Positions 1-52,393 of a stretch of DNA of 52,393 nucleotides are shown piece after piece. How positions within the stretch are numbered: position 1 is the stretch's first letter; the number at the start of each line of letters is the position of its first letter. The translations under genes and the position numbers were made by a program. This DNA comes from Verrucomicrobiota bacterium (GTDB taxonomy: Bacteria; Verrucomicrobiota; Verrucomicrobiia; Verrucomicrobiales; Akkermansiaceae), in NCBI GenBank assembly GCA_030835305.1, contig JAURPJ010000043.1:1-52393 (forward strand). The letters are read 5' to 3'. The notes under the pieces are model-generated. The model made no database searches. It was given only the letters and a program-made list of their open reading frames with translations, and was not told where the DNA came from.

Positions 1-600
1 GTCGTCATTTTTCCCTTTCCCTTTCCCTTTCCCTTTCCCTTTCCCTTTCCCTTTCCCTTTCCCTTGCTCCTCCTCATAATCTGAGTCATCGCTATCCTGT
101 CCGTCCTGTTCGTCGTCATTAGGATTACCGTGATTCCGCAGGTTGGCAATGAACTCGTCCAAGCTGATCGCTCCACTTTCATCGGCATCCAAACGTGCAA
201 AAATTGAGGAAGACCGCTCCTCGGGGACTCTGGATAATCCAGGTATTAGAGCAAATTCATCACGCGAAATTACCCCATCCTCACCGGCAATTTCTGTGAA
301 TTTTTCCGCCCGCCTTTCACTAATTTGCACCCGGACAAGTTCAGCCGCAGCTTGTATTTCTACTCTGGAGATTCGTCCATCTCCATCCATATCAATTTCA
401 GTGCGCAAGTCGTTACGTGCTTTTTTGCGTAATGCCTTAATTGCTTGGCGTTCTTCTTCGTCGAGATGCCCATCCTTGTTAGCATCGAATTTTCTCAGGT
501 ATTCTGGGAGCTGACCATTCCCAAAGGATTTTCCGTCCGCATTCACTAGTAACACGCTTAAAAAAGCGGTAGGTGGAAGCAGTAATTTTTTTAATTTCAT
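1..600 (-). CDS. Secreted EF-hand calcium-binding protein with (Gly-Lys)9 tract, partial
   Basis: Reading from ATG at 600 the frame is open for 200 codons to the left edge, so the 3' end is missing. The N-terminus (MKLKKLLLPPTAFLSVLLVNA) is a Sec-type signal peptide. Three good EF-hand loops are visible: DANKDGHLDEEE (residues 39-50), DMDGDGRISRVE (70-81) and DADESGAISLDE (138-149). A degenerate loop lies around 105-116 (GEDGVISRDEF). A very acidic linker rich in Asp and Glu follows, then nine Gly-Lys dipeptides encoded by a perfect hexanucleotide repeat, then Asn-Asp-Asp at the edge. Such proteins bind calcium outside the cytoplasm, as buffers or structural units; no catalytic motif is seen. 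The acidic stretch next to the basic tract suggests a charged tail able to contact polyanions. No clear ribosome binding site precedes the start. The gene diverges from the CHAT remnant. Confidence 0.85.
   Translation of the reverse strand, partial: MKLKKLLLPPTAFLSVLLVNADGKSFGNGQLPEYLRKFDANKDGHLDEEERQAIKALRKKARNDLRTEIDMDGDGRISRVEIQAAAELVRVQISERRAEKFTEIAGEDGVISRDEFALIPGLSRVPEERSSSIFARLDADESGAISLDEFIANLRNHGNPNDDEQDGQDSDDSDYEEEQGKGKGKGKGKGKGKGKGKNDD
10..63. repeat. Hexanucleotide tandem repeat (TTTCCC)9
   Basis: Nine CCC blocks recur at an exact spacing of six bases (13-15 to 61-63). The tract is in frame inside the EF-hand gene and encodes alternating Gly and Lys on the minus strand. Because the unit is six bases, gain or loss of copies keeps the frame and only changes tail length. 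Confidence 0.95.
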
Positions 601-819
601 AGTTCTTTAAGTAACGGGGTTTTACGAGTTTTTAAGTTCTCGTTTCAATTGGTTAGACGGACAAAGAAAGAGGCAAGTTACATTGCTTCTCATTTTTTGA
701 TATAGACTATTGAGGTGTCAGTGAGGTCCTGATCATAATGGCGCCGAGCCTGCTGGACTCACCTATGACAGGATGACCACCAATTCCAATTCAGCTGACA
801 ACAGAAGAACCCCACCGGA
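601..819. other. Intergenic region between EF-hand gene and CHAT remnant
   Basis: About 220 bases with no intact gene. It should hold the promoter of the EF-hand gene (minus strand), but I see no convincing -35/-10 pair. From about 731 the plus strand has a short open stretch (residues such as GAEPAGLTYDRMTT, ending at a TGA at about 821) that may be further decayed coding sequence belonging to the CHAT remnant. Confidence 0.4.
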
Positions 820-1543
820 TTGACCTTGGTCCGGCTGAAAGAGTTCACTAAGGTATTTTCGACACCATCGAGACGGCCGAGCGAACCCTCCCCGAAGTCA
901 GCACGAGGGCGAGCCTCGGAGTCATACTCACCAAGCTTTGGAAATCTCTCTGGGCGCCGGCCTCTGAAAAAATCGACCCATCCAAACCGGTCAAAATTGC
1001 TCCCGTGGGAATGCTGCACGCCATTCCATGGGCCACCTTGCGTCAGAGGGATGGCAAATACCTCTGCCAAACTCTCGATGAAGCCCGCGTTCTCGCACTC
1101 ACCGGCAAATTCCCTGAATCTAAAACAATCGATGAGTTTTTAGCCATCGGCGTCCAAAGCGATCCCGGTTCGCTTCTCGATCAAGGCAGCTTCCCCTTCG
1201 ATAAAAGGCTCTCGCGAATTATCGGCGACCTCCCAGCTCTCCCCGGATTCACCAAAGAACTTTCCAAATTAGGAAGACTCTCGTACTTTAACCCGGACAG
1301 AGGAGCATTTCTCTCACTCCTCCAAAAAACAACCCGCCGTGATTCGCCTCGACAGCCATGGATTCATCATCAAGAGCGAGGAAGGAAACGGCTTCCGCGA
1401 GGGACTCTTTCTTGATCGTTGTGGGGCAGAGAACATTCTCTTCGCCCGCTACCAAAATCCAAAAACCGGTGCTGCAATCGGCCTCGAAAAAACCCCCAAA
1501 ATTTCAATGTGGCGTCCACGGAGAAACAGCCGTCAATGGTTGA
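820..1543 (+). pseudogene. Decayed CHAT-domain (caspase-like) protein remnant
   Basis: Protein-like sequence continues through several reading frames. A first piece (820 to about 850) reads LTLVRLKEFTKV. The next (852 to about 1320, frame 3) contains KIAPVGMLHAIPWATL and RDGKYL, which match the CHAT-domain core pattern 'PDGPLHxLPFAAL...GxYL'. After an A-rich run near 1316-1323 the homology moves to frame 1 (about 1320-1543), with RLDSHGF resembling the CHAT histidine motif (HLATHG), then GLFLDR. The expected downstream cysteine motif (LSAC-like) is absent, so the domain is also truncated. CHAT proteins are caspase-fold peptidases or scaffolds, often in defence or signalling. At least two frameshifts, no good start and no complete active site make this a pseudogene. 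The right end is approximate; the next gene is convergent. Confidence 0.6.
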
Positions 1544-1567
1544 AAGGCCAGAACAAAAAAAGTCTCG

Positions 1568-3067
1568 CTAGGCAGGAAGATCTACGCGGAACGTCGTGCC
1601 TTGACCGACTTCACTCTCCACTGAAATCTGCCCCCCGTGGGCTTCCACAATCGCCTTGGTGATTGGAAGTCCAAGGCCAGTTCCGTTCCGGCCACTTCGC
1701 GTCCGAGCCTTGTCCACCCGGTAAAATCGCTCGAAGACTTGCTCCTGTGCCGCCGCATCCATTCCAGGTCCGGTGTCGCTTGCCGACCAATAGATCCCGG
1801 ATCCACGCTTCTTCAATCTCACCAAAATCCCGCCGCCTTCGTTGTTATACTTCACCGCATTACTCAGGAGGTTCAAGAGAGCCTGCCGCATCTTCTGTGA
1901 ATCAAATTCCGATTCTACTGACTCCAGATCGCATCGAATTTTGATCCCCCGCTCATCAGCCAACGGCTCAATCATCCTCACAACTTCACGGGTTAGATCC
2001 TCGAAGTTTCCACGCTCCGGGCGAAGATCAAACTGCCCAGAATCCACCTTGGAAAGCTCCAGCAAACTATCGGTCAAAGTCCGCATGTGCTGGGCTGAAT
2101 CCATGCAAGTTTGCAAAGCATCCTGATACTTCTCCGCAGACCGTTCACGACTCAGCGCAAATTGGCTTTTGGCAAGTATCACCGCGATCGGTGTCCGCAT
2201 TTCATGAGAGGCGTCCGCCGTAAATCGAACCTGGTGCTCAAACGAAGTTTCTAACTTATCGAATGTCTCATTGAGCACGCTGGAAAGCTGGCCCAATTCA
2301 CTCCCGTTCTCGCTGATCGAAATCCGCTGCGAAAGATCGCCCTCGGCAATCCGATGGGCGGCGTCACTGATCGCCTCGATGGGTTTCAGTGATCTCCCGA
2401 TCAACAGCCACCCGACCAAGAATCCGCCGCCAACAATAAGAAGCCCAATTCCAGTCAGCTTCTTTTCTAGCTTGGAGAGCTCGGTTTCGATCGGCGCGAT
2501 CGAAGTTCCAATCAATAAAAATCCTCGATTCGGGCTGGCATGAATGATTTCACGATACCCTTGCCTCGTTCTTTTCGAAAACCGATCCCCACCGCCCAAA
2601 ACTCCATCCGGTAGGAGTCTCAATCCCTCCGGTGCATTCTCCGAGACAAATCGAACGTCGCCCTCCCGATCCCAGTGAACGACGAAGATATTCTCCTCTG
2701 CAAGTTCCCCGATCACCTCACCCAGGGTCGGTCCTCGATCCTCAAGTTCGTCCCGCCTGTCACCCGGACCGGGTCCGCGCCGACCACCTTCCGGCCCAGG
2801 ACCGGATTGCGCTTCAAGATCAACGCCCATCCCATCAAGCAGATCGGGTCTCGTAAGACGTCGGTTGCGCGGCGGCAGCTCCCGACGTCTCTCCATTCTC
2901 GGCAAAAGACGCGTGATCGGATTATTCAATTCACGATCCAGCACCTGATATTTGATCTCCCGCTGGTTGCGATAAAACGCCACCAACAAGGCCGCGATAA
3001 TACCCGCCAAAAGCAGGAGATACCAAAGCTGAATCCGCCAGCGAATCGATTGCAGAAAAATCCTCAT
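1568..3067 (-). CDS. Membrane sensor histidine kinase
   Basis: A 499-residue two-transmembrane kinase that should phosphorylate the response regulator encoded just upstream. TM1 lies at about 14-32 and TM2 at about 207-224, bracketing a periplasmic sensor of about 175 residues with an unusual Gly/Arg/Pro/Asp-rich stretch (about 85-112). A HAMP linker follows TM2 (about 225-275). The HisKA H-box is FTADASHEMRTP with His288 as phospho-acceptor. The ATPase domain shows the N-box (LLNLLSNAVKYN, Asn403), G1 (SDTGPGMD, Asp431), an F-box (FERFYRVD) and G2 (GTGLGL). All catalytic motifs are intact. The architecture resembles CusS/PhoR-type kinases, but the signal is not deducible. Its ATG abuts the stop codon of the regulator gene, so the two are co-transcribed and probably translationally coupled. 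Confidence 0.95.
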   Translation of the reverse strand: MRIFLQSIRWRIQLWYLLLLAGIIAALLVAFYRNQREIKYQVLDRELNNPITRLLPRMERRRELPPRNRRLTRPDLLDGMGVDLEAQSGPGPEGGRRGPGPGDRRDELEDRGPTLGEVIGELAEENIFVVHWDREGDVRFVSENAPEGLRLLPDGVLGGGDRFSKRTRQGYREIIHASPNRGFLLIGTSIAPIETELSKLEKKLTGIGLLIVGGGFLVGWLLIGRSLKPIEAISDAAHRIAEGDLSQRISISENGSELGQLSSVLNETFDKLETSFEHQVRFTADASHEMRTPIAVILAKSQFALSRERSAEKYQDALQTCMDSAQHMRTLTDSLLELSKVDSGQFDLRPERGNFEDLTREVVRMIEPLADERGIKIRCDLESVESEFDSQKMRQALLNLLSNAVKYNNEGGGILVRLKKRGSGIYWSASDTGPGMDAAAQEQVFERFYRVDKARTRSGRNGTGLGLPITKAIVEAHGGQISVESEVGQGTTFRVDLPA

Positions 3068-3724
3068 CTAGATTGATTTGACAATATAACCCTGGCCACG
3101 CCGCGTCTTGATAAAATCCTTCCCAAATTTCTGGCGGAGTTTGTAAACATAGACATCGAGCATATTCGACATCGACTCGTCGTTCTCATCGAAAAGATGA
3201 TCGTATAAAAAATCACGCGTCACGACTTCATCACGATGCTTGATCATGAGCTCGGCCATCGCGAATTCCCGCGCCGTCACCTCCACTTTCTTGTCGCCCA
3301 AGCGCAAGGTCTTTGCGGTCGTGTTGATGGTGACATTTCCGACCGTCACCTCCGGACGATGGTCCCCGCCCTTTCTTCGCATCACCGCCCGCACCCGCGC
3401 CACCAGTTCCGTCAGATCAAATGGTTTTGCCAAATAGTCGTCCGCCCCGTGATTCAATCCCTTCACCTTGTCGCGGACCTGGTCAAGAGCCGTTAGCATT
3501 AAGACCGGGGTTTGCTTCTCCCTGCGCAACTTCTCCAAAACTTCCCAACCATCCATCACCGGCATCATCACGTCCAGCACGACAATGTCGTAGTCCCAGT
3601 TCAGTGCCTTGTAGAGACCCTCCTCGCCATCCGCCGATTCGTCGACCGCGAACGATTCCTCCCGCAGCGTCTCCACCACGACTTCCCGCAAATCATCCTG
3701 GTCCTCTACAACAAGCACTCTCAT
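3068..3724 (-). CDS. OmpR/PhoB-family response regulator
   Basis: A 218-residue two-domain regulator. The receiver domain (1 to about 115) has the acidic pocket Glu7/Asp8, phospho-acceptor Asp51 (in VVLDVMMPVMDG), Thr78 and Lys100 (DDYLAKPFD), all the conserved switch residues. The C-terminal winged helix (about 125-218) ends in the typical recognition-helix and wing pattern (VYVYKLRQKFG, IKTRRGQGY), so it binds tandem DNA repeats as a dimer. It is the first gene of a two-gene unit with the kinase, with no intergenic base between stop and start. A pair of direct repeats 11 bp apart lies upstream and could be an autoregulatory site. Targets are not known; neighbours on both sides encode exported proteins, so an envelope or nutrient signal is plausible but unproven. 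Confidence 0.96.
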   Translation of the reverse strand: MRVLVVEDQDDLREVVVETLREESFAVDESADGEEGLYKALNWDYDIVVLDVMMPVMDGWEVLEKLRREKQTPVLMLTALDQVRDKVKGLNHGADDYLAKPFDLTELVARVRAVMRRKGGDHRPEVTVGNVTINTTAKTLRLGDKKVEVTAREFAMAELMIKHRDEVVTRDFLYDHLFDENDESMSNMLDVYVYKLRQKFGKDFIKTRRGQGYIVKSI

Positions 3725-3750
3725 AAACGAATCAGGCTATCATCGACACC

Positions 3751-3767
3751 ATGAATAAAAGATGAAT
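3751..3767. promoter_or_regulatory. Candidate response-regulator box (ATGAAT direct repeats, 11-bp period)
   Basis: ATGAAT at 3751-3756 recurs at 3762-3767, start-to-start distance 11 bp, about one helical turn. This is the geometry OmpR/PhoB-family dimers bind. It lies 27-43 bp upstream of the regulator's start codon, consistent with autoregulation. The sequence is seen; its function is inferred. Confidence 0.35.
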
Positions 3768-3823
3768 GAAGAAAAAAATACCCGTCAAGGACCACACAAG
3801 TTTATCAAAAGAACGAGGACGTG

Positions 3824-5260
3824 CTATTTGATCAGCACGGGTTTGGCCCCGGTGATTTGGAGTTTCTTGAACCTGGCGGTGAGAACCAGAGCGTTGGCAG
3901 CGGTGGCATTGATCCGGGGTCCGGCGCTGTAATCCTGCGGATTGTTGTCGCGATTAGGTTGATAGTAAAAGTTTCCCTCGGGAGTGTGGGCCATCGCGAA
4001 GTGCCAACGGTTGTAGTCCATGAGCTTGCGAAACTGAACGGGGTCGGCGAGGGCTCCAAGGCCGGTCCAGGTCAGTCCGAGGAGGGGAGAACCGTGGGTA
4101 TCTGGAAAGGTCTTGGGATAATTTCCAATACATCCGGCGGTGAGGAGGGCAAATTCACGATACTCCTTCCCGCCGACGGGACTGACATGGTGGGCGAGCG
4201 CGGTGATGCCGGTGCGACCCATGTCGGCGTATCCAGGATTTCTGCGACCACCATCCTTATACCAAACATAGCCGATGTCGTTGGTCCCTTTGGCGACGAA
4301 GTCATGGGTGGCCCGGAATTGGTCGACGGGGACATCATGACCACAGCGCATCATCATGCCAAGGGTCATTTTCGCCTGCATCGTGATGGCATTGATCGCT
4401 CCGTAGCCGTTTCCGCCAGGCCTGTTCGCGGGGCGGTGTCCCCAGCCCCCGTTGTCCATCTGTGCTTTCAAAAGCCACGTTTTAATCTGCTCGAGCTCGG
4501 GCTTGATCCACTCCTGTCGGGTGAGAATGTAGTACTCGCAAAGGGCGGTGCCGTAGAGGGTGTATTTCCAGCAATCGAGCCCGCCGTAGTCGATCTTGTC
4601 GTTGGTTGATTTCGCGAAGGTGCGCATCGATTTCTCAACTGCAGGAAGGAAGTCCTTGTTCCCGCTACCCAGTAAGGCGAGGGCGGCGAAGGTATCGGCA
4701 TCAGGACGCCCATTCCAGAGGCCATCGGGACGCTGAGTTTTAAGGAGAAAGGCGTAGCATTCCTTGAGAATCAGATCGGTCTTGGGGCAATTGTAGGGGA
4801 AAGTCTTGGAAAACGAGCCGTATTTCGTAGGGAGGGCGAGGGTGACGTTCTCATTCTTTCCATTCCGAATGATCTGAAGCGAAATCTTTCCTTTTGCCGA
4901 GTCCAACGCCTGGCCAAACTCCATCATGGGGCCTTCGTAGCCGAAAAATTTGGGGCCGTAGCCGAACTTGTGGGGTTCGGAAAACGGAGTGTCATTCACT
5001 CCCACAATACGGTCACCGACTTTCAGGGCGGCATGGGCCGGAGTGTCCGGGAAAAGGTAGGCGACTTCGAATTCCTGCGGTCGTTCGAGGTGGATTTTCG
5101 CCCGTGCCCCGGTGACGCCAAGATTGATCAGCCAACCACCCGCTTCGGCATCGGAGACCGCCCGGGTTTGCTTGTTCCAGGTGGCGTTTTTGCGGAGAGC
5201 ATGGCCGGGAGGAATCGTGGCAACCAGGGCTGCAGTCAGGAGGATCAGGCGGGTTTTCAT
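3824..5260 (-). CDS. Secreted PDZ / alpha-alpha-toroid protein (DUF6288-like)
   Basis: A 478-residue exported protein with a cleavable signal (MKTRLILLTAALVATIPPGHA). Residues about 45-140 look like a PDZ domain: INLGVTGARAKI, then AHAALKVGDRIVGVND, the classic 'carboxylate loop...LxVGDxIxxVNG' pattern. The rest (about 150-470) consists of repeated helical pairs with motifs such as DGLWNGRPDADTFAALALLG and DNGGWGHRPANRPGGNGYGA. These are typical of terpenoid-cyclase/prenyltransferase-like alpha-alpha toroids and of the Verrucomicrobia/Planctomycetes DUF6288 group. I see no cyclase DDxD motif, so enzymatic activity is uncertain; a scaffold or glycan-related role is as likely. It reads in the same direction as the two-component genes, separated by 99 bases, and diverges from the cytochrome gene at 5532. 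Confidence 0.75.
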   Translation of the reverse strand: MKTRLILLTAALVATIPPGHALRKNATWNKQTRAVSDAEAGGWLINLGVTGARAKIHLERPQEFEVAYLFPDTPAHAALKVGDRIVGVNDTPFSEPHKFGYGPKFFGYEGPMMEFGQALDSAKGKISLQIIRNGKNENVTLALPTKYGSFSKTFPYNCPKTDLILKECYAFLLKTQRPDGLWNGRPDADTFAALALLGSGNKDFLPAVEKSMRTFAKSTNDKIDYGGLDCWKYTLYGTALCEYYILTRQEWIKPELEQIKTWLLKAQMDNGGWGHRPANRPGGNGYGAINAITMQAKMTLGMMMRCGHDVPVDQFRATHDFVAKGTNDIGYVWYKDGGRRNPGYADMGRTGITALAHHVSPVGGKEYREFALLTAGCIGNYPKTFPDTHGSPLLGLTWTGLGALADPVQFRKLMDYNRWHFAMAHTPEGNFYYQPNRDNNPQDYSAGPRINATAANALVLTARFKKLQITGAKPVLIK

Positions 5261-5321
5261 AGGAAGAACCCTAATACGCGCATGAGCGACCGGACATTAC
5301 AGCAGGCCAGTTTCCATCGGG

Positions 5322-5339
5322 GCGCCCACTCTTGGGCGC
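5322..5339. promoter_or_regulatory. Perfect hairpin in divergent intergenic region
   Basis: GCGCCCA (5322-5328) and TGGGCGC (5333-5339) are perfectly complementary with a four-base loop CTCT. It sits in the region between two divergent genes (5261-5531). No U-run follows on either strand, so an operator or 5'-leader hairpin is more likely than a terminator. A second palindrome, CCAATATTGG, lies at 5389-5398. No other gene is visible in this interval. Confidence 0.4.
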
Positions 5340-5531
5340 ATCGTCATTCTTCTTGACGGAAAGCTCGTATGACACCGGTCTTGGAGACCCAATATTGGAG
5401 TCCTGGAATTTCCTTGTTCTCCTGACTTTGCGGGAGAAATACCCAAAAAATCTGGAATGAAAACAGGTCAAACCTCAGTATCTTCCTAGATCGACATTCA
5501 CTTAAAATGCCTGATATTTGCAACGCTCTTC

Positions 5532-8255
5532 GTGAGCGGTTCCTTGCTGCGCGCAGGCGATCAAGAAGAGATTGAGTATTTCGAAACCCACATTCGCCCG
5601 CTTTTCGTCGAGCACTGTTACGAATGCCACTCGGCCGATGCCAAAAAGTTAAAAGCCAACCTTTACCTCGATTCGCGTGCCGGATGGCAAACCGGTGGCG
5701 ACTCCGGCCCCGCCATCATCCCCGGAAAGCCTGAGGACTCCCTTCTCTTCCACGCCGTTTCCCACACGAATGGCGACCTGGAGATGCCACCCAAGAACCG
5801 CCTCGCGGACTCGGAAGTCGAATACCTCAAATCATGGATCGCAATGGGAGCGCCCGATCCACGCGAGGGAAAAATCAAGCACTCCACTTCCACAATCGAT
5901 ATCGAAAAAGGCCGCCAGTTTTGGTCTTTTCAACCTGTTGTCGCCCACACGCTCCCAAGGGTCAGCGATACCACATGGCTGGTAAACGACATCGATCGCT
6001 TCATCCTCGCGCGACTTGAATCAGAGCAAATTGCCCCCGCTGGCGATGCTTCCAAAACCGCTCTTCTTCGCCGCATTTACTTCGACCTCATCGGCCTCCC
6101 TCCTTCGCCCGGGGAAATGAAAACCTTCCTCGCCGACACCTCGCCTGACGCCTTCGCAAAGGTGGTCGATCAACTCCTCGCTCGGCCCGAGTTCGGGGAA
6201 CGATGGGGCCGCCACTGGCTCGACGTTACCCGCTTTGCCGAGTCCTCCGGCGGAGGTCGTTCCCTCGTTTTCCCGGATGCCTGGCGATTCCGCGACTATG
6301 TCATCGACTCCTTCAATCGGGACAAACCCTACCACCAACTCGTCCGCGAACACCTCGCAGGCGACCTACTTCCCCACTCGTCACCCGCCCAACGAAACTC
6401 CCAACTCATCGGCTCGGGATACCTCGTTCTCGGTGCCCTCAACTACGAGCTGCAAGACCACGAACTCCTCAAAATGGAATTCGTTGACGAACAAATCGAT
6501 ACCGTCGGCCGCACCTTCCTTGGAATGACCCTGGGCTGTGCCCGCTGCCACGATCACAAGTTCGACCCCATCCCAACCTCTGACTACTATGCCCTCGCCG
6601 GCATCTTTCAAAGCACGCGCTCAATGGGCAAAGGAAGCGCTGCCTCCGGAGTCACTTCCTTCGCCACCACCCCGCTCGAAATCTCCAACCGCGAAGAAAT
6701 CGAAAAAATCCGCAATTCACTCGCCTCCCTCAAAGATCAAATCGCGACCCTCAGAAGCTCACCTGACGCGAAACAACTTCCAGGAATCCTCATTGATTCA
6801 ACCGAAGCGAAACTCACCGGCATATGGCGGGAATCCACCTCGAACAAACCCTGGATCGGCAGGAGTTACCTTCACGACGAAAATACCGGGAAGGGAGAAA
6901 AAATGGCTGGTTTCACCACAACTCTTCCAGAGACCAAAGACTACGAGGTCCTCGTCTCCTACAGCCCGGGTAGCAACCGCGCCGAAAACGTCCCCGTCAC
7001 CATCCACCACGCCAAAGGAGAAACGACCATCACGATTGATCAATCGAAGCCAGCGCCCATTCGGGGAACCTTCAGCAGTGCAGGCACCTTTTCATTCTCA
7101 AAAGACAAGCCGGCCACCGTCATCATCTCCACCGAAGGAACCACCGCTCACGTAATCGCCGATGCCGTCGCCTTCATCGAGCCGGGCACCGTCACCCCCA
7201 AAGTTTCCCCAAAACCCGGTAAAGACACCGCCGAACAATTGAAGAAGCTCGAAAACGAGCACAAGTCACTCGCTGCCAAACTGAAGAAACTTCAACCCGT
7301 CACCATGGCACCGGACGAAGCCGATACCATCGCCGACGGGCACATCCACATCCGCGGCCAGGTCCGGAACAAGGGCCCCAAAGTCCCCCGTGGATTCATC
7401 ACCGTCGCCACCCAACCCGGAGCATCGGCCCGGATTCCCGAGGACCATTCCGGCCGGCTCGAGCTCGCGAAGTGGATTACCGATCCCCGGCACCCGCTCA
7501 CCTCGCGGGTCATGGTCAACCGCATCTGGAAATATCTTCTCGGCGAAGGCATCGTGCGCACCGTCGACAACTTCGGCGAAACCGGAGAACTCCCAAGCCA
7601 TCCCAAACTCCTCGACCATCTCGCCATCCAGTTCACGGAAGACAATTGGTCGGTCAAATCACTCATCCGGAAAATCGTTCTCAGCCGGACTTACCAGCTC
7701 TCGTCACAAATCACTGACAACAACGACCCTGAAAACCGCCTCTTTGGTCGGGCCAACCGCAAGCGCCTCGAAGCCGAAGCCATTCGCGACACCGTCCTCC
7801 GCATCAGCGGACAATTCGATCCCACCCGTGGCGGCCCCACCATCCGCAAGGCCGGACAATACGACCTCAACTATAAATTCGATTCCAATCGCCGTAGTAT
7901 CTACGTGCCCTGGTTTCGGAATTCCATGCTGCCCATCTTCGAGGTCTTCGACGCGCCAAATCCCAACCTCGTCATGGGACGTCGGAGCACGACCAACCTT
8001 CCCACCCAGGCGCTCTTCCTCATGAACAGCCCCTTCATTCGCGAGCAATCACAACTCACCGCCAAAAGACTTCTCGCCGGGAAGGCCACCATCACCGACA
8101 TTTACCAACTCATTCTCTCCCGCCCGCCTTCCGAAAGCGAACTCACCACCACCCAAACCTTTCTCGCCAGTTTCCCTCCCGACGAACAATCCGAAGCCTG
8201 GACCCAGCTCACTCAAACTCTTTTCGCCACCGTCGACTTCCGCTTTATCGACTAA
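5532..8255 (+). CDS. DUF1549/DUF1553 planctomycete-type cytochrome with golvesin-like domain
   Basis: A large exported c-type cytochrome of the PSD1 group, at least 907 residues. A PSCyt1 heme site (CYECH, 29-33) opens the mature protein. DUF1549 follows, with a second CxxCH (CARCH, 336-340, in GCARCHDHKFDPI), and DUF1553 occupies about 620-900 (ARIPEDHSGRLELAKWI, MVNRIWKYLLGEGIV). Between them, residues about 417-549 match the golvesin/xanthan-lyase carbohydrate-binding domain: IWRESTSNKPWIGRSYLHD, YEVLVSYSPGSNRAENVPVT, a GTFSF-type strand. Coordinates use GTG 5532, but the open frame extends upstream to 5490 and the codons 5511-5531 encode a hydrophobic signal-like segment (LIFATLF). The true start is therefore probably upstream or frameshifted (see findings). 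The DUF1501 gene follows after 53 bases. A role in oxidative handling of a polysaccharide is inference; the family's reaction is not established. Confidence 0.9.
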   Translation: MSGSLLRAGDQEEIEYFETHIRPLFVEHCYECHSADAKKLKANLYLDSRAGWQTGGDSGPAIIPGKPEDSLLFHAVSHTNGDLEMPPKNRLADSEVEYLKSWIAMGAPDPREGKIKHSTSTIDIEKGRQFWSFQPVVAHTLPRVSDTTWLVNDIDRFILARLESEQIAPAGDASKTALLRRIYFDLIGLPPSPGEMKTFLADTSPDAFAKVVDQLLARPEFGERWGRHWLDVTRFAESSGGGRSLVFPDAWRFRDYVIDSFNRDKPYHQLVREHLAGDLLPHSSPAQRNSQLIGSGYLVLGALNYELQDHELLKMEFVDEQIDTVGRTFLGMTLGCARCHDHKFDPIPTSDYYALAGIFQSTRSMGKGSAASGVTSFATTPLEISNREEIEKIRNSLASLKDQIATLRSSPDAKQLPGILIDSTEAKLTGIWRESTSNKPWIGRSYLHDENTGKGEKMAGFTTTLPETKDYEVLVSYSPGSNRAENVPVTIHHAKGETTITIDQSKPAPIRGTFSSAGTFSFSKDKPATVIISTEGTTAHVIADAVAFIEPGTVTPKVSPKPGKDTAEQLKKLENEHKSLAAKLKKLQPVTMAPDEADTIADGHIHIRGQVRNKGPKVPRGFITVATQPGASARIPEDHSGRLELAKWITDPRHPLTSRVMVNRIWKYLLGEGIVRTVDNFGETGELPSHPKLLDHLAIQFTEDNWSVKSLIRKIVLSRTYQLSSQITDNNDPENRLFGRANRKRLEAEAIRDTVLRISGQFDPTRGGPTIRKAGQYDLNYKFDSNRRSIYVPWFRNSMLPIFEVFDAPNPNLVMGRRSTTNLPTQALFLMNSPFIREQSQLTAKRLLAGKATITDIYQLILSRPPSESELTTTQTFLASFPPDEQSEAWTQLTQTLFATVDFRFID

Positions 8256-8257
8256 CC

Positions 8258-8302
8258 TGGGGAGCCTGAAATTTTAATTCGGCTCTCCCATCCAAGTTTT
8301 TT
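8258..8302 (+). terminator. Hairpin plus T6 between cytochrome and DUF1501 genes
   Basis: TGGGGAGCC (8258-8266) can pair with GGCTCTCCCA (8281-8290) with one bulge, followed by TTTTTT (8297-8302). This is terminator-like. The same left arm TGGGGAGC is also perfectly complementary to GCTCCCCA (8311-8318), which covers the DUF1501 start. The two structures are mutually exclusive, as in attenuators. Confidence 0.4.
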
Positions 8303-8308
8303 CTCCCC

Positions 8309-9703
8309 ATGCTCCCCAACCGACGCCAATTCCTAAAATCCTCCGGCTGTGGATTCGGATCCCTTGCACTCTCCTCACTCCTCGGCCAGGGGGCCACCAA
8401 CCCCTTGTCTCCGAAATCTCCCGGACTTCCGGCCCGCGCCAAACGAGTCATTTTCCTTTTCATGGCCGGTGGCCCCTCCCACGTCGATTCCTTCGATTAC
8501 AAGCCCGAACTCATCAAACGGGACGGCCAAACCATCGACTTTGTTGGCGTTCGCAAAAACACCTTCGGAAAGAAGAGCCAACGCAAGCTCCTCAAACCGC
8601 TTTGGGATTTCAAACAACACGGCCAATCAGGCCGCTGGGTCAGCAGCCTCTTTCCCCACATCGCCAAGCACGTCGATGACCTTTGCTTCATCCACTCCAT
8701 GCACACCGAGGGCGTCGCGCACGGCCCCTCCACCCTCTTCCTCCACACCGGAGCGACCAATCTCGTCCGCCCCTCCATGGGCAGCTGGGTGACCTACGGG
8801 CTCGGGACCGAAAACGAGAACCTCCCCGGCTTTGTCACCATCATGCCCTCCGCCAGCAAGGGCGGACCGCGCAACTACTCGAATGCTTTCCTCCCCGCGA
8901 TCCACCAGGGCACCTGTATCGGCCGGGCCGGTCTTCCTGCTTCCCAAGCAACGATTCGAAATCTCAACAATTCCCACCTCGCGCTCAACTCGCAGTCGAA
9001 GCAATTCAACTTTCTCCAGCAACTCAACCGGCAGCAGGCGCAAATCAAGAACGACCAAAACCTGAACGCCGCGATCGACTCCTTCGACCTCGCCTTCCGC
9101 ATGCAGATGAATGCGCCCGACATTCTCGACCTCTCGGAAGAATCCGAAGCCACCAAATCCATGTATGGCATCGGCGAAAAATCGACCGACGACTATGGCC
9201 GTCAATGCCTCATGGCCCGCCGCCTCGCCGAACGCGGCGTCCGCTTCATCCAAGTCAACTACTCCGACGAATCAGTCAACCCACGTTGGGACCAACACTC
9301 CAACATGCCCAAGCACAAGGTTCACGCCCACGCCACCGACCAACCCGTCGCCGGCCTCTTGCAAGATCTCAAACAACGCGGCCTCCTTGAAGACACCCTC
9401 GTCTGGTGGGGCGGCGAATTTGGACGCACTCCCTTTTCACAAGGCAAGGATGGCCGCGACCACAACCCGCGTGGTTTCACCACCTGGCTCGCCGGTGGCG
9501 GCACCAAACCCGGCTACGCCCACGGTTCCACCGATGAAGTCGGTGACACCGCCGTCACCGATCGCCTCCACATGCACGATCTCCATGCCACCATGCTCCA
9601 CCTCCTCGGCCTCGATCACGAACGCCTCACCTACAACTACGCCGGCCGCGACTTCCGCCTCACCGACGTCGCCGGAAACGTCGAGCACGGCATCATCGCC
9701 TGA
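8309..9703 (+). CDS. DUF1501 family Tat-exported protein
   Basis: A 464-residue protein with a twin-arginine signal (NRRQFLKSS, residues 4-12, then a hydrophobic Ala/Leu/Ser stretch). DUF1501 proteins have an alkaline-phosphatase/sulfatase-like fold and nearly always accompany DUF1549/DUF1553 cytochromes, as here. Family motifs are visible: [19 protein letters not shown] near residue 50, [12 protein letters not shown] near 370, and [19 protein letters not shown] near the C-terminus. Tat export implies folding, perhaps with a cofactor, before secretion. The start lacks an upstream purine-rich ribosome binding site and lies in a potential hairpin, suggesting dependence on translation of the upstream gene. 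The enzymatic reaction is not known; hydrolysis of a phosphate or sulfate ester is only a fold-based guess. It ends three bases from a convergent gene. Confidence 0.93.
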
Positions 9704-9705
9704 TC

Positions 9706-10326
9706 TTAATCGATCAAATCCCGGTCCATATCAACCCGGAAGACTCCCCTGAGATCGCCCACTTGATAATCGCGAGCCTGATCAGCGGGATAGCATTCAT
9801 CAAGAAGTGTCTTCAACTCGGGCTTAAGTTTTTCGTTCGAGCCATGACAATTCAAGCACACCTCCTGAAGGACGATAGGTTTGTAGAAACGCACGGTCTC
9901 CTGATCCAATCGAACCACTTCGAAATCAGGAATACCCTGACCCTCGTCTTTTGAGGACTGCCAGCTCTCAAGAATTTTACGGTCGGTCTCATCCGGCTTA
10001 TTCTTGGGGTTCCGGACTTTCAGCGAGGTCCTTCCGATCGCGATTCCTTCGCGCTTTGCACTCACGGATTCGGTCAAAGGTTGGGCAACATTCTTGCAAA
10101 CCTTCACCGCCTCCATGGGGCCTCCATTCGCCATGGCGAGCTTAAGTTGCGAGCCAAGGGTTCCGGCCAGATCTTAGACGGCTTCTTTCCCTTTCCCGGC
10201 AAACTTCTTCTTTTCCTCCTCAGTCAGATCAGGAAGCGTTTTCGCTTCAGCCTCCTTCTCAGCCTCCTGACAGGATGAAATCACCAGAGCGATGACGAGG
10301 ATTGTTGTGATTTTTCTCAGCATCAT
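9706..10326 (-). pseudogene. Tll0287-like (DUF3365) c-type heme lipoprotein with in-frame stop
   Basis: From ATG 10326 the minus strand encodes a lipoprotein signal (MMLRKITTILVIALVISSC, lipobox ISSC, Cys19), an acidic linker, and then FAGKGKEAV. An in-frame TAA follows at 10176-10174 (codon 51). The same frame then continues DLAGTLGSQLKLAMANGG and on to the end at 9706 with no other stop. The downstream part (open from ATG 10134, 142 codons) is a Tll0287-like heme domain with CLNCH near the C-terminus and the AVKVCKNVAQPL helix. Without the stop the product would be about 206 residues, normal for this family. Such proteins are extracytoplasmic mono-heme sensors or redox proteins. The stop separates the export signal from the heme domain, and c-type heme attachment needs export, so the gene is probably inactive, unless the TAA is an assembly error or is read through. 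Confidence 0.65.
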
Positions 10327-10402
10327 TTTACTACGCTTATTGTTATTGGTTTAAGGGTAGTCATTTATTGCCCCCCAATCAATCGGGGTCGTTATCCAAA
10401 CT

Positions 10403-11641
10403 TCACAAATCATACTGTGGGATTTTCATCCACTCGCTGTTCCTGAGTGCCGACTGATGAGCGACCACTCCAGCCAAGGTCATGTTCAAAGCGTCGCCAA
10501 TGTCGACGATGGGCTTTTGATCCAACAAGATGGACTCGATGAAATTGTTGGTAAGCTGACCATGGGAACCACCGTGCCCTCCCCCCTTCACCGTTGGTGG
10601 CAATAGAGGCCGGCTGCCATCGATTTTCTTATCGTGCGGCTTCTGCCCATAAACCCGACCCTGCTCCCCGTGGGCATCTTTCATGTCCCAGCTGACTCCC
10701 ATCCTTGAGATTCCGCCTTCGCTGGTTTTGAGCATCGCGATCTCGGTTCCAAAGGGATTCTTGTGCTGGTTGTTTCCGTCCCTGTATTCGGGGTAAAGGC
10801 TCTTCGTTCCCATTCCCGAAACCTCGGTGAAGCGGCCACCGGTGACCGAAACATAATAGGCCGTGGAATGGGTGGGATACCACATGGGTGGAACGGACCG
10901 ACGCCATCCAAACTCATCAATTTTCCCGTTCTTCGGGTTGTAGCTTCCAAGAGTGCCAACCCCATCGTGCCAATACTCTCCTTCCGAATAGATGATCTTT
11001 CCAAGCGCACCCGCCTGATACTGGATCCGCTTCTCATAGAGCGCGGCGTGAAAAGCAGAAGTCTCGTTCATCATATACTTCATGCCGCTTTTCTTAACCG
11101 CGTTGAACAAAACCTCTGCTTCTTCTTCCGCTTCAAATCCAAAAACAGCAGGCACGGCCGAGCTGACGTGCTTTCCATGATTGAGCGCCATCGTGGCAAG
11201 ACGCGCATGGCTTGGAGCATCGGTGGCAATGTAAATGGCCTCAATGCTCTTGTCCTTGATCATCTCTTCGCAAGACGGGTAGGTCTTCTTCGCACCCACG
11301 GCCTTGGCCAAAGCGGCACAGCGCCCGGGATCAAGATCAGTGGCCGCGACGACCTCAACGTTGGGATGATTTTGATAAAAAAAGGAGGCTCCAAATTTGC
11401 AAAGACCGTATCCCGCAATGCCGACGCGCACCTTGCGATCCGAAACCGGCTGCCAGCCTTTCGCGGCATTGAGATCACTCTTGGTTTTTTCAAAACCGGG
11501 AATGACTTTCCCGTCGGCATCCTTCGGGGCTTCATCAGCCGAAGCCATTCCGCTCATTCCCACAAAAGCTCCGGCACCACCGAGCCCATGCAGAAATCCT
11601 CTTCTCGATAGCGCGCCTTGATTCTCTTCCTTCTTACTCAT
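10403..11641 (-). CDS. Gfo/Idh/MocA-family oxidoreductase, Tat-exported
   Basis: A 412-residue NAD(P)-dependent oxidoreductase-fold protein with a Tat signal (LSRRGFLHGLGGAGAFVG, then an Ala-rich cleavage region), so it acts outside the cytoplasm with a prebound cofactor. The Rossmann start is VRVGIAGYGLCKFGASFF (GxGxxG-like), followed by VVAATDLDPGRC. The canonical EKP motif after 'GKHV' is replaced by SSAVPA. That substitution and the following helix and strand (MMNETSAFHAALYEKRI, then GEYWHDG) resemble the GH109-like branch, which uses NAD in glycosidic-bond cleavage rather than simple oxidation. It lies five bases downstream of the SASA/heme-dehydrogenase gene and is surely co-transcribed with it. 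The likely substrate is a sugar or glycoside from an acetylated glycan. Choosing between dehydrogenase and GH109-like hydrolase needs phylogeny. Confidence 0.85.
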   Translation of the reverse strand: MSKKEENQGALSRRGFLHGLGGAGAFVGMSGMASADEAPKDADGKVIPGFEKTKSDLNAAKGWQPVSDRKVRVGIAGYGLCKFGASFFYQNHPNVEVVAATDLDPGRCAALAKAVGAKKTYPSCEEMIKDKSIEAIYIATDAPSHARLATMALNHGKHVSSAVPAVFGFEAEEEAEVLFNAVKKSGMKYMMNETSAFHAALYEKRIQYQAGALGKIIYSEGEYWHDGVGTLGSYNPKNGKIDEFGWRRSVPPMWYPTHSTAYYVSVTGGRFTEVSGMGTKSLYPEYRDGNNQHKNPFGTEIAMLKTSEGGISRMGVSWDMKDAHGEQGRVYGQKPHDKKIDGSRPLLPPTVKGGGHGGSHGQLTNNFIESILLDQKPIVDIGDALNMTLAGVVAHQSALRNSEWMKIPQYDL

Positions 11642-11646
11642 GATTT

Positions 11647-14600
11647 CTACTCTGACCGAAAATCCGATTCCTGAAAATGGGTTTTTCGTTTTGAAGTTTC
11701 ACCGCGAATCAGACTTACCGATTCCTCATCGACTGGAGACGCTTGATTCCCCCAGCTATTTCGAATGTAAGTGCTGACATCGGCAATCTGTTCATCGTTC
11801 ATGATCGCTTCAAAGGCCAGCATCGGAAGCTTGGGTTGATACTTTTTCCCGGACACCTCGATCGCGCCCTGCATGCCCTTCAAGATAATCTTGGTAATGA
11901 CCTCAGGCTCGCCGGTCACCCAATCTGACTTGGCCAACGGAGGTCCCATGTCTAGCAACCCACGACCATCTTTCCCGTGACACGAGAAACAATTTACAAG
12001 GTAGATCTTCTTGCCACGAAGATAGCTCTTCAAATAATCGTCCTGTAATTCCGGCGGAAGGTCACGATTCACTTTCTTACTCCGCTCATAAACCTGCCGA
12101 ATGGCACCCTGCTTCCCGGGATCAGAAATTCTGGAAATCCACGACTCAAGATGATCTCCGGATCCGCTTAAAATAGAGGGGATCACAAAGGGCTTCTCTC
12201 CCCATTTTAAATACGCTTCCACCAAAAACTCCTGCGCCTTTGTTTGGCTGAAATTTGCCAGTCGTTGATAGAGGTAATAAGAAGATCCGTCGAAGGTTTC
12301 AGCAGTGGCATCGATCAACGCACTCATCAGAGCATCGGAGTTTTCCAGAGGCCACGAAAGCCGGGCGGCATGCATGGCGAGATCCCGGTCCTTCTCCGAC
12401 AGGGCCCGCAGAACATCCCCTTCGGAGAGTTGCCCGATTCCTTCAAGCGTCCACAAGGCATGAATCTTGCCCAGTGAGGAAGTGCTTTTCTGATAGGCCG
12501 ACTCGATGGCCTCTCTGGCACCCTCCGGTTGACTGTCGACGAGAATCCGTTGCGCGGTGTCTCTCATCCATGGGTTATCGCTCGTCAGAGCCTCAGCCAA
12601 TTCGGCGACGCTTGGGTTGGTAAAAGGCTTCCACGCCGCCGGCTCTTTGTCTTTGGCAGAAAGTCGGTAAATTCGTCCAAGGTCCGGCGGCGTCTCCAGA
12701 TTGTTCTTTTCAATAAAGGCTCGCAAATGCGCGCTCATGAAAAAGCGATGCTGGTTAATGCCATGATACATATCGGCAATGAAGAGGGAACCATCTGGTG
12801 CCGATTGGAGATCCACCGGCCGAAATCTTGTGTCGGGGCTGGCCACGATTTCCTGGTCCGCGTAGACGTTCTTCCCAAAGGGAATTCCTTTCTCCCGCTG
12901 AATCTTGATTGCCTTCACAAAGTGCATTCCGGGATCCGCCACGAAGGCATTCACACCCTCTCCGAATTGGTTGCCACGATAGAAGAAGTGGCCGCATGCC
13001 GAGGTGCATCGAAACGCAAATCCATCTTCATCGATGTCACAATCCAAGGCCTCATGATAACCGTCACGGATATCCCGGGAACGTCTCACCGGAAAAACCG
13101 GCTGCTCACATGACTTGATGTTAAAGCAATTTGGCTGGATCTCATTGTACTCGGTTGCGAGTTGCGACATCCTCAAATCGAGGTTCGCATTTCTCAGAAA
13201 AAAGTTCGGGCTAAAAACCTCGGCCCTCATGAGGGTGTTCTGCTGGCCGTGATAAAGCCGTCCGTGGTTGTCCGCTGACATTCCAAATTGGCCACGAAAT
13301 TCGGTGCGCTCGATGAGCCACTCACCGTCGACCTCCTTGTAGCGGTAGTTGTTTTTGGCGTTGTAATACCAGTTGTCGATCGCGCGGACCAAACCGTTGG
13401 GTTTGTGCTCCACACTGTGCCCGGTGGAGTATCCCTCATCCACTACCACCGTCTCACCTGCTTCATCATTCTCTCCGACCACGGTGTGGTAGAGTTTTTG
13501 ATAGTCGGCCCACAAAATGCCATTCTTGTGAAAAGCGATGGCACGAGGTTCCACGAGGCCGTCGAGGAAGACCTTGGACTGGTTGATTTTCCCGTCGCCG
13601 GTCGTGTCTTCCAAAATGCTGATACGACCCAGTTTTTCCATCTCCCTGGATCCCTTGAGATCAGTCATGTAGCCTACCATCTCGACGATCCAAAGCCGGC
13701 CGAGGTGATCAAAGCGCATCACAACCGGATTGATCACCTGGGGCTCCGCCGCAAAAAGGTTGAGTTCAAATCCATCCGCCACATGCATCTTGCTGATAGC
13801 CTCGACCGGATCGAGAACCGGCCCATTAATCTCCGGCCGAATGTATTCGGTTTTTCTCGGGAGTTTTTTTTCGTTCGCCAACACCCGGATCATGATCCCG
13901 GCCATTTGACCGCCCAGAGTCAGCTGGGCCTTGGTGTCGAAGTGCGTGTTGTCTTTTCGCGTGCTCAGCTTGTCGGTATTGATGATGTGCACATTCCCAT
14001 CCTGCCCGGCCACCGCCTCCTGGGCTTCCTGAACCGTCTCTGCTTGGTCAAAATTCCACGGAGTCTTTTTCAAGAGGCTTGAGGAAATTCTTCCCATCAC
14101 AAAGGGAAGTCGGGCATTCCCGGTCTGCTTCCGCACATCCGCGATGAGGAGCTTCAGGTTCTCCTCATAAGCCCCGGCCATTTCGACCGTTTCGGAATCC
14201 GATTCCCCCTGCATCCAGAGCATCCCGGACACTTCGTATTCCAGACCTGCCTCTTTGAGGTGGGCAGTCGCGTTGCGAAAATCACGAATAAATCTTTGAT
14301 ACATTCCTTTCCCCGGAACCCACTGGGTGTGGAGCTTCGTACCACCTGCCGAGGTCTTGGAAATCGCGATAGTGTGGTTGGGATAGGTCTTGGCAAGACG
14401 ATGCGCAAAAGCCATCTCGGGGCCGAATTGCTGGCGGCGGGCCGTTGCCATGGAATCCTTGGTCAACTCGACCCATAATTTCTTTTGGTTGTCCCAGGTG
14501 ACGACGTTCTTCGGGTGCGAACGAAACATCGCCGGGAGTTCCTCCCCACGACCACAACCATCCATATTGGACTGGCCACCGAGCAGGAACAACTTGACGG

Positions 14601-14691
14601 GTCTCTTGCCGAGATCCACCGCCACAACCGGAGTTTGGATCGCGATTAACATCATCCAAACCACGAGCAATGTGGATCTCATCATTTTCAT
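11647..14691 (-). CDS. SASA esterase fused to heme-binding beta-propeller dehydrogenase and cytochrome c
   Basis: About 1014 residues from ATG 14691, chosen because it opens a signal peptide (MKMMRSTLLVVWMMLIA) and has AAGGA nine bases upstream. An ATG at 14766 lies inside the preceding terminator and is rejected. Residues about 30-290 form a SASA/sialate-O-acetylesterase-like SGNH hydrolase: FLLGGQSNMDG (nucleophile Ser41), WMQGESDSE, and a C-terminal Asp-His pair in KDNTHFD. From about 305 a PVC-type membrane-bound dehydrogenase propeller begins (HVADGFELNLFAAEPQV, GRLWIVEMVGYMTD). HEAT-like helices cover about 690-850. A terminal cytochrome c has CFSCHG (901-905) and a downstream Met ligand in PKLPMLAF. 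The fusion suggests removal of acyl groups and oxidation of the same sugar on one exported polypeptide. The gene is followed at five bases by the oxidoreductase gene. Confidence 0.88.
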   Translation of the reverse strand: MKMMRSTLLVVWMMLIAIQTPVVAVDLGKRPVKLFLLGGQSNMDGCGRGEELPAMFRSHPKNVVTWDNQKKLWVELTKDSMATARRQQFGPEMAFAHRLAKTYPNHTIAISKTSAGGTKLHTQWVPGKGMYQRFIRDFRNATAHLKEAGLEYEVSGMLWMQGESDSETVEMAGAYEENLKLLIADVRKQTGNARLPFVMGRISSSLLKKTPWNFDQAETVQEAQEAVAGQDGNVHIINTDKLSTRKDNTHFDTKAQLTLGGQMAGIMIRVLANEKKLPRKTEYIRPEINGPVLDPVEAISKMHVADGFELNLFAAEPQVINPVVMRFDHLGRLWIVEMVGYMTDLKGSREMEKLGRISILEDTTGDGKINQSKVFLDGLVEPRAIAFHKNGILWADYQKLYHTVVGENDEAGETVVVDEGYSTGHSVEHKPNGLVRAIDNWYYNAKNNYRYKEVDGEWLIERTEFRGQFGMSADNHGRLYHGQQNTLMRAEVFSPNFFLRNANLDLRMSQLATEYNEIQPNCFNIKSCEQPVFPVRRSRDIRDGYHEALDCDIDEDGFAFRCTSACGHFFYRGNQFGEGVNAFVADPGMHFVKAIKIQREKGIPFGKNVYADQEIVASPDTRFRPVDLQSAPDGSLFIADMYHGINQHRFFMSAHLRAFIEKNNLETPPDLGRIYRLSAKDKEPAAWKPFTNPSVAELAEALTSDNPWMRDTAQRILVDSQPEGAREAIESAYQKSTSSLGKIHALWTLEGIGQLSEGDVLRALSEKDRDLAMHAARLSWPLENSDALMSALIDATAETFDGSSYYLYQRLANFSQTKAQEFLVEAYLKWGEKPFVIPSILSGSGDHLESWISRISDPGKQGAIRQVYERSKKVNRDLPPELQDDYLKSYLRGKKIYLVNCFSCHGKDGRGLLDMGPPLAKSDWVTGEPEVITKIILKGMQGAIEVSGKKYQPKLPMLAFEAIMNDEQIADVSTYIRNSWGNQASPVDEESVSLIRGETSKRKTHFQESDFRSE

Positions 14692-14736
14692 TGGTTCATT
14701 CCTTGGTTCGAAGATTCCGGTCTGTTCGTACAAAGA

Positions 14737-14770
14737 AAGGGTGGGCCGGCAAGCTCGCGGACCCACCCTT
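14737..14770 (-). terminator. Terminator downstream of SASA gene
   Basis: AAGGGTGGG (14737-14745) pairs perfectly with CCCACCCTT (14762-14770). On the minus strand the stem is followed by a short U-rich run (TTTCTTTG). It begins 13 bases after the stop of the SASA gene at 14784 and precedes the start of the fusion gene, so the fusion gene may need its own promoter or read-through. Confidence 0.6.
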
Positions 14771-14783
14771 GTCTTAACTTGAT

Positions 14784-15842
14784 TTACTTCTTAAGCAACT
14801 CGACCATTGCCTCGCCCATGGCAAGGCCAATGTTCATGTAGGTTTTGGCATTGCCGCCGTAGTGACCATTGGAAGCTCCACCCTGGGAAAGGGGATGACT
14901 GTAAACGACGGCCGCCTCCCCTTTGTTCGCTTCGGCAAAGGAATACATCCCATCAATGATGAGCTTCTCGTTACCGGCGGCAGTTTCCTTGTCGGTCTGA
15001 CCAAGAGTGGCCACGACCATCTTGGCTTCGGGAGCATTGAACTCTTCGCGCAGGGCCTTCAGAAGATTACCCAGATTTTTACCATACATAGCAGCGTGCC
15101 CCTCATTGTAGCGGTCCTTGTCACCCTGCCACCAGAAGAAGCCAGCCACTTCAAACTTGGTCGCTTCGGGATAGTGTTTGGTCAGATCAGCCAGCACCTT
15201 TTTGGCACGATCAACATCTCCATCGTACTGCACACCCGCTTTCCAGCCGATTGGCTTGGGCTCAGTCCCCTTCTCCCACTTCAAGGGCGACTCTCCGTAA
15301 CCGGCATAGATCATGGTGGTCTTGTTGCCTTTTTTGTCGGTCTCATCGTATTTATAGGAAGGACTTCCGGGAGGGAGGATGTCCCAACCTAGGCTCCGGT
15401 TGCCGATGCAGCTCTTGAGAATAAGTACCGGCTCGTCGTGGAGATTTCCCATGTGGTGACCAATGCCAACCTCCGGGCCAATTTTTCCACCCTTGATGGT
15501 CAGCCACTCGCTTTTCTTGACGCCGCCGCCGGGGCCACCGCTACCCATTGTGAAGACATTGCGGACATCTTTCCGCTCGGTCCAATTGCCGGCCTCATCC
15601 ACGAGGAAAGGGTAGAGGCTCTCTTTCTTCACGGCGTGCTCGAGAGTCCCGTCCTTGTCGCCAGCCACCTTGCCAAAGCCGAGCATATTGGACTGGCCCA
15701 TGAGAATATACACTTTCACGGGCTTGCTCATGTCGGCGGGCTTGCCGTCGGGATCAGGAAGTTCAGCGCTTGCAGGGCCAGCAAAGCCAAAGCTCAGGAC
15801 AGCCAGCAGACTTGTTACGTTTCTTACTTTTTTCATTTTCAT
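14784..15842 (-). CDS. SASA-family carbohydrate esterase
   Basis: 352 residues from ATG 15842, preferred over upstream in-frame codons because it starts the signal peptide (MKMKKVRNVTSLLAVLSFGFAGPASA). SGNH/SASA motifs: VYILMGQSNMLGFG (Ser51 nucleophile) and FFWWQGDKD. The catalytic Asp-x-x-His near the C-terminus is not standard: the histidine is in GASNGHYGG, with Ser and Asn where Asp is usual. Either the acid comes from elsewhere or activity is altered. Related proteins remove O-acetyl groups from sialic acids, xylan or other acetylated glycans. It is the middle of three consecutive SASA genes on the minus strand, followed by a strong hairpin terminator. A short palindrome (GGGTT-C-AACCC) lies about 10 bases upstream of the start. 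Confidence 0.85.
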   Translation of the reverse strand: MKMKKVRNVTSLLAVLSFGFAGPASAELPDPDGKPADMSKPVKVYILMGQSNMLGFGKVAGDKDGTLEHAVKKESLYPFLVDEAGNWTERKDVRNVFTMGSGGPGGGVKKSEWLTIKGGKIGPEVGIGHHMGNLHDEPVLILKSCIGNRSLGWDILPPGSPSYKYDETDKKGNKTTMIYAGYGESPLKWEKGTEPKPIGWKAGVQYDGDVDRAKKVLADLTKHYPEATKFEVAGFFWWQGDKDRYNEGHAAMYGKNLGNLLKALREEFNAPEAKMVVATLGQTDKETAAGNEKLIIDGMYSFAEANKGEAAVVYSHPLSQGGASNGHYGGNAKTYMNIGLAMGEAMVELLKK

Positions 15843-15938
15843 AAGTATTGGGTTGAACCCAGGAACTCCGAACGTTTGATGCGAACGAGAGCTTTCAAAT
15901 CTTCTTTTCAATCTCCTTCCCCGTTCCGGATAGGTTAA

Positions 15939-16667
15939 TCACTCCTTTTTCTCTGCCGGACGCTTGATTAAACCAATGGCCTTCTCTGCAAATCTCGCTC
16001 CCAGGGTTCGATACCCTGCCTTGGTGTAGTGAAGATCGTGAAGCACTTTGCCATCCACCTCGCGATCATTCAAGTCATCGGTATTCACCCACGCTCCCCT
16101 CGGATGAGCCTCGGCGAAAGCTTTCTGAACCTTCCTGATATTGACACGCCCCTCAAGACGCTTCGGATTGTCGAGGCCACTGTCGCTGATCCGGCCGATG
16201 ACAATATTGATGTCATTAAAAGACAGGTCTTTCTGCAGCTGTTCCAGCAACTCCTTGAGATAGGAATCGTAAGCCGTGTTGTTGAGATCAGATTCACCCT
16301 GCATCCAGACCAAGGTCACTGTCCTAAGCTGTTTCCCCTCGATCGCCACCTTCACTTTTTGCATTAAGGGATCATAAAGCTCTCCCCTCACCTTCGGCAC
16401 CCGTCCTCGCGTGGGTGGAGGGTTTTCATGATTCGTCTTCGCCCAGCTACGAATCGACTGCCCGCTGTTGGCATTTTTCACCACAATGACCTGCTCTTTC
16501 CCAAATGCCTTGGTCACCGCGGGAACGAAGGAAATGTTTTCATCCATCCCCGCCATGTTCGATTGACCGGAAAGAATGAAAAGGTGCTTCCCCTCATCCG
16601 CTCCGACGTTTCCTGCCCAAGACAATAAAAGGACCCGGATGCTTAGCACGACTTCCTTCACCTTCAT
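15939..16667 (-). CDS. SASA-family carbohydrate esterase (small)
   Basis: A 242-residue exported SGNH hydrolase with a short signal segment (VVLSIRVLLLSWAGNVGA). Motifs: HLFILSGQSNMAGM (Ser36), VTLVWMQGESDLNN, and the C-terminal HDLHYTKAGY carrying the catalytic His. It is the minimal single-domain member among the three SASA proteins here and the most conventional in motif content. It leads the minus-strand cluster (esterase, esterase, esterase-dehydrogenase fusion, oxidoreductase) and diverges from the metallophosphoesterase gene. The region between the two starts is about 100 bases and probably contains both promoters. The substrate is unknown; an acetylated oligosaccharide is the simplest guess from the cluster. 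Confidence 0.88.
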   Translation of the reverse strand: MKVKEVVLSIRVLLLSWAGNVGADEGKHLFILSGQSNMAGMDENISFVPAVTKAFGKEQVIVVKNANSGQSIRSWAKTNHENPPPTRGRVPKVRGELYDPLMQKVKVAIEGKQLRTVTLVWMQGESDLNNTAYDSYLKELLEQLQKDLSFNDINIVIGRISDSGLDNPKRLEGRVNIRKVQKAFAEAHPRGAWVNTDDLNDREVDGKVLHDLHYTKAGYRTLGARFAEKAIGLIKRPAEKKE

Positions 16668-16766
16668 GCCCCAGCATGCTTCATCCCAAGATCACTTCCA
16701 AATTTTAAATCATCAAGGAATCGGCCCTCGACGGATCGACTCCTGATGGGTTACTCAAGGAGAATC

Positions 16767-17630
16767 ATGAAGCTGTCCCGCGTCTTTCTTTTGCTTGCTG
16801 CCACCGCCCTCGTTTGCGGGATCCTCCTGACCAATCACCGGGGAATGGCAGATGAAGTGGAAAAGACTAAGGCCGGGACCTCGAAAGAGTTTACCTTCGT
16901 TCAAATGTGCGACACCCAACTGGGCATGGGCGGCTACGAGCACGATGTCAAAACCTTCGAGCTCGCGGTCGCGCAGATCAATGACATGGCTCCCGACTTT
17001 GTGCTCATCTGTGGTGATCTGGTCGGCAAAGCCAACGATAAATCCTTTGCCGACTTCAATCGAATCAAGACTGGCTTCAAAATTCCCTGTCACTGTGCCC
17101 CCGGAAATCATGACATCGGTAACAAGCCCACCATCGAATCACTTAAAAGCTATCGAGCAAAAGTCGGCAAAGACTACTACACTCTGGAACACAAGGGCTA
17201 CACCTTCGTCGTGGCAAACACCCAACTCTGGAAGGCTCCTCTGAAAGGCGAGTCCGAAAAGCACGACGACTGGTTCAAGGCCGCTTTGAAAACCGCCAAG
17301 GAAAAGAACAGCCCGGTTGTCGTCGTGACCCACTACCCGCTCTTTGTGAAGGCTCCGGACGAAAAGGAGAACTACTACAACATCGAACCCAAAAAGCGGA
17401 AGGAACTGCTCGAACTGTTCAATGCCAACGGAGTGGTTGCGATGCTCGCAGGCCACACCCACAAATTAGTCATCAATGACTACCAAGGCATTCAGATGGT
17501 GAATGGAGAAACGACCAGCAAAAACTTCGACAAGCGTCCGCTCGGCTTCCGCAAGTGGACCGCGAAGGAAATAGGCAGTCTAAGCCACGAGTATGTCAAA
17601 CTTGCCGGTGAGATTTCCGACAAAGAATGA
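16767..17630 (+). CDS. Exported calcineurin-like metallophosphoesterase
   Basis: 287 residues from ATG 16767, which has AAGGAG four bases upstream and opens the signal sequence (MKLSRVFLLLAATALVCGILL). An in-frame ATG at 16746 has no ribosome site and adds seven residues before the signal. All calcineurin-like metal motifs are present: CDTQLG (Asp49), ICGDLVGKAND (Asp84), APGNHDIGN (Asn114-His115-Asp116), VVTHYPLF and LAGHTHKL. It therefore binds two metals and cleaves phosphoesters outside the cytoplasm. The family includes phosphatases and nucleotidases; nothing here selects a substrate. It is divergent from the SASA cluster and convergent, eight bases apart, with the regulator gene. Confidence 0.92.
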   Translation: MKLSRVFLLLAATALVCGILLTNHRGMADEVEKTKAGTSKEFTFVQMCDTQLGMGGYEHDVKTFELAVAQINDMAPDFVLICGDLVGKANDKSFADFNRIKTGFKIPCHCAPGNHDIGNKPTIESLKSYRAKVGKDYYTLEHKGYTFVVANTQLWKAPLKGESEKHDDWFKAALKTAKEKNSPVVVVTHYPLFVKAPDEKENYYNIEPKKRKELLELFNANGVVAMLAGHTHKLVINDYQGIQMVNGETTSKNFDKRPLGFRKWTAKEIGSLSHEYVKLAGEISDKE

Positions 17631-17637
17631 AGCCCCC

Positions 17638-18855
17638 TCAGGTTACTCGATTCAGGTTCTGGCGAAATTTACCTGGAGAGATCCCGTAGCGTTCACGATA
17701 GCTCGTTTGAAGATAGTGGGCATAAGTAAAGCCCGTCAATTCCGCGATCGCTTCGATCGTGAGGTCGGTATTTTGCAGAAGGCGGTTCACTTCTCCAAAG
17801 CGAACACGGAGTAGCTCGGCCTTCGCACCTCGTTTCAGGGTTGCTTTCATTCGTCTTTCCAGGGTGCTGCGCGAAACTCCAAGCTGAGCACAGATTTCTG
17901 CCACCGTCATTCCTGAGAAGGCCTGCTTCCGGATCAACTTCACCGCCTGAAGAACGATAGGATCATCAATCACGAATTCATCCGATGAAGCCCGGATTTC
18001 GATGCCTTTCGGAGGGATCAAGATGGTCCTGGGATTCACACCGGGACCGCCCTTCATCATCTGATCCAACACTTCGGCGGCACGGTAGCCCACCGCCTCG
18101 CCATCGAATCTCACACTGGTCAGCGGAGGTGATGCGAATCTGCACAGGGTGGTTTCGTTCTCGCAACCCACCACTGCAACTTCCTCGGGAACTAAGATTC
18201 CGGCACGTTGACAGGCATCGAGAAGGCGGGTGGCGAGTTGGTCGTTTGTAGCAAAGATTCCCACTGGTTTTTGGAGTGATTGCAACCACGCCATCAACTT
18301 GTCTTGATGGTCCTCCCAATCGTCTGGCGTCGCTTCGCCATGAGATGGAAGGAGCGAACACCCAGCGTCAATACTCTCCCGCAAGTAGTTGACAAATTTT
18401 TGAATTCGTTCCCGGAAGAATGATTCGGTGTCGAGGGTGTAGGCCGCGAAGTGACGATAGCCCCGGTTGATGAAGTGGTCGGCGACCAATTGTCCGATCA
18501 TCCGGTTATCCATACCAATGAAGGGAAGCTGTCGATTTAAGTTTGAGGATCGCAACTCGACCGCCGGAACGCCCGTCGAGGCGATGGCCCGGGCCATCCC
18601 ATCGGTCTGGGTTCTCGTGAGGATTCCGTCTCCATCCCAGTTCTCCAACCACGGGGGAACAGATGATTCCAGAGATCTGAGCTCGAGGAAGGTCGACCAA
18701 GGACCATGACGGTGGATGTATCGACTGACTCCGGCAAGCATCTCACGGGAGTAAGTCCGGGTGGTTTCGATGAGAATCGCAACCCGGCGAACAGAGGGAT
18801 TTAGCGGAGATTTAATGTGACGAAAAACCTGATGTTTTTTGGACTTTAACTGGAT
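17638..18855 (-). CDS. XylR-like AraC-family transcriptional regulator (start unresolved)
   Basis: A sugar-responsive regulator with an N-terminal LacI-like periplasmic-binding-protein sensor (RRVAILIETTRTYSREMLAGV, GIFATNDQLATRLL, AVVGCENETTLCRF, PPLTSVRFDG). The C-terminal AraC DNA-binding domain has two helix-turn-helix motifs (VAEICAQLGVSRSTLERRM and IEAIAELTGFTYAHYLQTSYRERYG). The architecture is that of xylose regulator XylR and its Verrucomicrobia expansions. No ATG, GTG or TTG exists in frame between the divergent gene and the conserved domain. Canonical codons occur only at 19089, 19041 and 19029, deep inside the opposite gene. An AAGGAG lies at 18864-18859, with ATC (18855) and TTA (18849) just after; ATT at 18816 would match the usual length. 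The end coordinate is therefore provisional. It probably controls the divergent operon starting at 18889. Confidence 0.85.
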   Translation of the reverse strand: MQLKSKKHQVFRHIKSPLNPSVRRVAILIETTRTYSREMLAGVSRYIHRHGPWSTFLELRSLESSVPPWLENWDGDGILTRTQTDGMARAIASTGVPAVELRSSNLNRQLPFIGMDNRMIGQLVADHFINRGYRHFAAYTLDTESFFRERIQKFVNYLRESIDAGCSLLPSHGEATPDDWEDHQDKLMAWLQSLQKPVGIFATNDQLATRLLDACQRAGILVPEEVAVVGCENETTLCRFASPPLTSVRFDGEAVGYRAAEVLDQMMKGGPGVNPRTILIPPKGIEIRASSDEFVIDDPIVLQAVKLIRKQAFSGMTVAEICAQLGVSRSTLERRMKATLKRGAKAELLRVRFGEVNRLLQNTDLTIEAIAELTGFTYAHYLQTSYRERYGISPGKFRQNLNRVT

Positions 18856-18888
18856 AGACTCCTTAAAAGAAAGAAATAAGATGCCGAA

Positions 18889-19470
18889 ATGACAAACAAG
18901 GTGATTGGTAAGGCTCTGATTGTAATTGGAGATGCCAGCGAAACGGTCGACACCCTGTATCCCTACTATCGGCTGCAGGAAGCGGGAATTGAACCGGTGG
19001 TGATTGCTCCCGAGAAGAGACTCTACCAAATGGTGATGCACGAAATCCGTCCCGGCTGGACCATCACGAAGGAGTGGGAAGGCTATCAATTGGCTGCCGA
19101 TCTTGCCTTTTCAGAAGTGAATCCAGAGGACTATCTTGGAATACTGTTCTCAGGTGGACGGGCCCCGGAATACATCCGCGAAGACCCGGATCTCATCAAA
19201 TTAACCCAATGGTTTTTTGACCAAAACAAACCGATTGCGAGTGTTTGTCATGGAGTCGAGATTCCTGCGCGCGCGGATCGAGTGAAGGGACGGCGCATGG
19301 CCACCGTGGCGAAGTGCCAATTCGACCTCGAAATCTGTGGAGGAATTTATGTCAACGAAGCCTGCGTGATCGATGGCAATCTGGTCTCGGGAAGAACCTA
19401 TCATGACAACGGACACTACGTGGGCCCCTGGATCAAGATGCTCGAGGAAGCAGCCTCAATCGAAGCTTGA
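18889..19470 (+). CDS. DJ-1/PfpI family protein
   Basis: A 193-residue cytoplasmic protein (no signal) of the DJ-1/PfpI class-I-amidotransferase-like fold. The nucleophile elbow is ASVCHGVEI (Cys120, His121), with Glu18 (GDASETVDTLYPYYRLQ) in the position of the conserved acid that activates the cysteine. The loop FSGGRAPEYIREDPD matches the 'GGxxxxxxL' oxyanion region. Members act as deglycases, glyoxalases, chaperones or proteases. It is the first gene of a plus-strand operon; the next gene begins four bases after its stop. Divergence from the XylR-like regulator suggests sugar-controlled expression. Handling of a reactive carbonyl intermediate is conceivable given the redox genes that follow, but this is inference. 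Confidence 0.92.
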   Translation: MTNKVIGKALIVIGDASETVDTLYPYYRLQEAGIEPVVIAPEKRLYQMVMHEIRPGWTITKEWEGYQLAADLAFSEVNPEDYLGILFSGGRAPEYIREDPDLIKLTQWFFDQNKPIASVCHGVEIPARADRVKGRRMATVAKCQFDLEICGGIYVNEACVIDGNLVSGRTYHDNGHYVGPWIKMLEEAASIEA

Positions 19471-19473
19471 AAA

Positions 19474-20382
19474 ATGAATCGAAGAGATTTCTCAAAAATT
19501 GTCGGGGCAGCAGCCCTCATTCGGCCTGCCCAAGGAGCGGAACAAGAATGGGCTCTCCGCTATGTCCTGTCCTCGGCAATGTATGGCAACATGCCTCTTG
19601 ACCAAGTCTTGGCCCAAGTTGGGAAGACCGGATGTGAATCGATCGATATCTGGCGCAAAGTCCATGCCACTCATCGGGAGCAGATCAGCGAGATTGGGGA
19701 TGATGCCTTTCAGAAACTCCTCAAAAAGCATCAGACCAAGATGTCGGTCTCGACATGCTATCCGCTGGGGCCTTTTCGGCAAGATGAGGAGATGCGTTGG
19801 GCAAAAAAGAACGGCGGGGCGATGACCGTCTGCGGCTCGGGCGGGATGGGGCCGAAGGATCCTGTCGGCAAGGAGGCTAGGCGACAGATGAAAGCCTTCT
19901 TTGAGAAACTAAAACCCCACTATGAGCTGGCAGAGGAACTTGGCGTGACCATGGCAATTGAGAATCACAAGAACTCGATGCTCTCCTCACCCGATTCCAT
20001 CCGGTATTTTTATGAGCTGAATCCTTCGAAGAACATCGGCTTGGCCTTCGCACCTCATCATCTCGAGGACGCCATTGACCAGATCCCCGCACTCCTTCGG
20101 GAAGGAGGAAACAGGCACATTACCTTCATCTATTTTCAGGAACATCATCCGTCATCAAAGAAAAAGATGTCCGAAGAAGAGCAGCTCAAGCAGCTCCCTG
20201 GATTTGGCAAACTGGATTACATTCCGATCTTGCAGGTTCTGCGTGATATCAAATTCTCCGGACTGGTGGAGGTTTTTGGTCACCCTGTACCAAGAGGAAT
20301 TCCAATGCTTGGATCCGCAGCTGAAATCACCGAGGCCATCAACACCTCGAGGGCTTATCTCTCTAACTGCCTGAAGAAATGA
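19474..20382 (+). CDS. Sugar phosphate isomerase/epimerase-like TIM barrel protein
   Basis: A 302-residue AP-endonuclease-2-like TIM barrel. The N-terminus (MNRRDFSKIVGAAALIRPAQG) is a short Tat-like signal with the RRDF motif, so it is probably exported. Barrel landmarks include GCESIDIWRKVHA, the strand MAIENHKNSMLSS carrying a metal-binding Glu, HITFIYFQEHHPS, and the C-terminal VEVFGHPVPRG. Family members isomerise or epimerise sugars or act as xylose-isomerase-like enzymes with a divalent metal. It overlaps the next gene by four bases (ATGA), so the isomerase-like enzyme and the pentaheme cytochrome are translationally coupled. The exact substrate is not recognisable. Confidence 0.85.
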   Translation: MNRRDFSKIVGAAALIRPAQGAEQEWALRYVLSSAMYGNMPLDQVLAQVGKTGCESIDIWRKVHATHREQISEIGDDAFQKLLKKHQTKMSVSTCYPLGPFRQDEEMRWAKKNGGAMTVCGSGGMGPKDPVGKEARRQMKAFFEKLKPHYELAEELGVTMAIENHKNSMLSSPDSIRYFYELNPSKNIGLAFAPHHLEDAIDQIPALLREGGNRHITFIYFQEHHPSSKKKMSEEEQLKQLPGFGKLDYIPILQVLRDIKFSGLVEVFGHPVPRGIPMLGSAAEITEAINTSRAYLSNCLKK

Positions 20383-22466
20383 AAAAGAGTTTTCTTACAG
20401 CTTTAGTGCTGATGATTGGCGAGCTCGCTCAAGCCGAACCTCTTGTGATTGGCTATGAGCGATTTCATTCAGAGACTCCCTCCACAGTTGGTGGAGCGAT
20501 CCTTTTTTCCGAGCTTGGCTGTGCCAACTGTCACGGAGGATCCAAGGTTGTCATTCCAAGGAGCGGGCCTTCCCTCGAGGATCTTTCCAGCCGCATGAAT
20601 CACGAATGGGTGGTGAAGTTTCTTCAAAATCCCGAAGCCGGGCGCAAGGGATCTACGATGCCCCACATGACTCACAGCCTTACCGTGATGGAGATCGATG
20701 ATGTCGTTTCCTATCTTAGTTCTCTAGGAAAAGGACTCAAGTTCAAGAAGGCACGTCATGCCAACGCCGAACGTGGGAGCGCCCTCTATCATGAGAAAGG
20801 ATGTGTCGCGTGCCACGCTCCGACAGAGGATTTTCAAGGCCCTCAGGGCAAGGGCTTCAATCTAAAATCGGCCCTCGCGATTCCTCTGCCCGATCTCAAG
20901 AAGAAGACAACACTCACGGCGCTGGAGCACTTCCTCAGCGATCCCTCGAAGTATCGTCCGGATGGTCGCATGCCACACATTGCTCTCGAAAAGCAGGAGG
21001 TTATCGACCTCTCCGCTCATTTGCTCGACTACCAATCAAGCGACCCCCGGGAATCCCGAGATCTCATTCTCTGGCCCAAGGTGGATCGCGATCAGGTCGC
21101 CCGTGGTAAGTCTCTCGTGGTCAGAATGAACTGCACCTCTTGCCATAACCTGCCAGGAATTGAAGCCACGAAATTACTCCCGATCAAACCAGCCTCTTCC
21201 TTGAAAACGAAATCCTGTCTTTCGACTGATCCCGTCAAAGGGCTACCCCACTATAAGCTTAGTGACAAGCAACGTGCTTCCCTCACTCTCTATCTCAAGG
21301 GAGATCAATCGACTACGCCGGATCACGACAAGGGGCACCTGACCTTCGCGGCCATGAATTGTTACGCCTGCCATAGTCGTGATGGAAGAGGTGGTCCGAG
21401 CATAACGACTGACTCTTTCTTTATCGGCGACGAAAACCTTGGTGACTCCGGTCGCGTGCCGCCACCACTCACTGGCATCGGTCACAAACTTCAGCACGAT
21501 TGGTTGGTGGACGTGCTGGAAGGACGCAAAGACCGTCGGGTTCGCCCCTACTTAAAAACTCAAATGCCGGCTTATCCTGCGCAAGCGGAGGTCCTGGCCA
21601 AATGGCTCGCCAAACTTGATGCAGCACCAGGGGCCAAGCCAATCGTTTTACAACCCAACGACCTCGAAGCGGGTCGCAAGCTCCTCGGTAGTGAGGGTGG
21701 CGTCAACTGCATCACTTGTCACAATTGGGGTGAGCAACAGTCGCTGGGAATTCCAGCTCTCGATATTAGTTCACTCGATCAGCGACTTAAGCCCGGCTGG
21801 TTCCGTTCCTACCTCCTCGATCCTCCCGCCTATCGTCCCGGCACCCTGATGCCCTCGCTATGGCCCAATGGTCATTCGTCACTTCCAGATGTTCTCGACG
21901 GAGACACGGAACGCCAGATCGCGGCCATTTGGGTATTTATTCAGCAAGGTGAAAGCTTACCAACCGGATTCCCCGATAACCGGAGTGGACGCTTTGAGCT
22001 TACTCCAAAGGACCGGCCTATCATCCAGCGCACCTTCTTTGAAACGACCGGTACAAAAGCTATTCTGGTCGGATTCCCGGGAGACATTCATCTCGCTTAC
22101 GACGGGCAGAAATCGCAACCGTCGCTGGTGTGGCGCGGCCGTTTCTTTGATGCTTATGGCACATGGTTCTCCCGATTCTCTCCGTTCGGAAAACCCTTGA
22201 GCGACATAGTCTATCCTGTTGATCACGCCGGTCTCAAAGCGGCGCGCTTTCGAGGCTATCAGATTGGCCCACGTGGCAATCCAACCTTCTTGTCCCAGCC
22301 GGGTGACCAATTGATCGAAGACAGCTATCGGGTCGAAGGCGGTCAATTGATCCGGACCGTGAAGTGGAATCAAGGCTCGCCCCCTGCGACTGCCCACCCG
22401 GCCGGACTCAATGTTGAGACGGCCATTGGCAACCGAAGCAAAAAATACATTTACTCATGGAAGTGA
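20379..22466 (+). CDS. Pentaheme c-type cytochrome
   Basis: A 695-residue exported protein (signal MKKSFLTALVLMIGELAQA) with five CxxCH sites: CANCH (48-52), CVACH (142-146), CTSCH (252-256), CYACH (328-332) and CITCH (444-448). Met-containing distal segments follow most of them (TMPHM, RMPHI, QMPAYP, LMPSLW), so these look like tandem class-I cytochrome c domains with His/Met ligation. The last 170 residues carry no heme site and resemble the N-terminal segment that precedes propeller domains in related fused enzymes (FFETTGTKAILVGFPGDIHLAY). It overlaps the preceding isomerase gene by four bases and the following propeller gene by ten, forming a tightly coupled redox unit. It likely passes electrons from the propeller or another periplasmic dehydrogenase to the respiratory chain. 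Confidence 0.93.
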   Translation: MKKSFLTALVLMIGELAQAEPLVIGYERFHSETPSTVGGAILFSELGCANCHGGSKVVIPRSGPSLEDLSSRMNHEWVVKFLQNPEAGRKGSTMPHMTHSLTVMEIDDVVSYLSSLGKGLKFKKARHANAERGSALYHEKGCVACHAPTEDFQGPQGKGFNLKSALAIPLPDLKKKTTLTALEHFLSDPSKYRPDGRMPHIALEKQEVIDLSAHLLDYQSSDPRESRDLILWPKVDRDQVARGKSLVVRMNCTSCHNLPGIEATKLLPIKPASSLKTKSCLSTDPVKGLPHYKLSDKQRASLTLYLKGDQSTTPDHDKGHLTFAAMNCYACHSRDGRGGPSITTDSFFIGDENLGDSGRVPPPLTGIGHKLQHDWLVDVLEGRKDRRVRPYLKTQMPAYPAQAEVLAKWLAKLDAAPGAKPIVLQPNDLEAGRKLLGSEGGVNCITCHNWGEQQSLGIPALDISSLDQRLKPGWFRSYLLDPPAYRPGTLMPSLWPNGHSSLPDVLDGDTERQIAAIWVFIQQGESLPTGFPDNRSGRFELTPKDRPIIQRTFFETTGTKAILVGFPGDIHLAYDGQKSQPSLVWRGRFFDAYGTWFSRFSPFGKPLSDIVYPVDHAGLKAARFRGYQIGPRGNPTFLSQPGDQLIEDSYRVEGGQLIRTVKWNQGSPPATAHPAGLNVETAIGNRSKKYIYSWK

Positions 22467-23983
22467 AAAATTCGAACCGGCATCAATCTGTTTTGCTTCG
22501 CCTAATGGTCGTTACGATGACCAGCAGCGTCTTGGCAAAGGAGGCTCTGATTCCTGAATCATACGAACGCTTCGAAATTCTCTCTGCGGGTGTGGAAAAG
22601 GATTCCCGTGACCCGTCCTGGACACCCGCCGAAGGCATTCCGATGGAGGTGGGCGGGATGGAATGGATGGGAGATCGACTGGCGGTTTGTATTCGCAAGG
22701 GAGAAGTCTGGATGCTTGAGAAGCCGCTCTCCGAAGACCGAAAAGAATTCAAGTTTCACCTCTTTGCATCCGGATTGCACGAACCACTTGGCTTGCTGAA
22801 AGATGGTGATGATCTTCTGGTCGCGCAGCGGTCGGAAGTGACTCGCCTGCAGGACAACAATCGCGACGGCAGGGCGGATGCTTATCTCACCGAGTGCGAC
22901 GGTTGGAATGTCTCGGGCAACTACCATGCCTATACCTACGGACCCGTTCGCGACGGAAATGGAGATCTATGGGTGTCCCTTAATCTCGGCATGGGCAAGC
23001 TTGCCAATAATAAGATCGGCTGGCGCGGCTGGGCAGGAACCATTGGGAATGATGGCTCTTTTCAACCCAAGTCTCTGGGCACGCGTTCGCCCTCCGGAAT
23101 GGGAGTCAATCAGAGGGGTGACTTGTTCTTCTCGGACCAGCAAGGGACCTGGATCCCCGCCACCCCGATCTATCATCTGCGCCCTGGCGTATTTTATGGA
23201 AATCAAGAATCACTCGCCAGCTTGAAGTCGCCAAGGGCTCCCTTCGCCATGAAAGTCATCCCAAAAGCAAACCAACCTTATGGCAAGGCCCTGGCCAGCT
23301 CGGAACGGTTTGTCCCGCCGGCAGTCTGGCTCCCCTACAATAAAATGGGACGTTCTGCAACTGACGTGCAGGTCATCGATCAGCAGGGAAAGTTCGGGCC
23401 TTTCGACGGTCAATTGCTCGTCGGAGAATTCACCAACTCCGCAGTGAATCGTGTCTTCCTCGAACAAGTGGATGGCGAATACCAGGGCGCGTGTTTTCCG
23501 TTTTTGACCAATTTCCCGGCGGCGGTATTGCGTCTCCAGTTTGCGCCGGATGGTTCACTTTTTGTGGGAATGAGCAACCGGGGTTGGTCATCACTGGGCA
23601 ATCGCAGCTATGGCTTGCAGCGCATTCGATTCAACAAGCGCACTCCTTTTGCAATTAGAGAGATGCGAGCCAAGCCGGATGGCTTCGAACTGGTCTTTAC
23701 CGAACCGCTCAACCCGGAGTCACTGAGCCTCGCGACGTTGGAGCTGAGTAGTTTTACCTATCAGTATTCCCCGCGTTACGGAGGTGATGAGGTCGATACC
23801 ACTTCACACAGTGTTAGCGACATCCGGCTTTCCCCGGACAGCAAATCTGTGCGTTTTCAAGTCGATGGCTTAAGAGTCCATCATGTCTTCGAGCTTCGCA
23901 CCCATGGCCTGAAATCAAACTCCGGCCAAAGGCTCAAACACCCGAACGCGTGGTACACTCTTAACCGGATTCCCGGTAAATAG
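22457..23983 (+). CDS. Exported beta-propeller protein (sorbosone-dehydrogenase-like)
   Basis: A 508-residue propeller protein; the signal region is within the first about 28 residues (LLRLMVVTMTSSVLA). Blade motifs resemble the soluble quinoprotein / L-sorbosone-dehydrogenase group: GGMEWMGDRLAVCIRKGEVW, LHEPLGLLKDGDDLLVAQ, then NNRDGRAD and NYHAYTYGPVRDGNGDLW. A C-terminal Ig-like domain begins about residue 395. There is no CxxCH, unlike its paralogue at 28389-31082, where cytochrome and propeller are fused; here the electron acceptor is the separate pentaheme cytochrome encoded upstream with a 10-base overlap. Whether it binds PQQ is not decidable by eye. It is the last gene of the operon controlled, by position, by the XylR-like regulator. 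Confidence 0.88.
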   Translation: MEVKNSNRHQSVLLRLMVVTMTSSVLAKEALIPESYERFEILSAGVEKDSRDPSWTPAEGIPMEVGGMEWMGDRLAVCIRKGEVWMLEKPLSEDRKEFKFHLFASGLHEPLGLLKDGDDLLVAQRSEVTRLQDNNRDGRADAYLTECDGWNVSGNYHAYTYGPVRDGNGDLWVSLNLGMGKLANNKIGWRGWAGTIGNDGSFQPKSLGTRSPSGMGVNQRGDLFFSDQQGTWIPATPIYHLRPGVFYGNQESLASLKSPRAPFAMKVIPKANQPYGKALASSERFVPPAVWLPYNKMGRSATDVQVIDQQGKFGPFDGQLLVGEFTNSAVNRVFLEQVDGEYQGACFPFLTNFPAAVLRLQFAPDGSLFVGMSNRGWSSLGNRSYGLQRIRFNKRTPFAIREMRAKPDGFELVFTEPLNPESLSLATLELSSFTYQYSPRYGGDEVDTTSHSVSDIRLSPDSKSVRFQVDGLRVHHVFELRTHGLKSNSGQRLKHPNAWYTLNRIPGK

Positions 23984-23985
23984 CC

Positions 23986-24048
23986 CGATCAGGCTTTGAA
24001 TGGAACACCCCCACCAGGGCCTTCAGTTCCTCCTGAAATTCCTGATCG
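23986..24048. terminator. Nested inverted repeats between convergent genes
   Basis: CGATCAGG (23986-23993) is perfectly complementary to CCTGATCG (24041-24048), and inside it GGAAC (24002-24006) pairs with GTTCC (24026-24030). The element fills the gap between two convergent stops, so a bidirectional terminator is likely, although no long U-run is seen. On the minus strand part of this interval also reads like protein in a shifted frame (FQEELKALVGVFH), so it may be a former gene end. Confidence 0.35.
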
Positions 24049-24049
24049 T

Positions 24050-25465
24050 TTAAGCCAACAAGTCCTTGACGACGCGGCCATGAACATCGGTGAGCCGAAA
24101 GTCGCGGCCCTGGCTGCGGAAAGTGAGGCGTTTGTGGTCGATGCCAAGTTGGTACAGGATGGTCGCATGAAGGTCATGAACATGGACCTTGTTCTCGACT
24201 GCGTGATAGCCAAATTCATCGGTAGCACCATAGGTCAGTCCAGATTTCATGCCACCACCAGCCATCCACATCGTAAAGCCATGCGGATGGTGATCGCGCC
24301 CCCAGGAACTACCCATCACCTGAGCGACCGGAGTTCGACCGAACTCGCCACCCCAGATGACAAGAGTGTCGTCGAGAAGTCCGCGCTGCTTGAGGTCTGA
24401 GATTAGCGCAGCAATGGGCTGATCGGCTGCGCCACACTGTCGCCGGTGCTCGCGGTCCATATCGGTATGGGAATCCCAGCCACGATCGTAAAGTTGCACG
24501 AAGGGCACTCCGCGCTCCACAAGTCGACGCGCCAACAGGCAATTGCGGGCGAAGGAGGGTTTAACCCGGTCTGCGCCATAAAGCTCCATCGTTTTTTCCG
24601 ATTCCTTTCCAAGGTCGGCAAGCGCAGGCACACTGACCTGCATGCGAAAGGCCAGTTCATAGGAATCAATACGAGCGGCAATTTCAGGATCACCAAGAAT
24701 AAAGTGCTGCCGGTGGTTCATCCACCTCAGAAGATCGAGCTCTCGGCGACGGTCTCTCGTCGTGACACCTTTTGGGTTGTCGAGGTGAAGCACGGGAACT
24801 CCGCTGTTTTGGAACGGCACCCCGGCGTGGCGGGAGTCGAGAAACCCGTTGCCCCAAAAGCTCTGCAAGAGCGGCTGACCATCGCTCACCCCGGAAGTCA
24901 GAACGGTGTAGGCGGGGAGATCATCATTGACAGTTCCAAGTCCATAGGACATCCAGGATCCAAGAGTCGGTCGATCACCCAACAAAGTCCCGCTATTCAT
25001 AAAATTCACCCCAGGGTCATGAATATTGGTATCAGTGTGCATCGAGCGGATGACCGTCAACTCATCAGCGACCTTAGCGAGATTAGGTAAGAGTTCGGAA
25101 ATCATCGTGCCTGATTCTCCATTCTGACGAAAGGCATAGGGCGACCCCTTGAGATTCGGAGTTCCACGAATCAGAGCAAACTTCTGATGGTCTTTCAGCA
25201 ACTCCTGCGGAATCGCTTTCCCATCAAGTTCGTTGAGCTTTGGCTTGGGATCAAAAAGATCGATGTGCGAAGGACCTCCGGCCATGAAGAGAAAGATGAC
25301 GCGCTTCGCTTTTGGCGCATGATGGCAACCAGGCAAACTCCCCTGTCCGGCAAGGAGCTTGTCATTCATCAACGCAGCCAGGGCCACCGAGCCGAGACCT
25401 CCTGCCGAGCGGCCCAGGAAGGCGCGACGAGTGAGATCTGCGGAGGATGAGGAATGAGGGCTCAT
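24050..25465 (-). CDS. DUF1501 family Tat-exported protein
   Basis: A 471-residue Tat substrate (DLTRRAFLGRSAGGLGSVALAALM). DUF1501 motifs: [32 protein letters not shown], and DLHATILYQLGIDHKRLTF near the end. Its ATG overlaps the stop of the LamG-bearing cytochrome by four bases (ATGA at 25465-25462), the tightest coupling among the three DUF1501 pairs here. That fixes the start and implies one-to-one synthesis with the cytochrome. The last visible gene of the large minus-strand locus running from 37700. Function as described for the family: alkaline-phosphatase-like fold, reaction unknown. Confidence 0.94.
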   Translation of the reverse strand: MSPHSSSSADLTRRAFLGRSAGGLGSVALAALMNDKLLAGQGSLPGCHHAPKAKRVIFLFMAGGPSHIDLFDPKPKLNELDGKAIPQELLKDHQKFALIRGTPNLKGSPYAFRQNGESGTMISELLPNLAKVADELTVIRSMHTDTNIHDPGVNFMNSGTLLGDRPTLGSWMSYGLGTVNDDLPAYTVLTSGVSDGQPLLQSFWGNGFLDSRHAGVPFQNSGVPVLHLDNPKGVTTRDRRRELDLLRWMNHRQHFILGDPEIAARIDSYELAFRMQVSVPALADLGKESEKTMELYGADRVKPSFARNCLLARRLVERGVPFVQLYDRGWDSHTDMDREHRRQCGAADQPIAALISDLKQRGLLDDTLVIWGGEFGRTPVAQVMGSSWGRDHHPHGFTMWMAGGGMKSGLTYGATDEFGYHAVENKVHVHDLHATILYQLGIDHKRLTFRSQGRDFRLTDVHGRVVKDLLA

Positions 25466-28308
25466 GGTCTCGTGATTGTTTCGTCAAGGTTCAGAAGCAC
25501 GGTCGCCACACTCTGCCAGATACTCAGTTCGGGAGAGTCGGCGCGCTCGTAACGGGTTAGCCATTGGGCTTTAAGATAGTCCATAAATTTTTCCAGTTCG
25601 AGACGTGTGGGTGGGCGCCCAAGACAAAACCGGAACGCTAGATCCAAGCGGACTTGATCTTTAACATCTTCCGAAAGAATTCTCCGGGCCAGCCCCGTCG
25701 CAGACTCAACAAAAACCGGAGCGTTTAGGGTCATCAAGGCCTGGGTGGGCAGAATTGCCGAGTTGCGCTTCGTGACACACACGGCTCGTGCCGGGGCGTC
25801 GAGAAGCTCCAACGTCGGGTGCAGGGCCATCCGACGCCGGTAGGTGTAAAGGCTCTTGCGATAGCCGTCGTCACCGCTGCTGGCGATCCATTTTCCGGGC
25901 AAGTCCCGGTCTTCCCAATAGTGATCGGGCTGACGGGGAAATACGCCGGGGCCACCGACTGAGGGTTTGAGTAGCCCGCCAATTGCAAGCGCCTGGTCGC
26001 GAATTTGTTCGGCAGGTAATCTGACTCTTGGAAGCCGGGAGAACAGCATGTTCTTGGGATCTTTTTCCCTCAGTGCCGGGGTGATCTTTGTCGACTGACG
26101 GTAGGTCGCCGAGGTCACAATCAAGCGATTGATGTGTTTCATATCCCAGCCGCTCTCGACGAACTCGACGGCCAACCAGTCGAGCAATTCGGGATGGGTA
26201 GGAAAAGCACCCTGCGAACCGAAGTCGTCCGGAGTGCGGACCAGCCCGTGACCGAAATAGCTCTGCCAAAAACGATTCACCACCACCCGCGCCACGAGCG
26301 GGTTCCTCCCATCGACCAACCACCGGGCGAATTCGAGCCGGTTCTTTGGCTGCGAACTTTCCTCCGAAGCCAAAACGGTCGGTATTGCAGGAAACACTTT
26401 GTCGCCACGATTCAAAAAGCTTCCACGCAAATGAACATATGTGTCACGTGCGTTGTCTCTCTCTTTCATGACAGGCACCTCGGACACCTCCCAAGAAGAA
26501 GCCAAAAATTTTCGATCGAGCTCGTCCAACTCAACCTCGAGTTTTCTGATTTCCTCGGCCTCCTTCCCGAGATCAAAAGCACGGTCATACAACCTGACAT
26601 CTGTAAGCGCCCCCTCAAACTGGTAACCGTTCGGTTCGCTGGAATTCTCATAGCTCTTTCCGATCGCAAGGCGACGCGCCGAAACCGCGATGGTATCCGG
26701 TACTTTCCCGATCATCCGGACAGCGGTGTCCTCGATCCCGTCGACGAAAAGACGCACCGACCGGCCCGCTTCAAAAACAACTGCAACCCGGTGAACCTGC
26801 CCGTCATTAACGGCCTTGCTTCCATAGACGGCCGCACCTGAGAACGGTTCGGTGCTCGATGACACCCAAAAGAAAAGGTGGCCGGGCGTTGCTTCTTCTT
26901 CGCCCTCGCCACCGATTCCGAACAAATAACTACGCTGCTTTCCAGGCCAATCGTTCTTCGATACAATAGTGGCCACCTCTTGCTTGGTGCGTATCGTCGC
27001 AGTGAGTGTGAGATCTCCCGTAAGGCTAAATTTTTCAGGGTCAGCCTCAAGATGGGGAAAATCCCATTTCCCCAATAATCCATTTTCACCAAGGGGCTTT
27101 GGCATAGAGAGCCGTTTGCGCGCCTCAATCAATGCTGTATTGAGGCGGGCTCGCTCGGCAGGAAGTTTCGGGTCTAATTCAGCAGTGGGAGCGCGATAGT
27201 TCATCGTCGGCCCACCTTGCTCGTGACCCTTTCCATGGTGCTCGATATTATTGAATATCGCAAACATCGAGAAATACTCACGCTGACTGATGGGGTCGAA
27301 TTTGTGGTCGTGGCATTCAGCACATTCCATGGTCAATCCAAGCCAGACCTGGGCCGTTGTATTGACCCGGTCGGTGACCCCTTTCAGGCGGTATTCCTCC
27401 ACTGGGTAGGTTTGACCACGGGCCTGTGGTGCATTGCGGTGGAAGCCAGTGGCAAGACGCTGTTCATCGGTTGCATTTGGCAACATGTCGCCAGCCAATT
27501 GCTCGATGGTGAACTGATCAAAGGGCATGTTAAGGTCAAGCGAACGAACGACCCAGTCCCGGTAGGGCCAGATCTGGCGCATCTTGTCATCGGCAAATCC
27601 CCGCGTATCCGCATAGCGGGCGAGATCAAGCCAGTCCTGGGCCCGCCGTTCGGCATAATCGCGGGTCGAAAGCAAGCGATCAACCACTCGCTCGTAGGCT
27701 CCAGGGGCACAATCGTTTACGAAGGCCGAGACTTCAGCAAGCGTTGGTGGAAGTCCGGTGAGATCCAGCGTGACCCGGCGAATCAGGGTGGGACGATCAG
27801 TTTCCGGCGACAGAGCCATACCTTCCTTGTTGAGCCTACTCAAAATATAGTGGTCAATCGGGTTCTTCTCCCCTGCCACCGCGTCCGGTTTTATTTTTTT
27901 TGGAAGGGTAAAAGCCCAGTGGGGTTGATACTCGGCTCCCTGCTCAATCCATCGTCTAAGAAGATCCTTTTCAGCTTCAGAAAGATTTTTGTCTCTCTTC
28001 GGAGGCGGCATGACCACTTCAGGATCCGTGCTGGTAATGCGATGCCAGACTTCGCTGCGATCGAGGACGCCAGGCTTGATTGCCTGGGCGCCATCCCTCA
28101 GGGCATAAGCGCCCTCCGCAGTATCCAAACGGAGCTTGGCTTTACGGGTCTTCGCATCGAATCCATGGCAGGCGAAACACTTGTCGGAAAGAATCGGAAG
28201 AATGTCGCGATTAAACTCTACGCGTGTTGACCCGGCCCATGCTTCCGGCAGGACCAAAAGTGAACCCGAAACGCAGACGATTGAACGAATGAGAAGTCTC
28301 CGAAACAT
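25462..28308 (-). CDS. DUF1549/DUF1553 planctomycete-type cytochrome with LamG domain
   Basis: 948 residues from ATG 28308, chosen because it begins a signal peptide (MFRRLLIRSIVCVSGSLLVL); upstream in-frame codons add 15 unlikely residues. Order: PSCyt1 heme (CFACH, 44-48), DUF1549 with the second heme motif (CAECH, in ECAECHDHKFDPIS, near 330), a LamG/concanavalin-like jelly roll (about 410-580: GDLTLTATIRTKQE, SYLFGIGG, VNDGQVHRVAVVFEAGRSVRLFVDG, FEGALTDVRLYDRAFD), then DUF1553 (NRLEFARWLVDGRNPLVARVVVNRFW). LamG modules commonly bind carbohydrates, so this protein may hold its substrate through it. The start codon lies inside a perfect hairpin. It overlaps the DUF1501 gene and follows the heme-propeller gene by 80 bases. 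Confidence 0.93.
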   Translation of the reverse strand: MFRRLLIRSIVCVSGSLLVLPEAWAGSTRVEFNRDILPILSDKCFACHGFDAKTRKAKLRLDTAEGAYALRDGAQAIKPGVLDRSEVWHRITSTDPEVVMPPPKRDKNLSEAEKDLLRRWIEQGAEYQPHWAFTLPKKIKPDAVAGEKNPIDHYILSRLNKEGMALSPETDRPTLIRRVTLDLTGLPPTLAEVSAFVNDCAPGAYERVVDRLLSTRDYAERRAQDWLDLARYADTRGFADDKMRQIWPYRDWVVRSLDLNMPFDQFTIEQLAGDMLPNATDEQRLATGFHRNAPQARGQTYPVEEYRLKGVTDRVNTTAQVWLGLTMECAECHDHKFDPISQREYFSMFAIFNNIEHHGKGHEQGGPTMNYRAPTAELDPKLPAERARLNTALIEARKRLSMPKPLGENGLLGKWDFPHLEADPEKFSLTGDLTLTATIRTKQEVATIVSKNDWPGKQRSYLFGIGGEGEEEATPGHLFFWVSSSTEPFSGAAVYGSKAVNDGQVHRVAVVFEAGRSVRLFVDGIEDTAVRMIGKVPDTIAVSARRLAIGKSYENSSEPNGYQFEGALTDVRLYDRAFDLGKEAEEIRKLEVELDELDRKFLASSWEVSEVPVMKERDNARDTYVHLRGSFLNRGDKVFPAIPTVLASEESSQPKNRLEFARWLVDGRNPLVARVVVNRFWQSYFGHGLVRTPDDFGSQGAFPTHPELLDWLAVEFVESGWDMKHINRLIVTSATYRQSTKITPALREKDPKNMLFSRLPRVRLPAEQIRDQALAIGGLLKPSVGGPGVFPRQPDHYWEDRDLPGKWIASSGDDGYRKSLYTYRRRMALHPTLELLDAPARAVCVTKRNSAILPTQALMTLNAPVFVESATGLARRILSEDVKDQVRLDLAFRFCLGRPPTRLELEKFMDYLKAQWLTRYERADSPELSIWQSVATVLLNLDETITRP

Positions 28309-28319
28309 AAGTGTTTCGG
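28300..28319 (-). promoter_or_regulatory. Perfect hairpin covering the start codon of the LamG cytochrome gene
   Basis: CCGAAACA (28300-28307) and TGTTTCGG (28312-28319) form an 8-bp stem with a 4-base loop. The ATG (28308-28306) sits at the loop-stem junction, so the folded mRNA would hide the start codon. Seen directly; a translational control role is inferred. Confidence 0.5.
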
Positions 28320-28388
28320 GTTCGAGTGTTTGTCCATCTTGTCCATTCTGCAAGGATCGAAATCATCAGTTTCGATCCGACGAAGTGA

Positions 28389-31082
28389 TCACTCGGGAAT
28401 AGCACGCAGGGTGAAATAGGCCTGAAGTTTACTCCAAGCCGAATATTCGCCGAAGGATTCCCCCGTTTCCGGCAAGGTGATTTCATAGATTCGATCCAGC
28501 CAGAAATCCCCGTTTCCAAAATCCTTCAATTTCACAAGCAGAACCAAACCGTCTCCGGAAAGTTCTGTGGCGGCCACCGCATTCTCGCGAACGTCGTGCT
28601 CGGGCGAACCATATTCCGCAGTGTTGGTGTAGAACCATGACTTCACTTGAACGGAGTTTGCAATACCAGCCCTTTTTAACGGACGGGTAAAATGGATTTC
28701 GAAACCATGCGGATTGGAGGCCACACGCAGGATATCTCCAGGAATTGTTTCCCCATCCCAGACCATACGTTGCAGGGCATGAGCAAATCCCCCGGTGGCA
28801 TACCAGCCACGACCGGTCTGGCCAATCATCATGCTGCCGTCGGCCAAAAAGCAGGGCCGCATCGGCCCCGAAGCCAGTCCCTCGGCAAAGAGAATGGCAC
28901 ATCCTTGATCCACTCCGTTCACCCGCTCAGTGACCACTCGAAAAAGTTGGGAAAGCGTCTGATCACCCATGAAGACCTGGTTCTGATAGACTCCGAATTT
29001 TCCTCCTGTGAGGTCCCACGCCGGATTCCCGGGTGAGTTGGCGATCTTGTTATGAGGCAGCCAAACCGCACCTTTGCGAAGTCTTCCCGCCCACATTTCT
29101 CCATCCAATTTGCTCTCGGGAGTGACTCCGGGCAAATCGACCAGGCCTGACAGGTGGCCATAGAATTTGCCTTTCTCGAGCGGCACCCACTTTGAAGACC
29201 CAACAAACTCACCTTGGTTTTCGGAATACCAAAGGCGGCCATTCGGAGCCAATCCCATCCCCGCCGGGCTGCGCAAGCCATTGGCAAAAAATGACATCTC
29301 TCCCTCCGGCGTCACCACACACGACCACCCACGATAGCCACCCATCGATCCCATGAATTTTCCTCCGGCCCGGAAGGCCGCCTCTTCAACTCCCGAAGCA
29401 TCGGCCAAATTCAAATTAAAATGGTAATTGCCTCCGGTATCGCGAACCGGTCCGTGGGTGTATTCGTGATAGTTTCCATGAAAGCCGAAATCATCACAAA
29501 GAGTTTCAAAGCGGTCGGCCCGACCATCGCCATCGGTATCCACCAATCGGGTTAGCTCCGGTTTCTGGGTAATCACAATCCGGTCACCCCTGTCATCCTC
29601 AATGCACACCCCGAGGGACTCAAAAATACCCTCGGCAAAGAGCGTCCACTGATCATCACGAATCCGCCAAATCCCCGAATCACGGGTCGCGAGCACGATG
29701 GTGCCATCTTTGGCTTGCGCAAGTCCAGTGGCTTCAAAAGGCTGCTTTCGGCCATACAAATCAAGCGGCGGATCGATGGTAAAAGCCGAGTAACCCGCCT
29801 GGACGGCAAGAGGTTTCCCTTTGCGACGGCGACGATTGAGATCCGGTTGCAGCACGACGGTTGGTGCGGAGACAATCGCCTGGGGGTCGAAGTTTTCTTT
29901 GCGCTCAATGACAGGGCGAGCCACCACCACTCCGGGAATTTTGGCCTTTAAACGATAGACCTTCGACTCACTCGAAGCAGGCAGCTTCCAAAGTCCATTC
30001 TCGATCCTGCCTCCGTCGACCGTCACCACGGCCAACCCGCCCGACCTGAGACGAAAACTCTGAGCCTCCGCCAAATTTCCCTCAAGGCGAATCTCCACTC
30101 CCCCGTCAACTGCAAGCGTGATGGATTCCGTGAGAACGTTTTTCCCAACTCGAAATTCGAAAGTTGGCAGCCCTGATTCCGGCTCAAGTTGGTGCCCGCG
30201 AAACTCCGCATCAAGAGAAGCCAACCTGGTCGCGAAATCAATGCCATCCCGGAGATATTTTCCGATCTCGGGATGATCCTGCACGTCGGGTTCCTTAAAC
30301 TCAAAATCAACCACAATTCCGTTCCGGGTCAGGGGCGCAAGCAAGGGTTCATCTTCGAGAAAGACCACCGCGTCCCGACCCGTCGTTGAAGGTCGCTTGC
30401 CTCGGCCCGACCGCTCCTCACGCAGATTCAAAAAGCCCCCGCTCCAAACCCGCCGGACTGACAGCATCCGTGGATCAAAGGTGTAGCTCATGCCATTGGG
30501 CAAGCCGACATGCAGGGCCCGCCCGCTCGTCCCGGACAGCATGGCACGGAAAACCCGCGGCCGGTCAGTCACAGGAATCTCGCCCGGGACATCAATGAGA
30601 TGTTTGATGGGTAGGGTTTTCTCCCTCGTGAGCATCACCTTCGCCGGCCCGGCTTCTCCCTCCTCAGCCAGCGTTCGAAGGTAATGCCAAAGTGCCTCGA
30701 GATCCTGCCCGGTGATCACGGTGGACCCGTACTGCGGCATGACCTGGGGATAGGTCGCGCCCTTCGCGGGACCATTTTCGGCAACCGCAAGTTGATCCCA
30801 TGACTGGCGGACCGACTTGATGAAATAGTCCTTGTCCGCCTTGACCTTCTCCCGGCCCCCTTCCACTCCAACTTCACGCATCCGCGGCCGGGTGAGAAAA
30901 AGTCCGTAAAGATTTGGGCCGGTTTTCATCGACTTGTCGCCCTTCTCAACCACGTGACATTCGACACATCCCATCGAGGAAAAAACCTCCCGGCCATAAG
31001 CCACGGCATCAAAAGGTTCCTGGCTGGAAAGCGGAAGAGCCAAGGCCCCGGCAAAGAGAAAGCGGCAGTATGTAAATCCCAT
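28389..31082 (-). CDS. Cytochrome c / beta-propeller heme-linked dehydrogenase
   Basis: About 897 residues from ATG 31082 (MGFTYCRFLFAGALALPLSSQ, signal-like); an in-frame TTG at 31136 would add 18 non-signal residues. An N-terminal cytochrome c carries CVECH (39-43) and a Met region (TYPQVMPQYG). A middle segment of about 230 residues with beta character follows. From about 420 a six-bladed propeller resembles sorbosone/PQQ-type dehydrogenases (DGTIVLATRDSGIWRI, RLVDTDGDGRADRFETL, NYHEYTHGPVRDTGGNYHF). It is a fused counterpart of the separate cytochrome and propeller genes at 20379-23983; the shared NYHxYTxGPVRD motif shows common descent. It probably oxidises a sugar or alcohol in the periplasm and feeds electrons to its own heme. 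The ATG lies in a short palindrome. Confidence 0.9.
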   Translation of the reverse strand: MGFTYCRFLFAGALALPLSSQEPFDAVAYGREVFSSMGCVECHVVEKGDKSMKTGPNLYGLFLTRPRMREVGVEGGREKVKADKDYFIKSVRQSWDQLAVAENGPAKGATYPQVMPQYGSTVITGQDLEALWHYLRTLAEEGEAGPAKVMLTREKTLPIKHLIDVPGEIPVTDRPRVFRAMLSGTSGRALHVGLPNGMSYTFDPRMLSVRRVWSGGFLNLREERSGRGKRPSTTGRDAVVFLEDEPLLAPLTRNGIVVDFEFKEPDVQDHPEIGKYLRDGIDFATRLASLDAEFRGHQLEPESGLPTFEFRVGKNVLTESITLAVDGGVEIRLEGNLAEAQSFRLRSGGLAVVTVDGGRIENGLWKLPASSESKVYRLKAKIPGVVVARPVIERKENFDPQAIVSAPTVVLQPDLNRRRRKGKPLAVQAGYSAFTIDPPLDLYGRKQPFEATGLAQAKDGTIVLATRDSGIWRIRDDQWTLFAEGIFESLGVCIEDDRGDRIVITQKPELTRLVDTDGDGRADRFETLCDDFGFHGNYHEYTHGPVRDTGGNYHFNLNLADASGVEEAAFRAGGKFMGSMGGYRGWSCVVTPEGEMSFFANGLRSPAGMGLAPNGRLWYSENQGEFVGSSKWVPLEKGKFYGHLSGLVDLPGVTPESKLDGEMWAGRLRKGAVWLPHNKIANSPGNPAWDLTGGKFGVYQNQVFMGDQTLSQLFRVVTERVNGVDQGCAILFAEGLASGPMRPCFLADGSMMIGQTGRGWYATGGFAHALQRMVWDGETIPGDILRVASNPHGFEIHFTRPLKRAGIANSVQVKSWFYTNTAEYGSPEHDVRENAVAATELSGDGLVLLVKLKDFGNGDFWLDRIYEITLPETGESFGEYSAWSKLQAYFTLRAIPE

Positions 31083-31090
31083 GTGGGATT
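31075..31090 (-). promoter_or_regulatory. Palindrome covering the start codon of the heme-propeller gene
   Basis: AATCCCA (31075-31081) and TGGGATT (31084-31090) are perfectly complementary around a 2-base centre; the ATG (31082-31080) is inside. It parallels the start-codon hairpin of the next gene downstream. A 2-base loop is tight for RNA, so a DNA-binding palindrome is also possible. Confidence 0.35.
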
Positions 31091-31132
31091 CCCATACGCC
31101 GCCAACCCGCAAGAACTTTAAATTGTTAACCG

Positions 31133-33325
31133 TCAAATCCCCGGACGGATCCGGAAGAAGCGCTGAAGCGATCCGGCATCGATCAAGGTGCTTTCGGTTA
31201 TCGTCAGGGTGGTTTCAGCATCGATGGCCTCAATTGAGTCATCGATCTCAAGCCACTCCGTTGAGGAGAGGTCAATAGTGGTATCAAGTGAGTAGGTCCG
31301 ACCAGGGACCGAGTTGAAGGTGAGTCGGATCTGATCGGCATCGCGGTCGAAGGCGATTGAGGTAATCGCCAAGCCACCGGCACCACCGGAGATTTCGTCA
31401 TACTTGGAAGAAATCTGTAACTCATTCAGAATGCGGTCCTGGTAGTAGTTGAACACCGCGATATCTCCGGTGAATGCTTCAAAGGGAAAGGCCGTGCTGG
31501 TTGGGAGATTTGATCCTTTGCCGAGCTCGGCGAGATCACCACCGTCCCAATCGGTGATTAATCCAGCGCTCGTAACAGGCTCCGCTGCAAGCTGGCCATT
31601 GACATAAAGCTTGCCAATAGCTGGAACAAGAGCGCCGGTCCGGCCCGTTGCCACGATATGAAAGAAGTCGTTTGCCGTTCCCAGTTCCGCAAGATCAGCA
31701 GATACGATGATTCGCTGATCATCCAAATTCGCTGATTGGTAGCGGAAGTCTATGGTGCTTCCAGTGAGAACGATCCCGGTTCCCGAGCCATTGCCGCCCG
31801 TATTGAAAAGAGTGTGGGTGCCAGTGAAGTCTCCGGGGCGGACGACCATCTCCCAGGTTACATCTTCCTTGGTGACCGGGTCGCCCAGGCCATCCTGCCA
31901 GGAGTCGAGAGGATTAGCGGAAAGGTTATAACCCGGGCTGTTCACCCAGGCGTTCACACCGGACAAATTACTGGTTCCGCTGACTACCGTTCCTCCAGTG
32001 GCATTGATAAAGGTAATACCGGCGTTCCCGGTGTTGTTGATGGCCGGGTCCCATTGCGCGAGCACACCATCCGGCAAATCCATTGCAGTCCACCCCAAAT
32101 CGGGAACGCTTCCGTCAATCACGGTAATTGTCAGATCGGATGTCTCGGATCCAAATTCATTGGTCGCAGTCAGAGTGTAGGTCGTGGTCTCAGTCGGGGT
32201 TACTTCGAAGAATGTCTCACTGGTCACATCGGTCCCGTCGATACTCAGTGAACTTTCCCCAAAGGCATCCCAGCGAAGAATGGCCGATTGCCCTTCCAGC
32301 AAAGTGTCCGAATCAGAGTTGGTGAACACATTGATCAGTGGTGCGCTATCCACCAGGACGGTGATTACCGCCTCCAAGGTCTCGGCTCCCCGGGTTCCCG
32401 TAATCGTATAAGTTGTGGTCGTCGTTGGATTGACTGTCACCATGTTGGTTCCCAGGACATCCCCCACTCCATTATCAATCGTGAGGGTGTCGTTTCCCGG
32501 ATTACTGACCCAGCTGAGAACGACAGGTGAGCCACTGGTCACCACTTCCTCGGAACCTGTAAAATCCCCGACAATCGGAGTTCCAATTGCAAGCTCGGCA
32601 ATGGCAATCGCATCCAGAGCCTCGTCATAAATTCTCACGTCATCCATCCAGCCATCCCAGTTGTGAGTGAGCTGGAAATTATCGCCGATCCTCACATCGG
32701 CGCTGGAGGCTGTATTAATCGCGACGCTTTGACTCGCGCTCGGAGGTGTGTCGAGACTATTGAAATCAGCATCAAGCACACCATCGACATAAAGCTTGGC
32801 ATCCTGGATGTCAGGAGTTCCATCGTTGGCCCAAGTCACCGCAACGTGATGCCACTCCCCATCGGTCACAACAGTGTTCCCCACAAAGAATCCGCCATTC
32901 GCCTCAATGCGGATCGCACCGGGAGTACCATTCCCGGTTTGGACTCGGAACGTCCACTTCTGGGTTGATGCATTCGCGCCCCAAGAGACGATCCCTTTGT
33001 TTAACGCGGGATTATTGCTCGCAGTCCTGATCCAAGCCGCAATCGTTCGGTCTCCGGTACCAGTAATCCCCTTATAACCGACGATGTTGACCTGATCATC
33101 AATGCCATCCATTTGCAGCGCTGCAGATGTCCCCGAAGGAACCACGGGCAAATTAGTCGTACTCCAAAGCGCCCCTCCGGCGACGGTTCCAACGTTATTG
33201 TTCGCGGAGCTATCGCCGGCAATCGTTCCACTACCCTCATCAAGGGCCCAATGAGCCACCAAATCAGCCTGACTGACGACTGGGGCGAGAGTTAGAAATA
33301 AAACAGGAAGAGTGTGTGCCTTCAT
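31133..33325 (-). CDS. Secreted protein with two LamG domains and Ig-like repeats
   Basis: A 730-residue exported protein (signal MKAHTLPVLFLTLAPVVSQA). Domain order: LamG/concanavalin jelly roll (about 21-245: LVAHWALDEGSGTIAGDSS, DGEWHHVAVTWANDG, WDGWMDDVRIYDEALD), two short Ig-like repeats with the signature TTTYTITGT and TTTYTLTATN (about 250-400), and a second LamG-like region (about 410-640). The C-terminal domain reads LTFNSVPGRTYSLDTTIDLSSTEW and ends RFFRIRPGI. The last module recurs in other exported Verrucomicrobial proteins and in this window. No catalytic motif is seen; a binding or surface-display role is likely. It follows the CotH-containing gene by 58 bases and precedes the heme-propeller gene by 50, all in one direction. 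Confidence 0.9.
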   Translation of the reverse strand: MKAHTLPVLFLTLAPVVSQADLVAHWALDEGSGTIAGDSSANNNVGTVAGGALWSTTNLPVVPSGTSAALQMDGIDDQVNIVGYKGITGTGDRTIAAWIRTASNNPALNKGIVSWGANASTQKWTFRVQTGNGTPGAIRIEANGGFFVGNTVVTDGEWHHVAVTWANDGTPDIQDAKLYVDGVLDADFNSLDTPPSASQSVAINTASSADVRIGDNFQLTHNWDGWMDDVRIYDEALDAIAIAELAIGTPIVGDFTGSEEVVTSGSPVVLSWVSNPGNDTLTIDNGVGDVLGTNMVTVNPTTTTTYTITGTRGAETLEAVITVLVDSAPLINVFTNSDSDTLLEGQSAILRWDAFGESSLSIDGTDVTSETFFEVTPTETTTYTLTATNEFGSETSDLTITVIDGSVPDLGWTAMDLPDGVLAQWDPAINNTGNAGITFINATGGTVVSGTSNLSGVNAWVNSPGYNLSANPLDSWQDGLGDPVTKEDVTWEMVVRPGDFTGTHTLFNTGGNGSGTGIVLTGSTIDFRYQSANLDDQRIIVSADLAELGTANDFFHIVATGRTGALVPAIGKLYVNGQLAAEPVTSAGLITDWDGGDLAELGKGSNLPTSTAFPFEAFTGDIAVFNYYQDRILNELQISSKYDEISGGAGGLAITSIAFDRDADQIRLTFNSVPGRTYSLDTTIDLSSTEWLEIDDSIEAIDAETTLTITESTLIDAGSLQRFFRIRPGI

Positions 33326-33383
33326 CCAGTTCCGCTAACACAAAACACTTCGCTGGTGAATCCCAAAGTAGGTTATCTCAAAA

Positions 33384-36300
33384 TTATGGGCGGGCCGTCA
33401 CAACAAGGCGGGCGAAACGCAGCGACTCATTCCCCAACCACGGGGTCGGAGCACGCCAATCACGACGGGTGATCCCTCCGGCTTGCTCGTCCGAGCCCAA
33501 AAAGACCGCAGTCCCTCGCTGCCAGGTTTCGAGATCGGATGAAAACTCAACCACGACCTCCGCATCGTCCGCCCCGGCATTGGTCGAAACAGTCGCGACC
33601 AGATAGTTGTCGAACGAGCCATTGTCTTCCAGGTTCGCAATCGAAACCGTCATCGCTGCCAGCGGGTCCTCGAGTGCATACGCGAGCAAGTCGGCAGCGT
33701 TCGAACCCTCGAAAGGCACCGCGTCCGACTCTCCCGGACTCCCCCCTGGGTTCACACTCGATCTCCAGCTCACTGCCTCGCCCGGGTCCGGATTCACGGT
33801 CGGCGCAATTAAAGTGAGCGAGTAACCATCGCCATCCGCTGGCAGTGGCCAGGGCGCCCGGTCATCATACTGAAAATTTCGGATCAATGCCCCATCAGCT
33901 CCCACAAGCGAAAGGCTCTCACCCCCGTTATCCAATCGGCCGGTGTAAACTCCGGCGACCGGGAGATCATTTCCAAACGCTGCCACGAACCCATCCAGAT
34001 CCGCCACCAAGAGCAGCCGCTCGCCAGCTTCAAGAACCGCGTCATCAGGGAAGACAAAAGAAATGCCACCATTGAAAGTCACACCCGCGAGACTGATGGC
34101 CTCGTCGGCAATGTTCATCAACTCGATGTACTCCGTAACCTCCAGATCCCCTGCCGGATGATAGAAGATTTCGGAGATCACGAGGTTGTCAGCCGAAGCC
34201 GGGAGAGCGGTCACGAAGACCGCTTCATTCAAAGCACTCCATTCGCTCCCGTCGAAACTTCTGGTCCGAACCGTCGTGGGCCCATTGATCGTCACAGCAT
34301 CACCCGGCGTGTTCAGAGCAGTGACATCCAGTTGGAAGTCCATGCCCATGTCCGAACTCCCGGCGCTCCCATTATGAAGTTCGATTGCAATGACATTGGT
34401 ACCCTCCGCGAAAGCCGACGGTGGGAAAGTGAAGACATCAATATGACCCTCCCTGACATTACTATCACTCAGCGCCAGGGTTTCGAAATCAACCGGATCT
34501 GCAGGCATGTTGTCACGGGCAATCTCCGTCCCGTTCAAATAAACAATGGCTCCGCCATCAGACATGACCCGCGCCGTGGCCTCGGTAATGAGAGTCACAT
34601 TGATAACCTCAAAATTCTTCCGAAAGTAGACGGTAATATTCCGGTTAGGATTGATCCACGGACCGGGAAAAGGGTGATCATTTATCGAGCCAAACCCAAG
34701 AGGAGCATCTCCAACAGCCCACAAGGAATCGTCATAAGCAGGCTCTTTCCACGCACTTCCCTGATCACTCCCGTCATCGAGATAACTCCAGCCTGTCGCG
34801 CCAGCTGCGATCAAAGTTTGCTCGCTTTTTGCTCCATTAATTTTCACCGCATTCGGATGAATCCCCCCGCCGGCCAGACGCGGATCGCTGCCATCAGTGG
34901 TGTAATAAATATCTCCTGCCTCATTGGTAAGAATAAGACCGGAGCCCGCCGACACCTTGCCACCATGTTGACTGAAGGCAGGTGGATCAAGGTCCGGATA
35001 GAGACCCGCCGCACGAAATTGACTGATGCTAATCGGAGTGCGGTTGGGAAACCAGGTGTTGTATTCTCTATTGAGCCCTCGATCAAAATCCACCAACGTT
35101 CGCGGGTTGGAATCAACGTGGTCACCCCACCGCGCGCTCTCTGCTTTCATCGCGAGTCGGATCCTCTGCGCTCGCGCATCCCACTGCGCCGCTCCATTCT
35201 CAGGTGTTAACGCTCCGTCGTTAAACATGTGCTTGTAAGCCCGATCCGCGAATCGCAGGGCATACTCAGGGTCATCTGTCAGCCACGCATTGATCGAGGT
35301 CGGACGATGCTGGGTCCCACCCCGACCGTGGGTGATGGAATTGATATTGAGGTTTCCGGTGGAGAGTCCGTTGAGTCCCGCACGCTCGGCGTCATGGCAA
35401 AAGAACATGTATTTCCCCGGCGGATTGGTCCGGCGCATCGCACGCACATTGTTCTGATCCCAATCGGTATTTCCCGCATGAAAATTGAGCACGAGATAAT
35501 CGATAAAGCTGTCGAGATCGAGGTATTGCTTCACTGTTTCAAGGTCTCCCGCCCGGGCAGCGTCCAAGACAGTCCGCCAGCTCTCAAGCATGCGTGCGTT
35601 TACCTCGGACTGGGTTCCATTGATCACCTCAATGTTGTTGCCTCCTACAATCCGAAAGCCTTCCCAATCATCCTCGTCCCCGCCAAAGCGCTCGGCGGTC
35701 CACTCTTCCTCAATACGCTCAAAGAGGTGGTGCATCCCAAAGTAGAGACCATTGATATAAACATGAACTTCATTTTGAAGCGCCTCCGGATAACCCATCG
35801 CAAAGCGCGCATCGCGAAACCACTGATCGCGAATATACATTCCAAACTGGCGTACAGCCGCCGTCGGGTGAACCCAGGAATTCCCATTCCCTCCACGCAA
35901 AATGATCTGGTTAAAGGTCTCGGTCGGAGCGTCGGAACCAAAGAGCGGAAAGCGCATTTTTCCAGCTCCGTATTCATTCCGAAAGGCGAGGCGAAAGTTG
36001 TGCTTTCCGCGGTTTGGATTGCGGGAGGCATTGCCGTTCATGAGCATGCCGGCATCTAGCTGAATCGGAGAACCGTCTTTAAAGTCGATCATTTCCACAG
36101 AAACACGTCGTTCGGAATTGGGTCCGGAATCTTGGGGGTTCACTTGAATGCCCGTCTGTTGATCGAACAGATTATCGATGTCAGTCACGATGGAAATTGT
36201 AGGCAGATCGCGCAACGCTTCCTTCAGCTCATCACGAGTGTAAACCGAACCAATGACATCGGGATCCATTTGGAAGTCTCCCGGAATGGTATTTCCATTT

Positions 36301-37700
36301 CGCGATCTCCAGGGGAGAGGGTAGCCCGGCGGTTGTGCCGGTTGGTTGAGCACGTCATCAAGAAATAAGTAAGTTTGGGTATCAACATTCGAAGGGCGCA
36401 ATCCGGTCTTCACGGCGATTGCACGGAGCGCGGTACTGGTGGTGACGTTGACCAAGGCCGAGGCCGGGGAGGCGTCATCTGCAGGAGCCACTTGGTTGCC
36501 ATTCGAGAGCGTCGGCGTGCTACCGTTGGTGGTGTAAATGATGGTCGCTCCGGGCGTGGCACTTTCCACGGTCACCCCAAAGGGAGCCTCGAAGAATCCG
36601 CGATCAACATCAAAGGTAGTGTCGCGGACATAGTCAGTGAACTCAATTCCCGAGTTGGGAGCTCCGGGGGTGGGTTCCTCAAGATACCCACTGATAACTC
36701 CATCGGAAAGGTCGCGAGTCTCAGCTGTCAGCATGGGGATCAGCAAAATATCCGAACTTCCCGTGGTGTCGTTTAGAATCTGGAAAGCGAGGATATTCTC
36801 GCCACTCCGGAGCTTCCCCGCGAAATCCAGCGGGAAATTTTCCATATTATCGCTCTCGCGAATTTCGCCACGACCAGTGGCGATCGAATCGTAGCTCAGA
36901 GGCTCCGGCAGGTTTTTAGCAGCAACGAGTTCTCCGTTAAGATAGGCCGCAAATCCATCCTCGTAAAAAAGCGACAAATTCATCGCAACGATCTCGGCCG
37001 GATTCTCAATGCTGAATGGAATTCTGACATAGGCACTTCCTGCGATTCCTCTCATCGCTAAATCAGTATTTCCCCCTGCCCCGATAAAATTCGGAAAACG
37101 ATAGCCGTAACCGATTCCAGTTTGAGCTGAGTTCCAGCTCGAGTCATCAAAGTCCGCTGATTGCCAGGAGCTTCCAATATCAGAGGGCGGAACAATCCAG
37201 GTCCCGGCAGTCGGCCAGGGAATCAAGGTCTCGGGTTCGGTAGCGGCATTAGTCCCGGCTCCATAAGTTGTTCCATAAAACTGTTTGGGATACTCGGGCG
37301 TAAACTGACTTAGTGGGGTATTGCCGTCCCCATCGACCAGTGCGAGGTATTCACCGCCGGCCGAGAGCGAAAAATTAGTATGAAGCTCTCCTTGCGGATC
37401 ACGCCGGTCCTTGCCCGAAGCAAAAACAACGAGGTATCCTCCCGCCGGAATTGTCACATCGGGCAACAACCACCGGGTAGGATCCGACGCGTTATCCGTC
37501 AAAAACAAGCCGTTGATAGATACTGGAACCGCGCTGGAATTGTGTAACTCAATCCAATCCGAAGCATCTCCATCGCCATCCAGGTAGGAGCCGTCGTTGT
37601 CTGCGACAAATTCCGAGATGCTGAGTTTACCAAAAGAGGTGTCAGGCAGCAGGAGTGAGAACAGCAATGCCGCTGCTAGCCAATTGGATGAAAATAACAT
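33384..37700 (-). CDS. Giant lamin-tail / CotH-kinase-domain exported protein
   Basis: 1438 residues from ATG 37700, chosen for its signal peptide (MLFSSNWLAAALLFSLLLPDTSFG). Order: lamin-tail domain (LSISEFVADNDGSYLDGDGD...WIELHNSS, with an Asp-rich calcium-like loop), a jelly-roll region (SADFDDSSWNSAQTGIGYG, FEDG-type strands), and a chitobiase-like segment (ATPGATIIYTTNGSTPT). A CotH-type kinase domain follows (TISIVTDIDNLFDQQTGIQVN, DGSPIQLDAGMLMNGNASRN, DSFIDYLVLNFHAGNTDWDQNN). A second jelly roll (WAVGDAPLGFGS) comes next, then a second lamin-tail domain (NLVISEIFYHPAGDLEVTEYIEL) and a C-terminal module ending FARLVVTARP. CotH phosphorylates spore-coat proteins in Bacillus; exported homologues occur in PVC bacteria with unknown targets. 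It heads the five-gene minus-strand locus. A small hairpin lies 3-18 bases upstream of the ATG. Confidence 0.9.
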   Translation of the reverse strand: MLFSSNWLAAALLFSLLLPDTSFGKLSISEFVADNDGSYLDGDGDASDWIELHNSSAVPVSINGLFLTDNASDPTRWLLPDVTIPAGGYLVVFASGKDRRDPQGELHTNFSLSAGGEYLALVDGDGNTPLSQFTPEYPKQFYGTTYGAGTNAATEPETLIPWPTAGTWIVPPSDIGSSWQSADFDDSSWNSAQTGIGYGYRFPNFIGAGGNTDLAMRGIAGSAYVRIPFSIENPAEIVAMNLSLFYEDGFAAYLNGELVAAKNLPEPLSYDSIATGRGEIRESDNMENFPLDFAGKLRSGENILAFQILNDTTGSSDILLIPMLTAETRDLSDGVISGYLEEPTPGAPNSGIEFTDYVRDTTFDVDRGFFEAPFGVTVESATPGATIIYTTNGSTPTLSNGNQVAPADDASPASALVNVTTSTALRAIAVKTGLRPSNVDTQTYLFLDDVLNQPAQPPGYPLPWRSRNGNTIPGDFQMDPDVIGSVYTRDELKEALRDLPTISIVTDIDNLFDQQTGIQVNPQDSGPNSERRVSVEMIDFKDGSPIQLDAGMLMNGNASRNPNRGKHNFRLAFRNEYGAGKMRFPLFGSDAPTETFNQIILRGGNGNSWVHPTAAVRQFGMYIRDQWFRDARFAMGYPEALQNEVHVYINGLYFGMHHLFERIEEEWTAERFGGDEDDWEGFRIVGGNNIEVINGTQSEVNARMLESWRTVLDAARAGDLETVKQYLDLDSFIDYLVLNFHAGNTDWDQNNVRAMRRTNPPGKYMFFCHDAERAGLNGLSTGNLNINSITHGRGGTQHRPTSINAWLTDDPEYALRFADRAYKHMFNDGALTPENGAAQWDARAQRIRLAMKAESARWGDHVDSNPRTLVDFDRGLNREYNTWFPNRTPISISQFRAAGLYPDLDPPAFSQHGGKVSAGSGLILTNEAGDIYYTTDGSDPRLAGGGIHPNAVKINGAKSEQTLIAAGATGWSYLDDGSDQGSAWKEPAYDDSLWAVGDAPLGFGSINDHPFPGPWINPNRNITVYFRKNFEVINVTLITEATARVMSDGGAIVYLNGTEIARDNMPADPVDFETLALSDSNVREGHIDVFTFPPSAFAEGTNVIAIELHNGSAGSSDMGMDFQLDVTALNTPGDAVTINGPTTVRTRSFDGSEWSALNEAVFVTALPASADNLVISEIFYHPAGDLEVTEYIELMNIADEAISLAGVTFNGGISFVFPDDAVLEAGERLLLVADLDGFVAAFGNDLPVAGVYTGRLDNGGESLSLVGADGALIRNFQYDDRAPWPLPADGDGYSLTLIAPTVNPDPGEAVSWRSSVNPGGSPGESDAVPFEGSNAADLLAYALEDPLAAMTVSIANLEDNGSFDNYLVATVSTNAGADDAEVVVEFSSDLETWQRGTAVFLGSDEQAGGITRRDWRAPTPWLGNESLRFARLVVTARP

Positions 37701-37702
37701 AA

Positions 37703-37718
37703 CTACCGTATGTGGTAG
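37703..37718 (-). promoter_or_regulatory. Small hairpin at the ribosome-binding position of the CotH gene
   Basis: CTACC (37703-37707) and GGTAG (37714-37718) flank a 6-base loop, 3-18 bases upstream of the chosen ATG where a Shine-Dalgarno would normally lie; none is visible. The stem is short, so the evidence is weak on its own. Confidence 0.25.
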
Positions 37719-37841
37719 CTCGCCAGATCGTCCGTAAGCAAGGGCAAATTCTTCTAACTGCATGCCTTGCCCTGCTAACTCTTTCCGGAGACCGAATTTA
37801 ATTCAGTCATTTTGAACAACACTATCCGGACATTCCGTCGC

Positions 37842-37868
37842 GGACTGATATCTGCTCGCTATCAGTCC
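37842..37868. promoter_or_regulatory. Perfect 9-bp inverted repeat with 9-base loop
   Basis: GGACTGATA (37842-37850) and TATCAGTCC (37860-37868) are perfectly complementary. It lies between the DUF1552 stop (37995) and the CotH-protein start (37700), an interval of about 295 bases with no gene. No U-run follows on the minus strand, so it may be an operator, an mRNA-processing or stability hairpin, or a Rho-type terminator stem. Confidence 0.5.
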
Positions 37869-37994
37869 AAACGGTTCATATCGAATGATGCAAGGTGCTT
37901 GTCCGGAAGGCTTACCTCTCTGTTTCGGGTCGAATGCTGGATGGTAAAAGATGGCATGGGCGGCACGCAGGAGGTAAGGCCCGCGTTTCGCGGT

Positions 37995-39332
37995 CTAGAT
38001 CAGTTCAGGAAGGATTCCGGTGGAATCTCCAAAGCGGCTGTTTTTCAGGCCAATCTGTCGAAGTTGGGTGGCGAAGACATTGGAGAAAGGAGTGTCCCTG
38101 GTGCACTTGAGATATTGGCCGTGTTTGAAGCCTAGCTTTTTGCCGCCGGCGATAACAAGGGGGTAGTTCCGGTTGGTGTGGGTGGTACTGTTGCTGCTGC
38201 CGTAGAGGAAAGTGGTGTAGTCGAGGAGAGTATCGCCGGATTCCGGAACGGCAGAGGTGTTTCGCATCCGAGTCAGGAAGTGTGAGAACTCGGTAGCTAG
38301 GAAACGGTCCCATTTTCCAAGAGGCTCTGCGCCGTCGGCTTTGTTCCAGGCGTGAGCAAGTCCGTGAAGATGTTTTCCAAAGCCGAGGAGTTGGGGGAAT
38401 TTCCCACCCAAAGTGGTAGCATCACCCATGCTGGCGATTTGGTAGGTGGCGACTCGGGTAGAGTCGGTTTGGAAAGCCAGATGAATCAACTCGTACATCG
38501 TGCGAATGTACTGCTCGGGGATCTGGTGATCGGAGTCGAGCTTGAGGCGTTCGCGTTCTTCTTCGGTCAAGGTCGGTTTGGCGATATCAATCCAGGCTTG
38601 CGATTGCTCGACATTCCTTTCCACCTGACGGACAGAATCCATATATTCATCGAGCTTTTGCTGGTCGTGATTTCCAAGTTTGCGCCGGACGCTGTTGGCA
38701 TCTTCAAGAACAAGGTCGAGAAGGTGGGCGGAACTTTTGAGTCGGCGGCGGTTTTTCGCGGTATCTGGATCGCCAGCTCCGAAGAGGCGTTCGTAAATGC
38801 GGCGCGGTTGATTGACGGCGGGAATCGGGCGGCCATGTTTGTTAAAAGAGAGAGTACTGGACCGAGTGGGTTCGCCAACTCCCCCATCGGTGGACATGAT
38901 AAGCGAATCGAAACGGGTTTGACCGGCATAATGCTCTGCGACAATTTGGTCCATGGACTGAACATTCCGTAGCTTGTTGGTGAGAATGTTCCAACCCGTG
39001 AGGAAAGTGTCAGCACTATCGTGTCCCCCAATCTTTTCGACTTCGGGGTGAGAGAGCCCACCCAAAACAGTCAAATGCTCGCGATGAGTTTCCAGTGGCT
39101 TGAGACTCTTATTGAACTGAAAATCTTTCCCTTCACCCTTCGGAAACCAGTGCCAATCTTGCTTGTCCTCCTGCGTGGGGAGGGAGACTCCGAAAGGAAA
39201 GTAGACAACACCAAGTCTAGCCGGAGGCCGAGTAGTCTCTTTACCATTAGCCATGCAGTCCAACACTGGAAGTGCCAGACAAGCTCCCGCGCCCCGGAGA
39301 AATGTTCGTCGGTCAATGTTTTGAGTTCTCAT
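37995..39332 (-). CDS. DUF1552 family Tat-exported protein
   Basis: A 445-residue Tat substrate (NIDRRTFLRGAGACLALPVLD). Family features: LGVVYFPFGVS near 40, a HDSADTFLTGWN segment, STLSFNKHGRPIPAVNQPRRIYERLFG, KLDEYMDSVRQVERNVE and, near the end, FLYGSSNSTTHTNRNYPLVIAGG. DUF1552 proteins, like DUF1501, are predicted alkaline-phosphatase-like folds and pair with DUF1592-type cytochromes, exactly as here: its ATG overlaps the upstream gene's stop by one base (TAATG). Function is unknown; Tat export implies folding before secretion. This copy has the normal family length, in contrast to the extended one at 43475-45088. Confidence 0.93.
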   Translation of the reverse strand: MRTQNIDRRTFLRGAGACLALPVLDCMANGKETTRPPARLGVVYFPFGVSLPTQEDKQDWHWFPKGEGKDFQFNKSLKPLETHREHLTVLGGLSHPEVEKIGGHDSADTFLTGWNILTNKLRNVQSMDQIVAEHYAGQTRFDSLIMSTDGGVGEPTRSSTLSFNKHGRPIPAVNQPRRIYERLFGAGDPDTAKNRRRLKSSAHLLDLVLEDANSVRRKLGNHDQQKLDEYMDSVRQVERNVEQSQAWIDIAKPTLTEEERERLKLDSDHQIPEQYIRTMYELIHLAFQTDSTRVATYQIASMGDATTLGGKFPQLLGFGKHLHGLAHAWNKADGAEPLGKWDRFLATEFSHFLTRMRNTSAVPESGDTLLDYTTFLYGSSNSTTHTNRNYPLVIAGGKKLGFKHGQYLKCTRDTPFSNVFATQLRQIGLKNSRFGDSTGILPELI

Positions 39333-41755
39333 TATTTTGCCAAAAAGGCTCTACTAGTTACGATGCTTTGGACCAGTGATTGCAAACGGAGGTCGTTTTC
39401 CAGCGATTTTTTGGCAATTTCTTCGACCAGCGGCTCATCGGAGAACTCCAGGGATCGCCCCAGGGCATACGCCAAAAGCTTACTTGTGAGTGCCTGGGCA
39501 AACTGTTTCTTCCGTTCGGTCAGAAGGTATTTCTTGAGGTCATCCAGATTCTTCAACTCGGTACCGTCGGGGAGCTTACCAGTTGTATCCACCTGATGAC
39601 GGGCCACGACTTTCCTGCCACGTTTGCGGGGGATAGCTTCCCGGACCAACCCATTGGCGCCATAGCCTTCGAGCATTTGCCCCCATGGATCGATGTTTCG
39701 ATGACAATCGGCACAGGCCGGATCGCTCCGGTGGATGCGAAGTTGATCACGGATGGATAATTTGGAAAACTTGGGATCTGCATCGTCGAGTGGCGGCACA
39801 TTGGGCGGAGGCGGAAGCGGAGGATCGTTGAGGAGATTTTTGCGAATAAAGACCGCCCGCTTGATGATGCTGGAATCGTATCCTGCGGAATGCCCCAGCA
39901 ACACAGAACCATGGGTCAAGACCCCGCCCCGGCTCGCTGATTTTTTGATCTTGCGAAACTCGCCTCCAAAAACGCCTTCGATCCCGTAATGATCAGCCAA
40001 TTCCTGATTCACCATTTGGAAGTCCGATTCGATGAAATTTTCTGCCGAGAGATTATTGCGTAGGATTTCTCCGAAAAAGTGTATCGTTTCATTCCGGAAA
40101 TTCTCCTTCAAACCCGGAGGAGTCTTTCCATAGATCAAAGGTTCAATCTCAATGCGCTCAATGGCATCGACATCCAGCCATTGGGTGGCAAAGGTGTGGA
40201 TGAACTCGTCGGCGCGGGTGTCTTTCACCATTCGCTGGACCTCTTGTCTCAGGACGTCCGATTCAATCAGTCTGTTCTGAAGCGCAAGATCCCGCAAGCG
40301 GTCATCGGGAAGGGTGTTCCATAAGAAGTAAGAAAGCCTGGTGGCAAGCTCATGGGAGTTGAGTTTTCTTTTCCTAAGAGAATCAGGTTCCATCAAGTAG
40401 AGAAAATCCTGCGAAATCAAGGCCAACACCAAAGTCTCTTTAAGCGCTTCTTCGAAACCAAGAAAGTCGGGGCGAATTTTGGCGAAGAAGGAAGTGAGCT
40501 TCTCGACTTCCTCTGAGGAGACGTTTTTCCGCCAGGCTTTCGGAAGGAAGCTCCTTAAAATATGCGTTATTTGTCTCGCTTCGTCGCCTGGGAACTTCTC
40601 CTGGGAATCAATGAGAATATCCTTATGGTGTTTGGGTGGCCACGACTCGTAAATTGGGCCCTTGAATTCCACCGACTCCACGGCCAGATAAGGAAAATTG
40701 GGGTCTTCGATGCGAAGGTTTCTCATCTTCCCATTCTCGTCTTTCCTTTTCTCCGTTTTGACTTCTGCGTGCTCGTTGGCAACGTTCATCACACTGACCA
40801 AAAGTCCCGGGTATTTCCCTTGGCCACGGACTGGAAGTGGAAAATTTTCAATTCTCCCCCTAAGCACATATTCCTGGGTGCCTTCCTTCGTGATGTCCAG
40901 TTCGGCCATCGTTTCTTCCTGAAGCAAGGTGTCCGGACGATAGCCCACCACGACTCTCATTCTGGGGATCGGGCCCTTTTTCTCAGGTAGCTCGGCCTTC
41001 ACTTTGACCCGAATTTCGAATGGGCCTTCGTCCGGGTAGTCATCCTTAATCCGACCGATAAAGCGAACCTTTGGTCCCAGACGATTTCCGGCGATCTCCC
41101 CTCTTTCCATCCGGACTTTGCTGGACTCCGTGAAGGAGTGACGAAACATCTTGGGTTGAGGGTCGGTGACAATCGCTTTATCGAGAGCGTCCCGGGCAGC
41201 GTTGATGTAGTGCTCCAGTTGCTCGGCGGTCATCTGAAGTGAGCTGCCATTATTGCGCAGCCCGTCTGGCGACATCGGGTCCTGGGGAATGTCCTGAATG
41301 TAGTTGATGTCGAGTCCCAGCAAGTCCCGCATCGTGTTCTGATACTGATCACGTGTGAGTCTGCGAAGGACGACTTGCCCGTCTTTGCTTTGGTGGACTT
41401 TGTGGGCGTGTTCGATGGTGGCATTGAGCCAGTCCAGAACAACGTTGCGTTCTTCGGTGGTGAGGTCTTCTTCGTCATCGGGTGGCATTTCTCCGAGGTT
41501 GATCACTCCCCGAACATCATGCCATGTCTCGGCGGATCTCACGTCTTTGATCAGATCAGCGGAAAGGGTATCAAGGCGAAGCTTGCCTTTCTGCTTCTGC
41601 TCACCATGACAGCCGAAGCATTTCGCCTGTAGAATTGGTCGCACTTTTTCTTCGTAGCCTTCGGGAGCCGTCGGTGACTCCGGCTTTGCAGACAGAGAGG
41701 CACAAAACACGAAGTACAGTGATGAAAATTTTAAGCTGATCAGTTTTCTTAACAT
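39332..41755 (-). CDS. DUF1587/DUF1592/DUF1588/DUF1585 planctomycete-type cytochrome
   Basis: An 807-residue exported cytochrome (signal MLRKLISLKFSSLYFVFCASLSA). The N-terminal PSCyt1 heme is CFGCH (46-50). DUF1587 follows (LRRLTRDQYQNTMRDLLGLD), then a beta-rich segment of about 200 residues (FEIRVKVKAELPEKK, YVLRGRIENFPLP), DUF1595/DUF1592 (HILRSFLPKAWRKN, LNSHELATRLSYFLWNTLPDD, ENFIESDFQMVNQELADHYGIEG), DUF1588 (RGGVLTHGSVLLGHS, with the second heme-like motif CADCH in ACADCHRNIDPWGQ) and DUF1585 at the end. Both CxxCH sites are intact. It forms a TAATG-coupled pair with the DUF1552 gene. Electron transfer in the periplasm is sure from the hemes; the substrate is unknown. Confidence 0.93.
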   Translation of the reverse strand: MLRKLISLKFSSLYFVFCASLSAKPESPTAPEGYEEKVRPILQAKCFGCHGEQKQKGKLRLDTLSADLIKDVRSAETWHDVRGVINLGEMPPDDEEDLTTEERNVVLDWLNATIEHAHKVHQSKDGQVVLRRLTRDQYQNTMRDLLGLDINYIQDIPQDPMSPDGLRNNGSSLQMTAEQLEHYINAARDALDKAIVTDPQPKMFRHSFTESSKVRMERGEIAGNRLGPKVRFIGRIKDDYPDEGPFEIRVKVKAELPEKKGPIPRMRVVVGYRPDTLLQEETMAELDITKEGTQEYVLRGRIENFPLPVRGQGKYPGLLVSVMNVANEHAEVKTEKRKDENGKMRNLRIEDPNFPYLAVESVEFKGPIYESWPPKHHKDILIDSQEKFPGDEARQITHILRSFLPKAWRKNVSSEEVEKLTSFFAKIRPDFLGFEEALKETLVLALISQDFLYLMEPDSLRKRKLNSHELATRLSYFLWNTLPDDRLRDLALQNRLIESDVLRQEVQRMVKDTRADEFIHTFATQWLDVDAIERIEIEPLIYGKTPPGLKENFRNETIHFFGEILRNNLSAENFIESDFQMVNQELADHYGIEGVFGGEFRKIKKSASRGGVLTHGSVLLGHSAGYDSSIIKRAVFIRKNLLNDPPLPPPPNVPPLDDADPKFSKLSIRDQLRIHRSDPACADCHRNIDPWGQMLEGYGANGLVREAIPRKRGRKVVARHQVDTTGKLPDGTELKNLDDLKKYLLTERKKQFAQALTSKLLAYALGRSLEFSDEPLVEEIAKKSLENDLRLQSLVQSIVTSRAFLAK

Positions 41756-41969
41756 CTGGTTCTCTCGCGTCTCTCAGGTTTGATCTTGAAACTTCACAAA
41801 GACACCGTTTGCCATCTTCACAATCTTTAAACGGTTCTTTATATACTATATGAAATGGCCCTTTGTATCATAAGCCGCGATATTACAGAATGTGGCTAGC
41901 GGTATAAGGAGGCTCCGAAAGGCGAAGCATTCCACCGATTCGAGTCACTCATTCCGCACCATTTTTCAA

Positions 41970-41986
41970 AACCGATATAGCCGGTT
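41970..41986 (-). terminator. Weak hairpin terminator after the C-type-lectin gene
   Basis: AACCG (41970-41974) pairs with CGGTT (41982-41986) around a 7-base loop; on the minus strand TTTTG and then an A-run follow. It begins about 10 bases after the stop at 41997. The rest of the 240-base interval 41756-41996 holds no visible gene and should contain the promoter of the cytochrome gene at 41755, including an AT-rich stretch near 41840-41855. Confidence 0.3.
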
Positions 41987-41996
41987 ACAAAAACGG

Positions 41997-43166
41997 TCAG
42001 CGCCTTATTCTGAAGAAGAGCCTCTTGGCCCCAGCGATTGGATTGTCGAAAGTGAATGAGGTGATTTGCCCACCCGAAGTGATGTTGCCCTGGACCCGGG
42101 CCGCGAATTGACCGTCGATTTTGGGATCGTAGACAATGGCATAGGTTTCGTTCGGAGAAGAAGTCCAGGTGAGGGTGAAGCGGTCGTTCTCCTGGTCATG
42201 AATCATCTCCAGGATTTGCAATGCCCTGCTTGCTCCGCCACCTATTTCGACCACTCCGTGGACCTCGTCGTAAAAGAAGCTAACGCCGGGGAACCCAAGG
42301 AGGTCGTTCCAGGTGCCATCATCCCAGTCCCGGCGAACATGGGCGTAGTGCTCGTATTCGTTGCCATTGTTGGGCGGCCCGCCACCAGGCGACCAATTTT
42401 CGTAGCCAGGAGTCTCCCCATTGGCCCACACCCAGTTACCTTCGTTGTCGGCATCATTATAGCCGAGCCAGAGACTACGATTCTCACCCTCGAAACTTCC
42501 GAAAGCACCCATCAGCCATTCGTTTTCATCGTGATCATTAACGGTTACCAGATCTCCACCCAATTGCAGCGCCGCGGTCCGGGCTTCGCTCCATGAGGAG
42601 GGTTCGAGCATATGGTAGGTCCGCCCGTTGGCCGGGTTGACCGCCGTTACTAGAATTTCCGGAGAACTCAGCTCCTCGATGGTGAAAACCCCGTTGGTGC
42701 GGTTTTGAGAAACGGTGTTTCCGATCCGGATGAGATACTCGTTGTCTTTCTCGGCACCGAAAGAGGGGTAGGCCCAGAGGCCTCCGCCTACCTCGGCTCC
42801 CATCCGGCCCGCGATTGCCCGACCGGGACCGGTGAGGCAACCGTAACGATAAATGGCCACGGCGGTGGCTCCATTTGTTTGAGGAATGTGATTGGTGTTG
42901 ACCCGGTACACGGCGGTCTTGGGAGCAATCCAGCGAAACCAAACGTCGTTCTCGATCTGTCTCAGACCGGGCCTATGCAAGACTCCCTCCTCGTAACCGT
43001 CGGTAGTGGCTCCACTAGTGCGGAAGGAATGGAAATTATTTGAACCTATTCCGGAAATTAGTTGGGCATTGGCACAATTGTCAGATCCCTGGGCTATTGC
43101 AGAGTGCGAGGAGACAAAGCACAGGGATACAAGGGCCACCGGCAGGATGGGCTTTGCAGAGTTCAT
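41997..43166 (-). CDS. Secreted C-type-lectin-domain protein
   Basis: A 389-residue exported protein (signal MNSAKPILPVALVSLCFVSSHSAIA). An N-terminal beta-domain (about 27-165: NDVWFRWIAPKTAVYRVNTN) resembles the pre-peptidase C-terminal type of sandwich. A C-type lectin-like domain covers about 170-315: NGRTYHMLEPSSWSEARTAA, GGDLVTVNDHDENEWL, LWLGYNDADNEGNWVWANGE, YENWSPGGGPPNNGNEYEHY and WDDGTWNDL. The WND-type motif and Glu/Asn residues suggest a working calcium/sugar site. The tail (FTLTWTSSPNETYAIVY to RLFFRIRR) is the same C-terminal module as in the LamG protein at 31133-33325. It lies alone between two cytochrome modules, same strand, and may act as a surface glycan-binding protein. 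Confidence 0.92.
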   Translation of the reverse strand: MNSAKPILPVALVSLCFVSSHSAIAQGSDNCANAQLISGIGSNNFHSFRTSGATTDGYEEGVLHRPGLRQIENDVWFRWIAPKTAVYRVNTNHIPQTNGATAVAIYRYGCLTGPGRAIAGRMGAEVGGGLWAYPSFGAEKDNEYLIRIGNTVSQNRTNGVFTIEELSSPEILVTAVNPANGRTYHMLEPSSWSEARTAALQLGGDLVTVNDHDENEWLMGAFGSFEGENRSLWLGYNDADNEGNWVWANGETPGYENWSPGGGPPNNGNEYEHYAHVRRDWDDGTWNDLLGFPGVSFFYDEVHGVVEIGGGASRALQILEMIHDQENDRFTLTWTSSPNETYAIVYDPKIDGQFAARVQGNITSGGQITSFTFDNPIAGAKRLFFRIRR

Positions 43167-43474
43167 GAGAGTTTGTCATTTTTCAATCTGAGGGCGAAAA
43201 CGAAGAATGGGTTGACTGGAAGACTCGGTGCAAATCCCTGAGAGTCAACTCTGCACCACAGGTTACAAGACGAAGGCAACTGCCCTCGAAGACCCGGGCT
43301 GACGTCTATAATCTAATTGTCCAGCCCGCGTCCGGTTGGGGGACCCCAAAGGCCCTGTCGGCTCTGCGGTACGTTCCAGGAAGTTCAAGGAGAGCGATCG
43401 AAAGAACGGGAACAGCGATGTTGTTAGCATGGCAAAGCTGCCCAAGAACGACCAGCAGAAGATCTTGATCGCGC
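43167..43474. other. Intergenic region with possible gene remnant
   Basis: About 308 bases between two minus-strand genes. At 43227-43257 there is a compact structure (GGTGCA/TGCACC enclosing AGAGT/ACTCT). From 43312 a plus-strand frame is open to the TAG at 43483-43485 and gives a polar, helix-rich product (VRSRKFKESDRKNG, MAKLPKNDQQKILIALTH) that looks like the C-terminal fragment of a gene, with only TTG (43336) or ATG (43429) as starts. I do not recognise the family, and a minus-strand frame over the same bases is also open, so this is weak. Confidence 0.3.
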
Positions 43475-45088
43475 TCACCCATTAGCTTTGCCCGGCTTAC
43501 TGTTGCCGAAGAGCGATTTCAGTTCAGTTACTTTGGTCAGGACGACCCGGCCATTTCGCTCGCTGGTGTTGCCACTCAGCGTGATCGGCGTTCCCACGTG
43601 ATAGGCCAGGTTGAATCCGTGGAAATCCTTGAAGCTCACTTCGATTCGTACCGACTCTTTTCCTTTCACGTCGATGTAGAAAACCTTGGCTTCGTCGAGA
43701 TTGTCCGACATGCGCAAGCGGCCCTGCACGGTCAGTTTTCCCAGACCAAATTTCACCCAACTCTCGAAGGGACGTTCCTGGAACTCATCGAATTCCCCGC
43801 CATCGAGGCCGGGCAAGGGGGTTGTCGAATTCGCAAAGGAATTGGAATCGATTCCGAACTTATTGAGCAGCGTCAGATGAAGTCGTCCCAGCTCCTGGTT
43901 TTTGGAATACCTGAGATAGCGCCCGGTTTTGAGCAATCCCCCGCCCTGTCCGGCAAGCACGATGGGAATCCGCTGCGCGGTGTGGTTGTCGCTGTGGCCC
44001 ATTCCCGAGCCGAAAAGAACAATGCTGTGATCAAGCAAGGACCCGTTGTGATCTTTGTAGGCCTTAAGCTTGTTCAGGAGATAGTCGAACTTCTCCATGT
44101 GCCACAGGCTGATCTTGAGAAGGGAATCGATGTTTTCCCGGCTGAAGTTCCGGAAGAAATGAGAGAGGTAATGATGCTGCTTTTTGATTCCGAGGAAATC
44201 AAAGATCATGCGGCTATTACTATTGCCAAGCATATAGCTGATGCAACGGGTCGAATCGGTCCACAAGGCCATCGCCATGACATCAAGCATCGCTTCCACT
44301 TGTTCGTTGAGATTCCCCGAACCTTCGGGGCGTTTCAGGCTGGAAAAATCAACTCCATTCGGACCGCTCACCGGAGTCATTTTTTCGAGCCGTTGTTCGG
44401 TTTCACGAACAGTCGTGAAATATTCCTCGAGAGTCTCCTGATCCTCGCGTCCCGCTTTCCGTTGCAGGGCTATGGCATCATCCCGGACCCGATCGAGAAG
44501 ACTGGCAACCTCCTCCCGTCGATTCGGGTCGCGCATGGGATTTCGAAAGAGACGGTCGAAGACCAATTGCGGATCACTTTCGCGCGGGATCCGATCGCCT
44601 TTCTCGTTATAAGAAATGTAACTGCAATCGATTTGATTCGTGAAAAGCCCTTCGGTGGTCAGCTCGAGCGAGCGATGCGCGGTGTCGCCTTTGATCTTGT
44701 CGGCGATCATCTGATCAACGGAAGCAGATTTTTTATTAGCGTGGTGACCGGCAAGGAAACGTCGGGTCGAATTACTGTGCGAAGAAAAACCGAAGTCGCC
44801 CATATTATCGAGAATGAGCAAATCATCCTTATGCTTGGCGAAAGGAGCCATCAGCGGCGACATACGAAAATCATTCTCCTTCCCGCCCTCAATATTCCAT
44901 GACGGAGGGTGAACCCCGTTCGGCTTGAACAAGGTCACAAACCGCAAGGGGGGAGCGGAATCACCTGCGAGGTCAGCCGTCGCGGCCTTCGCGCTGTTCT
45001 CCATGAGATTAAGAAAAGGAAGCGGGACTAGGGCGCCAGCGGCACCGCGGAGAAAGGTCCGGCGTTCGATGTTCCAGTTTTTACTCAT
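43475..45088 (-). CDS. DUF1552 family Tat-exported protein with C-terminal extension
   Basis: 537 residues from ATG 45088, which gives the Tat signal directly (NIERRTFLRGAAGALVPLPFLNLM); an upstream TTG at 45253 would add 55 unrelated residues antisense to nothing useful and is rejected. DUF1552 motifs: RFVTLFKPNGVHPPSWN, NSTRRFLAGHHANK, QLVFDRLFRNPMRDPNRR, EEYFTTVRETEQRLEK, VLFGSGMGHSDNH. The family normally ends near residue 440; here about 95 further residues form a beta-rich extension (FGLGKLTVQGRLRMSDN, VRIEVSFKDFHGFNLAYHV, GTPITLSGNTSERNGRVVL). It resembles no domain I can name. The gene overlaps the stop of the upstream DUF1592-type cytochrome by eight bases. That partner lacks the beta-rich insert seen in the other DUF1592 protein. 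Confidence 0.9.
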   Translation of the reverse strand: MSKNWNIERRTFLRGAAGALVPLPFLNLMENSAKAATADLAGDSAPPLRFVTLFKPNGVHPPSWNIEGGKENDFRMSPLMAPFAKHKDDLLILDNMGDFGFSSHSNSTRRFLAGHHANKKSASVDQMIADKIKGDTAHRSLELTTEGLFTNQIDCSYISYNEKGDRIPRESDPQLVFDRLFRNPMRDPNRREEVASLLDRVRDDAIALQRKAGREDQETLEEYFTTVRETEQRLEKMTPVSGPNGVDFSSLKRPEGSGNLNEQVEAMLDVMAMALWTDSTRCISYMLGNSNSRMIFDFLGIKKQHHYLSHFFRNFSRENIDSLLKISLWHMEKFDYLLNKLKAYKDHNGSLLDHSIVLFGSGMGHSDNHTAQRIPIVLAGQGGGLLKTGRYLRYSKNQELGRLHLTLLNKFGIDSNSFANSTTPLPGLDGGEFDEFQERPFESWVKFGLGKLTVQGRLRMSDNLDEAKVFYIDVKGKESVRIEVSFKDFHGFNLAYHVGTPITLSGNTSERNGRVVLTKVTELKSLFGNSKPGKANG

Positions 45089-47024
45089 GGCTGATGTTGA
45101 CACTCTCGATGATGGTTTCACGAAAGGGAAGGCTGTTTGCGATTTGTTGAAACAGGCTTTCCCAGGTCCCGTCGTTCTCGCACAAATTTTTGGTGAGAGC
45201 ATGGACAACCGCCTGATCGCTTCGGACCAGCTTTCGACACAAAGCATAGGCAAGAGTTTGCTCTACGATGTTGCGCACGATCGATTCGCGTTTTTTGGTA
45301 AGCAGGATTTGCTTTAGTTCCGAAAAAGTTTCAAACGCTTCCCCACTGGGAAGCTTTCCCGAGGTATCGATTTTCCGAGGCGCTTGCTTTGCATTCTTCT
45401 TCCGGTCGCTGGCGAGAAGGAATTGTCCGTTTTGATCATAGCCCTCCAAGGCAAACCCAAGGGGATCGATCTTCTCATGACAGCGGGCACAGCTGGTGTC
45501 ACTTCGATGGGCTTCAAACCGTTCACGGAAAGTCAGGTTCTTACCCCGCGGGCTGGCCTTGATCGGCGGAGTGTCCGCCGGGGGCTCTCCGATCTCCACA
45601 CCCAAAACACGCCGTAACATCCACGTTCCACGCTGGATGGGGCCTTGATTCATGGTCAGAATACCGGGCATGGTCAGCAGTCCGCCCCGACCTTCGGCAT
45701 GCCGCAATTCGAGTCTCTGATGGGGCGTTCGCTGGCGTTCAATTCCTTTGGCGTGCGAATAGCGTTTCATCCGCTGGCGGTCCTGACCATAGAAGCCGGA
45801 GGTGCCTTGATTCACAAAGGTCACCTTGGAATCGATCAACTCCATCACCGGTCGCTTTTCGGTGAAAAGGTAGTTGAGGAAATCAGTCGCCTGAGTTTTC
45901 AGAGCATGATGGCGGATGGGATCTTTGCCGACCAATTCGTCCAGACTGTTGATCCCAAGCCACTGCGTGCCGAAGCTCTCGGCCAAGCTCCGGGCCTTCG
46001 GAGAAGCAAGCATTCGGGTGACTTGTGCGTTGAGCACCTTCTCGTTGCCGAGCGATCCGCCGATTGCAAGCCGGGTCAGCTCGTCATCCGGGCGGTCCTC
46101 CCACAGAAAATACGAAAGGCGTTCCGCCAGTTCGAAGTGATCGACCGCCTGCTGCCTGCCAGGCTCTCCTTTCATGAGAAGGCCCCGGTAAAGAAACCGG
46201 GGAGACATCAAAATGGCCTTGAGCTCGAACTTGGTTGCGGCGAGGAGTTCGACTCCCTCCTTCCCGGTGATTCCCAAAAGGATCTTCGAAAGTTGTTCTT
46301 CCGAAGCAGGACGACGCAAGGCCCGTGGAACGAAGTTGCGAATTAAATTCCCGGCCTGCTGCTGCGACAGGTCATCCGGCTGCCAATCATCAGACAAAGA
46401 TTCACCCATCAGCTCGCTGAGCTGCTTCCTGCTGCTTTTTGCAAAGAGCTTCTCAAGTGCCGCATTACCCAGATGAAGGTACTGATCCCAGATGTTTGGA
46501 GATAGGCGCGCGCGATGCGTATCATTGATAAACCCGCTCTCACCGGGCGGATCGGTGGGAAGTAGTTTGAGCACCAGCGATGAGTCGCTCACTACGGTTT
46601 GCTCGGCCTTGGCCACCGCGACTTCGAGATCAAATCCAAAGAGCGAGCGCAGGGTATTGCGATATTCGGGTCCCGAAAGGCGACGCGGTTTGAAGACAGA
46701 CGCCTCCGCCTCGATACTCGCCAGTGAACGTTCCTGGTACCAGGTGATGATCGTTTTTTGGTCAGCCTCACTGAGTGGCGTTTCATCTTCCGGAGGCATC
46801 TCTCCGGCTTCGATGACCTCAACCACCGTTCCCCAAAGCTCGAAATTGGCATCGGCATCCTTCTCCGTCAGGATTCTGGAGAAGTCGACCTTACCCTTCA
46901 CTTTCTCACCACCGTGACACTTCAGGCAAGAGCTTTCCAAAATCGGACGGACCTTTTCCTCAAATGCTGCAAGCGGGGCCGAAAAAGCGACCGCAAAAAC
47001 AAGCGAGAGAGCAAAATTTCCCAT
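45081..47024 (-). CDS. Short DUF1592-type planctomycete cytochrome
   Basis: A 647-residue exported cytochrome (signal MGNFALSLVFAVAFSAPLAA). PSCyt1 heme CLKCH (33-37); a DUF1587-like stretch (PRRLSGPEYRNTLRSLFGFD); DUF1595/DUF1592 (RNFVPRALRRPASEEQL, ELAERLSYFLWEDRPDDEL, ELIDSKVTFVNQGTSGFYG); DUF1588 (RGGLLTMPGILTMNQG, second heme motif CARCH in SCARCHEKIDPLGFALEGYD); DUF1585 at the end (KRESIVRNIVEQTLAYALCRKL). About 160 residues shorter than the paralogue at 39332-41755, because the beta-rich segment after DUF1587 is missing. It is upstream of, and overlaps by eight bases, the extended DUF1552 gene. It diverges from the cytochrome gene at 47155 with about 130 bases between the starts. Confidence 0.93.
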   Translation of the reverse strand: MGNFALSLVFAVAFSAPLAAFEEKVRPILESSCLKCHGGEKVKGKVDFSRILTEKDADANFELWGTVVEVIEAGEMPPEDETPLSEADQKTIITWYQERSLASIEAEASVFKPRRLSGPEYRNTLRSLFGFDLEVAVAKAEQTVVSDSSLVLKLLPTDPPGESGFINDTHRARLSPNIWDQYLHLGNAALEKLFAKSSRKQLSELMGESLSDDWQPDDLSQQQAGNLIRNFVPRALRRPASEEQLSKILLGITGKEGVELLAATKFELKAILMSPRFLYRGLLMKGEPGRQQAVDHFELAERLSYFLWEDRPDDELTRLAIGGSLGNEKVLNAQVTRMLASPKARSLAESFGTQWLGINSLDELVGKDPIRHHALKTQATDFLNYLFTEKRPVMELIDSKVTFVNQGTSGFYGQDRQRMKRYSHAKGIERQRTPHQRLELRHAEGRGGLLTMPGILTMNQGPIQRGTWMLRRVLGVEIGEPPADTPPIKASPRGKNLTFRERFEAHRSDTSCARCHEKIDPLGFALEGYDQNGQFLLASDRKKNAKQAPRKIDTSGKLPSGEAFETFSELKQILLTKKRESIVRNIVEQTLAYALCRKLVRSDQAVVHALTKNLCENDGTWESLFQQIANSLPFRETIIESVNISHE

Positions 47025-47154
47025 ACCGGATCAATTTACGGGGGAAGGCATCATGATCTCTCAGGGAAGCCAAGGATCGCCATCCCGACTGCCGGCCTTT
47101 GGACCGTGGCATCCATAACCAGGGAAGATTTAGAGTTTCGCCTACGTTAAATTC

Positions 47155-49635
47155 ATGGTTACTCTGCCTCATTCGCCGTTGAAAACTCCTTCCCGCCTAA
47201 AACGACCACTTCTGATTCTGATTTCTTCCTCACTGTTTTTCAGTGGAATCGCTGGTGCCAGGGAGAAGGGAATTTCACTGACCACCGATCATTGGTCATT
47301 CCAGCCGCTGGCCTCTGAGCACAGTCATGCCGGAATCGATGCCTTTCTGAAGGAAGCACTGGCCGGCAAAAATTTGAGACCGTCCGATCGCGCCGACCGT
47401 GCCACCCTTATTCGTCGGCTCTTTCTGGTGATGTTGGGGCTCCCGCCATCACCGGAGGAGGTGGAGCGTTTTATCAATGACGAATCTCCCAAGGCATGGG
47501 AAGAACTTGTGGATCGCGTTTTAGCCAGCCCCCATTACGGAGAACGAATGGCACGGCACTGGCTCGATCTCACCCGCTTTGCCGAGAGTAATGGCTTCGA
47601 GACCAACCGGGAACGTCCCAACGCGTGGCGCTTCCGCGACTACGTAATCGAATCCTTCAACCAAGACAAACCCTACGATCAGTTCATCAAGGAGCATCTC
47701 GCGGGAGATGCCCTGGGAGCTGACATCGGAACCGGGTTCCTCGTGGCCGGACCCTACGACATCGTCAAAAGCCCGGACCCGAACCTCACTTTAATGCAGC
47801 GGCAAGATGAGTTGGCGGACATGATCAACACCACCGGCACCGCCTTTCTTGGAATGACCATCGGCTGCGCACGCTGTCACGATCATAAGTTCGATCCGAT
47901 CAGCCAGCAGGACTACTATTCAATGCAGGCGGTTTTCGCGGGCGTGAAATTTGGTGAAAGACCGGTCACGAAGCAGGTCACCCCGGAAAGCGAAAAACAG
48001 CTGGCCACTTTACATAAGTCGTTGATTACCGCGAGGAATGAACTGAAAAAACTGAAAGCGATCGCAGCGAACAAAGAAGGAGACATTCCACAGCGACGTC
48101 CTCCGGTGAACGCCCGGATGAACACGGAAGCCTTCGAAGCCACACCCGCAAAATTTGTCCGATTTACCATCAGGCGCACCAACAGCTCCGAACCCTGCCT
48201 CGATGAACTCGCTGTCTTTGCCCGCGGTGGAGAGAATGTCGCCCTCGCAAAATCCGGGGCCATTGCGACCTCGTCAGGCGATCTGCAAGGCTACCCCATT
48301 CATCAACTGGCTCACCTTAATGACGGCAAAACGGGAAACAATTCGAGCTGGATTTCCAACCGGCCCGGCAAAGGCTGGGTCCAAATCGAGTTTGCCAAAG
48401 TGTCACCGGTCGAGCGAATCGAATGGTCCAGAGACCAGGACGGCCGCTTCGTCGACCGGATCGCAGTTGATTACCTGATCGAATTATCGGTTGATGGAGA
48501 TCACTGGGACCTCGCGGCAAGCTCCGAGGACCGCTCCCCCTTCGACGAGAAAGCCAACCCGAACGCCTTTCTCAGCAAGCTTGGCGAGCAGGAAGCCAAT
48601 CAAGCCCGCAAGCTCATCGCTAGCATCGAGAACACCCAATCACGCATCGCCAAACTCCAAAACGGCGTGAAAGCCTGGGTGGCAAATTTCTCCAAACCCG
48701 GCGCAACCCATCGCCTGCACCGGGGTGACCCAATGGCGAAACGGGAGGAAGTGCCACCGGATGCCTTGAAGGTGATCGGGTCTCTCGATCTTGCCATGGA
48801 CACGCCCGAACAAGCGCGTCGACTGGCGCTCGCCGATTGGATCACCCGCAAAGAAAATCCACTAACCGCACGGGTGGCGGTGAACCGTCTTTGGCAGTTC
48901 GTTTTTGGAATCGGGATCGTGGACACTCCCAGCGATTTTGGGACAAACGGAACCCTGCCGACCCACCCCGGGCTCTTGGACTGGCTGGCGTCCGACTTCA
49001 TGGCACACGGATGGTCGATGAAACACACCCTGCGCCTTCTGCTAAACTCGGAGGCCTTCCAGCGGTCAAGCCAACCCAATTCCACGGCCGCCCGCATCGA
49101 TGCCACCAGCCGATACCTGTGGAGATTCCCCCCGCGTCGTCTCGAAGCCGGAGCCATTCGAGATAGCATGCTCGCAGCCGCTGGCACCCTGGACTTGAAA
49201 ATGGGAGGGCCGGGATTTCACCTCTTTGAAGTCGATCGCGAGAACGTGGTTCATTATCACCCCAAAGAGGAAACCGGTCCGGCGGAGTGGCGTCGCATGA
49301 TCTACCTCTTCAAAATCCGACAAGAGCAGGATGCCGTCTTTGGGGCCTTTGACTGCCCGGATGGCAATCAGGTCGTTCCGACCCGTAATCGTTCAACCAC
49401 GCCCCTGCAGGCTCTCAATCTTTTCAATAGCCGCTTTACGATGCAACAGGCGGAAAAACTGGCGGAACGTCTCAAAGGTACGCAATCTCCCGTAGCAAGT
49501 GGTTTCGAACTACTCTATAACCGGCCCGCGACCGCCGAGGAACTGGCAGACTCCGAAACGTTTATCGGTGAACATGGCCTTGTTTCCTTCTGCCGCGCCA
49601 TGCTGAACACCAGTGAATTCCTCTTTATTTTCTAA
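47155..49635 (+). CDS. DUF1549/DUF1553 protein with F5/8-type C (discoidin) domain
   Basis: An 826-residue exported protein; the signal is preceded by a basic stretch (LKRPLLILISSSLFFSGIAGA, about 15-35). Unlike the other two DUF1549/DUF1553 proteins here it has no N-terminal PSCyt1 heme domain and starts directly with DUF1549 (WSFQPLAS, LGLPPSPEEVERF, YGERMARHWLDLTRFAESNG), containing one CxxCH (CARCH, 238-242, in GCARCHDHKFDPIS). Residues about 325-465 form a discoidin-like domain: KFVRFTIRRTNSSEPCLDEL, NVALAKSGAIATSSG, HLNDGKTGNNSSWIS, GKGWVQIEFAKVSPVERIEW. DUF1553 follows (ARRLALADWITRKENPLTARVAV, RRLEAGAIRDSMLAAAG). Discoidin domains often bind galactose-type glycans or surfaces. Its TAA is directly followed by the ATG of the DUF1501 gene. 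Confidence 0.92.
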   Translation: MVTLPHSPLKTPSRLKRPLLILISSSLFFSGIAGAREKGISLTTDHWSFQPLASEHSHAGIDAFLKEALAGKNLRPSDRADRATLIRRLFLVMLGLPPSPEEVERFINDESPKAWEELVDRVLASPHYGERMARHWLDLTRFAESNGFETNRERPNAWRFRDYVIESFNQDKPYDQFIKEHLAGDALGADIGTGFLVAGPYDIVKSPDPNLTLMQRQDELADMINTTGTAFLGMTIGCARCHDHKFDPISQQDYYSMQAVFAGVKFGERPVTKQVTPESEKQLATLHKSLITARNELKKLKAIAANKEGDIPQRRPPVNARMNTEAFEATPAKFVRFTIRRTNSSEPCLDELAVFARGGENVALAKSGAIATSSGDLQGYPIHQLAHLNDGKTGNNSSWISNRPGKGWVQIEFAKVSPVERIEWSRDQDGRFVDRIAVDYLIELSVDGDHWDLAASSEDRSPFDEKANPNAFLSKLGEQEANQARKLIASIENTQSRIAKLQNGVKAWVANFSKPGATHRLHRGDPMAKREEVPPDALKVIGSLDLAMDTPEQARRLALADWITRKENPLTARVAVNRLWQFVFGIGIVDTPSDFGTNGTLPTHPGLLDWLASDFMAHGWSMKHTLRLLLNSEAFQRSSQPNSTAARIDATSRYLWRFPPRRLEAGAIRDSMLAAAGTLDLKMGGPGFHLFEVDRENVVHYHPKEETGPAEWRRMIYLFKIRQEQDAVFGAFDCPDGNQVVPTRNRSTTPLQALNLFNSRFTMQQAEKLAERLKGTQSPVASGFELLYNRPATAEELADSETFIGEHGLVSFCRAMLNTSEFLFIF

Positions 49636-51138
49636 ATGATTGATCCCCGTCACCTTCTCGACCGCCGCAATTTCCTCTCGCATTCCGTGAGTGGACTGGG
49701 CGGAGTGGCTCTGGCATCTCTTTTGGGCCGGGAAGGACTTCTTGGAGCCGGAAGGCTCCGGGAAAGTGCGGCGGGCAAAATGCCCATCCGGCCTTCGATT
49801 GACCCTGCCTACCCCCATGCTCCCCGCATTCCCCATACCGAGCCAAGAGCCAAGCAGGTTCTGATGATCTTTTGCTCCGGAGCGATCAGTCAGGTCGACA
49901 CTTGGGACTTTAAGCCGGAACTCATCAAACGTCACGGCCAGCCCATGCCGGGCGGTGACAAACTCATCACCTTCCAGGGACAGCAGGGGAACTTAATGAA
50001 GAGCCCGTGGGAATTCAAACCGCGCGGGCAAAGTGGCAAGATGGTCACGGACCTTCTCCCCAGGCTTGGAAATCTTGCGGACGAGATGTGCTTTCTCCAC
50101 GGCATGACCGGTAAGACCAATACCCACGGACCAGGTGAGAACTTCATGTGCACCGGATTCACACTGGATGGTTTTCCAAGCGCCGGCGCCTGGACAACTT
50201 ATGCCCTCGGCAGCGAAGCAGATGATTTACCGGCCTACGTCGCCATTCCGGACGTCCGCGGGACCCCCCAATCAAGTGTGAACTGCTGGGGGCCGGGCTT
50301 CCTGCCGGCAGCCTTCCAGGGCACCAGCTTCAATGCGGCCAAACCGGTGCGAAATCTCTCCATCCCAAACGGGATCACCGGAACCACAGACGCTGCGACC
50401 CGGGCATTTCTTCAACGACAGAACCATCGTCATCTTCAAAATCACGTCGGGGACTCTCAGCTGGCGGCACGAATCGCGAGCTACGAATTGGCCGCGCGCA
50501 TGCAGCTCAGCATCCCCGAGATAACCGACTTAAACAGCGAGCCAGATTACATTCTCCGGGAATATGGAGCCGACGAATCAGGCAATAAAATCCTGGATCT
50601 CCGCGCCGCCTACGGGCGCAATTGTATCTTGGCGCGGCGTCTGATTGAGCGGGGCGTGCGATTTGTGCAACTGTTCAGCGGCGCCTATCAAACCGGCGGG
50701 GAGGGAGTGAGCAACTGGGATGGCCACAAGAAAATTAAAGAGCAATATGACATTCATGGGCCGGTCCTCGATCAGCCAACCGCGGCGCTTCTAAAAGACC
50801 TCAAATCCCGGGGCCTCCTCGAAGACACCCTTGTCGTTTTCTGTTCCGAATTTGGCCGGATGCCAACCTTCCAAAAAGGTGCCAGCGGACGGGATCACAA
50901 CCCCGATGGCTTCACCGCCTGGCTGGCCGGAGCCGGCGTAAAAGCCCCGTTCAGTTACGGAGCGACGGATGAATTCAGCCATAAAGCTGTGGAAGGAGTG
51001 ACCAGCGTTTACGATTTCTACGCCACCATTCTCCACATTCTGGGCCTCGATCACGAACGCCTGAGCTTCTATCACAATGGAATCGAACGTCGCCTCACCG
51101 ACGTGCACGGCGGAGTGATCAAAGAAATCCTCGCCTAA
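49636..51138 (+). CDS. DUF1501 family Tat-exported protein
   Basis: A 500-residue Tat substrate ([25 protein letters not shown]). DUF1501 motifs are present, but the first differs from its two relatives: [21 protein letters not shown], with GAISQ in place of GGPSH. Later motifs are [14 protein letters not shown] and [19 protein letters not shown]. It also has a larger variable region ([19 protein letters not shown]). Its ATG starts on the base after the stop of the discoidin-bearing cytochrome, so the pair is translationally coupled. It faces a convergent gene 20 bases away. Change at the first motif may alter a metal or substrate contact; this is inference. Confidence 0.93.
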
Positions 51139-51157
51139 GAGGCTGTCCACTCTTCGC

Positions 51158-52393
51158 CTACTTTTCAGCATCGAGCTTTTCAGCTGCCGCCCGGAAAATC
51201 CCGTTTTCCGACTTCAAGGCCTTCTCGACATCTCTACGGGCCCTCTCCCCTTCAAGGGACACCAGACGACGCAGGCAAGCGGCTTGATAGAATGGCTGAT
51301 CAGCACTCTCTTTGATCAAAGACCGGCAGGCTGTTGCTTCCAGCTCTTCGCTTTCGAACAAGGCAAGGTCGCGGGCCAATTGCTCATCGACGAGGGTGTG
51401 CAGACTGACCAGCGCAGCAGCATTCTCATCCTTCTCGATCGTTGCGATTACCTCTTCCAGCGATTTCCGGTTTTCACTTCCTTCCTTAAAATTCTTACGT
51501 AAGGCCCGTAACCGGGGCAGGTAGGGTTTCGCACTTCCCCCATAACCCTTCAATGTTTCCCAACGATGGGGAAGACGCATCCCGGAACCCCAATCCTTGA
51601 GGTCCAGGGAATCAATTGCCAAGGGAATTCCTTGCGCGATGCGGTATTTCAAAAAGAGACTAAGGGCCTGCTGACGAGCGTCGTCGCTGAACATGCGATA
51701 GTGCGGTGCGGGCTTAGTGATGGCATCATAAACCTCCTGGGCCATCGCAGCGAGATCCTCGCGCGTGAAGTGGGTAAACGCATAAGCCGCTCCCCCACGG
51801 GTTCGTCCACTGGGATCCTTGAGCAACTTCGCCAACGCCGGGTGCAGCAACTTACGATCGACCCCTTCCAAAGGATTCCCTTCTTCAGCCAGACCTGGAA
51901 GAAGGCCGTCGAAGTAAAGCGGCGCAATACGGCCGGCATTGTATCCCAAACCAAAGGCCATTGCCTGATGGATGGGACGCATCTCACCACCTTCGTTCCG
52001 ATCCAAAATCGCCCGAAGAATTTCTGGCATGACCCTGGCCGCCGGCTTGCTGATCCGGGCGAGAGCATAGCTTGCCGGAATGGAAACAATCGGCTCGTCC
52101 GTGAGTGCTTTCGCAAGAAGCTCCACGGCCGCACCAGCCTTCTCTCCCTGGTATCCCAACGCGGCACAAGCTCCGGCGCGCGCTTCTGCTTTTTCACTCC
52201 TCAGCAATTCGATCAGACGAGGACTAAAGTTCCCTTCTTTGGTGGCGAGATGCTTGGCAACCCACTCACGCCCAATCGGTGACCAGCAGTCTAGTTTCAA
52301 AATGAGCTCATCCGCACTTACCGAAGCGGGATCAACCAAACGCCATTGGCCCGCCGCGATGGTTTCCGAAACCTCCTTTTCATTGAGCAAGGA
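51158..52393 (-). CDS. HEAT-repeat-like protein, 5' end outside window
   Basis: 411 residues are visible and the frame is open to the right edge; a TTG at 52390 is probably not the true start. The visible part is almost wholly helical with HEAT-like pairs: PRLIELLRSEKAEARAGACAALGY, AVELLAKALTDEPIVSIPAS, KPAARVMPEILRAIL, HPALAKLLKDPSGRTRGGAAYAF, and a final KALKSENGIFRAAAEKLDAEK. No catalytic motif is seen. In PVC bacteria such tails occur at the end of large exported proteins, including toroid/PDZ proteins like the one at 3824-5260 and heme-propeller enzymes; the missing N-terminus would decide this. It is convergent with the DUF1501 gene. Confidence 0.75.
   Translation of the reverse strand, partial: SLLNEKEVSETIAAGQWRLVDPASVSADELILKLDCWSPIGREWVAKHLATKEGNFSPRLIELLRSEKAEARAGACAALGYQGEKAGAAVELLAKALTDEPIVSIPASYALARISKPAARVMPEILRAILDRNEGGEMRPIHQAMAFGLGYNAGRIAPLYFDGLLPGLAEEGNPLEGVDRKLLHPALAKLLKDPSGRTRGGAAYAFTHFTREDLAAMAQEVYDAITKPAPHYRMFSDDARQQALSLFLKYRIAQGIPLAIDSLDLKDWGSGMRLPHRWETLKGYGGSAKPYLPRLRALRKNFKEGSENRKSLEEVIATIEKDENAAALVSLHTLVDEQLARDLALFESEELEATACRSLIKESADQPFYQAACLRRLVSLEGERARRDVEKALKSENGIFRAAAEKLDAEK

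Follow-up and report, generated by a model that had tools for sequence, protein, structure and literature searches.

Analysis of the window, a 52,393-nucleotide stretch of DNA from a Verrucomicrobiota bacterium, revealed an operon of four + strand genes for a DJ-1 protein, a TIM barrel, a five-heme cytochrome and a beta-propeller; judging from sequence, the last two products likely form a complex. The genes are spaced by +3, -4 and -10 bp in the open reading frame list and face a XylR-like regulator, a layout in the original prediction on which coordinates and Pfam matches agree (Table 1). Our tentative reading, to which we give not quite an even chance, is that the operon would carry out regulated periplasmic oxidation of sugars, perhaps of the 3-keto-glycoside type, with the cytochrome-propeller pair replacing glycoside dehydrogenases. 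No account of this operon was found in the literature searched, most subscription papers lying outside the reach of that search.

Table 1. Features of the operon and its surroundings in the window. All start codons are candidates, and export signals were judged by eye.
Feature	Position	Strand	Basis
Metallophosphoesterase, recurrent operon neighbour	16746-17630	+	Pfam
XylR-type regulator (periplasmic-binding-like sensor and AraC-type HTH)	17638-18816	-	Pfam; likely start ATT 18816
Predicted regulator operator, 24 bp	18818-18841	+	Recurrence at relatives' DJ-1 loci
DJ-1/PfpI protein, no visible signal peptide	18889-19470	+	Pfam, alignment
TIM-barrel protein (AP_endonuc_2), twin-Arg N-terminus, non-canonical metal site	19474-20382	+	Pfam, alignment, residue counts
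Five-heme cytochrome c, C-terminal DUF6797-like domain, Sec-like N-terminus	20379-22466	+	Pfam, alignment, hhalign
Beta-propeller (DUF7133/PVC-type), soluble glucose dehydrogenase fold, Sec-like N-terminus	22457-23983	+	Pfam, NCBIfam, structural comparison
Fused paralogue: one-heme cytochrome, DUF6797-like domain and propeller; separate gene cluster, comparator	28389-31082	-	Pfam, hhalign, fold

Conservation of the four-gene order, proposed earlier as a check, was found: the complete set occurs in 15 of 41 loci around cytochrome matches. Ten of these follow the window's order, including one (L070) whose TIM barrel is only 25% identical, and five are arranged as TIM barrel, DJ-1, cytochrome and propeller. 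The arrangement is more than chance, since it recurs across families and in both Verrucomicrobiota and Planctomycetota; the genomes compared are relatives of the window and the counts are not independent. Seven further loci (L059-L063, L066, L069) carry the TIM barrel, cytochrome and propeller without an intact adjoining DJ-1. Among 56 genomes, with kinship not removed, DJ-1 is present in 23 of 25 with an operon-type cytochrome versus 6 of 31 without, and in several of the 23 it lies on another contig. Operon-type genomes may be undercounted, as cytochrome neighbourhoods were seen only for the 40 loci fetched; G052 was left out of the 25 because its cytochrome locus (L035) has no adjoining TIM barrel or DJ-1. 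At E 1e-40, DJ-1 was not found in G005 and G026, though both carry the cytochrome. In L055, L056 and L057 the metallophosphoesterase adjoins either the regulator or the operon itself, and in L066 it lies about 4 kb off.

Of 36 split pairs, 35 have a propeller start codon that overlaps with the stop codon of the cytochrome gene, which makes a complex of the two products likely; in one further open reading frame the two are fused. The original prediction held that the pair is fused in a paralogue and argued for a complex from that fusion. By hhalign, the fused paralogue matches the propeller over nearly its full length (E 1e-109); its match to the cytochrome lies in the C-terminal, DUF6797-like part (probability 97.9, E 4e-13). 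It comprises one CxxCH, a DUF6797-like domain at 19.5 bits (under Pfam's 24.9) and a propeller. As only one CxxCH is present, it is not a five-heme fusion and cannot serve as a Rosetta stone of that form; the propeller and the DUF6797-like part are shared, and the heme number is one, not five. The shared NYHxYTxGPVRD motif lies at position 155 in the propeller and 537 in the fused protein. When modelled, the fused chain folds with a pTM of 0.74, the one measure from which its packing is judged. The Rosetta-stone argument for a complex holds in this amended form: the shared parts are homologous, the pair is co-conserved with overlap and the fused form is predicted to fold.

The cytochrome product (695 amino acids; Cytochrom_C Pfam match 5.7e-31) has CxxCH at residues 48, 142, 252, 328 and 444, and these five motifs together with Met-Pro at 94, 198, 396 and 491 are invariant in 24 aligned cytochromes. 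The propeller belongs to the PVC-type family DUF7133 (PF23500; 1e-6, 28.8 versus 27 bits) and scores 40.6 with NCBIfam TIGR02604, below the 122.2 cut-off. Structural comparison placed it in the soluble glucose dehydrogenase fold: the PQQ sugar dehydrogenase family fills all of the top 16 rows (Z 26.5-30.2; 286-312 aligned residues, rmsd 2.5-3.5), and the next family reaches 23.8. Searching PDB sequences with a propeller profile was uninformative, as the matches were mainly designed 'Pizza' propellers picked up via short repeats.

Upstream of DJ-1 lies the predicted operator TGACGAAAAACCTGATGTTTTTTG, its 3' end 47 bp from the DJ-1 ATG. It is the sole match in the window at up to three mismatches (0 in 100 shuffles), and relatives have the site ahead of DJ-1 with a regulator of the same type nearby, both GMC-type operons (L153, L203) among them. 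Six sites, chosen after inspection and three of them identical, served to train the operator matrix, for which p has a floor of 0.005. Sites with up to three mismatches occur in 6 of 56 genomes. Three (G000, G021, G052) stand at DJ-1; within the 2-3 kb fetched around each of the other three there was no probe gene, and a reversed control pattern gave no sites in the same genome-wide search. The regulator has Peripla_BP_3, AraC-type HTH and PBP1_XylR matches, the last at 27.0 bits, which equals its cut-off, and thus the sensor and HTH of the XylR type. Copies near DJ-1 are 65-69% identical in seven loci (L076-L081, L087) and 43-62% in others. From the operator as far as the conserved N-terminus, the regulator frame contains no ATG, GTG or TTG; the candidate ATT start aligns with the TTG of L076. 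The operator is unlikely to be mere regulator coding sequence: loci differ in the frame that it has relative to the regulator, 7 of the 10 loci shown have in-frame stops upstream of it, and in L068, L136, L153 and L203 the nearest ATG of the regulator comes only after the site, at a distance of 6-15 bp. Earlier regulator start codons exist in L153 and L203, and the frame is open across the operator in the window and L055. The regulator would bind the 24-bp site. The original description of the operon as sugar-regulated is borne out in part by the XylR-type regulator and by the conservation of the upstream site.

DJ-1 is the best conserved product of the operon. It is a clear DJ-1_PfpI member (7.5e-30, 104.4 versus 26.6 bits), scores 118.6 with TIGR01382, under its 139.05 cut-off, and is closest among solved structures to Arabidopsis DJ-1 homologue D, followed by the PH1704 deglycase. 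E18, E94, C120 and H121 are invariant in 14 of 14 aligned sequences and form a Cys-His nucleophile elbow with Glu. An open reading frame cluster in 21 of 80 loci is taken to be a by-product of the strong DJ-1 conservation, the 12 members listed overlapping DJ-1 on the other strand. The TIM barrel is an AP_endonuc_2 protein (2.6e-15, 57.2 versus 31.1 bits) whose profile matches epimerases. In its Glu-Asp-His-Glu metal site, Glu163 (19/19) and Glu266 (18/19) are kept, the Asp position is Ala (19/19) and the His position, taken from the MJ1311 alignment, is Gln (14) or Trp (5). With two of four metal ligands replaced, the label isomerase given to this gene is not borne out, and the loss of Asp and His also counts against our own reading of the operon. 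By eye, its N-terminus is twin-Arg and Tat-like, and no signal peptide is visible in DJ-1 by eye or in the alignment. Since the other three products have Tat- or Sec-like N-termini, DJ-1 is probably in a different compartment. The proposal that it clears carbonyls made by the dehydrogenase thus loses ground, the more so as no labelled partner accompanies DJ-1 in 44 of 87 loci, and the clade is therefore not specific to this operon.

Comparison of DJ-1 gene chains revealed redox modules beside DJ-1: the cytochrome in 16 of 87, Gfo/Idh/MocA in 11 and GMC in two. The GMC form is found, for example, in the culturable Verrucomicrobium sp. BvORR034. Chain labels come only from probe proteins, several picked for lying beside DJ-1. 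No chain carried two kinds of module (0/87), which is only suggestive; zero overlap between 16 and 11 in 87 has a chance of 0.09, so that the absence of mixed operons is weak evidence. Gfo matches are denser within 1.5 kb of DJ-1 (11 in 248 kb versus 5 in 778 kb), a contrast inflated by taking both probes beside DJ-1. One representative Gfo partner (L096) has its best match, at 141 bits, in the BT_2158 glycoside 3-dehydrogenase family, whose cut-off of 750 bits is far higher. One GMC partner (L206) comes closest to subunits of fructose and glucose dehydrogenases, and after it come Gluconate_2-dh3 and a TIM barrel whose ligands are intact. GMC- and cytochrome-type DJ-1s fall in one clade (support 98) of a tree in which L125 and L136 are labelled cytochrome-type though unchained, their other genes lying about 3 kb from DJ-1. 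The GMC and Gfo/Idh/MocA families include enzymes that make 3-keto-glycosides. The window's own operon has no gene of either family and so lacks the gene content of a 3-keto-glycoside operon; some relatives' DJ-1 operons have one. Because the pair stands in the slot of GMC with gluconate-dehydrogenase subunit 3 or of Gfo/Idh/MocA, chemistry of the 3-keto-glycoside type is most likely. A Gfo/Idh/MocA gene lies at 10403-11641, about 7 kb from the window's operon.

In the mechanism that we propose, the regulator, acting on the 24-bp operator, would turn on the operon for oxidative sugar or glycoside handling. In the periplasm the propeller would bind the substrate, perhaps glycan-derived and acetylated or sulfated, and, tightly coupled to the five-heme cytochrome via the DUF6797-like domain, would oxidise it; electrons would pass from the pair to the respiratory chain. 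The exported TIM barrel may then act on the oxidised sugar by elimination, hydration or epimerisation, and cytoplasmic DJ-1 may process the carbonyl product after uptake. In a bolder version, which we regard as doubtful, the pair would be a new class of PVC periplasmic sugar or glycoside dehydrogenase: a propeller akin to PQQ enzymes, but working without PQQ, would deliver electrons directly to a multiheme cytochrome. The pair could be exchanged for glycoside dehydrogenases that use flavin or nicotinamide, one regulator serving the exchangeable forms in some lineages, and DJ-1 would handle the keto-sugar product.

The propeller could instead be a usual PQQ-dependent aldose dehydrogenase that takes PQQ from the environment and uses the cytochrome as acceptor, and its place among the PQQ sugar dehydrogenases in the structural comparison agrees with this. 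Six contacts were compared (His, Arg, Asn, Lys, Arg, Arg), whose PQQ-binding or catalytic roles we take to be those of A. calcoaceticus sGDH. One Arg is aligned and kept in all 29 propellers, and an invariant His (His157) lies one residue off the catalytic His place, matched by motif only since the hhalign alignment is gapped there. Against this, Asn is replaced by Ser (29/29), Lys by Thr (25) or Val (4), and both later, carboxylate-binding Arg are absent (29/29), so that at most two of six contacts remain; YliI, L155 and L158 keep all six. These residue equivalences lean also on the structural match, as the local hhalign scores against GSDH are modest (probability 9.1, E 0.0036 in a two-profile comparison). 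PqqC was found in none of 56 genomes, the window's own included, by a search that was positive in 8 of 288 genomes of the phylum (6 over the cut-off); PQQ from outside would be possible. The label dehydrogenase, which rests on the fold, is thus undermined, and on its contact residues a plain PQQ enzyme is improbable and not the leading explanation. The loss of at least four of six contacts in 29 of 29 propellers likewise counts against the redox role that we propose, and would suit a propeller that acts as a lyase, or that binds glycans or serves for docking without being catalytic, with the cytochrome transferring electrons for another, unlinked enzyme. Heparin-binding HHIP shares a related fold (Z 23.3), and other PVC cytochrome families are without known function in the part of PMC5615132 available. 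Five invariant residues (His157, Arg210, Glu109, Gln229 and Glu336; 29/29), which may lie in a pocket, and the position of the pair where relatives have an oxidoreductase make this alternative unlikely on balance, if a serious one.

Two further alternatives concern the operon as a whole. It could be a carbonyl or oxidative stress response with DJ-1 as a general deglycase and the cytochrome as a peroxidase or electron sink; the intact PfpI-type active site and the partnerless DJ-1 loci would fit, but the regulator is of the sugar-sensor type and the labelled partners, among chosen probes only, are TIM barrels, Gfo/Idh/MocA, GMC and sulfatases, which leaves this reading improbable. A SoxX-like cytochrome in an operon handling the sulfur of sulfated glycans is suggested by the NCBIfam SoxX equivalog model, which would give the cytochrome the name of that sulfur-oxidation protein and was passed in two stretches (79.1 versus 61 bits, residues 48-115), and by sulfatases in 10 of 87 DJ-1 gene chains. 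That model is 78 residues long and spans one of five heme domains, and no Sox partner such as SoxA is among the operon genes, so that we consider this very improbable.

PVC bacteria have many cytochrome genes. Under our sugar-oxidation reading, one cytochrome branch gains a specific, testable function from the slot that it shares with likely glycoside dehydrogenases, from the common operator and from the fused paralogue, and these also place a strikingly conserved DJ-1 clade in a first context. That clade resembles PfpI/DJ-1 deglycases (PH1704, Arabidopsis DJ-1 D) in fold and active-site residues and differs in being a strongly conserved PVC clade, often with sugar-related operon genes. According to the part of PMC10628242 available, the Agrobacterium GlycDH/OGE beta-elimination operon and gut C-glycoside cleavage enzymes bring together an oxidoreductase and TIM-barrel 'sugar phosphate isomerase' proteins. 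As far as that part allows comparison, the window's TIM barrel has the E-x-H motif (Glu163, His165) and in the operons of two relatives a GMC enzyme takes the place of the cytochrome pair; unlike GlycDH/OGE, the window has cytochrome-propeller in place of GMC/Gfo, has lost the metal Asp and His, and adds DJ-1 and XylR-type control. Systems of the LacABC or fructose dehydrogenase type consist of GMC, a small subunit and cytochrome c. Periplasmic sugar oxidation coupled to cytochrome c, here proposed, would be common to both, and GMC with Gluconate_2-dh3 occupies the same slot in L153 and L203; the window differs in lacking a flavoprotein and in its five-heme cytochrome with DUF6797-like domain. 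With soluble PQQ aldose sugar dehydrogenases (GSDH, E. coli YliI) the window's propeller has in common its fold, one Arg and perhaps the His; it differs in lacking four PQQ contacts, in having an extra C-terminal domain and in being tied to a cytochrome. PSCyt/PSD systems with DUF1501 occur in the same phyla, with heme proteins and glycan and sulfatase neighbourhoods; their domains are different, and the window's genes of that kind (24050-28353) form a separate cluster.

Our analysis revealed an operon with a conserved upstream site, a co-conserved cytochrome-propeller pair and alternative redox partners. The window's ORFs lie as originally predicted, with spacings of 3, -4 and -10 bases and a divergent XylR-like regulator facing them, and the five CxxCH motifs of a pentaheme cytochrome are present. 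The first heme domain exceeds the NCBIfam SoxX cut-off (79.1 against 61 bits), probably as a generic class-I heme match.

Coordinates of features in the window and in gene neighbourhoods of relatives (L numbers)
Feature	Location	Strand	Content
DJ-1	18889-19470	+	Pfam DJ-1_PfpI
TIM barrel	19474-20382	+	Pfam AP_endonuc_2
Cytochrome	20379-22466	+	Pfam Cytochrom_C
Propeller	22457-23983	+	Pfam DUF7133
Regulator	17638-18816	-	XylR-type
Predicted operator	18818-18841		24-mer
Fused paralogue	28389-31082	-	One heme, DUF6797-like domain, propeller
Acetylesterases	14784-16667		Two, SASA-type, adjoining operon
Gfo/Idh/MocA gene	10403-11641	opposite to operon	About 7 kb from operon
Further PVC-type clusters	31133-41755		LamG protein, CotH/LTD protein, DUF1552, PSD2-5/PSCyt genes
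Single ORF	L050:6425-10582		1385 aa; DUF6797, propeller, cytochrome
DJ-1, two frames or remnant	L061:12702-13293		Adjoining operon
DJ-1, two frames or remnant	about L062:12844-13053		Adjoining operon
DJ-1, two frames or remnant	L066:11551-11682		Adjoining operon
DJ-1 (83-84% identical)	L196:7524-12600		Then PSD1 and DUF1501 genes
DJ-1, TIM barrel	L207:6399-8310		Then short cytochrome remnant; contig shared with L075
DJ-1, TIM barrel	L208:5540-7200		Then short cytochrome remnant

The cytochrome query found a match in 51 of 58 related genomes, and 40 fetched cytochrome neighbourhoods were examined with the window (41 loci). A split cytochrome-propeller pair occurs in 36 loci, the candidate propeller start overlapping the cytochrome stop in 35 of them (exception L049, spacing +28). 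Both parts share a single ORF at one locus (L050), where match positions show the domains in a third arrangement. Among the four loci without a counted pair, L040 and L041 stop at contig edges, L041 retaining the propeller start; L048 has no propeller adjoining its cytochrome and L051 no cytochrome match. Conservation of the four-gene order had been proposed as a check: the set occurs in 15 of the 41 loci, ten in the window's order (including L070, whose TIM barrel is just 25% identical) and five with the TIM barrel preceding DJ-1. In seven further loci (L059-L063, L066, L069) no intact DJ-1 adjoins the TIM barrel and cytochrome, which come with a complete or partial propeller. Intact DJ-1 lies elsewhere in genomes G003 and G056 (L200, L204); none was found in G005 at E 1e-40. 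L207 and L208, without a propeller match, have apparently lost the redox pair.

The Rosetta-stone argument for a complex was supported. The propeller and DUF6797-like part are common to both forms, the latter matching split cytochrome residues 510-661 and the former the stand-alone propeller, but the fused paralogue has one heme. Its predicted model (897 residues, 13 aligned sequences; mean pLDDT 75.1, pTM 0.74) suggests that the parts are packed in a fixed way, as judged from pTM at this length and not from pairwise error.

The predicted propeller model (pLDDT 87.9) was structurally closest to PQQ soluble sugar dehydrogenases, which fill rows 1-16 of the comparison (Z 26.5-30.2), the next family beginning at Z 23.8. 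PQQ contacts, with residue roles as in A. calcoaceticus sGDH, were mapped onto the propeller from YliI and PVC GSDH proteins through a local alignment of profiles. The propeller retains at most two of the six, because the invariant His157 is by motif one residue off the catalytic histidine place and the alignment is gapped there. Among 29 aligned propellers one PQQ arginine (Arg210) is kept in all, fused paralogue included, asparagine is replaced by serine in all and lysine by threonine (25) or valine (4), and both carboxylate-binding arginines are absent. All six contacts are kept in YliI, L155 and L158 and five in L156 and L157; GSDH proteins L159-L166 also miss some. A PqqC search found none in 56 genomes, the window's own included; run on 288 genomes from the phylum, it was positive in 8. 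One genome (G032, 6.2 Mb) has 34 GSDH-family matches, the other 55 searched having 0 to 14.

The TIM-barrel profile matches IolI, TM0416, MJ1311 and D-tagatose 3-epimerases, and a twin arginine at the N-terminus is invariant (19/19). The metal aspartate position is alanine in all 19 and the metal histidine position glutamine or tryptophan (MJ1311 alignment); Glu163, Glu266 (18/19) and an E-x-H motif are retained. PMC10628242 describes a metal glutamate in C-glycoside eliminases and a catalytic histidine common to O- and C-glycoside enzymes. The ligand changes, the retained residues and this comparison mark the TIM barrel as a divergent family member.

DJ-1 is the best conserved product (71-99%, against 32-83% for the cytochrome, intact copies), with invariant active-site residues (14/14) and no visible signal peptide. 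A named-genome scan gave at least 593 pattern matches, at least 591 confirmed; among the best 80 of these, 78 are titled Planctomycetota or Verrucomicrobiota, one Hydrogenedentota and one an Alphaproteobacteria MAG. DJ-1 is present in 29 of 56 genomes. An operon-type cytochrome (identity of 45% or more, or a place adjoining the TIM barrel or DJ-1) is found in 25 of the 56, and 23 of these 25 carry DJ-1; so do 6 of the remaining 31, which include G014 and G016 (cytochrome fragments only, adjoining DJ-1). The comparison is uncorrected for kinship.

Chains of labelled same-strand genes joined with DJ-1 were compared in 87 loci (80 named and 14 further DJ-1 neighbourhoods, less 7 duplicates). A cytochrome occurs in 16, a propeller in 11 (the other cases seen are explained by contig ends and remnants), Gfo/Idh/MocA in 11, GMC in 2, the window-type TIM barrel in 28, a second TIM-barrel kind in 3 and a sulfatase in 10; DJ-1 is the sole labelled gene in 44. 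No chain in the 87 loci carries two redox kinds, which is only suggestive of mutual exclusion because the chance probability for cytochrome and Gfo is 0.09. Regions up to 1.5 kb from DJ-1 make up a quarter of the sequence and hold 11 of the 16 Gfo matches (p 0.0002; probes drawn from beside DJ-1). Pfam analysis of representatives confirmed GMC, Gluconate_2-dh3, AP_endonuc_2 and GFO_IDH_MocA. The tested Gfo protein has the BT_2158 glycoside 3-dehydrogenase family as top NCBIfam match (141 bits, below the 750-bit cut-off), and the tested GMC protein is nearest to fructose and glucose dehydrogenases; the GMC-adjoining TIM barrel retains Asp219, His245, Glu287 and a K-x-H motif. The DJ-1 tree (98 rows, many branches weak) requires at least 12 cytochrome-label changes, four forced by starred branches, and one clade (support 98) contains five rows of cytochrome type, two of GMC type and three others.

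Enumeration of upstream regions yielded a shared word. The 24-mer of the predicted operator has a single match in the window, whereas 100 shuffles gave none. A matrix built on six sites (29 test loci, 200 shuffles each) found the site in seven of nine test loci whose regulator lies no more than 3 kb upstream (L068, L078, L079, L080, L136, L153, L203). L153 and L203 are GMC-type operons; therefore both redox types are preceded by the same kind of regulator and predicted operator. The site was not found in L070 (p 0.06) and L120 (p 0.77), was weak in L096 and L105 (p 0.02; same-strand regulator), and was absent by matrix from L106 and L152 (more distant regulator) and from all 16 test loci in which no regulator was found. 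The regulator probably starts at an ATT codon at 18816 (-), since no in-frame ATG, GTG or TTG lies from the operator to the conserved N-terminus. A 97% identical copy (L055) likewise has no canonical start, and L076 has TTG in place of ATT.

In the proposed mechanism the periplasmic substrate of the cytochrome-propeller pair would be a sugar or glycoside, which the pair would oxidise; the TIM barrel would work on the oxidised sugar, and DJ-1 would work on a product in the cytoplasm. The models are Caulobacter LacABC, thought to act in the periplasm and to convert lactose there to 3'-ketolactose (PMC9007349), and an Agrobacterium operon that combines a glycoside dehydrogenase and TIM-barrel proteins, a beta-eliminase among them (PMC10628242). 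Decorated glycans are suggested as substrate by the window's two SASA-type esterases next to the operon and, in relatives, by neighbouring sulfatases and a ceramidase-like gene (under its Pfam cut-off). A 2017 mSphere survey places PVC cytochrome genes of unknown function near sulfatases (PMC5615132); our literature search found no account of this operon. Since the operon falls outside GSDH and canonical isomerases by defining tests of these groups, it is placed among the oxidative sugar-processing operons as a new form. Kept alongside is the bold case that the pair would be a new PQQ-free periplasmic sugar/glycoside dehydrogenase class of Planctomycetota/Verrucomicrobiota.

SASA-like genes, by appearance, also adjoin DJ-1 in L207 and L208. 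In L197 and L199 a DJ-1 of the same 83-84% identity as in L196 precedes PSD1 at the contig or locus end, and in L198 it precedes DUF1501; with L196, these genes represent another PVC-group cytochrome family.
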